A DNA stretch of 35,201 bases, from positions 1-35,201 of the IMG/VR virus record IMGVR_UViG_3300033148_005736; one strand, 5' to 3'. Shown piece by piece: positions 1 through 35,201 of this stretch. Made by a program: the position numbers and the translations under genes. The number at the start of each line of letters is the position of its first letter. Position 1 is the first letter of the stretch. The notes beneath the pieces were generated by a model. It saw only the letters and a program-made list of their open reading frames with translations, was not told the origin of the DNA and searched no databases. The stretch is from a virus.

Positions 1-114
1 AATTACTCGACTACTTAAAAAGTAAGAATCAACGGCATCCTCCATCCTCATATATGTAGATAGAAAATAATAAATGCTATCACTGTCTTTTTGATACTCA
101 TCTATCGAGTCATC
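1..114. repeat. Terminal direct repeat, left copy (circular overlap)
   Basis: These 114 bases are identical to 35088-35201. Both copies lie inside the same minus-strand reading frame, so joining them gives one uninterrupted gene. This is what an assembler leaves when a circular or circularly permuted molecule is linearised. It is unlikely to be a functional terminal repeat because it interrupts a coding sequence. The unique genome length is therefore 35087 bp. Confidence 0.95.
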
Positions 115-2067
115 TGTAACGCTACTCGTTGCGAATGCATAGTCATTCTCAATTAGGTCATCAAGCCCTTTTAACGCAAAGTTCAAAACTCCGCTCATCT
201 CCCCTTTAATTAAATCGTCTATATTAGCCTTCTTTTCAGACTGTTTAATCGTATGGTTAAATGGAATTATTACGAGTCGTCGCAACATCCCATCGGAATC
301 ATCCTTAAAATTTGGCAGCTTATTGCAAGCAAAGACAACCCGAGCGTTGATTTGCAGATCCATTTCAGGCTTACCTTTGTGGGCAGCTCTTACATACCCT
401 CCAGATACAACGTTCTTAAAGGCCTCTGGATTAATGTTAAATTTAGGCGTTTCATCTATAAGGTTTACCAGCTTGCCATCGAGTGAAATCATACTAAACG
501 GTTTATCAAAAAGAGTCAGAGGGACCATGGAGGCATTTGACTCCCCTACTAGATTCATCAGGGCCGTCAGTATTGTGCTCTTGCCGTTGCCGCCACCGCC
601 ATAGAAGATAAAAGCCTTATGAGCTATAGGTCTGCCTCCAACTATACAATACCCGAAAACCTGGGCTATAAGCCTCTTAAGATCAGCGTCCCCGTTGGTG
701 GTTAGGTCTAAAGCTTTTTCAAATTCAGGGCACGAAGCTTTAGTATTATAATTATGATCTAAGCAGTATTTAAGAAAATTATCAGGGGAGTGAGGCTCCA
801 GAGTTCTCCGCTTTAAATCCAGCAATCCGTTTGCGCAATTAAGTACGCCAACAGGCTCCTTGCGCTCAGCGAAATCCGTAAAGCTTCTTATTAGGGCTTT
901 ATGATAATAATTATTTACAGCATTTGGAGCTGCTTGTTTTTTTAAAAAGCCATCTATTATGTTCTTTAAATGTAGAAAGCTTATGCTTTTATAATGTGTT
1001 TTAAACCACAGATACACGAGGCTATCGTCACACATTAACTGTTTTTCTTTTACCATGAACCTTGATAGAGCATCATAGTCAGGCATCTCTTTCGTTGAGT
1101 TTTTAAGCTCAATTTCATAAGTAAACCCCTCCTGCATCGTTGGGTATTTCTCCAAAAGCCTAGCCTGATCATCGAGCTGTCTTTCTAGAGACTCACGGCC
1201 CTCTATGCAAAATAAATCATTAAAATCAGTTGGCTCCCCCTCTGGAGAGTTAAACTCTGGGAATATAGACCTGATACCTTGCTTGTTTTTAAGCTTTGAG
1301 GCTATTTTAAACCCCGTATTTGTTTTCTTAAACTGATCATTATCAGCCAAGTTTATAATTTCAGTTTTTGGGAATTTAGTTCGAAGCTCTTCGCAGACGG
1401 GTAAAAGATTCCCAGAGTTAAAGGCTACATAAACTGGATAATTTAGAAAGTCAGAACAGGTCGCTCCCGTAGCTAGACCTTCGCAAACATAGATAACGCT
1501 TGGTGCCTCCTGTTCATTTATGGCAAAAAAAGTACCTTTTATTTTTCCGCCCTTTTGAAACAGCTTCGTTCCATCTAAATATATTTTCTGAATAGATAAT
1601 ATCTTTCCCTCTATGTCCGTTCTTGGTACTACGACATAACTAGTATGCTCCCCTGAATAAAACTTAGTCCCGTAAGTCTGCTGGAGGCGTTTTTTTACAA
1701 AATAAGAGTTATGTTTAGGATCAAAGTCTACTGCTTGATCCCATATCCACGCTGCCTGTTTAGCAGCTCTCCCATGTTCTTCTTTTCTTTTTTGCTCACT
1801 ATCAGAAATAGCTTTATCCACTAGCTGGTTAAAAACCTTATCGGTCTCAACTGACTCCTCGTAGCTTTTCCAAACCCAGCGCATGCTTTCGTCTCGCCAG
1901 TTTCCAACTACAACGGTCTTAAATTCTTTTCCGTCTATTACAGTAGAAAAAGCAACGTACCAGCCAGGTTTTTTTGCACTACCAGTTTCTCCGTACCTGT
2001 GAATTTCGCCATCAAAAAGAATAGCGCTGTTTATACCATGATCAGTCTGGAAGTTATAAAGATCCAA
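1..2067 (-). CDS. DNA primase-helicase, N-terminal 689 codons (Toprim + SF3 helicase)
   Basis: This is the replication protein of the phage: a Toprim-type primase fused to a superfamily 3 (D5/P4-alpha-like) helicase. The frame runs from 2067 off the left edge and continues at 34833-35087, for about 773 aa in total. The start is TTG at 2067, five bases after an AAGGGGGG ribosome site; no better start follows the in-frame stop at 2077-2079. The Toprim motifs are VCEGLATG (E196) and LADND (D242, D244), followed by TDFNDL. The helicase has Walker A YGGGGNGKST (K496), Walker B LVNLIDE (D538, E539) and a downstream ACNKLP...GMLRR segment typical of SF3 proteins. No N-terminal zinc ribbon is visible. 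It is the first gene of the leftward transcript, divergent from the Sak4-like gene. It probably unwinds and primes at the origin placed just beyond its 3' end. Confidence 0.93.
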   Translation of the reverse strand, partial: MDLYNFQTDHGINSAILFDGEIHRYGETGSAKKPGWYVAFSTVIDGKEFKTVVVGNWRDESMRWVWKSYEESVETDKVFNQLVDKAISDSEQKRKEEHGRAAKQAAWIWDQAVDFDPKHNSYFVKKRLQQTYGTKFYSGEHTSYVVVPRTDIEGKILSIQKIYLDGTKLFQKGGKIKGTFFAINEQEAPSVIYVCEGLATGATCSDFLNYPVYVAFNSGNLLPVCEELRTKFPKTEIINLADNDQFKKTNTGFKIASKLKNKQGIRSIFPEFNSPEGEPTDFNDLFCIEGRESLERQLDDQARLLEKYPTMQEGFTYEIELKNSTKEMPDYDALSRFMVKEKQLMCDDSLVYLWFKTHYKSISFLHLKNIIDGFLKKQAAPNAVNNYYHKALIRSFTDFAERKEPVGVLNCANGLLDLKRRTLEPHSPDNFLKYCLDHNYNTKASCPEFEKALDLTTNGDADLKRLIAQVFGYCIVGGRPIAHKAFIFYGGGGNGKSTILTALMNLVGESNASMVPLTLFDKPFSMISLDGKLVNLIDETPKFNINPEAFKNVVSGGYVRAAHKGKPEMDLQINARVVFACNKLPNFKDDSDGMLRRLVIIPFNHTIKQSEKKANIDDLIKGEMSGVLNFALKGLDDLIENDYAFATSSVTDDSIDEYQKDSDSIYYFLSTYMRMEDAVDSYFLSSRVI

Positions 2068-2288
2068 GAGCCCCCCTTATGCATATCTGTTAAGTAAGCA
2101 ATTAATACGGTAAAAGATAAACTATAGCCAACTATTTAATAGTAATAATTAAATTACCTATATATAGTGTTTGCGCCGCAATATGCGCCCCGCATTGATG
2201 TTTCTGCATCATGCCCTATTTTTAGTTTGCACTCCCCTCTAATTGATATAGGGTAAGCGTTCTAAACAAAAGGAGATGTGGTGTCGAT
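2068..2288. promoter_or_regulatory. Divergent early control region
   Basis: These 221 bases separate the leftward primase-helicase from the rightward recombination genes, so promoters must point both ways. The left half (about 2100-2165) is very A/T-rich with a TATATATA run. A small hairpin TGATG-TTTCTG-CATCA lies near 2197-2213. Near the right end are one CTCCCCT heptamer (2232-2238) and the AGGAG ribosome site (2271-2275) of the Sak4-like gene, 13 bases from its ATG, which is longer than usual. A TTAACAG element on the minus strand (2087-2093) precedes the primase start. I could not settle on a clear -35/-10 pair. Confidence 0.55.
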
Positions 2289-2966
2289 ATGGCTTTAAGA
2301 GTAGCGCAGAGAAAATCTGCAAAAATGAAGATAAATTTCTCAGGGCTATCTGGATCTGGGAAGACTATGAGCGCTTTAAAATTTGCACGAGGATTGGTCG
2401 ATGACTGGGGAGAAATAGCCGTCCTAGATACGGAAAATAGTTCAAGTGAGCTATATGCAAATCTCGGCGGGTTTTTAGTGCAGCCTTTTAAGCCCCCTTA
2501 CTCCCCTCAACGATTCTGCAAAGCTATAGATTATTTTAAAGATAACGGTGTTAAGTGTATGCTTATTGATAGTGCAAGCTCTGAATGGAGTGGCTCGGGG
2601 GGGATTATTGAGATCCATGAAACTCTTGGCGGAGGCTTTAGGCAGTGGGCGCAAGCAACGCCTATGCACCAAAAATTCGTAGACCATATTGTTCATGCAG
2701 ATATGCATATGCTTACAACTGTTAGAACAAAAGCAGACTACTCTGTTGATAAAGATCAACAGGGGAGAAACCGAATTCGTAAAATAGCTATGAAACCCGA
2801 TCAAAAAGATAACTGGTCTTACAATTTTTCGATTAGTTTTGATATAGATCAAAACCATATGGCTACTATTGATAAGAATAGAACTGATTTATTCTTAGAT
2901 GATGTCCCTTTCTTTATAGATGAGGGTACGGGGAGGCTGGTACGTGAGTGGAATGAGTCGTGCTAG
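2289..2966 (+). CDS. Sak4-like ATPase, putative single-strand annealing recombinase
   Basis: A 225-aa RecA-fold ATPase of the phage AAA_24/Sak4 type. Walker A GLSGSGKT is at residues 19-26 and the Walker B strand MLIDSAS is at 91-97. Sak4-like proteins anneal complementary single strands with the help of a phage ssDNA-binding protein. Here the candidate partner is the next but one gene (3427-3882). First gene of the rightward block; its ribosome site AGGAG lies 13 bases upstream of ATG. The C-terminus overlaps the start of an HNH endonuclease gene by 7 bases, so the latter appears inserted between the recombinase and its partner. A Sak4 role is inferred from length, P-loop and neighbour; a generic phage ATP-binding protein is the alternative. 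Confidence 0.8.
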   Translation: MALRVAQRKSAKMKINFSGLSGSGKTMSALKFARGLVDDWGEIAVLDTENSSSELYANLGGFLVQPFKPPYSPQRFCKAIDYFKDNGVKCMLIDSASSEWSGSGGIIEIHETLGGGFRQWAQATPMHQKFVDHIVHADMHMLTTVRTKADYSVDKDQQGRNRIRKIAMKPDQKDNWSYNFSISFDIDQNHMATIDKNRTDLFLDDVPFFIDEGTGRLVREWNESC

Positions 2967-3430
2967 AGGAAGACATTGTTAGGTTTTTCGATAAGGTCTC
3001 ATATTCTGATGATTGTTGGGAGTGGACTGGTGGAGTTAGTGGCAGTGGTTATGGTGTCTTTTCTTTAAAAGGGAAAGCTCGCTCTTCGCACCGAGTATCA
3101 TATGATTTTTTTTACGAGGAGGATTGCGAGGGTATGAATGTTTGTCATGATTGTGACAACAAATTATGTATTAACCCATTTCATTTATTTTTGGGGACGG
3201 CCAAGGATAATATCCAAGATATGGTGTCAAAGAACAGGCATCGCAGTCAAATTAAGAAACACTGCGTGAATGGACATGAATTTACAGAAGAAAACACCAT
3301 AATATGGGGCAGGGGCAGTCGTGTGTGCTTAGTATGTTATAAGAAACGACGATTAGCTGCTAGAGATGAAGACAATAGAAAAAGAAGAGAGAAAAGAAAA
3401 CTTAAACAACCAAGAAAGGAAACAAAATGA
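2960..3430 (+). CDS. HNH endonuclease (homing-type) with C-terminal zinc-knuckle segment
   Basis: 156 aa. The HNH core is the segment with HRVSYDFF (about residues 44-51), VCHDCDNKLCINPFHLF (about 61-77) and GTAKDNIQDM, the typical HNH_3 arrangement of paired cysteines plus N-P-x-H. A second region, HCVNGHEF...CLVCYKKRR (about 101-131), can bind another metal. The tail is strongly basic. It overlaps the upstream ATPase gene by 7 bases and the downstream ssDNA-binding gene by ATGA, so it is translated within the same operon. Free-standing HNH genes of this kind usually spread by cutting a site in genomes lacking them. A role in phage recombination or packaging is less likely at this position. 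Confidence 0.85.
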   Translation: MLEEDIVRFFDKVSYSDDCWEWTGGVSGSGYGVFSLKGKARSSHRVSYDFFYEEDCEGMNVCHDCDNKLCINPFHLFLGTAKDNIQDMVSKNRHRSQIKKHCVNGHEFTEENTIIWGRGSRVCLVCYKKRRLAARDEDNRKRREKRKLKQPRKETK

Positions 3431-3882
3431 GTTTTATAGACTTACTAAAAAGATCAACAGCACCAGAAGGTGGGGCATTTGCTCCGATGGCAACAGGCAC
3501 TTATATAGCGACGATTGATGATGTGGGGATTAGCTTTAATGATAGCCCTCCTACAGGATCATTGAAGTTTAAGATTAAAGAGGGGGAGTTTGCAGGGCGC
3601 ATCGTATGGCGTAACTGGAAACTAGGGGATACAGGCCTTGGTTACTTTAAAAAAGATATTAATATTTTAGGCATTGATGTTGAGGCGTTATCTGATGAGC
3701 AGGCTTTAGCTGATAAATTGTATTCTGTCGTTAATAAGACAGCTGAGATCTACGTCAAGTGCGTGCCGAAAGATAGTGGCGACGGGCAGTGGGAAAATGC
3801 TTATTTAAATAAGTTGTTAGCTGCTGGTACTCCTACAGCTGGTGCGCCTGCTTTTGCAGAAGAAGATGAATTAGGATTTTAA
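3427..3882 (+). CDS. Phage ssDNA-binding protein (DUF669-like)
   Basis: 151 aa. It begins MSFIDLLKRS, followed by a beta-rich domain (LKFKIKEGEFAGRIVWRNWKLG) and a low-complexity Ala/Pro/Gly linker. It ends in the acidic tip EEDELGF, which matches the acidic-aromatic tail used by SSB proteins to recruit partners. Phage SSBs of the DUF669 type regularly sit next to Sak/Sak4/RecT-type annealing proteins, and here a Sak4-like ATPase lies just upstream, separated only by an HNH gene. It begins within the stop of the HNH gene (ATGA). Family assignment is by pattern, and the SSB role is supported by tail and context. Confidence 0.75.
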   Translation: MSFIDLLKRSTAPEGGAFAPMATGTYIATIDDVGISFNDSPPTGSLKFKIKEGEFAGRIVWRNWKLGDTGLGYFKKDINILGIDVEALSDEQALADKLYSVVNKTAEIYVKCVPKDSGDGQWENAYLNKLLAAGTPTAGAPAFAEEDELGF

Positions 3883-3887
3883 TAAGT

Positions 3888-3969
3888 CGCATACGCCTGG
3901 TGCGTTAGCCTTTATGGGATCACTCTGGGCTGGTTATGACACCGCATGATTAAGTACGAGGCGTATGCG
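3888..3969. other. Long-range inverted repeat with nested stems upstream of 3991
   Basis: Perfect 11-bp arms CGCATACGCCT (3888-3898) and AGGCGTATGCG (3959-3969) enclose 60 bases. Within the loop TGCG (3901-3904) can pair with CGCA (3943-3946), and AGCC (3907-3910) with GGCT (3928-3931), giving a multi-stem fold. It lies between the ssDNA-binding gene and the next ribosome site (GGAGA at 3979-3983). No T-tract follows, so it is not a simple terminator. It could be a cis-regulatory RNA, a processed small RNA or a protein-binding site. Confidence 0.5.
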
Positions 3970-3990
3970 CATTTTTATGGAGACAATAGT

Positions 3991-4182
3991 ATGGATACAG
4001 ATGAACAAGAGAAGGCTTATTTTAAAGAGCGTATATCGTTACTCGAGCAGCAGGTTGCAGGCTATGAACACAGCTATAAGAAACTGCTCAAGGCTTTTAG
4101 AAAGTTAAGCGACGAGCTCACGACGATAAGCGAATACTCCCCGACAGACAAAAAAGAAAATAATGGTTCTGTTTCTAATTAG
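3991..4182 (+). CDS. Small coiled-coil protein, unknown function
   Basis: 63 aa from the ATG at 3991, chosen because GGAGA lies 7 bases upstream; a longer frame opens at 3946 without a ribosome site and would cross the right arm of the inverted repeat. The protein is charged and helical: an acidic start (MDTDEQEKAYFKER), a leucine-spaced heptad region (about 10-45) and a polar end. No known family recognised. Its end overlaps the start of a 31-aa membrane peptide. Confidence 0.6.
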   Translation: MDTDEQEKAYFKERISLLEQQVAGYEHSYKKLLKAFRKLSDELTTISEYSPTDKKENNGSVSN

Positions 4183-4258
4183 CGTGGCCGTGCTGATCTT
4201 TATTCTGTGGCCTAAGAACGCTTGGCGTGATTACGATAATGATAGAAAGTTTAAGTAA
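4163..4258 (+). CDS. 31-aa single-span membrane microprotein
   Basis: The frame starts at ATG 4163 inside the end of the preceding gene and reads MVLFLISVAVLIFILW, a clear transmembrane helix, then a polar, charged tail (PKNAWRDYDNDRKFK) that should lie in the cytoplasm. The upstream AAAGAAAA is a weak ribosome site, so translation may be coupled to the upstream gene. The shape (hydrophobic N-terminus, charged tail) resembles phage membrane microproteins such as inhibitors or small holin-like peptides, but no function can be assigned. Confidence 0.5.
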   Translation: MVLFLISVAVLIFILWPKNAWRDYDNDRKFK

Positions 4259-4366
4259 GTATTTTATACAGCTGGCGAGAAATTTACCATTAGAATAATC
4301 CTCCCTGGGTTTTCTTTTGCCAATTTGTTCAACTCGCTGGCTGTGTTTTTTTTAAGGAGCATGCGG

Positions 4367-4507
4367 ATGACATTAAAAGAAATCCATCAAGCTTTAAGCA
4401 ACGGGAAAAAGTTAACACGAGTAGGGCTTCCTCCTGAGTGTTTTGTTCAGAAGATTGGTCTGTCTGCCAGGAGCATGAGGAGTGTTTACTATGACCACCA
4501 AACTTAA
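4367..4507 (+). CDS. 46-aa phage protein, possibly a short DUF2829-like fragment
   Basis: The ATG at 4367 is 7 bases after AAGGAG (4354-4359); ATG 4361 is only one base away and the 4325 start has no site. The protein begins MTLKEIHQALSNGKKLTR, which resembles the first helix-turn-strand of DUF2829 proteins (EALEALKxGKKVxRxGW pattern), the family that includes the Thoeris inhibitor Tad2. It lacks the rest of that fold, being about half the usual length, so the resemblance may be fortuitous or it may be a remnant. Function unknown. Confidence 0.5.
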   Translation: MTLKEIHQALSNGKKLTRVGLPPECFVQKIGLSARSMRSVYYDHQT

Positions 4508-4551
4508 AAAGAAGAGAGAAGCCTGGAACCAATTCATAGAGGGAGGAAAAG

Positions 4552-4568
<17 letters not shown>
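4491..4568 (+). CDS. 25-aa basic microprotein
   Basis: ATG 4491 is preceded by AGGAG (4478-4482) at 8 bases, one of the best ribosome sites in this block. It encodes MTTKLKKKREAWNQF and an acidic end, stopping at 4568. It overlaps the end of the preceding gene (to 4507) and the start of the next (4552), as in a translationally coupled chain. It is too short to classify; it may be a real peptide or a coupling device. Confidence 0.4.
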
Positions 4569-4863
<295 letters not shown>

Positions 4864-4889
4864 GCTGGAAATGAAGGTCACAGAGAATA

Positions 4890-4935
4890 TGGGCAGACGA
4901 AGCCCTCAAACGAGCCAAAGAGATTAGGGGTGAAG
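4890..4935 (+). repeat. 46-bp gene-boundary repeat, copy A (with 5553-5598)
   Basis: It begins with 20 bases identical to 5553-5572, has a 7-base diverged patch, then AAAGAGATTAG and GGTGAAG shared with copy B. In copy B this is the last codons of one gene plus the ribosome site of the next. Here the same codons (WADEAL, AKEIRGE) exist but no frame leads into them (TGA at 4872), so it is the tail remnant of a lost paralogue still supplying the ribosome site for the gene at 4936. Confidence 0.85.
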
Positions 4936-5250
4936 GTGAGTCTTAAGAATTTTATAACAGGCAAGAGGAGTCTTGGCGCTAACGATAGATATTGCACCGA
5001 CGATCGAGGTTTGATTTGTCGCGGCAGTAAGTCAGATTTAAAAACAGCGGAGCCAGATATTTGGATAGACCTTGTTACGCAAAAAGCTTACGACCAAGTC
5101 AAAAAAGAACGCGCAGAGCTTGAGTGGAAACTTGAGGTTGCGGTCGAACATTTAACAGAGATAAAGACTATGCATTTTCAAAATAACAGTGCCGAGTTTG
5201 AGGTTGCTTGTGTCGGCTTAACCTTAATCGAGAAAGGAAAGCCGTCATGA
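4936..5250 (+). CDS. Phage hypothetical protein with C-terminal coiled coil
   Basis: 104 aa from GTG 4936, which aligns with the ATG of the related boundary at 5599; GTG 4930 is the alternative and adds two residues. The N-terminal half is polar (VSLKNFITGKRSLGAND, then DDRGLICRG). A helical segment with heptad spacing (YDQVKKERAELEWKLEVAVEHLTEI) follows. Its last bases overlap the next start by ATGA. No family recognised. Confidence 0.6.
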   Translation: MSLKNFITGKRSLGANDRYCTDDRGLICRGSKSDLKTAEPDIWIDLVTQKAYDQVKKERAELEWKLEVAVEHLTEIKTMHFQNNSAEFEVACVGLTLIEKGKPS

Positions 5251-5606
5251 CTGGGGAAGAGAAGGCGATAATATTCTGTGTTCCAGAAGATTGCTTATTC
5301 GATACAGTAGATAAGTCTATGGCTATTTTTCCAAATGATGCAGTTTCTTTTATGGTGTCGGAACATGATTATCTTTTGCTAGAAACCAAATGCAAACAGC
5401 AGCGAGAGGCGATTGAGGTTTTAATGGAAGGTTTAAATAAAGTAGTATGTAATCCCTATATTCAATATGGTCATGGTAAAAATAGTCCCGTATCAGAACT
5501 TACTCACCAATATAAAATGGGCGTCACAGATGGGCACCGATTAGCTCGGACGTGGGCAGACGAAGCCCTCAATAAGGCGAAAGAGATTAGAGGTGAAGAT
5601 GGATAA
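5247..5606 (+). CDS. Phage hypothetical protein, Dit-like coiled-coil accessory family
   Basis: 119 aa from ATG 5247, with AAAGGA upstream and an ATGA overlap with the preceding gene; the longer frame from TTG 5208 has no ribosome site. The helical ETKCKQQREAIEVLMEGLNK segment (about 46-65) is followed by HGKNSPVSEL and the end WADEALNKAKEIRGEDG. This kind of short accessory protein is common in gammaproteobacterial phages, with no known function (the call reflects shape only). The C-terminal coding part is duplicated at 4890-4935 and the ETKCKQ coding part at 5620-5641. Confidence 0.6.
   Translation: MTGEEKAIIFCVPEDCLFDTVDKSMAIFPNDAVSFMVSEHDYLLLETKCKQQREAIEVLMEGLNKVVCNPYIQYGHGKNSPVSELTHQYKMGVTDGHRLARTWADEALNKAKEIRGEDG
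5553..5598 (+). repeat. 46-bp gene-boundary repeat, copy B
   Basis: Intact counterpart of 4890-4935. It encodes the final residues WADEALNKAKEIRGED of the 5247-5606 gene and carries GAGGTG just before ATG 5599. A second microhomology, about 22 bases with two differences, links 5379-5400 and 5620-5641 (both encode ETKCKQ), showing that this block was built by recombination between related small genes. Confidence 0.85.
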
Positions 5607-5862
5607 AGTAGACAGAGCCCTAGAAACCAAGTGCAAGCAGCTTGAGGCTGAAAGAGATGAAAGCTGGCAAGACTCTAAAGATTGGCAAACAGCTCTTTGG
5701 AAAAGTGAGCATGAAAACAAGGAACTAAAGGCGAGTAACAAAGACCTCGTCGAGGCGCTTAAGATTGCAGTTAATACCATCGATACTTGTTGGTGTGATG
5801 AAGGCGAAACTTGCGGTAATTGTTGTGCAAAAGAAGAAATCGAAAAAGCACTAGGGGAGTGA
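5599..5862 (+). CDS. Coiled-coil protein with Cys-rich C-terminus
   Basis: 87 aa from ATG 5599 (GAGGTG 5 bases upstream; GTG 5593 is possible). Heptad-rich helix through most of the length (ETKCKQLEAERDESWQDS, then ENKELKASNKDLVEALK). It then has CWCDEGETCGNCC, five cysteines in thirteen residues, which could bind zinc, and a helical end KEEIEKALGE. Similar helix-plus-CxxCxxC small proteins are frequent in phage accessory regions. Function unknown. It overlaps the end of the preceding gene by 8 bases. Confidence 0.6.
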   Translation: MDKVDRALETKCKQLEAERDESWQDSKDWQTALWKSEHENKELKASNKDLVEALKIAVNTIDTCWCDEGETCGNCCAKEEIEKALGE

Positions 5863-6084
5863 ATGAAAATCGTACCCCATAAGGTACAAAAACATGTGAA
5901 TACGAATGATTTATACCCGATAGGGTGCGGGATTTTAACAGTAGCAGGGGGTTCCGGAAAAAAAACGGAAGTAGTGTTACAAGTGATTTTAACAATTTGT
6001 GTCTACCGAAAAAGACGCAACAAGCTTTGTGTATATTATTTATTTGATTAATAGACACTACTTAACAGTAAAGGGACATTAAAT
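5863..6084. other. Structured intergenic region, coding doubtful
   Basis: A 62-codon frame opens at 5863 directly after the preceding stop with GGGGAG nearby, but its composition (many Val, Lys, Cys, Tyr; ends CVYYLFD) is unlike a folded protein and it is not accepted. The DNA instead holds a hairpin TTCCG-(GA8)-CGGAA (5952-5970), and arms GTAGTGT (5971-5977) and ACACTAC (6055-6061). Two TTAACAG elements (5935-5941 and 6062-6068) are present, the second just before the ribosome site of 6085. It may be a leader or promoter of the following small genes. Confidence 0.4.
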
Positions 6085-6309
6085 ATGGAAAATAGAGAGC
6101 TTACACCAGAAGAATATGCAGATAAATGTACTTTAAAGTTAGCAGAGGCCATGGTCATAAATGCAAACCTTAGAAAAGCGGGTGAAGGTTTATTTCTGAG
6201 AATGGATTATTTTATGGGTGATACGGACCCCTTAGATGATCAGGACGAAAATGTACTGGCTTGTCAGGCATGGCGTGAAGCTTATTCACTAAAAACCAAA
6301 ACTAATTAA
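6085..6309 (+). CDS. Small acidic phage protein, unknown
   Basis: 74 aa. The start ATG 6085 follows AAGGGA. Starts MENRELTPEEYADKCTL and contains a helical LKLAEAMVINANLRKAGEG segment; the second half is acidic (GDTDPLDDQDENV) and ends in QAWREAYSLKTKTN. The opening EYADK...NLRKAGE resembles other phage hypotheticals but no function can be named. Its TAA lies within a TTAACAG boundary element. Confidence 0.65.
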   Translation: MENRELTPEEYADKCTLKLAEAMVINANLRKAGEGLFLRMDYFMGDTDPLDDQDENVLACQAWREAYSLKTKTN

Positions 6310-6323
6310 CAGAGAAGGACGAC

Positions 6324-6482
6324 ATGAAAACTATACGATATTATGTTTGTGGTAGATATGAAGATGGCACCGAGGATGTTTTCGAAACATTTTTAAATTA
6401 TGAAGATGCTGAAAAATATTTAATTGGAATGAGTTATGATGCTGAAGAGTTTTATATTAGAAAAGTTTGGGTCAATAAATAA
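6324..6482 (+). CDS. 52-aa phage protein, unknown
   Basis: ATG 6324 follows GAAGGA (6313-6318) at 5 bases, after the TTAACAG element of the previous gene. It reads MKTIRYYVCGRYEDGTED then VFETFLNYEDAEKYL and IRKVWVNK. The beta-strand start followed by a helix of the type F.....DAEKYL is common in small phage proteins thought to adopt an alpha-beta fold, with no function known. It is a confident small gene because of its ribosome site, amphipathic pattern and fit between neighbours. Confidence 0.65.
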   Translation: MKTIRYYVCGRYEDGTEDVFETFLNYEDAEKYLIGMSYDAEEFYIRKVWVNK

Positions 6483-6648
6483 CGAGTTTATTAACAGATT
6501 ATGTTTGTCCAGAAGGGGGTAACAGAGGGTAAAAGGTGTGTGACGAATTTGTATTCGGACCTCAATAAATACAGAAAATAGGCGCATCTCCCTTTTTTGG
6601 GCAATTTTTTATTAATAGCAACGGAAACTTAACAGAGGAGAAGGCCGA
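6483..6648. other. Intergenic gap before the recombinase
   Basis: 166 bases without an accepted gene. It holds TTAACAG elements at 6491-6497 and 6629-6635, the variant GTAACAG at 6520-6526 and a weak hairpin CCC-TTTTTT-GGG followed by a T-rich run near 6588-6611 that could act as a poor terminator. A 26-codon frame at 6501 has no ribosome site. The right end carries GAGGAGAAGG, the ribosome site for 6649. Confidence 0.4.
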
Positions 6649-7185
6649 ATGGCAAAGTTACATCAGTTAGATAAGCACAAGTATCTTAAACCTATCGAGG
6701 TTGTAGAGCTTGAGCAGATTCTAGACAATGCGAAACGTAAGGACGCAAGAAACGTGCTTATGATTCGGCTACTATTAAAAACAGGAGCTAGGGGTTCTGA
6801 GCTACTAGCTGTTAGGCCAATGGATCTCCATGTTGAAACTCACTCGGTATTTATTAGAGGACTTAAAGACGGTAAAGACAGAGAGCTACCTGTTCCCTAC
6901 AAGCTATTCCAGCAATTGTACGACGAGGCCAGTGGCCCAAAAGATAAGCCAATATTTCCTATAGCTCTGAGAACTCTGCAAGGTATCTGGTATGATATTA
7001 GGCCAGTCGAAAAGAAGCTACATAGTCTGAGGCATACTTTCGCATACAATTTGTATAAACAAACGAAAGACATATTGCTCGTCAAAATGGCATTGGGCCA
7101 TAGAACAGTTCAATCTACTATGATTTATTTAGAGCATTTGTATGAACAAGAAGCGTTTGAAAGGTTGGTATTGGTAAATGGATAA
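6649..7185 (+). CDS. Tyrosine recombinase, catalytic domain only
   Basis: 178 aa, far shorter than normal phage integrases (over 300 aa): the core-binding and arm-binding N-terminal domains are missing. All active-site residues are present: R48 in TGARGSE, a lysine in LKDGKDREL (K73 or K76), HSLRHTF (H125, R128), LGH (H151) and nucleophile Y160 in MIYLEH, nine residues after the histidine as in XerC/D-type enzymes. A good ribosome site (GAGGAGAAGG) precedes ATG 6649, so the short form looks native, not truncated. It overlaps the next gene by 8 bases. It could integrate the phage, resolve multimers or invert a segment; no tRNA or obvious att core is nearby. Confidence 0.88.
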   Translation: MAKLHQLDKHKYLKPIEVVELEQILDNAKRKDARNVLMIRLLLKTGARGSELLAVRPMDLHVETHSVFIRGLKDGKDRELPVPYKLFQQLYDEASGPKDKPIFPIALRTLQGIWYDIRPVEKKLHSLRHTFAYNLYKQTKDILLVKMALGHRTVQSTMIYLEHLYEQEAFERLVLVNG

Positions 7186-7411
7186 AATAAATATCGATGA
7201 AGCAATAAATATGTTGCCTGATGGTGGCAATATTCACACATTTAGAAACCCAAGCGCAGGGATGATGATTGGGGCTGATTGGAACAGGGATGATATTATC
7301 GAGGCTATGAACAAGCATGGTGTGGGTCTATCTGGTGAACAAGCAAAAGCTATGGATCATGGTCTTGTACTGGAAGATAAATCAGGATTCTTATTTATTG
7401 AGACTACTTAA
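7178..7411 (+). CDS. Conserved phage hypothetical (IHTFRNP...IGADW family)
   Basis: 77 aa. The pattern INMLPDGGNIHTFRNP (about residues 10-25), MMIGADWNRDDIIEAM and HGLVLEDKSGFLFIET matches a family of small phage proteins of unknown function that I recognise from many tailed phages of Gram-negative hosts. It starts inside the end of the recombinase gene (8-bp overlap) and ends in a TTAACAG boundary element. Confidence 0.7.
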   Translation: MDKINIDEAINMLPDGGNIHTFRNPSAGMMIGADWNRDDIIEAMNKHGVGLSGEQAKAMDHGLVLEDKSGFLFIETT

Positions 7412-7441
7412 CAGAGCCGGAGGGGATTAGGTAAAAAATAT

Positions 7442-7633
7442 ATGGAATATTATTACACAATACCAATAGCGATTTTAATATTAATTTGGGCTGTATGGGC
7501 ATCAACATGCGCCATAGATTATATTTATCAGCGAAAACCATGGTACTGGATTTTACCGCTTGTTGTTCCTTTGGCTGTTGGATTCATCTTTTTCATTCAT
7601 TTGGCTATAAATGAAATTATAAAAACCAGTTAA
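7442..7633 (+). CDS. 63-aa membrane protein with two transmembrane segments
   Basis: Two hydrophobic helices are plain: IPIAILILIWAVWASTCAI (about 7-25) and WILPLVVPLAVGFIFFIH (about 36-53), separated by a short basic loop IYQRKP. It lies in the early/accessory block, so it is more likely a host-interaction or superinfection factor than the lysis holin, though its size and two helices fit a class II holin. The start ATG 7442 has a GGAGGGG site about 18 bases away, so initiation may be inefficient. Confidence 0.6.
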   Translation: MEYYYTIPIAILILIWAVWASTCAIDYIYQRKPWYWILPLVVPLAVGFIFFIHLAINEIIKTS

Positions 7634-7740
7634 CAGAAGCGGCTAATCAATTGAAGACGTTACGCAAAACACATTAGAAATGAAAAACACCAATTTTTAG
7701 AAGTTAAACCGCGCTAAGTGTGCGGGAATAGGAGAGAGGG

Positions 7741-8079
7741 ATGAGATATAGAAAGAAGCCGATAGTTATAGAAGCGCATCAGTGGTTCAAAAACGGAGAT
7801 CATCCATTAGATGATTGCAGGACAATAACTCCTATCCCTATAGACGGAGCACCATTTCAAAGTGAGGGTGAAATAGTTCGTTATTATAGGCATCCCAATG
7901 TCGGCGGTGATGAGATCTGTGTAAAATGCGGCTCAATAATGCATGATCATGGATGGCTTGATACTTTAGAATGTGGACATACGGTTTGTGTTGGCGACTT
8001 TATAATCAAAGGAATTGCTGGCGAGCTGTATCCCTGTAAACCTGATATTTTTGAAAAGACTTATGAGAAAGTTGATTAA
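7741..8079 (+). CDS. Phage conserved protein, YRKKPIVIEA / VGDFIIKG family
   Basis: 112 aa with GGAGAGAGGG right before ATG. It begins MRYRKKPIVIEAHQWF and ends GDFIIKGIAGELYPCKPDIFEKTYE, both hallmarks of a very widespread phage protein family of unknown function. The middle contains CVKCGSIMHDHGWLDTLECGHTVC, with C, C, H, C, H and C positions able to bind zinc, present in many members. An accessory role is inferred from distribution; no activity is known. Confidence 0.75.
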   Translation: MRYRKKPIVIEAHQWFKNGDHPLDDCRTITPIPIDGAPFQSEGEIVRYYRHPNVGGDEICVKCGSIMHDHGWLDTLECGHTVCVGDFIIKGIAGELYPCKPDIFEKTYEKVD

Positions 8080-8124
8080 CCCCCTCCTATGCCTATTGAT
8101 ATTCTACACAAGAAAGGAAATAAA

Positions 8125-8409
8125 ATGAAAACCGAAGATATTTTGGAATTAAAGTTTAAATGTGATGACTTGGGCGAGGTCATAACTATAAGGGGTTTTC
8201 TTAAAGCCCTATTATATACTTTATGGGATGAGGAAGAGTCCTTTTCTGGCAAAAGACCTTTCGGGAATAGCGGATGGACCTACACTGTTTATAAAGTTTT
8301 GATTAAAAATAAAGCTATTGAAGGCGAGTTAGATGAAGATGGGTATATTGATTCAATGGATGAAAAAGAAGCTAGGGGAGTTATCCTTAAGTGTATCAAG
8401 GCTCTATGA
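8125..8409 (+). CDS. Phage hypothetical protein (94 aa)
   Basis: The ATG at 8125 is chosen because AAAGGA (8113-8118) lies 6 bases upstream; the frame is open from 8089 without a site. The pattern MKTEDILELKFKCDD, TIRGFLKALLYTLW, KRPFGNSGWTYTVYKVLIK resembles short phage proteins near replication or accessory genes in enteric phages. It is mostly helical; function unknown. The 3' part overlaps the next gene in another frame. Confidence 0.6.
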   Translation: MKTEDILELKFKCDDLGEVITIRGFLKALLYTLWDEEESFSGKRPFGNSGWTYTVYKVLIKNKAIEGELDEDGYIDSMDEKEARGVILKCIKAL

Positions 8410-8533
8410 ACAGATTCTATGCCCACACACTAATTGGAAAACCGTAGTCCAAGGCGTCGGTCGGTTCGATATGCAGCTCTGCTCAAGGTGTGGGGCTAAG
8501 AGGTTTGTGGATAACTTGAAGGAGAAGAAGTGA
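8360..8533 (+). CDS. Small zinc-ribbon-like phage protein
   Basis: The supported part is CPHTNW...VGRFDMQLCSRCGAKR, a C-x-H ... C-x2-C metal site as in small zinc ribbons of phage proteins. The true start is uncertain: ATG 8360 lies inside the preceding gene without a ribosome site, giving 57 aa; translation probably depends on the upstream gene. The end shares GTGA with the next gene. Function unknown. Confidence 0.5.
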   Translation: MKKKLGELSLSVSRLYEQILCPHTNWKTVVQGVGRFDMQLCSRCGAKRFVDNLKEKK

Positions 8534-8760
8534 CAGACAAATCATTTGAAATATGTAGGCTTATAACCCTAAATGAAGAGCTAAAAGCTACAGCAGACTT
8601 TTATAAAGCTCGACACACATCTCATTTCGGTAAACTAACGAAGCTTAGAAGAGAAGTATTAGAGCTAGAAAGGACAGTCAAAGGACAAAAAAATGAAATA
8701 ACAAATCTTAACTATGCGTTAAATTGTGTCAGATATAACAGGCCACCTGTAGCCGAGTAA
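8530..8760 (+). CDS. Coiled-coil protein, last gene of the rightward block
   Basis: 76 aa from GTG 8530, with GGAGAAGAA before it and a GTGA overlap with the previous stop. Almost entirely helical: LITLNEELKATADFYKAR, then KLRREVLELERTVKGQK with heptad leucines. Its last 42 bases overlap the end of the convergent endolysin gene, and no terminator separates the two blocks. Confidence 0.6.
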   Translation: MTDKSFEICRLITLNEELKATADFYKARHTSHFGKLTKLRREVLELERTVKGQKNEITNLNYALNCVRYNRPPVAE

Positions 8761-9243
8761 CCGCTCTTTAGAATACTTAGAAACCCGAACCATATTACTT
8801 TGATTGCCACCCAAACAATAAATATATTTATCATCCTCCCCTACATACAGACCTATATGACCCTTCCAGCTCTTAGGCGAGACCCTCCAAAAGATAACAA
8901 CGCAACCAATGCCAGGAGCCTTCATAGGATACCCCCAGTTAAGCCATGAGCGAGCATTAGCCTTGCCGCTGCCTTTTATACCAGCTTCTTTAAAGCACCA
9001 ATTAACAAATGAGGAGCACCAAGCAACGCTATCGTCTGATGCTTTTAATGAAGTGGCTAGATGGTATTCGAGCACTCGCTTCGAATTTTCTGGCCCTGGT
9101 ATTTCTGTTGTACCTATTTCAGCTTTTGCTATCCTTAGCCATGGTGGATCTTCTGATTTTGGCTTTGCTATTTGTACTTGCTCTTTATGCGGCAATTCAT
9201 TTCTAAATAATCTTTTAAGCCAGTAAAATAATCGCTTGAACAT
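8719..9243 (-). CDS. Endolysin, TIGR02594-type cysteine peptidase/amidase
   Basis: 174 aa from ATG 9243, which has AGGGGG 5 bases upstream (an in-frame start further back at 9267 lacks this). The signature is PPWLRIAKAEIGTTEIPG followed by the catalytic cysteine in DSVAWCSSFVNW (C76), KANARSWLNWG, the histidine in GHIGLYVG (H129) and GGNQSN (N147), as in TIGR02594/CHAP-like NlpC/P60 enzymes that cut the peptide part of peptidoglycan. The first 13 residues (FKRLFYWLKRLF) are hydrophobic and basic and might tether it to the membrane. Last gene of the leftward block, hence lysis. Confidence 0.85.
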   Translation of the reverse strand: MFKRLFYWLKRLFRNELPHKEQVQIAKPKSEDPPWLRIAKAEIGTTEIPGPENSKRVLEYHLATSLKASDDSVAWCSSFVNWCFKEAGIKGSGKANARSWLNWGYPMKAPGIGCVVIFWRVSPKSWKGHIGLYVGEDDKYIYCLGGNQSNMVRVSKYSKERLLGYRWPVISDTI

Positions 9244-9284
9244 ATAACCCCCTGTGCTTATAAGCATCCTACAAAGGAATTTCC

Positions 9285-9773
9285 ATGAATGCCAATGCTT
9301 TGCCAGATCAAAAAATTTTATTAAAATATCTTAAATATGACAAATGCTGTGGAGTACTCTACTGGAAAGATCATTGGGAAGAAAATGTTAAATCTAGGAT
9401 GGTCGGCAAGCCTATATTGTTCAAAGATAGCGGTGGATATCTAAGGTTTTGCTTGAATGGGGCTAAGTATTTAGTTCATCGAATCGTTTATTTTTTAGAA
9501 ACTGGTGAGCAACCTTGTGAAATCGATCATATTGACGGGGATAGGTGTAATAATAAATTCCATAATTTAAGAGCATCTTCTTCAAGATCGAACAATATAA
9601 ATAAAAAGATACATCGATCAGGTCACTTGCCTGGAGCGTCCAGACATGGGAACAAGTGGATATCCAAAATCGTGATAGACTATGAAGTTCTTTATCTTGG
9701 TTTGTTTTCTTCCCAAGAAGAAGCCCATAGCGTTTATATGATATTTTTCAATTGGGTTAATGACGTTACTTAA
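9285..9773 (+). CDS. HNH endonuclease with AP2-like DNA-binding domain
   Basis: 162 aa. The HNH core is VHRIVYFLETGEQPCEIDHI then DGDRCNNKFHNLRASSSRSN (about residues 66-105); an AP2-like domain follows (GHLPGASRHGNKW, IVIDYEVLYLGLFSSQEEA). This combination is typical of free-standing homing endonucleases. It lies on the plus strand, opposite to all neighbours from 8719 to 34479, and fits between the endolysin and the next leftward gene (8-bp overlap of stops), supporting insertion. AAAGGA precedes ATG 9285. Confidence 0.88.
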   Translation: MNANALPDQKILLKYLKYDKCCGVLYWKDHWEENVKSRMVGKPILFKDSGGYLRFCLNGAKYLVHRIVYFLETGEQPCEIDHIDGDRCNNKFHNLRASSSRSNNINKKIHRSGHLPGASRHGNKWISKIVIDYEVLYLGLFSSQEEAHSVYMIFFNWVNDVT

Positions 9774-10008
9774 CCTTAAGTACTTTTCTCTTTTTCACCC
9801 AGGCCTTTGGGATGCAGATCACAGAGTTACATTGGTCCTCACTAACCGCTGCGGCTAAACAAATACACTCTTTATCCTCTTTAACCAAAAAACCTACTGC
9901 AAAGCACGTATCTATATGGAGATTATCTGGTGTGTCCCAAGAAGATACACTAACTGCATCAACCCACTGAATATAGGTTATGTGAACAATCTTTTTAATC
10001 TGTCCCAC
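9766..10008 (-). CDS. Phage hypothetical protein (80 aa)
   Basis: Starts at GTG 10008, 5 bases after AAGGA (TTG 10011 is the alternative). The pattern ITYIQWVDAVSVSSWD, HIDTCFAVGFLVKED, ICLAAAVSEDQ and SVICIPKAWVKKR is that of a widespread phage family, usually near lysis or packaging genes, with beta-rich composition and unknown function. The start lies inside the end of the upstream HNH-like gene and the stop overlaps that of the inserted endonuclease. Confidence 0.65.
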   Translation of the reverse strand: MGQIKKIVHITYIQWVDAVSVSSWDTPDNLHIDTCFAVGFLVKEDKECICLAAAVSEDQCNSVICIPKAWVKKRKVLKVK

Positions 10009-10337
10009 CAAGTTCCTTTTCTTATTTTTCTAATATAAGCATGATATTTTCTGCTGTTCTGAGACGTAGTTAGCCATTGGATATTATCTAGCTCATAGCC
10101 TTTTTCTGGGTTGATGCGATCAACAGAGGGGGCGTCTATGAATTTAAACCCACGCTCTTTGTAAGCATCAAATAGTTCTAAAAATAAGGCTGAGCCAAAG
10201 GCAAAGTCATTAAAGGCTGCCCTAGGAGGGTACTTATATCCTTTAGCATCAGCCCGTCGTTTTAATATATAGTAAAGATGCCCGACATATCCCTTGGGAG
10301 TTCGTCGGTATAATGTGGACTTTGACATCTGTTCCAT
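9978..10337 (-). CDS. HNH-like nuclease-fold protein
   Basis: 119 aa (or 116 from ATG 10328). The C-terminal segment PSVDRINPEKGYELDNIQWL followed by TTSQNSRKYH matches the DRI-x-GY-x-x-x-N-I-Q-W-L part of phage HNH/endonuclease-VII-like proteins (residues about 70-100). The N-terminal part is basic and helical (LYYILKRRADAKGYKYPP). It sits among late genes close to lysis genes. Activity is inferred from this motif; the metal-binding histidine pattern is only partly visible, so it may be a regulator or inactive. Confidence 0.6.
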   Translation of the reverse strand: MEQMSKSTLYRRTPKGYVGHLYYILKRRADAKGYKYPPRAAFNDFAFGSALFLELFDAYKERGFKFIDAPSVDRINPEKGYELDNIQWLTTSQNSRKYHAYIRKIRKGTWWDRLKRLFT

Positions 10338-10384
10338 GGGCTTATTAAACTATGCCTATAGTCTTGTTGTTACGGCCCTAAGGT

Positions 10385-10897
10385 CTAGAAAAGATCCTTA
10401 CCATCGTCTTTCATTTTAGCAGGCATAGGCAGAGCAGATAAAAGCGTCCGCTGTGCAAGGCGAAATTGTTTACGGTCCATAAGTTTAGACCACTCGGTAT
10501 ATATGTCTTTTAAGAAATATGAAGAGTCAACCACCACGGCGAAACAATTAGACTCAACTCTAGTTTTTAAAAAAACATATTGCGCTGGAGATAGATTTGC
10601 TCTTCTCCCCTTAGCTTTAAGCTCTATATAACAAGCTCTGCCAAAAGCATCGTTGCCAACAAGGTCAGAGAAACCTTTTTCAGTTTGCCCTGATGTATAC
10701 TCCCCTGCTAGCACAGAGTAGACTGCTTTCGATTCGACCACAGAGACGTTAAAGTTATTATGTCTTAACCATTTAAGACATTCTTTTTCAGTTTCTTTTT
10801 CTGGCTTAGCATTTTTCTTAATATCCTTAGGCTTATCTTCTTCTATTTTTTTAGATAGATAATTATCTAAGGCTTTTTTAACTGATTCTTTACTCAT
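10385..10897 (-). CDS. VRR-NUC-type PD-(D/E)XK nuclease
   Basis: 170 aa. The N-terminal 35 residues are highly charged and helical. The core has an E-rich helix (ETEKECLKWLRHNNF), GFSDLVG (D78), YIELKAKGRR (E92, K94) and LSPAQ (Q106), which is the VRR-NUC arrangement GxSD-ExK-SxxQ. Such phage enzymes resolve branched DNA or trim ends before packaging. It follows the glycine-rich tail gene in the late block, so expression coincides with packaging. The first ATG has only a weak ribosome site. Confidence 0.8.
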   Translation of the reverse strand: MSKESVKKALDNYLSKKIEEDKPKDIKKNAKPEKETEKECLKWLRHNNFNVSVVESKAVYSVLAGEYTSGQTEKGFSDLVGNDAFGRACYIELKAKGRRANLSPAQYVFLKTRVESNCFAVVVDSSYFLKDIYTEWSKLMDRKQFRLAQRTLLSALPMPAKMKDDGKDLF

Positions 10898-10901
10898 TTA
10901 A

Positions 10902-11633
10902 TTACCAAGTGATTATGATTATTCCAGAGCCACCATTGCCACCAATGCTAGTGTAGCCGCCTCCACCGCCTCCACCGCCAGAGTTAGCCGCACCACTGGC
11001 AGCCGAACCTCCTTGAGGCCCGCCATTGCCGCCATTGCCATAAGCTGCACCACCTCCGCCACCGTCATAACTTCCGCCACTACCAATGCCGCCAGTACCA
11101 AATCTAGAGTCCTCACCGTCTGTTCCACCGGAACCTGTTCCGCCGTCACCACCAAAGGAAGATATTTTATAAGGAGTTATTGCCCCGGCTCCGCCAGGAG
11201 ATGTAGACGTTTCTCCTGGGAGTCCACCATGCCATTTAACTACTGCTCCAAATAATGTTAATCCTCCAGCTGATGGAGGAGACACAGTTTGCCGAGCTCC
11301 TCCTGCACCAATAGTAATACCAATTGATGCACCAGGGGTGACTTGAACTTGAACAGTAGATATATCGCCACCGGCACCACCTCCGCCACCCTTAGAGCCA
11401 CCGCCCACACCAACAGAGCCGCCACCGCCTCCGCCGCAACCTAGAACTGTTAAAACTGAAACAGTATCTGGGACGACAAATGTTCCACTGGATGTAAAAA
11501 TCTGATTTCTAGTAGCTTCGATAAGACCGTTTATATTTGCGCCCGTCTTATTCCAAAGGTTCTCTGTCTCTGGTGCATTGGCCGATATCTCGACATCGTT
11601 CATCTTAACTAAGCTGCCTATAATATCTGCCAT
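10902..11633 (-). CDS. Glycine-rich tail adhesin-like protein
   Basis: 243 aa. The first 55 residues are ordinary (virion attachment), then QIFTSSGTFVVPDTVSVLTV leads into a long region of polyglycine runs (LGCGGGGGG and several more) ending in GGSGIIIITW. This layout, an F-x-x-x-G-x-x-x-VP strand motif followed by glycine-rich packing and a short hydrophobic end, is that of receptor-binding tail proteins with polyglycine-II helices. AGGGGAG (11641-11647) is its ribosome site. It directly follows the tail hub gene. Confidence 0.75.
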   Translation of the reverse strand: MADIIGSLVKMNDVEISANAPETENLWNKTGANINGLIEATRNQIFTSSGTFVVPDTVSVLTVLGCGGGGGGSVGVGGGSKGGGGGAGGDISTVQVQVTPGASIGITIGAGGARQTVSPPSAGGLTLFGAVVKWHGGLPGETSTSPGGAGAITPYKISSFGGDGGTGSGGTDGEDSRFGTGGIGSGGSYDGGGGGAAYGNGGNGGPQGGSAASGAANSGGGGGGGGYTSIGGNGGSGIIIITW

Positions 11634-11645
11634 CTTATAACTCCC

Positions 11646-13904
11646 CTATAACATTTGATATTGAATGCCACCATCGGCAAAATCAACATCACTCATAAAT
11701 CCATAAATTAATTTAACATTATCTTGCTGTGTAGTGTAACTATCAAAATCCATTTTCATTCCAGTACTCGGTATAAAGCCAAGAGCCGTTGCTACGGTTA
11801 TCGTATTACCGGCAAAGGACTCAAAAACAGCAGTACCAGAAATAGTAAAATCATCATTGTGAATAAGAATTGTTGTTCCGACATAAGACTCCCATTTCTT
11901 AAATTCATTCTCTCCATATTGATCTGTGTTAAAGCTCCCCTGAATAATAAAGCTAGTCTGAGAGAGCCCCTGTTTTATAATACTAGTTGGAGCTATTAAA
12001 CAATATCTAGCATCATTTGAAAAGTTCGTATCGACTAGATCAAAGGTAATCTCGCCTGTTTTTAAATTAAAAGACTTGTTATCAATGCTAAAAAGACGGG
12101 GAGCACCACTACGAGAACCACTATATCTATCAGCAATTTGAAGAGATGCCATGTCAAGAGATACAATGTCGCCAACCTCTAAAGAAAATCCTGTTTTTAA
12201 ATCTACCTGAATATTCTTTATATACTCAGCGCCAAACTCATATTTTTTAAGTCTATTTGAAGCCGCACTGTTAGACAAAGACTCCCCTTGAAGATCTGAC
12301 CTAAGCCCCTTTGACTCAATCAACAATGTTCTAGAGCCAGTATCAATTCTATTTCTAGAATCGGTAGATATTGATCCGTTGATCTTTTCAAACTTATCTT
12401 CTTCTAAAATTCTCTCATCAAATTTATATAAAACTGAATTATAGAAGTTCTTTGATGTAGATCGAGTGATAGCAATCTTCTGAGCAGACACCACATTATT
12501 CTTACTAAGTGTTTTAACGGCGTCACCACCTGGCAGTAACCCCGCCAAATGATAACCGACTGAGCTCTGAGCTTTTCTCGGCACCGAATAACTTCCAAGT
12601 GGGTTATATATCTGCTCCCCTAAGAAAGCTTTTAGCTCTATCTCTTTTTTAATCAAAAACCTGTAATGGTTATCGTCTGTTAAAAACGTAGATTTAATAT
12701 AATTATGTTGCGTAACATCTACTTCGTCAGCGGCCATTCCCGCCCCTACTGGGATCGAATCATACCTGGATCTCACAGCGAGTTCCCCATCAGTTGGAGC
12801 CTCAAAGGATAAAGTAACCCCGTCTATTGTGATGTACTGCCCGTTTTCGGTTTGGGAGATCCCTGTGATTTCTTTAAGCGTAAAGTTATTTGCTGGAATT
12901 GCAGAGCCAGAAACAGATGCATAATCTCCTACCGTGATACCGTAATCGTTTAAAAAGTTAACACCGTCGATGTAAAGACTGTTAGGTGCTGAATCTGAAA
13001 TATCTACCTTTACAATAGATGTTATTGTTATGTCTGATTGATAGTCTCCATCTCGACCAGAGAGCATTAACTTTAACGCAATATCTAAAGCATTCCCCTG
13101 TAAGATATATACAGAATTTATATTAGCTCCTGATGCATGACTCGCTATTGCTGTGCCCTGAGCTCCCCTTGATAGAGTTTGAAACTGTGTTCCAGCAAGG
13201 CCAGCATAAGTCATGACCTCATCATCTATCTGAATGCCGCAAGTTAAATCACTATCAATCGCTCCATCGGGCCCTGTAAATGTAGGACTTAAGAAGTCTG
13301 TTGTATCAAGTACGTTTGCAATCGTATCACCGATATTTAATATTTCCGCTAACTCAGTCTCTGCTGGCTGGATGATCTCCCCTTTCTTTTTTGAATCAGG
13401 GGAGTTTAGGTTTAAAGCTACTAGCCCCGCACCTTGCTGGAGAGAATCAATCGTGCCTCTAAATATAGTTAGATAGTCTGCTGGGAAACTCGTATTGGAA
13501 AAGCCAAAGTAAACCTTGCACCTTCTGCCTAAGATATCGAAAGCTGGGGTTACAGTTTCGTCTGGGGCAAAAAGCCTCGTGAGCTCTCCATCCTTATCTA
13601 TCATAGCAATACGCATGGAGCTTATGCTTTCTGACGTGCCCTTATCTGGGTTAAGCTGCTGTCTTATAGTTGTTGATGTTCCAAGCTTAAAAGATATATA
13701 GGGGAGATTGTTTGCTATAGGCCTTAAGCCTCCATAGATATCACCTTCTCCATATTCTAGCCCCTCCATCCCGTAAACAATCGGTGTAAGGACTGCGTTT
13801 GTTGAGAATATTTGATCTATGCCATCTATTTTTAATACTATATTTGGCTTTAAGTCCGTTGCTAGTGCCGCATTTTGTGCAGATTGAGTTACTTCAAATG
13901 CCAT
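11646..13904 (-). CDS. Large tail hub / tail tip protein
   Basis: 752 aa. Low-level pattern of a tail hub: N-terminal part about 1-170 with strand-rich segments and DYLTIFRGTIDSLQQG; a middle module LTCGIQIDDEVMTYAGL, QFQTLSRGAQGTAIASHA (about 215-255). The C-terminal domain has VDLKTGFSLEVGDIVSLD and RLFSIDNKSFNLKTGEI, resembling the J-like or gp27-like hub proteins that end tails. I cannot name a family. Position after the fibre and lysis-like genes and before the adhesin suggests it carries the receptor-binding parts. Confidence 0.6.
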   Translation of the reverse strand: MAFEVTQSAQNAALATDLKPNIVLKIDGIDQIFSTNAVLTPIVYGMEGLEYGEGDIYGGLRPIANNLPYISFKLGTSTTIRQQLNPDKGTSESISSMRIAMIDKDGELTRLFAPDETVTPAFDILGRRCKVYFGFSNTSFPADYLTIFRGTIDSLQQGAGLVALNLNSPDSKKKGEIIQPAETELAEILNIGDTIANVLDTTDFLSPTFTGPDGAIDSDLTCGIQIDDEVMTYAGLAGTQFQTLSRGAQGTAIASHASGANINSVYILQGNALDIALKLMLSGRDGDYQSDITITSIVKVDISDSAPNSLYIDGVNFLNDYGITVGDYASVSGSAIPANNFTLKEITGISQTENGQYITIDGVTLSFEAPTDGELAVRSRYDSIPVGAGMAADEVDVTQHNYIKSTFLTDDNHYRFLIKKEIELKAFLGEQIYNPLGSYSVPRKAQSSVGYHLAGLLPGGDAVKTLSKNNVVSAQKIAITRSTSKNFYNSVLYKFDERILEEDKFEKINGSISTDSRNRIDTGSRTLLIESKGLRSDLQGESLSNSAASNRLKKYEFGAEYIKNIQVDLKTGFSLEVGDIVSLDMASLQIADRYSGSRSGAPRLFSIDNKSFNLKTGEITFDLVDTNFSNDARYCLIAPTSIIKQGLSQTSFIIQGSFNTDQYGENEFKKWESYVGTTILIHNDDFTISGTAVFESFAGNTITVATALGFIPSTGMKMDFDSYTTQQDNVKLIYGFMSDVDFADGGIQYQML

Positions 13905-13920
13905 TAGTTTAACTCCCGTC

Positions 13921-14175
13921 TCATTTACTACCTAGCTCTTCTATTATTTTATGGAGATATGCTTTTGTCTTAGCTAAATCGTCTGGGCTAAGGCATTGAT
14001 ACCCTCTCATTCTACTTACTGGCTTATCAAAGGGCTCTGATCCATCAGACGGGTTACACTGAGCAATATCTTTATTAATGATGCTACAGCGATTAACTTT
14101 TGGTGGAGCAAGCGCGCATCCACTAACTGCCATCACGATAGCGAGTAACAATGCGTAGCTCATTTTCAAGCTCAT
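13921..14175 (-). CDS. Outer-membrane lipoprotein, putative o-spanin (Rz1-like)
   Basis: 84 aa from ATG 14175, with AAAGGGA 6 bases upstream. It has a lipoprotein signal: K4, hydrophobic LLLAIVMA and lipobox VSGC with C20; alanine at +2 favours the outer membrane. The mature part has further cysteines (NRCSII, AQCNPSDG, YQCLSPDD) and a C-terminal helix. Its first 53 bases overlap, in another frame, the end of a membrane coiled-coil gene, an arrangement like Rz/Rz1. It is longer than many Rz1 and not proline-rich, so an unrelated phage lipoprotein is possible. Confidence 0.65.
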   Translation of the reverse strand: MSLKMSYALLLAIVMAVSGCALAPPKVNRCSIINKDIAQCNPSDGSEPFDKPVSRMRGYQCLSPDDLAKTKAYLHKIIEELGSK

Positions 14176-14401
14176 TTATTTTTCCCTTTAACATGTCTCG
14201 CTCTTCTTCTGAAGCGACCTCTGTTATTAGGTCCTCGAGAGCATATATTTCTGTGACTATAGCATTTACTGATCTTGCTATAGTCTCTTCTTTTTTGTCT
14301 ATAGCTTTGTGCTTTTTCTTTTTAATAAAAAATGAGACGACGAAAGAAATTAAACGTTCTAAACCAAACTTTAAAAGCCAATTAAATATCGTCGTCCCCA
14401 T
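14123..14401 (-). CDS. Membrane coiled-coil protein, putative i-spanin or holin-like
   Basis: 92 aa. One hydrophobic stretch (IFNWLLKFGLERLISFVVSFF, about 5-25) is followed by KKKKHK and a long helix with heptad spacing (VNAIVTEIYALEDLITEVAS, GKINELENELRIV). The size and its overlap with the lipoprotein gene fit an i-spanin. However, the lysines right after the membrane segment predict the C-terminus to be cytoplasmic, opposite to Rz. It may therefore be a holin-like or scaffold protein. It precedes the lipoprotein in the same operon. Confidence 0.5.
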   Translation of the reverse strand: MGTTIFNWLLKFGLERLISFVVSFFIKKKKHKAIDKKEETIARSVNAIVTEIYALEDLITEVASEEERDMLKGKINELENELRIVTRYRDGS

Positions 14402-14402
14402 A

Positions 14403-14627
14403 TTATTTAGTTCTTAGCGCATCCAATACTGGATCTAAAAGAGTATTATCAAGAGTGGTATCTGTTGAGTCGATCATCGCTTGTACCATGTCTATGGCGC
14501 TGATCTCTACAAACATGCCAGCTGTAGCTGCCGCTCCTTGATAAGCTAACTCAACACGAGCTTTGCCGTCCTCAAAAGTTACCCCGTAATTTCCCTCTGG
14601 GCCTATTTGACCTTTTGTTATATCCAT
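14403..14627 (-). CDS. Small phage protein, unknown (virion or lysis region)
   Basis: 74 aa. Starts MDITKGQIGPEGNYGVTFED with strands through ARVELAYQGAAATAGMFVEI and a C-terminal helix (AIDMVQAMIDS). I recognise this opening (KGQIGPEGxYG) from small proteins next to lysis genes in marine and enteric phages, without a known function. It follows the fibre-linked gene by a short gap and lies just before the membrane coiled-coil gene. Confidence 0.55.
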   Translation of the reverse strand: MDITKGQIGPEGNYGVTFEDGKARVELAYQGAAATAGMFVEISAIDMVQAMIDSTDTTLDNTLLDPVLDALRTK

Positions 14628-14648
14628 TTATTCCCCCTCATAAAATAT

Positions 14649-15083
14649 TTATTTTGCTTTCTTCTCTTTTACTTCCTCTTTATATTTTAAAAGGAAATAG
14701 TTTTTAATCTGTTTCATAAAATCTTTAATGTCATTAATGTCTTTTACTTTTGTTTCATCAAATGCAATCAAGTAATCAAAAAGAGCATCTTTGGCGACTA
14801 ACCCCATGGCATCCTCTAAATCTTTTGCTTCTTTTTTAGATAGATCTTCAGCCTGTAGCTGATCTTTTAATGGTTGGTTTATAGTTATAGTGTCAACCAT
14901 TTGGCCAAATTCGTCTTGCACTTGTTCTATTTGCAACCATTGAGCATCTTCATGCTCCCCTGTTAATGGGTCCATTGGAGCAATTCCTTTAACGAACTCT
15001 CCCCAATCACCAGTTGGTTTTTTAGCTTTTATTACATGACCTGTTCCATCTATGGTAGCAAAAAAATTCTTCATTTCACTCAT
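14649..15083 (-). CDS. Fibre-associated protein, possible fibre assembly chaperone
   Basis: 144 aa from ATG 15083, which shares ATGA with the fibre stop and has GGGAG 8 bases upstream; ATG 15098 is less likely. Starts MSEMKNFFATIDGTGHVIKA and ends in a lysine-rich coil (KYKEEVKEKKAK). A two-part shape with a short N-terminal strand region and a helical C-terminus, immediately downstream of a fibre, is what fibre chaperones look like, but no motif proves it. Confidence 0.5.
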   Translation of the reverse strand: MSEMKNFFATIDGTGHVIKAKKPTGDWGEFVKGIAPMDPLTGEHEDAQWLQIEQVQDEFGQMVDTITINQPLKDQLQAEDLSKKEAKDLEDAMGLVAKDALFDYLIAFDETKVKDINDIKDFMKQIKNYFLLKYKEEVKEKKAK

Positions 15084-17875
15084 TGGATTTTCTCCCATGT
15101 GATATCAGTAAGTAGCCTAGACACTGAAGGTGTGGCCATTGCTGCATATACATTTAAGTAGACAGTTGTTGGTGATGTAACCTTAATTAGTCCATAAACA
15201 CTAGAAGTTTCCCTCCCAGATGTAGTCCCAGAATCTGTATGCCTAGGGGCTTTGTTTATAGAAAGCATTCCAGCTGGATCACTCGTGTATGTTCCATTAG
15301 TTGATCCCCACAAACAAAAGTTATCTGTATAACCGGGCGTCCCACCTGTTTGCTCAAAAGCAACATGGCCAAAAAGTCTATATGTTCCTGGCTCAAACGT
15401 AACACTGTTTCCAACAAGCGTCTGGTATCCACTAATGGTAGGAGTAAGTGTTGCTGACTGTACTGTTCCAGATTCCCATTCCCCAAACACAGAGAAGAAA
15501 GAGAAGTCCGGACGTCTTTCAAAGGTTACATAATTTCCTATGTAACTTCCATCAAGAGTAGTAGAGACAGCATTATAAGCTCTGATATCTATGGCATCGC
15601 CCTTCACAATGCCAGTCAGCAATATGCCGCCTTGTATTTCTATAGCCGAAGTAACACTAGCGTCTATTGTATTTCTAGCTAGGACTCTGTTCAACGAACC
15701 ATTTATAAAAACATACAATTCTTGCACATGTCCTGCTGAATACGTTTGTGAATTGAAACGAATGCTTGCATCTACTTTATAATTCCCCGAAAGCGGCGCA
15801 GTAAAAACCCCAGTCGAAGAATTGTATACGTCGTTTGGATCATGATCTTCGGTCCCGTTTATAACAATTGGAGAAGCTGCCGTAATTGTTGTAGCTGCTG
15901 TGCTCGCTTGTGCTACGACTGTGCTTAAACTAGCCTCTGTAGTCGACAGCATCGCGCCGCTGGACCAGCCTTCGATTGGGACTTTGAAACCAAAGTCTAT
16001 TATATCACCAGTTCCCCAAGTAAATGGAGCGGTTGGCGATATTGTCGCTTGATCATTTGATGCGTTCCAATATCCAAGTGCCAAGTGTGTTGAATTTGCC
16101 CCCATGACTTTACCGTTAACGCGTTGAACTCCAGACTCGAGCAAAGTGGCTCGTCCTAAATCTAAAGTAATATCATTTGTTACTATGATTGCATTTATAG
16201 ACTCTCCATCTGGGAGAGTCATGTTTGGGGTAGCGGACACGCTAGTAGTGGAACCAAAAGTCAGCCTAACATGACCGACCATATTAGAGCCTTCTCTCCA
16301 ATAGCTAGCTTTTTGTGTGCCGTTTCCAATAGTTAAATTAGTCCAAGCCGGAGTAAAACTAATTGGATCTGTAATGATAGCCCCAGGAACCAAAACATCA
16401 GGACCAATCTTTATATTATCCAGCCATATTGTTGATTGAACGCTTGGTGCAGAAAGAATATTCATCTTCAATGCGTATGTATTAGCATCGTTATCTACTT
16501 GAACTCTTGAGGTAAATGTTTTCTTAGAAGTGTTTGCAGGAATTTTCCCAGCATAATCATCCATTAAAATAATATCTGCTGCCGTAGCATCAAGCCTTCT
16601 TAAAACAAACTGAACATCATCAGTAGAAAAATTTGCATCTGTAGAATAATCAAAAGCAACAGTAAGAACCTTCGACCCTTCCATATCGATGTTATCAACA
16701 TCATCCATGTCTATCTGTAAATAATGTGACCCAGGCGTAACGGTGTTTGGAATAACTACCTTTAAACTTTGAGTGCCACGGACAGGATCTACAGTCTCAA
16801 GGCTAGTAGTTAATCCTGGAGCCGTATAATCGGTTGCTCCAGATTCATAATCACCATTTTTAATATAATTTATTCCTCCTTGACCAGTTCCGCCAGCTGC
16901 TGCGACAGCCTCCCATCCTGCATCTTTTCTAGCATATTGGCTCCCATCTATTGGAGCCTCTGGGAAAGTCACCTTAGAATTGTTTGTCGCTGTATCTGAT
17001 TCAATAGTATCTAAATCAACTGCCTGAGTAACCGTTAGGTGATCTACTTTGTCTAGCTGAGCTTGCGTGGCATATTTATTTGTCGTGGCCGCATCTGATA
17101 TATCATCTGCATCTAGTACTACTGCGCCAACTTGAGTATTTACAGAGTCGACTTTAGAAGTGATATCAACATAAACAGATCCAGACCATCGATAATTAAA
17201 ATTTGTATCTATAGCAATATAGATTTTCCCAGTCTCCCCTGTGCCAGGGAATGACGCAAAATCTGCAAACTCTAAAACATCGTCTACATAACTAGGAAGA
17301 TTTGCAGAAGGAACCAAGGCGCTTGCATCAAGTGGGCAATAACCATTTGCTGCCCCCTTGTTAGCAGTATCTTCTTTGCCAGATATGCCAGAGGTATTAG
17401 TTTCAACTTGCGTTTCTAGCTGCTGGATATTCTGCTTAGCACTTTCATTATCATTTAAAAGGGCACCAGTATAAGTACCCATGTTAGTATCATTATCTGC
17501 AGTACCTGTAGTTGATCTAAGATCTCCAATGTCTGTCGTGTTATCGCTGATGTTTGAAGTGTTTGTAGCAACAGTTGATTGAAGTGTTTCTGCCGCCGCT
17601 TGAACAGCATCTTGCCTGACCTTTAAAGAATCCGATGCAGTCCCAATGGCATTTGATGCAAAAACTGGTAGCTGATCTTTTGCGCCATTAGGATCTGCAC
17701 CAGAAAACGAAGCTTGTCCATTTAAAGATTTCTGATTATTTATTACACTAGAACCACTTGCCGCATCTGTATTTTCTAGATCAAGCTTGCCCGTAGTATT
17801 AGAGTCTGTCGTTCTGCTAATCCATGCTGCATTGGAATTAGCAGCGTCAACTTTTTGACCATTTGAGATGCTCAT
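15080..17875 (-). CDS. Tail fibre with C1q/TNF-like domain
   Basis: 931 aa. The N-terminus (about 1-160) is polar with a coiled coil (KVRQDAVQAAAETLQSTVAT). Repeated short segments of the collagen-free fibre type follow (about 160-320). A beta-sandwich carbohydrate-binding-like domain spans about 335-500 (GGINYIKNGDYESG, LQIDMDDVDNIDMEG, TIWLDNIKIG). A C1q-like trimer domain lies at about 670-790 (YNSSTGVFTAPLSGNYKVD, GGILLTGIVKGDAIDIRAYN) and a final domain at about 800-931. It binds the host surface. Ends overlap both neighbours (ATGA), so it is part of a tightly packed tail operon. Confidence 0.8.
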   Translation of the reverse strand: MSISNGQKVDAANSNAAWISRTTDSNTTGKLDLENTDAASGSSVINNQKSLNGQASFSGADPNGAKDQLPVFASNAIGTASDSLKVRQDAVQAAAETLQSTVATNTSNISDNTTDIGDLRSTTGTADNDTNMGTYTGALLNDNESAKQNIQQLETQVETNTSGISGKEDTANKGAANGYCPLDASALVPSANLPSYVDDVLEFADFASFPGTGETGKIYIAIDTNFNYRWSGSVYVDITSKVDSVNTQVGAVVLDADDISDAATTNKYATQAQLDKVDHLTVTQAVDLDTIESDTATNNSKVTFPEAPIDGSQYARKDAGWEAVAAAGGTGQGGINYIKNGDYESGATDYTAPGLTTSLETVDPVRGTQSLKVVIPNTVTPGSHYLQIDMDDVDNIDMEGSKVLTVAFDYSTDANFSTDDVQFVLRRLDATAADIILMDDYAGKIPANTSKKTFTSRVQVDNDANTYALKMNILSAPSVQSTIWLDNIKIGPDVLVPGAIITDPISFTPAWTNLTIGNGTQKASYWREGSNMVGHVRLTFGSTTSVSATPNMTLPDGESINAIIVTNDITLDLGRATLLESGVQRVNGKVMGANSTHLALGYWNASNDQATISPTAPFTWGTGDIIDFGFKVPIEGWSSGAMLSTTEASLSTVVAQASTAATTITAASPIVINGTEDHDPNDVYNSSTGVFTAPLSGNYKVDASIRFNSQTYSAGHVQELYVFINGSLNRVLARNTIDASVTSAIEIQGGILLTGIVKGDAIDIRAYNAVSTTLDGSYIGNYVTFERRPDFSFFSVFGEWESGTVQSATLTPTISGYQTLVGNSVTFEPGTYRLFGHVAFEQTGGTPGYTDNFCLWGSTNGTYTSDPAGMLSINKAPRHTDSGTTSGRETSSVYGLIKVTSPTTVYLNVYAAMATPSVSRLLTDITWEKIQ

Positions 17876-18660
17876 AATTCAATTTCCCTTAATACGATGC
17901 CCGTTAATTTATAATAACCAGGCAGATTTTGAGCTACAAGCTCTTTAAGTTCATAGCCTGTTCCATCCTTGCTGCCGCTAACAGACTCTAAGATAACTTT
18001 ATGGTAAGCGTCTCTATCGTCTATGTCTGGCATGAATTCAAATTGACCCTTTTTGGTTATCTCTACCATAAAGGAATTCATGTCCGAAATACCATTAGTG
18101 TTTGTTTTAATTACGTTGCCGTCCTGAATAAGATCGGTAATGAAATTAAACGACATTTTAAAAAAACCTACTAAACCGAAGCTTATAGTCTCAACTAAAC
18201 CGCTTGCCGATTGATTGACACTAGCGTCTTGCCTTTTCTTAAAGTTACCTGCTGGTGTGTAATCTTGTAGCTGAAATTGAGGGGAGTATGAGCTTCCGCT
18301 TTCTGAATCACTGATGTAAGCACTCGACCCAGTAAGATCAATACTGCCTGTAAAACCTAAGAGAGCAAAGGGAGATAAACCTTTCTGAGCCCCCGTCCCT
18401 ATTAATAACTCAAAAGTATCTGTGCCAGTAATTGTTATCTGCTTAGAAGGCCGATCTATTGTGATTGTATAAGTCTCATCCCCAACTGCATCCATAGCTG
18501 TTTTTATTTTAGTTAACAGATCTGAATAAACATAAGTACCAGGATCTATCGTCGCTACGAGCTCAACGTTGCCAGCGTTAGGCTCGAGAAAGTTTAGAAT
18601 ATTATTCTCTGATGTTATCTCAAGCCCGTAATAAAATATTGAAAAAGTCTTAATAGCCAT
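17872..18660 (-). CDS. Tail tip protein, possible distal tail protein
   Basis: 262 aa. Begins MAIKTFSIFYYGLEITSENN and contains LVATIDPGTYVYSDLLTKI, an ITIDRPSKQITITGTD strand pair, and a C-terminal domain (FMVEITKKGQFEFMPD, YELKELVAQNLPGYY). It is encoded between tape measure and fibre, where the distal tail protein is usually found in siphoviruses. No definite family match; assignment rests on position. It overlaps the tape measure gene by one base and the fibre gene by four. Confidence 0.5.
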   Translation of the reverse strand: MAIKTFSIFYYGLEITSENNILNFLEPNAGNVELVATIDPGTYVYSDLLTKIKTAMDAVGDETYTITIDRPSKQITITGTDTFELLIGTGAQKGLSPFALLGFTGSIDLTGSSAYISDSESGSSYSPQFQLQDYTPAGNFKKRQDASVNQSASGLVETISFGLVGFFKMSFNFITDLIQDGNVIKTNTNGISDMNSFMVEITKKGQFEFMPDIDDRDAYHKVILESVSGSKDGTGYELKELVAQNLPGYYKLTGIVLREIEL

Positions 18661-20738
18661 TATGCATTCACCAGTATGTCGTTTGAGTTTGTGACTTCGC
18701 TTAGTAGTTCTGCTATCTGCGTTGCGGTTGCGATTGGATCAAGTACGGTGCCCTCTACATTTACTGTTATAGCTGTTGTCTTTTTTAATTCTTCTTCCCC
18801 TGCAACATCTGGCTCCCCTGTAAATGATGGCTCTGCGGGCGCTCCGGCACTTACCCCAGCTGTTGATGCGCCACCACCTGCTGAGCCAAAGAAACCCTTA
18901 ATTACAGATCCAAGCAGTACAAGGCTTGCTCCAGCTGCGATAGACCCAGCAGGGTCCAAGCCCTTTAAAGCTATCTTAGCTATTCCATCTGCTATATAAA
19001 AGTTACCCAACATGATAGCTAGATCACCTATAATATTTGCAACAGATGCGCCGAATGCTTTAAAAACATCCTCGCCCGATGCTAAAGCAGTACCGATGGA
19101 TTGAATACCAGAGGATATACCTCCAGCTAAAGTATTTTTAAAACCATCTCTTAATGTCTTTGCTTTTTGCTTAGAAGCTTTAGCAAAACTCTCTAAAGCT
19201 AAAGACAGATCGGCTAGTTCTTGTTTAGTTCTATTTACTAAACTAGATCCTAATAATCCCTCACCTTCCTCTGAGATACCAATTCCTTCTTCTGATAATT
19301 CGGTGGCAATAACTCCCCTGAGCTCATTGATTTTAGATTTCATTAACTCTAAAGCACCAGGACCTGGAACAATATCTTTTCCAAGCTTTTCACCTATTGT
19401 TTCGCCATCTGGTGTTATGCCAAGCTGCCTAATCTCTTTTCTTATCCTACCTATTTGCTCAAGACCAGAATCTACTGCTCCAGATAAACCTTTAGTCAGG
19501 CTCTCCCCTATTAATGGGATCTTTTTTATATAACCAACTACTTCAATGAACATCTCAATTGCTAATATTTCTATTCTTTTAAATGCTAAACCAAAAGCAT
19601 TCTTAAGAGCGAATGCTGTATCATGCCCTGCATTTTTTAAATCTATAAAGTTCTTAACAAGATATCCGAAAGCTACAATAGCTGCACCAATTCCTGTCGA
19701 GACTAATGCAACCTTAAGGAATCCAAGAGATGTAACTGTTGCTAAAATTTTAGCATTTAAAATAACTATAGCATCGCCTAAGTAAAGTGCTGAGATAGCG
19801 GCAGTCTCGAAACCACTCACTAAAGCTAAACCAATAGCTTGCGATTTTAAAAGAGCTAGCCCTAATCCAATAGATGCCAAGGCTCCAATTATCGTACTAC
19901 TCCACTCTTTTACTTTTAAAATACTTTCATCAAAGAACCTTGCTAAATCTAAATCAGAAATTGATTTTGACAATTCCCCAAATGATTTAGCTATACTTTT
20001 AATTGTGTTAATTAACACAGGAGATTTAGTTATTGTAAAACCGATCTCTTCAAGCACGTCACCAAAAGAATTAGAGAGCTGATCAAATGCACCAGAGAAA
20101 GTATTTACTTTTGCCGCTGCTGCGCCACCGAATTTACCCTCTAACTGAGTCAATGCATTTGCGAAAGTCTCTGCCGCTGAACTGCCTTTTTTAATTATCA
20201 ATCCATATCTAGTAAAAGAAGAAATCTCCCCCGTGGCTGCCTTTCCTACAAGTGTCGCCGCTGCCTTTAAATCAATGCCAAGTGCTGCGCTTAAGTCTGC
20301 TGCTGCTGTGGTTGCTCTCTTAAGACCCTCAACTTCTAACGCTCCCAATGATTGAATCAATGCAGCAGTATCTAAAAGAACTTCATCTCCGATAGTTGAA
20401 ACACTCTGTAGGGACGATGCATATTCCTGCATACTTTGAGATGCTTCTTCACTGTATTGACCAGATAATTTCAGAGCCGTGTTTAAATTATTTACCGCAT
20501 CTTCCTGCTGAATTGCTGCAGCGATTATTTTCCTGCCAGCAAAAGCTGCGCCGAATGCGGCAGCGGCACCTATTAATCTATTCCTTAAAGTTTTAAGACC
20601 AGAGTCAAAACCTTTTTGGAAATTATCACCAGCTTTTTTACCAGATGTTTTTGATTTCTTAGCTACTTTTTGGAAGCCTTTTACTATCTTTCCATTGTCT
20701 AAGACTATCTCAATTTCTATTCTATCGTCAGCCACCAC
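18660..20738 (-). CDS. Tape measure protein
   Basis: 692 aa from GTG 20738 with AAGGAAG upstream. The N-terminus is lysine-rich (KKSKTSGKKAGDNFQKGFDSG), followed by Ala/Leu-rich helical stretches. Hydrophobic segments of the kind that could span the membrane (for example AAISALYLGDAIVILNAKI and AIVAFGYLVKNFI) lie at about 290-370, and the end is low-complexity (GSAGGGASTAGVSAGA). At about 0.15 nm per residue the tail would be about 100 nm. The first bases overlap the frameshifted chaperone ORF. Confidence 0.88.
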   Translation of the reverse strand: MVADDRIEIEIVLDNGKIVKGFQKVAKKSKTSGKKAGDNFQKGFDSGLKTLRNRLIGAAAAFGAAFAGRKIIAAAIQQEDAVNNLNTALKLSGQYSEEASQSMQEYASSLQSVSTIGDEVLLDTAALIQSLGALEVEGLKRATTAAADLSAALGIDLKAAATLVGKAATGEISSFTRYGLIIKKGSSAAETFANALTQLEGKFGGAAAAKVNTFSGAFDQLSNSFGDVLEEIGFTITKSPVLINTIKSIAKSFGELSKSISDLDLARFFDESILKVKEWSSTIIGALASIGLGLALLKSQAIGLALVSGFETAAISALYLGDAIVILNAKILATVTSLGFLKVALVSTGIGAAIVAFGYLVKNFIDLKNAGHDTAFALKNAFGLAFKRIEILAIEMFIEVVGYIKKIPLIGESLTKGLSGAVDSGLEQIGRIRKEIRQLGITPDGETIGEKLGKDIVPGPGALELMKSKINELRGVIATELSEEGIGISEEGEGLLGSSLVNRTKQELADLSLALESFAKASKQKAKTLRDGFKNTLAGGISSGIQSIGTALASGEDVFKAFGASVANIIGDLAIMLGNFYIADGIAKIALKGLDPAGSIAAGASLVLLGSVIKGFFGSAGGGASTAGVSAGAPAEPSFTGEPDVAGEEELKKTTAITVNVEGTVLDPIATATQIAELLSEVTNSNDILVNA

Positions 20739-21036
20739 GTAACTTCCTTGCCAAGTTTTGAGCTACCTCTTTATAAGATAACACCTTTCCTCTAGGGCTT
20801 TCAAACCCAGCTTTAAATATTCTCTGCTTACTAGAGAACATCTTTTTGCGGTCCTCTCGCTTGTCTAAATGTGGGTATGTTACCCCTTCCATAAAAATCA
20901 TAGCCTCTCTCGACTCTACAACTTCAATCCCTAGCCAATATGACTCAAACTTAGGACTAGGCAGGTTGTCGATATACTCATCCGTCCAACCATAAAACCT
21001 AGCCATCATTACTTTTCTAAACTCGTAAAAGCTTAG
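20728..21036 (-). CDS. Tail assembly chaperone, -1 frame part (gpT-like)
   Basis: This is the downstream ORF reached by a -1 shift at 21036-21042. Read from CTA at 21036 it gives LSFYEFRKVMMARFYGW then TDEYIDNLPSPKFESYW, without a stop up to 20728. The ATG pair at 21009/21006 has no convincing ribosome site, so most product should come from the fusion with the upstream chaperone. The helical SFxEFxxxMMARFYGW...EYI start is typical of the second half of gpG-gpT proteins. The fused protein would have about 187 aa. Confidence 0.8.
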   Translation of the reverse strand, partial: LSFYEFRKVMMARFYGWTDEYIDNLPSPKFESYWLGIEVVESREAMIFMEGVTYPHLDKREDRKKMFSSKQRIFKAGFESPRGKVLSYKEVAQNLARKLRGG

Positions 21037-21290
21037 TTTTTTTTAGAACCACCAACTAAATTCTCAGCTAACATCGTCAATTGATTAACGCTTAACTTTG
21101 CCGCTGCCTCTTTTGGCATCCCTAAACCACAAAGGAGATTAAGAAAAATAGTAATCTCATCCCCCTCTGCATTCTTTAATTTCTTGCTATACTCATGTGC
21201 TTGCAAAGCTGTTGGGACCTCCATTGGATAAACAGAAGTCCCTATCTTTACATTTACTTTAGGGCTTGCACCCAGATCTATCGTTTCCAT
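21033..21290 (-). CDS. Tail assembly chaperone, zero frame (gpG-like)
   Basis: 85 aa from ATG 21290, with AGGTGG 8 bases upstream; GTG 21302 would add four residues. Starts METIDLGASPKVNVKIGTSV and has a helical ALQAHEYSKKLKNAEGDEI region and a leucine-rich helix before VGGSKKN and TAA. This strand-then-helix shape directly between tail tube and tape measure is that of the siphovirus tail chaperone. The protein wraps the tape measure during assembly and is made in a long and a short form. Confidence 0.8.
   Translation of the reverse strand: METIDLGASPKVNVKIGTSVYPMEVPTALQAHEYSKKLKNAEGDEITIFLNLLCGLGMPKEAAAKLSVNQLTMLAENLVGGSKKN
21036..21042 (-). promoter_or_regulatory. -1 programmed frameshift site A AAA AAC
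   Basis: On the minus strand the heptamer A AAA AAC is in the correct phase with zero-frame codons AAA and AAC and is followed at once by TAA. Slippage by -1 continues as CTA AGC TTT into the downstream ORF. This is one of the strongest bacterial slippery sequences. Stop codon proximity and the missing alternative start for the downstream ORF strengthen the case. Confidence 0.85.
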
Positions 21291-21313
21291 ATTTGCTACC
21301 ACCTATCTATGGA

Positions 21314-22177
21314 TTATTGAAAAGCATCACCGAAAGTAATGATGTTTGTAATGTTAGAAGCATAACTAGTATCAGCAAAACCCTGCCAAGTAACACTTAA
21401 AGTCTTTGGATTCTCGCCAGAGAAAAGAAGTGATCCTGGAACTGGAACAGCTAACATCAAAACAGTATCTGTAATATTATCTACTGCATTTACTGGGCGC
21501 AGAACCAATCGAGCAGAATCAACAAGAAGATTTTGGCCTTGCTTACTTGTTCCAACTCCAAAAGTCTTAGTGCCAGGGTTATACTCCCCTCCATAAAAAC
21601 CATAAATATCTTCTAGCTTAGAGGAAGTAGTCTCTAGCATTGTAGTTGAAATCTCAGCCGTCTCCATCCCTTGATATAAAGCTGCCAAAGGAGTAACACC
21701 AGTTTGATGCGCCTTGACAATAAAGTTTGCTGGACTCGCTGAAAGCTCAATGTCGCCCTCTAACAATCCAAGATCTAAATCCTTACCACGGCGACAAATA
21801 TCAACAGATATTCCAGCATCAACATCTGCACTATCATCCTGTAGACCGATAGCAGCTGCCTTTGCAGTTACCTCTGCTCCACTGACAGATGATGAGAAAC
21901 CAGCGTCTCCATCAATTGCAGTGCTCATCAAACCAGCAATTATTGCTGCCGAATCACCACTAGTGATAATCACCTGCAAGCCAGTCTTGCCAGCTGGGGC
22001 TGGATCAACTGATACGCCTGTATCAAACCACACATAATGTGTGCTCATTAAGTTAAAATATTTCCCGTCTAATGATCCTGCAACGTCAGCGACAGTCGTA
22101 ATCTGATGACTCGCCTCGATTTGCCATAGAATATTAACGGGAGAAATCGCTACGTTATTTGCTGCATTGCATGCCAT
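21314..22177 (-). CDS. Major tail tube protein
   Basis: 287 aa. Starts MACNAANNVAISPVNILWQI, has a strand-rich body (DIELSASPANFIVKAHQTG, LARLVLRPVNAV-like) and an end TLSVTWQGFADTS. Size, beta-rich composition and position directly before the tail chaperones identify it as tail tube protein. Residues about 20-135 may form an inserted domain (LQVIITSGDSAAIIAGLMST). The ribosome site AAGGAG lies 6 bases before ATG 22177. Confidence 0.7.
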   Translation of the reverse strand: MACNAANNVAISPVNILWQIEASHQITTVADVAGSLDGKYFNLMSTHYVWFDTGVSVDPAPAGKTGLQVIITSGDSAAIIAGLMSTAIDGDAGFSSSVSGAEVTAKAAAIGLQDDSADVDAGISVDICRRGKDLDLGLLEGDIELSASPANFIVKAHQTGVTPLAALYQGMETAEISTTMLETTSSKLEDIYGFYGGEYNPGTKTFGVGTSKQGQNLLVDSARLVLRPVNAVDNITDTVLMLAVPVPGSLLFSGENPKTLSVTWQGFADTSYASNITNIITFGDAFQ

Positions 22178-22188
22178 TGTAATTCTCC

Positions 22189-22617
22189 TTAATTAAAAAC
22201 GCACATCGTTTGTGCTGTAAATTCCATTTCTAATAAAATATCGTTCTGGTTTGTCGCAGAACGAGGGTTGATAATAAATCCACCTGGAACAATGTTTTTT
22301 ATCTCAGGCGTGATCCTATTTGAAAGCTTTAAAACTTCATTGTAAATTGATTCTACCTCTACCATTACATTATCTACAGTTTGTGAACTATCATCTGAAG
22401 TATAACCCTTAAAAAAAGCTCGAACAACCACGGGTACATTAAATTCGTGAATAGTTTGATTTGCATTACTAATATCTGTTGAGCCTAACTCTAAGTGATA
22501 AGCCTTATCTAAAATGTTCTCTGGGATATTGTCATAATCAAATGCATCTCTGTGCTCGGTGTATCCTAGTGTCTCCATTCTCGCTCTGAAGTAGGGGAGT
22601 ATATTAACTAAACTCAT
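22189..22617 (-). CDS. Putative tail terminator / tail completion protein
   Basis: 142 aa. Starts MSLVNILPYFRARMETLGYT; middle strands HEFNVPVVVRAFFKGYT with DNVMVEVESIYNEVLKLSN; end NDILLEMEFTAQTMCVF. The alternation and position immediately before the tail tube gene fit a tail terminator, but no signature motif is visible. It overlaps the upstream gene by four bases. Confidence 0.55.
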   Translation of the reverse strand: MSLVNILPYFRARMETLGYTEHRDAFDYDNIPENILDKAYHLELGSTDISNANQTIHEFNVPVVVRAFFKGYTSDDSSQTVDNVMVEVESIYNEVLKLSNRITPEIKNIVPGGFIINPRSATNQNDILLEMEFTAQTMCVFN

Positions 22618-23321
22618 GATCTCACCAAGTCTTTCGTCTGGATATCTATGAATTCATTTTCTTGTATTATTCCATCACCATTTAAATCCAGCCTTAAAAA
22701 AGCTTTATCTCTCGCTCTGTTAGCTCGCTTAAAATACTTGTTTGCTTTTTCTAGGAACTTATCTCCTTCTGAATTTTGGAAATCATCGAATATAAGACCC
22801 AATGTCCAAAACTTAGACCAAGTGTTGACCTCTGCAATATCTATGATGGCGTCTTTTGTAATTCTATTACCGCTTGAATCATAGATGCCCTCATCATTTA
22901 GAACATCCAGGATAAGACCCTGCACTGCACGATGCTTGTTAAGAAAGGAATTTCTCCCTTGCTCGACATACTTTAAAACATCACTCTCATAAGGGGTTAT
23001 GTCATCGTCGCTTGAAAATAACTTATCATCTGCTTGAGTGATGATCTCAATATCTCTTGTCGAAGTGACTGGAAGGCCATCCGTGGTCACTCGCACTGCA
23101 ACAGTAACGGTTCTCGAAATCCCTGAGTAATTCCAGTCTAAATACCAATCCCGAGAAGAAGTACCTGTTACATTAATAAAACTCTCTGTACCCTCTGGCT
23201 GTATCTCAACCAGTGTAATGGCTGCCGAACCTTTTGCGACATAAGTCTTATCTGCTTTGATTCTTGTTTTATCGTCTATTTGTACAATATTTTCTGTTTC
23301 TATAATTGGAAAAATAGCCAT
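22614..23321 (-). CDS. Virion protein with C-terminal EF-hand calcium loop
   Basis: 235 aa. About 20-100 is a strand-rich Ig-like segment (KTYVAKGSAAITLVEIQ, RTVTVAVRVTTDG), 100-200 is helical with an adaptor-like core (NSFLNKHRAVQGLILDVLN, WSKFWTLGLIFDDF). Near the end is the loop DLNGDGIIQENE at 212-223, which matches the EF-hand pattern exactly (D1, N3, D5, G6, I8, E12). Position between small virion genes and the tail terminator suggests a head-tail connector. Calcium binding is inferred from motif only. Confidence 0.65.
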   Translation of the reverse strand: MAIFPIIETENIVQIDDKTRIKADKTYVAKGSAAITLVEIQPEGTESFINVTGTSSRDWYLDWNYSGISRTVTVAVRVTTDGLPVTSTRDIEIITQADDKLFSSDDDITPYESDVLKYVEQGRNSFLNKHRAVQGLILDVLNDEGIYDSSGNRITKDAIIDIAEVNTWSKFWTLGLIFDDFQNSEGDKFLEKANKYFKRANRARDKAFLRLDLNGDGIIQENEFIDIQTKDLVRS

Positions 23322-23324
23322 GCT

Positions 23325-23570
23325 CTATTTCCTCCCCACACACTCATTACATTTATCTTCTATATGCTTGACCTTTAACTCTAGCAAAGAAGTCTTCTCC
23401 TCTAAATGAGAAAATGATTCTTTAATATCTTTAACGTCCGTCGCTATAGCATTTAGCGGATTAAAAACTAACTGTTTAACAAGAGCCCACGCTCCTGCGA
23501 AAATAGCTGCCCACAATGGCACAGTCGCCATTAATAAATCTGTAAAAGTCACAGCTATCTCCATTTTCAT
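23325..23570 (-). CDS. Membrane-anchored coiled-coil protein, candidate holin or spanin
   Basis: 81 aa. A transmembrane helix (LLMATVPLWAAIFAGAWALV, about 12-31) is followed by a long coiled coil (LNAIATDVKDIKESFSHLEE, then SLLELKVKHIEDK) and CNECVGRK. Either ATG 23570 (ATGA overlap with the preceding stop) or ATG 23564 (7 bases from a run of G) may be used. It lies within virion genes, away from the endolysin, so a role in DNA ejection is as possible as lysis. Confidence 0.5.
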   Translation of the reverse strand: MKMEIAVTFTDLLMATVPLWAAIFAGAWALVKQLVFNPLNAIATDVKDIKESFSHLEEKTSLLELKVKHIEDKCNECVGRK

Positions 23571-24055
23571 GCCCCCCCGAGCTCCTTATATAATCTATGT
23601 GGTGTATTTGCTTTCTCTGGATCGACATGGATAACCTTAGCTGGAGCTATCTCAACAATGTATCGGTTGTATTCCTCGATTGCCTCGTGACATATCGAAG
23701 CCGTTTGACTATCTACAATATTAGAGCCCTCTTGAGGGATCGGAATTGAAAACACCACACGATTAAAAGCATGGAGAGCTAGTCCAAAAACATAACTCCA
23801 GTCATATTTAGGTCGCTCTTTCCTGTTTAAGTTGCCTATCACAGCAACCTCATGTCTATAATTTAGGTCATATTCTTTCTCATGAACGATGTATCTCTTT
23901 TCTAAAAATAAAGATACATGCTCGTACTTATAACCACCAACAGTCCAATGTGACACCATATTGTTTGACCATTGGATGCCGAAGTGAGAACAGTCCTCCC
24001 CTAAGCCCCAGGCAACTATGTCCATTTTTTTTCGCTTAGTCCAAAGAAACGTCAT
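23567..24055 (-). CDS. Permuted NlpC/P60-like (LRAT/YiiX-like) protein
   Basis: 162 aa from ATG 24055, with GAGGT 6 bases upstream and a TAATG overlap; an earlier start at 24076 is less likely. The N-terminal DCSHFGIQW (histidine in S-H-F-G-I) and the C-terminal DSQTASICHEAIEEYN (cysteine in ICHEA) have the order His then Cys expected of circularly permuted papain-like enzymes of the YiiX/LRAT kind. In between are WTVGGYKYEHVSLFLEK and YDWSYVFGLALHAF. If active it could cut peptidoglycan or a lipid-linked substrate from the virion. Catalytic residues are inferred from motif only. Confidence 0.6.
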   Translation of the reverse strand: MTFLWTKRKKMDIVAWGLGEDCSHFGIQWSNNMVSHWTVGGYKYEHVSLFLEKRYIVHEKEYDLNYRHEVAVIGNLNRKERPKYDWSYVFGLALHAFNRVVFSIPIPQEGSNIVDSQTASICHEAIEEYNRYIVEIAPAKVIHVDPEKANTPHRLYKELGGA

Positions 24056-24738
24056 TATACTACCTCGTGTAGCCATGCATTTAATGCTATATACTTGTCG
24101 CTGGCTCCGTTATTTGTGTACTCACACCTAATGATCATTCCCATATATAAATCAGCGTCATAGTTAGATGTATTCTCATAAATTCCGCTTGCTGGTAACT
24201 CAGCATTAAACCCAAACTGATTTAATATAAAATTAGGATAGTATGTTGGCTCAGGAGATATCGGGGCTCCTGAATAAGCATTTGTCGCCGTATCTAATAT
24301 ATAAAAATTTAATGTATCTTTTAACTCAGAACCGAAAATATTAGCGCCTGTAAATTTCGCATGTCCATAAGAGATAACAAAATCAATATTGCCAGTCTCA
24401 CCGGCTAATATAGTCCCATTTGCTCCATGCACTCTTTTATATAATTTTTTCTCAACACCACCCACTAAAACTGTCTTTGCGGTAAATGCCGGCGAACTAC
24501 CAACATCTACTGTCGAGGCAAAATAACCCTTTAAATGATCTATACCAATAGATGCCTCTAAATCATTAGTGCCGTCACTTACAACACAATCACCATTTAT
24601 TATATCGGACAATAAAGCGAGCTCCGATACAAACAAATGCCTTTCAACAGACTGAATGGTGTAGCTATTTGACGCTGATATTATTTGCCCTGCATAAATC
24701 TTATCTGAATCAGTTACGTTTTTTAAAATCACACTCAT
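24055..24738 (-). CDS. Virion-like protein, unknown
   Basis: 227 aa from ATG 24738, with GGGAG 8 bases upstream and an ATGA overlap with the previous gene. Starts MSVILKNVTDSDKIYAGQII and is strand-rich throughout (TIQSVERHLFVSELALLSD, YKRVHGANGTILAGETG, LYMGMIIRCEYTNNGAS). Part of a run of beta-rich small proteins between capsid and tail. No family recognised; decoration or fibre-like protein is likely. Confidence 0.55.
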   Translation of the reverse strand: MSVILKNVTDSDKIYAGQIISASNSYTIQSVERHLFVSELALLSDIINGDCVVSDGTNDLEASIGIDHLKGYFASTVDVGSSPAFTAKTVLVGGVEKKLYKRVHGANGTILAGETGNIDFVISYGHAKFTGANIFGSELKDTLNFYILDTATNAYSGAPISPEPTYYPNFILNQFGFNAELPASGIYENTSNYDADLYMGMIIRCEYTNNGASDKYIALNAWLHEVV

Positions 24739-25157
24739 ACTGGAACGCTCCCTGTTGTAAAGGCAATACATACTGGGTTATCTGCTTGGCCAGTATTAGT
24801 AACCTTTGCCCGTAATTCATTCCCGTATGTTATAGGAATCGGAGGAGCTGGAGCATAATCAGAGCCACGACTAGCCACAACTGAGACAGTACCTAAAAGA
24901 GTTTCTGTTGATCCATCATATTCGATTATTTCAACATCGAAAGTTGCACTATTATTATCGTTTGTTACTGAAATTAAAGTCATCTCAGCACCAACTAATC
25001 TAATCGGGAATCCTGTTTTATTTGTTATAACAGGTCCAACCTGTAAATAAGCGTTTTTAACTGTTCCAGACCTAGCAAAAGCAGCCCCTGGAGCCGCAAC
25101 ACTTTGTAGCTCTGCCAATATGTTAGTTTTTTTAAGACCTGGAGCGCCTACTGCCAT
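24735..25157 (-). CDS. Beta-rich virion-like protein, unknown
   Basis: 140 aa, ATG 25157 after GAGGATAACTG. Starts MAVGAPGLKKTNILAELQSV and continues with strands KNAYLQVGPVITNKTGFPI, TFDVEIIEYDGSTETLLG and ELRAKVTNTGQ, a pattern of jelly-roll or Ig-like domain. It resembles its two neighbours upstream in plan, not in detail. Function unknown; a decoration or minor capsid part is plausible. Confidence 0.55.
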   Translation of the reverse strand: MAVGAPGLKKTNILAELQSVAAPGAAFARSGTVKNAYLQVGPVITNKTGFPIRLVGAEMTLISVTNDNNSATFDVEIIEYDGSTETLLGTVSVVASRGSDYAPAPPIPITYGNELRAKVTNTGQADNPVCIAFTTGSVPV

Positions 25158-25465
25158 CAGTTATCCTCGAAGTTTATTATTATCTCATAGTCTGCTGTGC
25201 CAGATAGTGTCTTTACTCTAAGCTGACGTATCTCCCCTTTTATATTCCAACTAAGAAAAGAACTCTTATCAATCGTTTTAAAACTCGTGCCGCCATCAAA
25301 CGACACGAGAAATTCGGTGTTGCTAACATTATCAATGCCGACACCACTTATGATCTGACCAGATGCCAGCGGTACTAGTGACTCAACAATGCCTGCCGTA
25401 CCCGCATAAACCTGAGTACGCCCTACATTATCCTGTCCTTCAAACTGTGGCGCTAAATCAGCCAT
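25157..25465 (-). CDS. Small beta-rich virion-like protein
   Basis: 102 aa, ATG 25465 after GGAGAG. Starts MADLAPQFEGQDNVGRTQVY; strands PLASGQIISGVGIDNVS, TEFLVSFDGGTSFKTID and TADYEIIINFED. It overlaps the next gene by one base. Composition and size fit a one-domain decoration or adaptor protein. No family recognised. Confidence 0.55.
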   Translation of the reverse strand: MADLAPQFEGQDNVGRTQVYAGTAGIVESLVPLASGQIISGVGIDNVSNTEFLVSFDGGTSFKTIDKSSFLSWNIKGEIRQLRVKTLSGTADYEIIINFEDN

Positions 25466-25479
25466 CCATTACTCTCCTA

Positions 25480-26031
25480 TTAAGGAATGTCGACTATTGA
25501 AACTCTTCCATGAAGGTCTGAAGCTTTTCGTGGATTTCCTCTCAAAATCAATTCCTGTGTGCCAGTAGCCCCTGCTGTGATCTGCAAGTTCTTTGGCTCT
25601 TCGCTATAAGTGTACTGACCGGCTCCTGTGTACCATGACTCTAGAACTTCTTCTGTTCCATTATCGTCATGTACAAGCGTCCATGTGCAGTCACGAGAAC
25701 AAGAAGACATGTAATCAGCCATGTTGTAAACTTCGCTAACTGTTAAAACGATCGTGACAACATCGTTGTCAGCACCAGCAGAAACAGAACCGGAATCAAG
25801 CAGCCCTTTTCCTCTAAGGATAGTTCCGGCGACAGCTACAATATCAACAGGTAGCTTACCAGCCGCTGTTAACGCAGGGAGAACGACGTTCCCTGAACTG
25901 TCCTTAAAACTAAAACCAATTAAACCAGCTTTACCAGCGCCGGCTTCGCCTTCTACTCTACTGATCGCAGCTTCACCTGCACCAGTGACATCATCCTCTA
26001 ATATTGCAAAACTTTCTTTTAAATCTGACAT
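25480..26031 (-). CDS. Virion-like protein, unknown (183 aa)
   Basis: Starts MSDLKESFAILEDDVTGAGE with AAGGAAGG upstream. An acidic helical opening (about 1-30) is followed by strands (KAGLIGFSFKDSSGNVVLP, VSAGADNDVVTIVLTVSEV) and a C-terminal domain with SCSRDCTWTLVHDDNGTEE and LQITAGATGTQELIL. The pair of cysteines in SSCSRDC is unusual here. A role on the virion surface is inferred from neighbours. Confidence 0.55.
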   Translation of the reverse strand: MSDLKESFAILEDDVTGAGEAAISRVEGEAGAGKAGLIGFSFKDSSGNVVLPALTAAGKLPVDIVAVAGTILRGKGLLDSGSVSAGADNDVVTIVLTVSEVYNMADYMSSCSRDCTWTLVHDDNGTEEVLESWYTGAGQYTYSEEPKNLQITAGATGTQELILRGNPRKASDLHGRVSIVDIP

Positions 26032-26047
26032 TTAAAACCTTCCTTAG

Positions 26048-26515
26048 TTAACTTTCTAAACCCTGTAAATAGCATTCCACATCTGTTGCAGGTCTACCAG
26101 AATTAGATAAAATCTCGACCTTTATAACACTGCCCGCCGAGGCAGAACGCTCTATATTAAAAACAAAATCATCATTTAAATTACCACTACCTATGCGACC
26201 GCTACCGACTACTTGCGAATCAATTAAAATCTCATAAGTAACATGTTGTCTGCTCGTTATCCTCACAGACTTTAACGCTATACTCTTACCCACTGGTACT
26301 GTTTCATTCACTAATGTTTGAAGCGTCCCTGGGGTAGTTATACTCTGGACATCTACGAAAAATGGAGTGCCATTAGAGCCACCCAATGCTGCAATAATTG
26401 CATCTAATTTATCGTGAGATATTCCATCATTTACTCGCCTGTCGACACCACCGTCTTTTGTCGATTCAATATACGCTGCTTGATCTCTTTGAGGCTCAGT
26501 CCCTGGGATAGCCAT
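26048..26515 (-). CDS. Beta-rich virion-like protein, unknown (155 aa)
   Basis: Starts MAIPGTEPQRDQAAYIESTK after AAGGGTGG. A helical charged N-terminus (to about 45, KLDAIIAALGG) leads into a strand domain PFFVDVQSITTPGTLQTLV, SIALKSVRITSRQHVTYEI, VFNIERSASAGSVIKVEIL. This half resembles the 25157-25465 protein in strand pattern. Likely minor capsid or decoration protein; no family recognised. It overlaps the upstream gene by one base. Confidence 0.55.
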   Translation of the reverse strand: MAIPGTEPQRDQAAYIESTKDGGVDRRVNDGISHDKLDAIIAALGGSNGTPFFVDVQSITTPGTLQTLVNETVPVGKSIALKSVRITSRQHVTYEILIDSQVVGSGRIGSGNLNDDFVFNIERSASAGSVIKVEILSNSGRPATDVECYLQGLES

Positions 26516-26721
26516 TACTTACCACCCTTAGCGAATATCTCTTTATCATTATCAAAATCAAACCATGCGTACCATTTCTTATCTGACTCAACCCAAACGA
26601 TTGAATAAGAAAAAACAATCCCACGCTTGAGATTGTTTGAACGCATCAAGCGCTGCAAACCCATTGGACTTGCAGCACTTAAAAAATTAGGAATACGTGT
26701 TAACGATACCTCTGGTGCCAT
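26515..26721 (-). CDS. Small conserved-looking phage protein downstream of capsid
   Basis: 68 aa. Starts MAPEVSLTRIPNFLSAASP and continues MGLQRLMRSNNLKRGIVFSY and DKKWYAWFDFDNDKEIF. Trp/Tyr/Phe-rich strand (KKWYAWFDFD) suggests a compact beta fold. Starts 6 bases after the stop of the -1 frame capsid extension, and no AGGAGG-like site lies in optimal position, so it may be translated by ribosomes that finish the extended capsid. Function unknown. Confidence 0.55.
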   Translation of the reverse strand: MAPEVSLTRIPNFLSAASPMGLQRLMRSNNLKRGIVFSYSIVWVESDKKWYAWFDFDNDKEIFAKGGK

Positions 26722-26726
26722 TAATC

Positions 26727-26810
26727 TTAGTTTGCATCCTTAACGATTAATGCAGACTGAGTAGCGCCAACAGTTTCGCCTTTTCCGTTGTCAATGCCTA
26801 ACTGTAGACC
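26727..26810 (-). CDS. Capsid C-terminal extension in the -1 frame
   Basis: 27 codons in the -1 frame relative to the capsid gene read GLQLGIDNGKGETVGATQSA then LIVKDAN and TAA at 26727-26729. It begins where the zero-frame AAG (26810-26812) could slip by one base. Glycine-rich hydrophobic ending LIVKDAN is typical of capsid C-termini, while the zero-frame end is an abrupt VYS stop. Arms ACAGTT (26800-26805) and AACTGT (26770-26775) form a stem just downstream. Either a frameshift makes a long capsid form or one G is missing from the sequence. Confidence 0.6.
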   Translation of the reverse strand, partial: GLQLGIDNGKGETVGATQSALIVKDAN

Positions 26811-27583
26811 TTTATACCGAAAAGTTGATCCATAGCTATTCGCTTAGCATCTACGCCATACTCGTTAGCTCCCTGCTCGCTCATAGATAGACCCTTTTGG
26901 AATCCAATTGCAAGACCAGTTTTCTCAAACATGAAATACTGCTGAGCAGCCAAGTTGTTAGAAACAACAACTGGTACTCCGTAAACAGATCCAATAACGC
27001 CACTAGGGATGTTAGAAGTTCCATAAAGTTGAGCCTCTGTGAACTGCTGAATCTTAAGCATTGCTTTACGCTGAGCAGGGGAGATGAAAAGAGCAACCTG
27101 ACTCATATCAGCGTCTTTCAATTCTAGATCCTCTTGCATGTCTAAAACGATATCACGAGTGATGTCTCCAACTGCAGAAGGGATTACAACACCAGCAGTT
27201 TCAGCTGTAGCAACAATCTGAGTGTCAACATAACGCCCTTGAGCACCAGCTGCACGTCCTGCATTTTCAAGCTCTGCATTTATAGCTGTTTGAGCCTTAC
27301 TCATAGAGTCGATGATCCAAGCAACGTAAGCATTTTTGTCTAACAACAAAGTATCCAAGCTATCAGTCAATGCAGTAGCATCTCCCGCAACACCTGCAAC
27401 TCTATCAATAACTGTAAAGCTAGAAAGCTTAGGAAAAGAAATTTGCTTAGCTCCGAGCTCTGCCATAGATGAAACGTCTGAAACGTAAGGCATGAACTTA
27501 GCTTTAAAAGCTAATTCTTTTTGTACTTCTGCTTCGATTAAATCACGACGAGTTACGCCGTATGTTTGAATAGCGTCAGCCAT
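26798..27583 (-). CDS. Major capsid protein (HK97/P22-coat-like)
   Basis: 261 aa as read. Starts MADAIQTYGVTRRDLIEAEV with a helical N-arm, then KQISFPKLSSFTVIDRVAG, a spine-like helix DTLLLDKNAYVAWIIDSMSK, and DMSQVALFISPAQRKAMLKI then VPVVVSNNLAAQQYFMFEK, the FISP/VPVVVSN pattern of HK97-fold coat proteins. Directly after the scaffold gene. The C-terminus breaks off at TAG 26798-26800, while a plausible continuation is in the -1 frame (see 26727-26810). With it the protein would have 285 aa. Confidence 0.88.
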   Translation of the reverse strand: MADAIQTYGVTRRDLIEAEVQKELAFKAKFMPYVSDVSSMAELGAKQISFPKLSSFTVIDRVAGVAGDATALTDSLDTLLLDKNAYVAWIIDSMSKAQTAINAELENAGRAAGAQGRYVDTQIVATAETAGVVIPSAVGDITRDIVLDMQEDLELKDADMSQVALFISPAQRKAMLKIQQFTEAQLYGTSNIPSGVIGSVYGVPVVVSNNLAAQQYFMFEKTGLAIGFQKGLSMSEQGANEYGVDAKRIAMDQLFGIKVYS

Positions 27584-27595
27584 TATATTCTCCTT

Positions 27596-28183
27596 TTAAA
27601 GACCATGCTTTTCAGCGTAAGCAATCTTTTGCTTTGTGGTCATATCTGACAAGTCGGGCTTGTCTCCCTTTAAGTTAGGATCTTTCAGATTATGATTATC
27701 TATTTTAGGCCCAGCCTTAGAAAATAAATATGGCATATTCTGTCGGGCATCCTCCAACATCAATTTAATATCCGATGAATCCGCTCTGAATGTCTCTTGG
27801 TTTACTTCCAATGTTTGGAGATCAACTAATCGAGCAAGAGCAGAATTATCTACGCATCCCATCTCAATTGCTACAGACTTAACCTGGCTTTCTAAAGTTG
27901 AGTAAGCCAAATTCCCAAGGTCTTTCTTATAACGGTCATCTCTTTCTGCAACTTGCTTTCTGAGTGATGATATAAGTTCGTCCTTCTTGCCTTCCGATTC
28001 CAACTTATCATGTTCAAAGATTTCTAAACGCTCTTTAAGGAGAACATTCTCCTCTACAGCTTTCTTTTTTTCTTTGAGATATCGCTGGTCCCTTTTGTAA
28101 TCTGCATCTGATTTGGTATGTTCCCTGTGTTCGTCCCCGACGTTTTCACTTGGCGCAGCCCCGCTGCCATTACTTTCTTGCAT
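27596..28183 (-). CDS. Scaffolding protein
   Basis: 195 aa. Polar and acidic-basic: N-terminal SGAAPSENVGDEHREHTKSD is unstructured, then a long coiled coil (about 35-100, KEKKKAVEENVLLKERLEIF), and a basic helical end (DMTTKQKIAYAEKHGL) that could contact capsid protein. This layout and its position directly before the major capsid gene identify it as scaffold. No protease gene is seen between portal and capsid. Confidence 0.8.
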   Translation of the reverse strand: MQESNGSGAAPSENVGDEHREHTKSDADYKRDQRYLKEKKKAVEENVLLKERLEIFEHDKLESEGKKDELISSLRKQVAERDDRYKKDLGNLAYSTLESQVKSVAIEMGCVDNSALARLVDLQTLEVNQETFRADSSDIKLMLEDARQNMPYLFSKAGPKIDNHNLKDPNLKGDKPDLSDMTTKQKIAYAEKHGL

Positions 28184-28215
28184 GTTACTACCTCTTTTTT
28201 ATGTTTAGCAAGAGC

Positions 28216-28773
28216 TTATTTGCCCCTGATCTTTCTCCTAAATTCATCAAGCACCATTTTCCTCACTCGGCGCTTACCTACCTTGCCTAGACCTATAAAA
28301 TCATAGCCAATGTTTAACTGCTTTAACCATTTGTATATCTTTGAGTTTCTCTTCCCGTCTCGACGAACGTCCTTAGTAAACTTAATAAACAAACTATTCT
28401 TCTCGATCGAATACCCGAGCGATCTTAATAACTCACCAGTAAATGTTAGATTAGACTTACTTCTAGTAGGCTCAAAGAACTCTTTGTCAACTGTCTTTAG
28501 TATCTCGTCTGGCTCTGGAATAGGTATCACCTGACCACTACTACTCGTGCGGAACTTCACTAGACCTAACCGCATAGCTAAATATGATTTAGATAACTTA
28601 GGGAGAGCCTTGCCAGACTTTTCATTCTTACCTGATCTGGCCTGTTGAACTATTCGACCTACTACGAATTCACCTATTTGCTTCTGCATACGCTTAGACG
28701 ATGCCGCATCCTGGAGCTGCTTTCTAACATTTCTTAACGCTATATTAAGACCTTTAATCCTAACCTTCGCCAT
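28216..28773 (-). CDS. Neck/tail completion-type protein, first of two
   Basis: 185 aa, very basic (MAKVRIKGLNIALRNVRKQL, KQIGEFVVGRIVQQARSGKN, C-terminal VGKRRVRKMVLDEFRRKIR). The pattern AKVRIKG...VRKQL...GEFVVGRI...ARSGK...ALPKLSKSYL resembles the HK97 gp10/phage neck families that connect head and tail. The middle LTFTGELLRSLGYSIE is also typical (FTGELLxSLxY). The start overlaps the upstream gene by 14 bases. Family assignment by pattern only. Confidence 0.6.
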   Translation of the reverse strand: MAKVRIKGLNIALRNVRKQLQDAASSKRMQKQIGEFVVGRIVQQARSGKNEKSGKALPKLSKSYLAMRLGLVKFRTSSSGQVIPIPEPDEILKTVDKEFFEPTRSKSNLTFTGELLRSLGYSIEKNSLFIKFTKDVRRDGKRNSKIYKWLKQLNIGYDFIGLGKVGKRRVRKMVLDEFRRKIRGK

Positions 28774-29332
28774 CCCGAAACCCCTTAGCTAACCCTACAA
28801 CGAAATCCGCAAACGCTGACTTTCCTTGCTCTTCCCTTACTTTTAAAGCTTCCTTGATATCGTCTTTGATTTCTTTTTTAATCTCTTTGAGCTCACCCTT
28901 TGAAACGCCAAAGAATGGGCGCTTCGGGACCGTATCTCCAGTTACATGATTAAATGCCTTAGCATCTTGATCATCACCAGTATCCCAACCAATAGTTATG
29001 TTATTACCTTTGTTCTTAGTAACATCCATAAGCTCCATCATGTCGCCAGTAAGCTTCATATTGACTTTCTTTTTAGACTTACCCGCTGCACGAAAATCTA
29101 ACGACTTAGCATATTCTTTAGAATAAGGAGACTTAAGCTTTACCTTAGAGCCACGCCCCTTAGAATCAAAGCGCATCCCCTTACCTTCAGAGGTGCGCTG
29201 CTTAATCTTATCTAAGATCGCCTGCCCTACAGCCTCCCTAAGGTCTGGCTTACCAGAAAAATCAATCCCGAATTCATCCTTGAGATTGATTGTCTGACTC
29301 ACCCTTCTCTTCGTTACTTTCGGTGCTGACAT
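28760..29332 (-). CDS. Neck/virion morphogenesis-type protein, second of two
   Basis: 190 aa. ATG 29332 follows GGAGC at 8 bases and lies 59 bases inside the portal gene. Basic N-terminus (APKVTKRRVSQTINLKDEFG), MKLTGDMMELMDVTKNKGNN, FNHVTGDTVPKRPFFGVSKG and a helical charged end. The GDxVPxRPFFGVS element is characteristic of phage virion morphogenesis (gpG/Mu gpG-like) tail-completion proteins. Why two such basic proteins lie between portal and scaffold is unclear. Confidence 0.6.
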   Translation of the reverse strand: MSAPKVTKRRVSQTINLKDEFGIDFSGKPDLREAVGQAILDKIKQRTSEGKGMRFDSKGRGSKVKLKSPYSKEYAKSLDFRAAGKSKKKVNMKLTGDMMELMDVTKNKGNNITIGWDTGDDQDAKAFNHVTGDTVPKRPFFGVSKGELKEIKKEIKDDIKEALKVREEQGKSAFADFVVGLAKGFRDGEG

Positions 29333-30839
29333 CAGGTTGCTCCATCATTGGTTGCCTATCTTCTATTTGCTTTAAATCAAACTCTTTGATCTTTTCTAAA
29401 ATAACCTCAGCTTCTTCATCACTTATCTCTCTTAGCTCAGCTAATGCTTCAACTTCTGAGATCATACCCATCTCTAGGCGATTCTGGACTGATTTCTCAA
29501 TCTCTTCTACAGACTTAAATGCACGAGGAGGAGCGTACTTAACGCTAACTGTGATCTTCTCATTTAGTTTAGGACCAGTAAATTTCGGGGATACCTCATT
29601 TGTACCCTGCAAAACGTTATTCCAAGCAATGATTAAATCTAACTCAGACTGTTCGATCTGCTTAAATAAATCCGCATCCTCACTTGAGGCTTGAAATCGA
29701 TCCAGTAAAGCCAATGCTCTATCTATTCCTGATGTATACTGCCTAGTCTGCCCTGATGTTATAGCTGATGTATCCTCGCCCTCTGCTGATAAGAAAAAGT
29801 TAATCGTTGCCTCTAACAATTGAAGGCTACCAGCCATATCAGGAGATGGAGAAACAAAACTAAACTCTGGCTTCATCTCTGGAGCTTTAGGATTTGGCTT
29901 TAGATGCAGCACATGATTAGGACCGATGCGCATGTTCTGTGGCAATTTCTCACTGACAATAACCGCCTGACTATAGCCCTGGAGTCTTGAGATATTACTA
30001 AGATCAGATAGCACTAAAGAAAAATCAATTGCGAATTCTGTTATGTTCTGCCCTCGGCGTACATAGAACTGAAAATCCTTCTCATCAGATATATCAATAA
30101 ATGGTAGCATAGGAGCTATCGGATTTTCTTTTATCTCTGTTATATGTTTACCGAATCCATCCATTGTAAAATGCAATTCTGGAGTCCATACAACATAACG
30201 CTCCTGAGCACCTAGTCTATCATTAGGATCTGCTATCGTTTGATTTAGCCTATCGTTCTTATTATAGTCTTGATCTGTCTGAGATGTTGATCCAGGGGAG
30301 TTCATCTCATAGCTGGCTCTATTATCTAAATCCCAAACGTTTAGGATATAAGCATAAGCTTCCTCTGGATTATCTACATCTGGTATCACATCCAATTGCT
30401 GCATAGGAATAGCCTTCATTTTAAGACCACCTTTGCCATCAGGTATCATCATCGCTATGTTCTGTTGCTGTAATTTATAATACCTATTCGCTCTTTTATT
30501 ATTAGTATTTACCCGCAGATATTTATAAAGATTTTCGAGATGCTCGATCTCTTTATCGTTTGCACCTTCAAACGTTCTCTCTGGTGGCTCTGCATATAAA
30601 GAGGCCTTATCATTTATGATCTTCTTAGATACATTAATGCTTAATACTTTACGCATCTCGTTTACTGTCTTATCAGAGAACTCATTTCTAAGTTTCTCCT
30701 CTACATATCTATCCTGCCGATCCCAGTAAATATCAAAACGCTTTTGCATCTCTCGTTTTCTAGAGATGTTCTCGTCGCTCTTAATCTCTTCTATTATTTT
30801 TCTTCTTACCGCTTGATTAGTAAAATCTGGGTTAGCCAT
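29274..30839 (-). CDS. Portal protein
   Basis: 521 aa. SPP1 gp6-like shape: N-terminal helical region (KRFDIYWDRQDRYVEEKLRN), KVLSINVSKKIINDKASLYA (attachment to wing), a strand-rich stem region (AIPMQQLDVIPDVDNPEEA, AYAYILNVWDLDNRAS). The crown-clip helices have SLQLLEATINFFLSAEGED and TSGQTRQYTSGIDRALALLD. A charged, Gln/Glu-rich end completes it. It follows the large terminase with a one-base overlap (TAATG). Confidence 0.85.
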   Translation of the reverse strand: MANPDFTNQAVRRKIIEEIKSDENISRKREMQKRFDIYWDRQDRYVEEKLRNEFSDKTVNEMRKVLSINVSKKIINDKASLYAEPPERTFEGANDKEIEHLENLYKYLRVNTNNKRANRYYKLQQQNIAMMIPDGKGGLKMKAIPMQQLDVIPDVDNPEEAYAYILNVWDLDNRASYEMNSPGSTSQTDQDYNKNDRLNQTIADPNDRLGAQERYVVWTPELHFTMDGFGKHITEIKENPIAPMLPFIDISDEKDFQFYVRRGQNITEFAIDFSLVLSDLSNISRLQGYSQAVIVSEKLPQNMRIGPNHVLHLKPNPKAPEMKPEFSFVSPSPDMAGSLQLLEATINFFLSAEGEDTSAITSGQTRQYTSGIDRALALLDRFQASSEDADLFKQIEQSELDLIIAWNNVLQGTNEVSPKFTGPKLNEKITVSVKYAPPRAFKSVEEIEKSVQNRLEMGMISEVEALAELREISDEEAEVILEKIKEFDLKQIEDRQPMMEQPDVSTESNEEKGESDNQSQG

Positions 30840-32197
30840 TATCTCTCCACCATTGTTGCATCATCTTCAGCATCATCCATATCTATCTGATTACAAACTG
30901 CATAACCAATCGCAGTCGAGATATGTTGCGCCGCATAGCTGTCATCTTCTAAATACTGAGCGCCTTTTTTAAGTTTCGAAAAGCTAAGCCCGTCATGAGC
31001 ATGAGGCGCATCCTTATAAACTAGAAGTCTACGCTCTCCTAGACTATTGCACAACATTCCGTTGACAATATTATGCCTTTCTCTTATGCGAGGGTTCGAT
31101 CGCTGGACTATCATCTTGAATCTTATCTTCTTAGACTTATTATTTCTCGTGTTAGCCATGTATCTCTCTATGATCTCCCAATCATCATTATTCTGTCTAG
31201 TGTCTTTATGCTTACCCGTTGCATCTCCATCTATTAAATAGACTGTGTTGTAATCAAGTAAGCCTCTAGACATGAGCTCCTCACATGAATCCTCTGTGCG
31301 CATGCCCTCAACAACTACTTGATCGAAGATATGAAACACCCCTCTAACATATTGAATCAAGCACATAGATAGAGGCTTGCCCTTACCTATATTAAAATCC
31401 CAGCTCAGTATTACAGGAAAGTTATCGTTAACCCTATAGCTTGTATTCCTATAGTTAAGCTCCCTATCATACTGATGATAGATAACCTCAGTGACTATAT
31501 CTACCCACTTCCCATAAATCATTCTCTCTGCTGTTCTTGGATCTAACGATTGCAGTAGCCCACGCACATAACCTTTTGGGAGGAATTTATTTTCTGTTGT
31601 TAGTGAATAGTAGACATGTCTATTTGGACCACTAGGGGAGATGAAGTATTTAAAATGCTCTGACGACGGGCTACCTGGGTTTGTTAACGAACAAATCCAA
31701 TTCTCTTTTATGTGAGGCAAACGACCTACTCGCATCTTGATCTCATGATAGAAATCTAACGTATCATTCTCAGTTAGTTCCTCAATTACTGCGCAGCTAA
31801 GTTCCAATGATCTAACTTTTTCATAATTACCGTCTGCCCAAGAATATGGGATTATAATGCTGCCATTTTCAAATTCTATAATCCCTCTGTGCTTATTAAA
31901 CGAATATGATATATCTGTAGCAAGGTGATCTAGGACCTTTTTTAATATAGTATCTTTTAACGATGGCATTGATCTTCTGCCTAGAAGGGCCTGCGCATTA
32001 CTATACATCAAGCAGTGAGTTACAATTAAATGAGCACCGAGCAAACTCTTGGCACTTCCCACGCTCCCCGATAACAATAGTTCATGCACCATGCCTTCTG
32101 AATAATCAAAATTCTTTCTGATATCCTTGATAACTCTTAATTGAAAAGGAACTTGAGCAGGGTCAAATTCTGTTAATGTTGGCGTACTTCCTTGCAT
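30839..32197 (-). CDS. Terminase large subunit
   Basis: 452 aa. ATPase: Walker A variant GSVGSAKS (44-51, K50), Walker B CAVIEE (135-140, catalytic E139/E140), coupling motif SLTNPGSPS (170-178). Nuclease: VILSWDFNIGKG (D267), VYLIDGDATGK (D323/D325) and LEDDSYAAQHIS (D418/D419), the three acidic RNase H-like positions. GSVGSAKS instead of the classic GxxGxGKS is seen in several terminase families. It overlaps both neighbours by one base. Confidence 0.92.
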   Translation of the reverse strand: MQGSTPTLTEFDPAQVPFQLRVIKDIRKNFDYSEGMVHELLLSGSVGSAKSLLGAHLIVTHCLMYSNAQALLGRRSMPSLKDTILKKVLDHLATDISYSFNKHRGIIEFENGSIIIPYSWADGNYEKVRSLELSCAVIEELTENDTLDFYHEIKMRVGRLPHIKENWICSLTNPGSPSSEHFKYFISPSGPNRHVYYSLTTENKFLPKGYVRGLLQSLDPRTAERMIYGKWVDIVTEVIYHQYDRELNYRNTSYRVNDNFPVILSWDFNIGKGKPLSMCLIQYVRGVFHIFDQVVVEGMRTEDSCEELMSRGLLDYNTVYLIDGDATGKHKDTRQNNDDWEIIERYMANTRNNKSKKIRFKMIVQRSNPRIRERHNIVNGMLCNSLGERRLLVYKDAPHAHDGLSFSKLKKGAQYLEDDSYAAQHISTAIGYAVCNQIDMDDAEDDATMVER

Positions 32198-32583
32198 TAA
32201 TCTTCATCATCTATTTTATAATTTAGAATTATAGGAGCGTTTGTTGCCAACTCTACTTTATCTTTATTTCCATAGTCTTTATGAAAGCGAGTCTTTAAAG
32301 CAAAAAGCAATAAAGTATCGCTACATAGCCTCGGATCAAATCCAGGGATATCTTCACCACCTATTTTTGCTAAAAGTATTTTCTCAAATCTCTGCTGCCC
32401 TAAAGCTTTGCCTTCCTTAATACTGTCGGAAAAATTTGGGAAATCTTTCATCCAAGCATAGACTGTATCCCTGCAAACTCCGCATTCTGCCGCAACTCCC
32501 GCCATTGAATAGCCTAAAGCTAAGGTGTCTTTTGCTATCTCACAAAACTCTGGTTTATACACTCTCGGACGGCCTCTTGACAT
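32197..32583 (-). CDS. Terminase small subunit
   Basis: 128 aa. Starts MSRGRPRVYKPEFCEIAKDT; a helix-turn-helix is clear at about 25-50 (GYSMAGVAAECGVCRDTVYAW), then KDFPNFSDSIKEGKALGQQR oligomerisation helices and an acidic end (YKIDDED). The RGRPRVYKPEF start and HTH pattern fit phage small terminases and Terminase_2-like DNA-binding proteins. AGGGGTGATAA precedes ATG 32583. Directly before the large subunit. Confidence 0.85.
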   Translation of the reverse strand: MSRGRPRVYKPEFCEIAKDTLALGYSMAGVAAECGVCRDTVYAWMKDFPNFSDSIKEGKALGQQRFEKILLAKIGGEDIPGFDPRLCSDTLLLFALKTRFHKDYGNKDKVELATNAPIILNYKIDDED

Positions 32584-32586
32584 TTA

Positions 32587-32841
32587 TCACCCCTTGACTT
32601 CTTCACTGTAACTTATTTTTTCTGAATCTTCCAGGTCTAGAGGGAAATCTGCTTTTATCTTCGCAACCAATAAACAATTAGCACATTTCTCCCTACCGTA
32701 CTCACCATGTTTTTTAGCGCACGCTAACTCTAACGCATCAACTAACCTATACATAGTTAGCTTCATTTTCATTTTACTATGAGCCATAGAAATCATCTGG
32801 CTCATAGTATAAAGCTTTGGTTCTTTATTTTTTTTATTCAT
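32587..32841 (-). CDS. Small phage protein, unknown
   Basis: 84 aa. Basic N-terminus (MNKKNKEPKLYTMSQMISMA), helix with methionines (HSKMKMKLTMYRLVDALELA), CAKKHGEYGREKCANC with possible metal site, acidic end. Lies three bases before the small terminase. Its ATG overlaps the stop of a 34-codon frame, suggesting coupling. Function unknown. Confidence 0.55.
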   Translation of the reverse strand: MNKKNKEPKLYTMSQMISMAHSKMKMKLTMYRLVDALELACAKKHGEYGREKCANCLLVAKIKADFPLDLEDSEKISYSEEVKG

Positions 32842-32938
32842 TATTAATCTCGGGCGCAGTGCGATCCCCTAGCCCCTTTGGCGATGGATCGTGAGGGTTT
32901 GGCTCGGGCGAGATTATTTTTAATAAATGTATTTTCAT
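32834..32938 (-). CDS. 34-aa proline-rich microprotein
   Basis: Reads MKIHLLKIISPEPNPHDPSP then KGLGDRTAPEINNE, ATG 32938, stop 32834-32836 overlapping the ATG of the next gene. Upstream GGTGG is a poor ribosome site. It is coded across the inverted repeats at 32846-32915, so the DNA may be constrained for another reason. Moderate support only. Confidence 0.35.
   Translation of the reverse strand: MKIHLLKIISPEPNPHDPSPKGLGDRTAPEINNE
32846..32915. other. Nested inverted repeats near terminase, candidate packaging site
   Basis: Outer arms AATCTCG (32846-32852) and CGAGATT (32909-32915) enclose inner arms CGATCC (32862-32867) and GGATCG (32886-32891). The element lies about 260 bases upstream of the small terminase gene in a G+C-rich patch that stands out from its surroundings. 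Small terminases usually bind near their own gene, so a pac/cos role is possible. It could equally be an operator or an mRNA structure. Confidence 0.4.
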
Positions 32939-33035
32939 TACAGCTACCACCACTTAAGAAAAATATATTATTTATGTGATGCTAATACATAAGTGAGCCT
33001 CGTTGCAAGGCTCTTAAAGTCTAAGCATGATTCTG

Positions 33036-33239
33036 CTAGTGAAGGGATTTATCGGATTCTGTCATATCAGTAAAAAGCGTTTGCTTTCCCGCTACAACAT
33101 CATCCAACAAACTATAGAGGCAGCTAACATATTCCTCCTCATCCATTGGAGAGGAACTACTAACTGTGAGAACAATAGTTTTCAGTGACTCATCCTGAGC
33201 TATCTCAAAAATAATCTCATCCTCATCTATCATCATCAA
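33036..33239 (-). CDS. Small acidic phage protein
   Basis: 67 aa. Starts with three methionine codons (MMMIDEDEIIFEIAQDESL); strongly acidic, with strand TIVLTVSSSS and helix EEEYVSCLYSLLDDV. Overlaps the upstream gene by 17 bases. Very acidic small phage proteins can mimic DNA or inhibit host enzymes, but nothing specific is visible. Function unknown. Confidence 0.55.
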   Translation of the reverse strand: MMMIDEDEIIFEIAQDESLKTIVLTVSSSSPMDEEEYVSCLYSLLDDVVAGKQTLFTDMTESDKSLH

Positions 33240-33474
33240 CCTTTGCTAAGCTTAAAATATCATCGAAGTCTATGCGTATCGGCGAGACGCCATCTGTAGG
33301 GTAGGTTGCTCTAATATTTTCACCAAATTCTATCGTGTACTCTAGACCTTCATCTAGTAGCACCAGGGCATACTTAAACTGAGTGAATAATTGGAGCACC
33401 CTCCCCTTACCGAAAGAAGTGATCACCGTTGCGCCTTTTATTATCTGTAGAGTTCTAAGGAGCTTAGTATCCAA
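33223..33474 (-). CDS. Small phage protein, unknown (83 aa)
   Basis: Start TTG 33474 (TTG GAT ACT), overlapping the CoiA-like gene by 11 bases; ribosome site GGTGAT. MDTKLLRTLQIIKGATVITS, GKGRVLQLFTQFKYALVLLD, YTIEFGENIRATYPTDG give a compact strand pattern resembling SH3-like (GKGRV...ALVLLD) folds. Function unknown. Confidence 0.5.
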   Translation of the reverse strand: MDTKLLRTLQIIKGATVITSFGKGRVLQLFTQFKYALVLLDEGLEYTIEFGENIRATYPTDGVSPIRIDFDDILSLAKVDDDR

Positions 33475-34153
33475 AATTCATCACCGCAAGCGTCCTTTCC
33501 CTTTTCTTAGCATCTGTCTTATCTTGAACTTTTTGATGATATTCGAACAAAGGATATTTATTGTTCTCCCCTGAAACTTTGCTTATGAAATCCGCAGCAC
33601 TAATAGTTTGTCCATAACCATATCTCCCATTGTTCGACTTTATCCTGAATAAAGTACCATTATTGAGATCTAAATATACGGTTTTCCTCATGTATTTTAT
33701 TGTTTTTCTATACCACAGCCATTCATAATTATAATCGTTGTCCTTATACCAAGGCTTCCGAGTCGGCTTATAGTATCTAAAATTCTTAGCAAACTTTTCT
33801 GCATTAATGATCCAAATCATTTTTCTATAGTTACACTCCCTAGCGTCAATATCCTCAGTGCTTATAGATGAATTTTGGAATTCAATAACGCTACCCATGT
33901 CAGAACAATAATCAGCCCTATGGTCTCCAACAGCTACCTCTACATTCTTTTCAGGAAAGACACTTTTCCACGCCCTATGCCATTCAGTCTCCCCTTCTGA
34001 GTAAGAGCATTCAGAGCCCGTATCGTGCGCCCAGTGCCAAGTATTTATATCCCCACACTTAGCTATAACCTTATCGCCACAGCCAGGGCAGGCAGCTATC
34101 AGCCATTTTTCAGGGGTAATCCTCCCTTTAATTATATGGGTTGCATAGAGCAC
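33464..34153 (-). CDS. CoiA-like competence-type nuclease
   Basis: 229 aa from GTG 34153 with GGGGAGAG upstream. A zinc-binding N-terminus (CPGCGD, C22/C25, then HWAHD, H40/H43) is followed by ETEWHRAWK (E57, H59, K63), GDHRADY (D81) and VIEFQNSSIS (E91, Q93, S96). This order, zinc ribbon then E-WH-K, RAD, EFQxSxI, is that of the CoiA family (PF06054), a PD-(D/E)XK nuclease-fold protein used in natural competence of Gram-positive bacteria and found in some phages. It overlaps the regulator stop by one base (TAGTG). Confidence 0.75.
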   Translation of the reverse strand: MLYATHIIKGRITPEKWLIAACPGCGDKVIAKCGDINTWHWAHDTGSECSYSEGETEWHRAWKSVFPEKNVEVAVGDHRADYCSDMGSVIEFQNSSISTEDIDARECNYRKMIWIINAEKFAKNFRYYKPTRKPWYKDNDYNYEWLWYRKTIKYMRKTVYLDLNNGTLFRIKSNNGRYGYGQTISAADFISKVSGENNKYPLFEYHQKVQDKTDAKKRERTLAVMNFGY

Positions 34154-34410
34154 TAAGAGACTCTCCCCTTATATTGCTCAAATTTATATGCAGCGTATAA
34201 ATTAATTAAAGACTCCTCTGGGATATCGTAAACAACCGACATTTTCTTAGCCATCTTCGCTGGTAGAGCTATTTTTCCATCTTCTATGTTATAGACGAAG
34301 TTTCTGGAGGTAGATCCAAGTTTTTTTGCAACATCCGTTGCTGAGAGCCCAAGCCCTATCCGAACTTTCTTAAGCAAAGCCCCATTAGCTTTTAGCGTAT
34401 TATCATGCAT
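34153..34410 (-). CDS. XRE-family helix-turn-helix regulator
   Basis: 85 aa from ATG 34410, chosen because AAGGA lies 10 bases upstream; the frame extends to ATG 34479, which has no ribosome site and a Lys-rich, Cys-containing extension of poor quality. HTH region: LLKKVRIGLGLSATDVAKKL then GSTSRNFVYNIEDGK, with the pattern (R)xxxGLSxxDVAxxLGxxxxxVxxxExG of Cro/CI-type repressors. It follows the candidate operators at 34480-34832 and probably controls itself and the divergent promoter. Whether it makes the phage temperate cannot be told from sequence. Confidence 0.8.
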   Translation of the reverse strand: MHDNTLKANGALLKKVRIGLGLSATDVAKKLGSTSRNFVYNIEDGKIALPAKMAKKMSVVYDIPEESLINLYAAYKFEQYKGRVS

Positions 34411-34542
34411 CGGTGCCGTGTCCTTGTTGTGGTTTAAAGTACACTTTTTTAGTTCCTTTTGCCTAAAAAATAAAGCCATTTCTATTCTTAATTGCAGCGC
34501 ATAGCATTAATTATTAGGGGAGCTAGCCTCCTTCCAGCCTGT

Positions 34543-34566
34543 GATCCGCAAATCCATAAACCGTAA
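34543..34566 (+). repeat. 24-bp direct repeat, copy 1
   Basis: Begins GATCCGCAAA and ends AACCGTAA, identical to copy 2 at 34722-34745 in 20 of 24 positions; differences are in the centre. The pair is 179 bases apart (start to start), in the same orientation, flanking the A/T-rich stretch. It looks like an iteron or operator. Confidence 0.8.
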
Positions 34567-34721
34567 GTTTTTCCTATTTAATACAATATTTAAAAAACAC
34601 CTGTTTTATACCCCTTTTTCTTCTTTTTTACTGTACTGATTATAATAGAAAAAAGAGGTACTAAGGTACAGGATCTTGTATAAATTTAATATCATTGGCT
34701 TTTTCCAAGAACCTCAAATTT

Positions 34722-34745
34722 GATCCGCAAAATTATGAACCGTAA
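34722..34745 (+). repeat. 24-bp direct repeat, copy 2
   Basis: Begins GATCCGCAAA and ends AACCGTAA like copy 1 with four central differences. It lies 18 bases before the DnaA box, so both may be bound together in replication control. Confidence 0.8.
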
Positions 34746-34763
34746 ATGAGCAGCGCATTGCAG

Positions 34764-34785
34764 TTATCCACATTGAAGTGTGGAT
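34764..34785. promoter_or_regulatory. DnaA box in an inverted repeat
   Basis: TTATCCACA (34764-34772) is the consensus DnaA box. Its last seven bases ATCCACA are repeated in inverted order as TGTGGAT (34779-34785) with a six-base spacer, giving one perfect and one partial box facing each other. This supports an origin next to the phage helicase gene and a role of host DnaA. Confidence 0.65.
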
Positions 34786-34832
34786 GCTCCTGAACCTTAA
34801 AATCCTAACCAAGATACTTAACGGTACACTAA

Positions 34833-35201
34833 TTAATGCTTTATTTTCTCAAAGAGGCTTACGTCAAAATTATCATCAACAAAAGAGAATCCAGCTATTC
34901 CCTTTTTTCTTTTCTTATCTTGAATAACTCCATCGCAATCACAATAGCCAATTCTATAGGAATCTTCCATAGCAATTCCACGACCTCGATATTGGCTTTT
35001 AAAATAAAGTGATGCTCTTTTGGCAAAGACCCTAAAAGATGTTGGTTTCATTTTCTCTTCTTCACATATATTTTTGTATTTAGCGTAAATTACTCGACTA
35101 CTTAAAAAGTAAGAATCAACGGCATCCTCCATCCTCATATATGTAGATAGAAAATAATAAATGCTATCACTGTCTTTTTGATACTCATCTATCGAGTCAT
35201 C
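34833..35201 (-). CDS. DNA primase-helicase, C-terminal end
   Basis: Continuation of the gene that runs off the left edge; bases 35088-35201 repeat 1-114. The residues here (VDSYFLSSRVIYAKYKNICE, FRVFAKRASLYFKSQYRGRG, DNFDVSLFEKIKH) form the C-terminal winged-helix-like domain that often follows SF3 helicases in phage primases, ending at 34833. It contains no start of its own: the internal ATG 35138 is the middle of the long frame. Confidence 0.9.
   Translation of the reverse strand, partial: DDSIDEYQKDSDSIYYFLSTYMRMEDAVDSYFLSSRVIYAKYKNICEEEKMKPTSFRVFAKRASLYFKSQYRGRGIAMEDSYRIGYCDCDGVIQDKKRKKGIAGFSFVDDNFDVSLFEKIKH
35088..35201. repeat. Terminal direct repeat, right copy
   Basis: Identical to 1-114. 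Closing the circle here restores the reading frame of the primase-helicase. Confidence 0.95.

Follow-up and report, generated by a model that had tools for sequence, protein, structure and literature searches.

A phage capsid gene that appears frameshifted in one metagenomic record very probably lacks a single base

The capsid locus and its genomic setting

We analysed a stretch of 35,201 nucleotides, hereafter the window, which comprises the whole of the IMG/VR virus record IMGVR_UViG_3300033148_005736 (positions 1 to 35,201). The features at the locus under study are as follows.

27596..28183, minus strand: upstream neighbour, with a weak match to a head scaffolding protein (phrog_206, E=7.7e-05)
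26798..27583, minus strand: major capsid protein gene, an open reading frame of 261 aa that ends prematurely (...QLFGIKVYS, then a stop), assigned by PHROG phrog_267 and by solved-capsid profile matches
26813..26814, minus strand: site of a one-base deletion (base absent relative to the sister contig L010); the two sequences differ nowhere else in the 15,262 bases aligned
26770..26805, minus strand: 6-bp stem, 26805..26800 (ACAGTT) pairing with 26775..26770 (AACTGT), sequence verified
26727..26811, minus strand: actual 3' end of the capsid gene, which falls in the -1 frame in this record and reads (K)GLQLGIDNGKGETVGATQSALIVKDAN before a stop; in frame in L001/L010, and nine more relatives have a homologous tail, likewise in frame
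26515..26721, minus strand: small downstream ORF of 68 aa, conserved beside the capsid gene in relatives (tblastn matches directly after that gene in L028 and L030)

The profile of phrog_267 (major head protein) matches the capsid frame over most of its length (residues 16-233, E=4.8e-19). Solved phage major capsid proteins match the profile of the capsid (9jwb_A, E=1.6e-11; also 8e16), and Pfam Phage_capsid_2 scored 22.8 bits, below the cut-off of 25 bits. The phrog_267 major head proteins are presumably of HK97 type. An AlphaFold2 model of the intact capsid reached a mean pLDDT of 46, too poor for the fold or the role of the tail to be read from it.

The original prediction held that the capsid frame ends abruptly at QLFGIKVYS and that the gene continues in the -1 frame, and the frame does end there, at position 26798. 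After GGT ATA AAG the -1 frame reads GLQLGIDNGKGETVGATQSALIVKDAN and closes with TAA at 26729..26727. This stop lies just ahead of the next ATG (26721), as had been described, with five intervening bases rather than the six reported.

Several features lie elsewhere in the window. A direct terminal repeat of 114 bp occupies positions 1-114 and 35088-35201, and a primase/helicase-like gene (DUF5906/D5_N) spans the two ends; the record is thus probably a circularly closed map of ~35.1 kb. The presence of a phage integrase family protein (6649-7185, Pfam E=1.2e-20) suggests a temperate phage or a recombinase. An HNH_3 endonuclease is encoded at 9285-9773 (E=2.1e-11), and a further HNH-like ORF was recognised by eye at 2960-3430. 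The CoiA-like protein at 33464-34153 (CoiA_N E=8.9e-10, the nuclease-like part matching more weakly) adjoins an XRE-like regulator, also judged by eye, at 34153-34479.

The large terminase of the window is intact and collinear with the 447-aa terminase of a relative. A sister record, L011, differs from the window by three substitutions and by a gap of 55 bp, which falls in its large terminase (L011 ~2012; window 31048-31102) and breaks the frame there. Among more distant phages, IMGVR_UViG_3300037805_000338 (41,474 bp; L025-L028) carries portal-like, capsid and tail genes that match those of the window in largely the same order, but for its large terminase the match is no more than marginal (E=2.8e-4); the terminase of IMGVR_UViG_3300045922_000203 (L029), by comparison, is 44% identical to that of the window. 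From this pattern of matches across the two relatives, the packaging module seems to have been exchanged between related phages.

Relatives covering the frame break

The most direct evidence comes from a sister contig, IMGVR_UViG_3300033149_000990 (L010; 15,262 bp), the one near-identical contig found to span the site. It aligns over its full length to window positions 14173-29433 with no mismatches, and the sole difference is a 1-base gap, the contig having an extra base between window positions 26813 and 26814, exactly at the proposed shift point. With that base, the capsid of the sister contig is a single frame of 285 aa ending in ...FGIKGLQLGIDNGKGETVGATQSALIVKDAN and a stop, and its last residues are exactly the -1 peptide of the window. 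A lost base had been raised in the original prediction as the rival to frameshifting, and the window does lack one at this point relative to its sister.

Nine further viral contigs (L013-L015, L017-L022), whose capsids are 46-66% identical to the intact protein, extend this comparison to more distant phages. In each, the zero frame reads through DQLFGxK[GAS][LM]Q and closes with a short tail whose last residues are ND or KDxN. All ten relatives covering the site thus have one continuous capsid frame in which the tail is encoded, and in none is the frame broken. Searches for capsid relatives among 50,697 named phage records found no close one, and in prokaryote genomes 13 pattern matches were obtained, none of them confirmed.

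Homologues that end at VYS, or a -1 peptide resembling no capsid C-terminus, had been named as the observations that would overturn a capsid continuation. The relatives instead continue past VYS, and the peptide matches the end of the sister capsid residue for residue and resembles the tails of the other nine; on these alignments we therefore take the continuation to be real rather than a product of chance. The capsid proteins of this phage group are accordingly ~270-285 aa long and share a conserved tail at the C-terminus.

Sequence at the shift point

The sequence at the break reads U_AUA_AAG and contains the tetramer A_AAG, which is known to be weakly shifty (PMC5009743). The only X_XXY_YYZ heptamer in the capsid gene of the window lies at codon 230; the end of the short frame has none, codon 258 offering the A_AAG tetramer only. 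This tetramer is present in the window because of the deletion itself, which turns ATC AAA GGT into ATA AAG GTC and thereby makes A_AAG at codon 258. Neither a slippery heptamer nor A_AAG at the equivalent codon occurs in any of the ten relatives covering the site.

The 6-bp stem, which begins ~4 nt 3' of the shift point, is present as had been described, and carries little weight. It occurs equally in the unbroken sister copy, which is identical there, and is thus not specific to the break. A perfect stem of at least 6 bp in a comparable arrangement accompanies 11% of sampled minus-strand positions of the window, and the 60 nt that follow the shift point have a folding energy at the 21st percentile for the window.

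Discussion

We consider it almost certain that the capsid is encoded by one continuous frame of 285 codons, from which the record lacks one base, and that no recoding signal is involved. The missing base lies inside codon 257 of the capsid gene; its absence shifts the final stretch, with 27 tail residues, to the -1 frame and creates the premature stop. As the sister contig and nine distant relatives have an unbroken capsid frame, the apparent frameshift has an ordinary explanation.

The cause of the loss is a separate concern. We lean towards an assembly or sequencing error, perhaps one taken up at low coverage, although this is a judgement rather than a calculation. Two observations were counted in its favour: across 15 kb nothing separates the window from the sister contig but an indel that breaks the frame of an essential gene, and the frame-breaking 55-bp gap in the terminase of the second sister record (3300033153_001953) indicates that gene-breaking gaps occur elsewhere in the contigs of this phage. 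False frameshifts derived from assembly are common and depend on coverage, as has been shown for bacterial genomes (Cooley and Wright 2024, PMC11017572). Against an error, the sister copy reads TATCAAAG here, and the base was not lost from a homopolymer; this is not the classic context of a base-calling indel and leaves room for a real mutation.

Such a mutation, a genuine one-base deletion in the sampled phage that yields a rare capsid variant, probably defective or truncated at its C-terminus, is a possible but less likely origin. The consensus of a contig usually reflects real reads, which, together with the non-homopolymer context, speaks for it. However, the remaining 15 kb are without difference from a contig whose capsid gene is intact, and variants that have lost the conserved end of an essential gene ought to be eliminated. 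When the viral collection was scanned for the exact pattern, with zero or one base permitted at the gap, the intact sister contig was the sole match and no second record with the deletion emerged; the window's own record may be passed over by such a scan. It is very improbable that the deletion is real and is tolerated through 'saviour' frameshifting, -1 slippage on the A_AAG that the deletion made then partly restoring the 285-aa capsid.

We regard as equally improbable the principal claim of the original prediction, that programmed -1 ribosomal frameshifting yields a short capsid and a longer one, as in gene 10 of T7 and T3, or in A2 and A118/A500. An open and capsid-like -1 frame, the U_AUA_AAG site and the nearby stem would all suit such a mechanism. 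They are outweighed by the relatives, every one of which has the long form in one frame and none a slippery site at that point, including a contig that differs by that single base in 15 kb. Furthermore, re-pairing of the P-site from AUA to UAU is poor, the stem downstream of the shift point is of a common kind, and the tail is the ordinary C-terminus of the family rather than a domain added to an otherwise complete capsid. The break, as judged from these comparisons, is neither a recoding signal nor a regulated feature of the phage group. That the capsid truly ends at VYS in the lineage of the window, the -1 peptide being coincidental, has only the frame as written in its favour, and is refuted by the identity of that peptide to the sister C-terminus and its similarity to those of nine relatives.

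Reading the break as a lost base eliminates what would have been a false case of programmed frameshifting in phage capsids, and corrects the annotation to the longer capsid with its conserved tail. It also illustrates that recoding should be inferred from a single metagenome contig only after comparison with sister contigs.

Comparison with known systems

Frameshifted capsids are known from several phages, with a -1 shift in gene 10 of T7 and T3, in Lactobacillus phage A2 and in Listeria phages A118/A500, and with a +1 shift in PSA (PMC5009743); PSA, the example given in the original prediction, thus shifts in the other direction from the -1 proposed here. As in these phages, the capsid frame of the window seems, close to its 3' end, to run on in a different frame. 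In those systems, however, the product is extended beyond the standard capsid, whereas in the family examined here the tail is in frame and the break is confined to one record. The gene otherwise resembles phrog_267 capsids in its profile match, its matches to solved chains (9jwb, 8e16) and the scaffold-like gene upstream, and differs from them in that the copy in the window is truncated by one lost base. It also resembles the spurious frameshift pseudogenes that arise in assembly (PMC11017572), in which near-identical sequences likewise differ by an indel that breaks an ORF, the cause in the present case being inferred.
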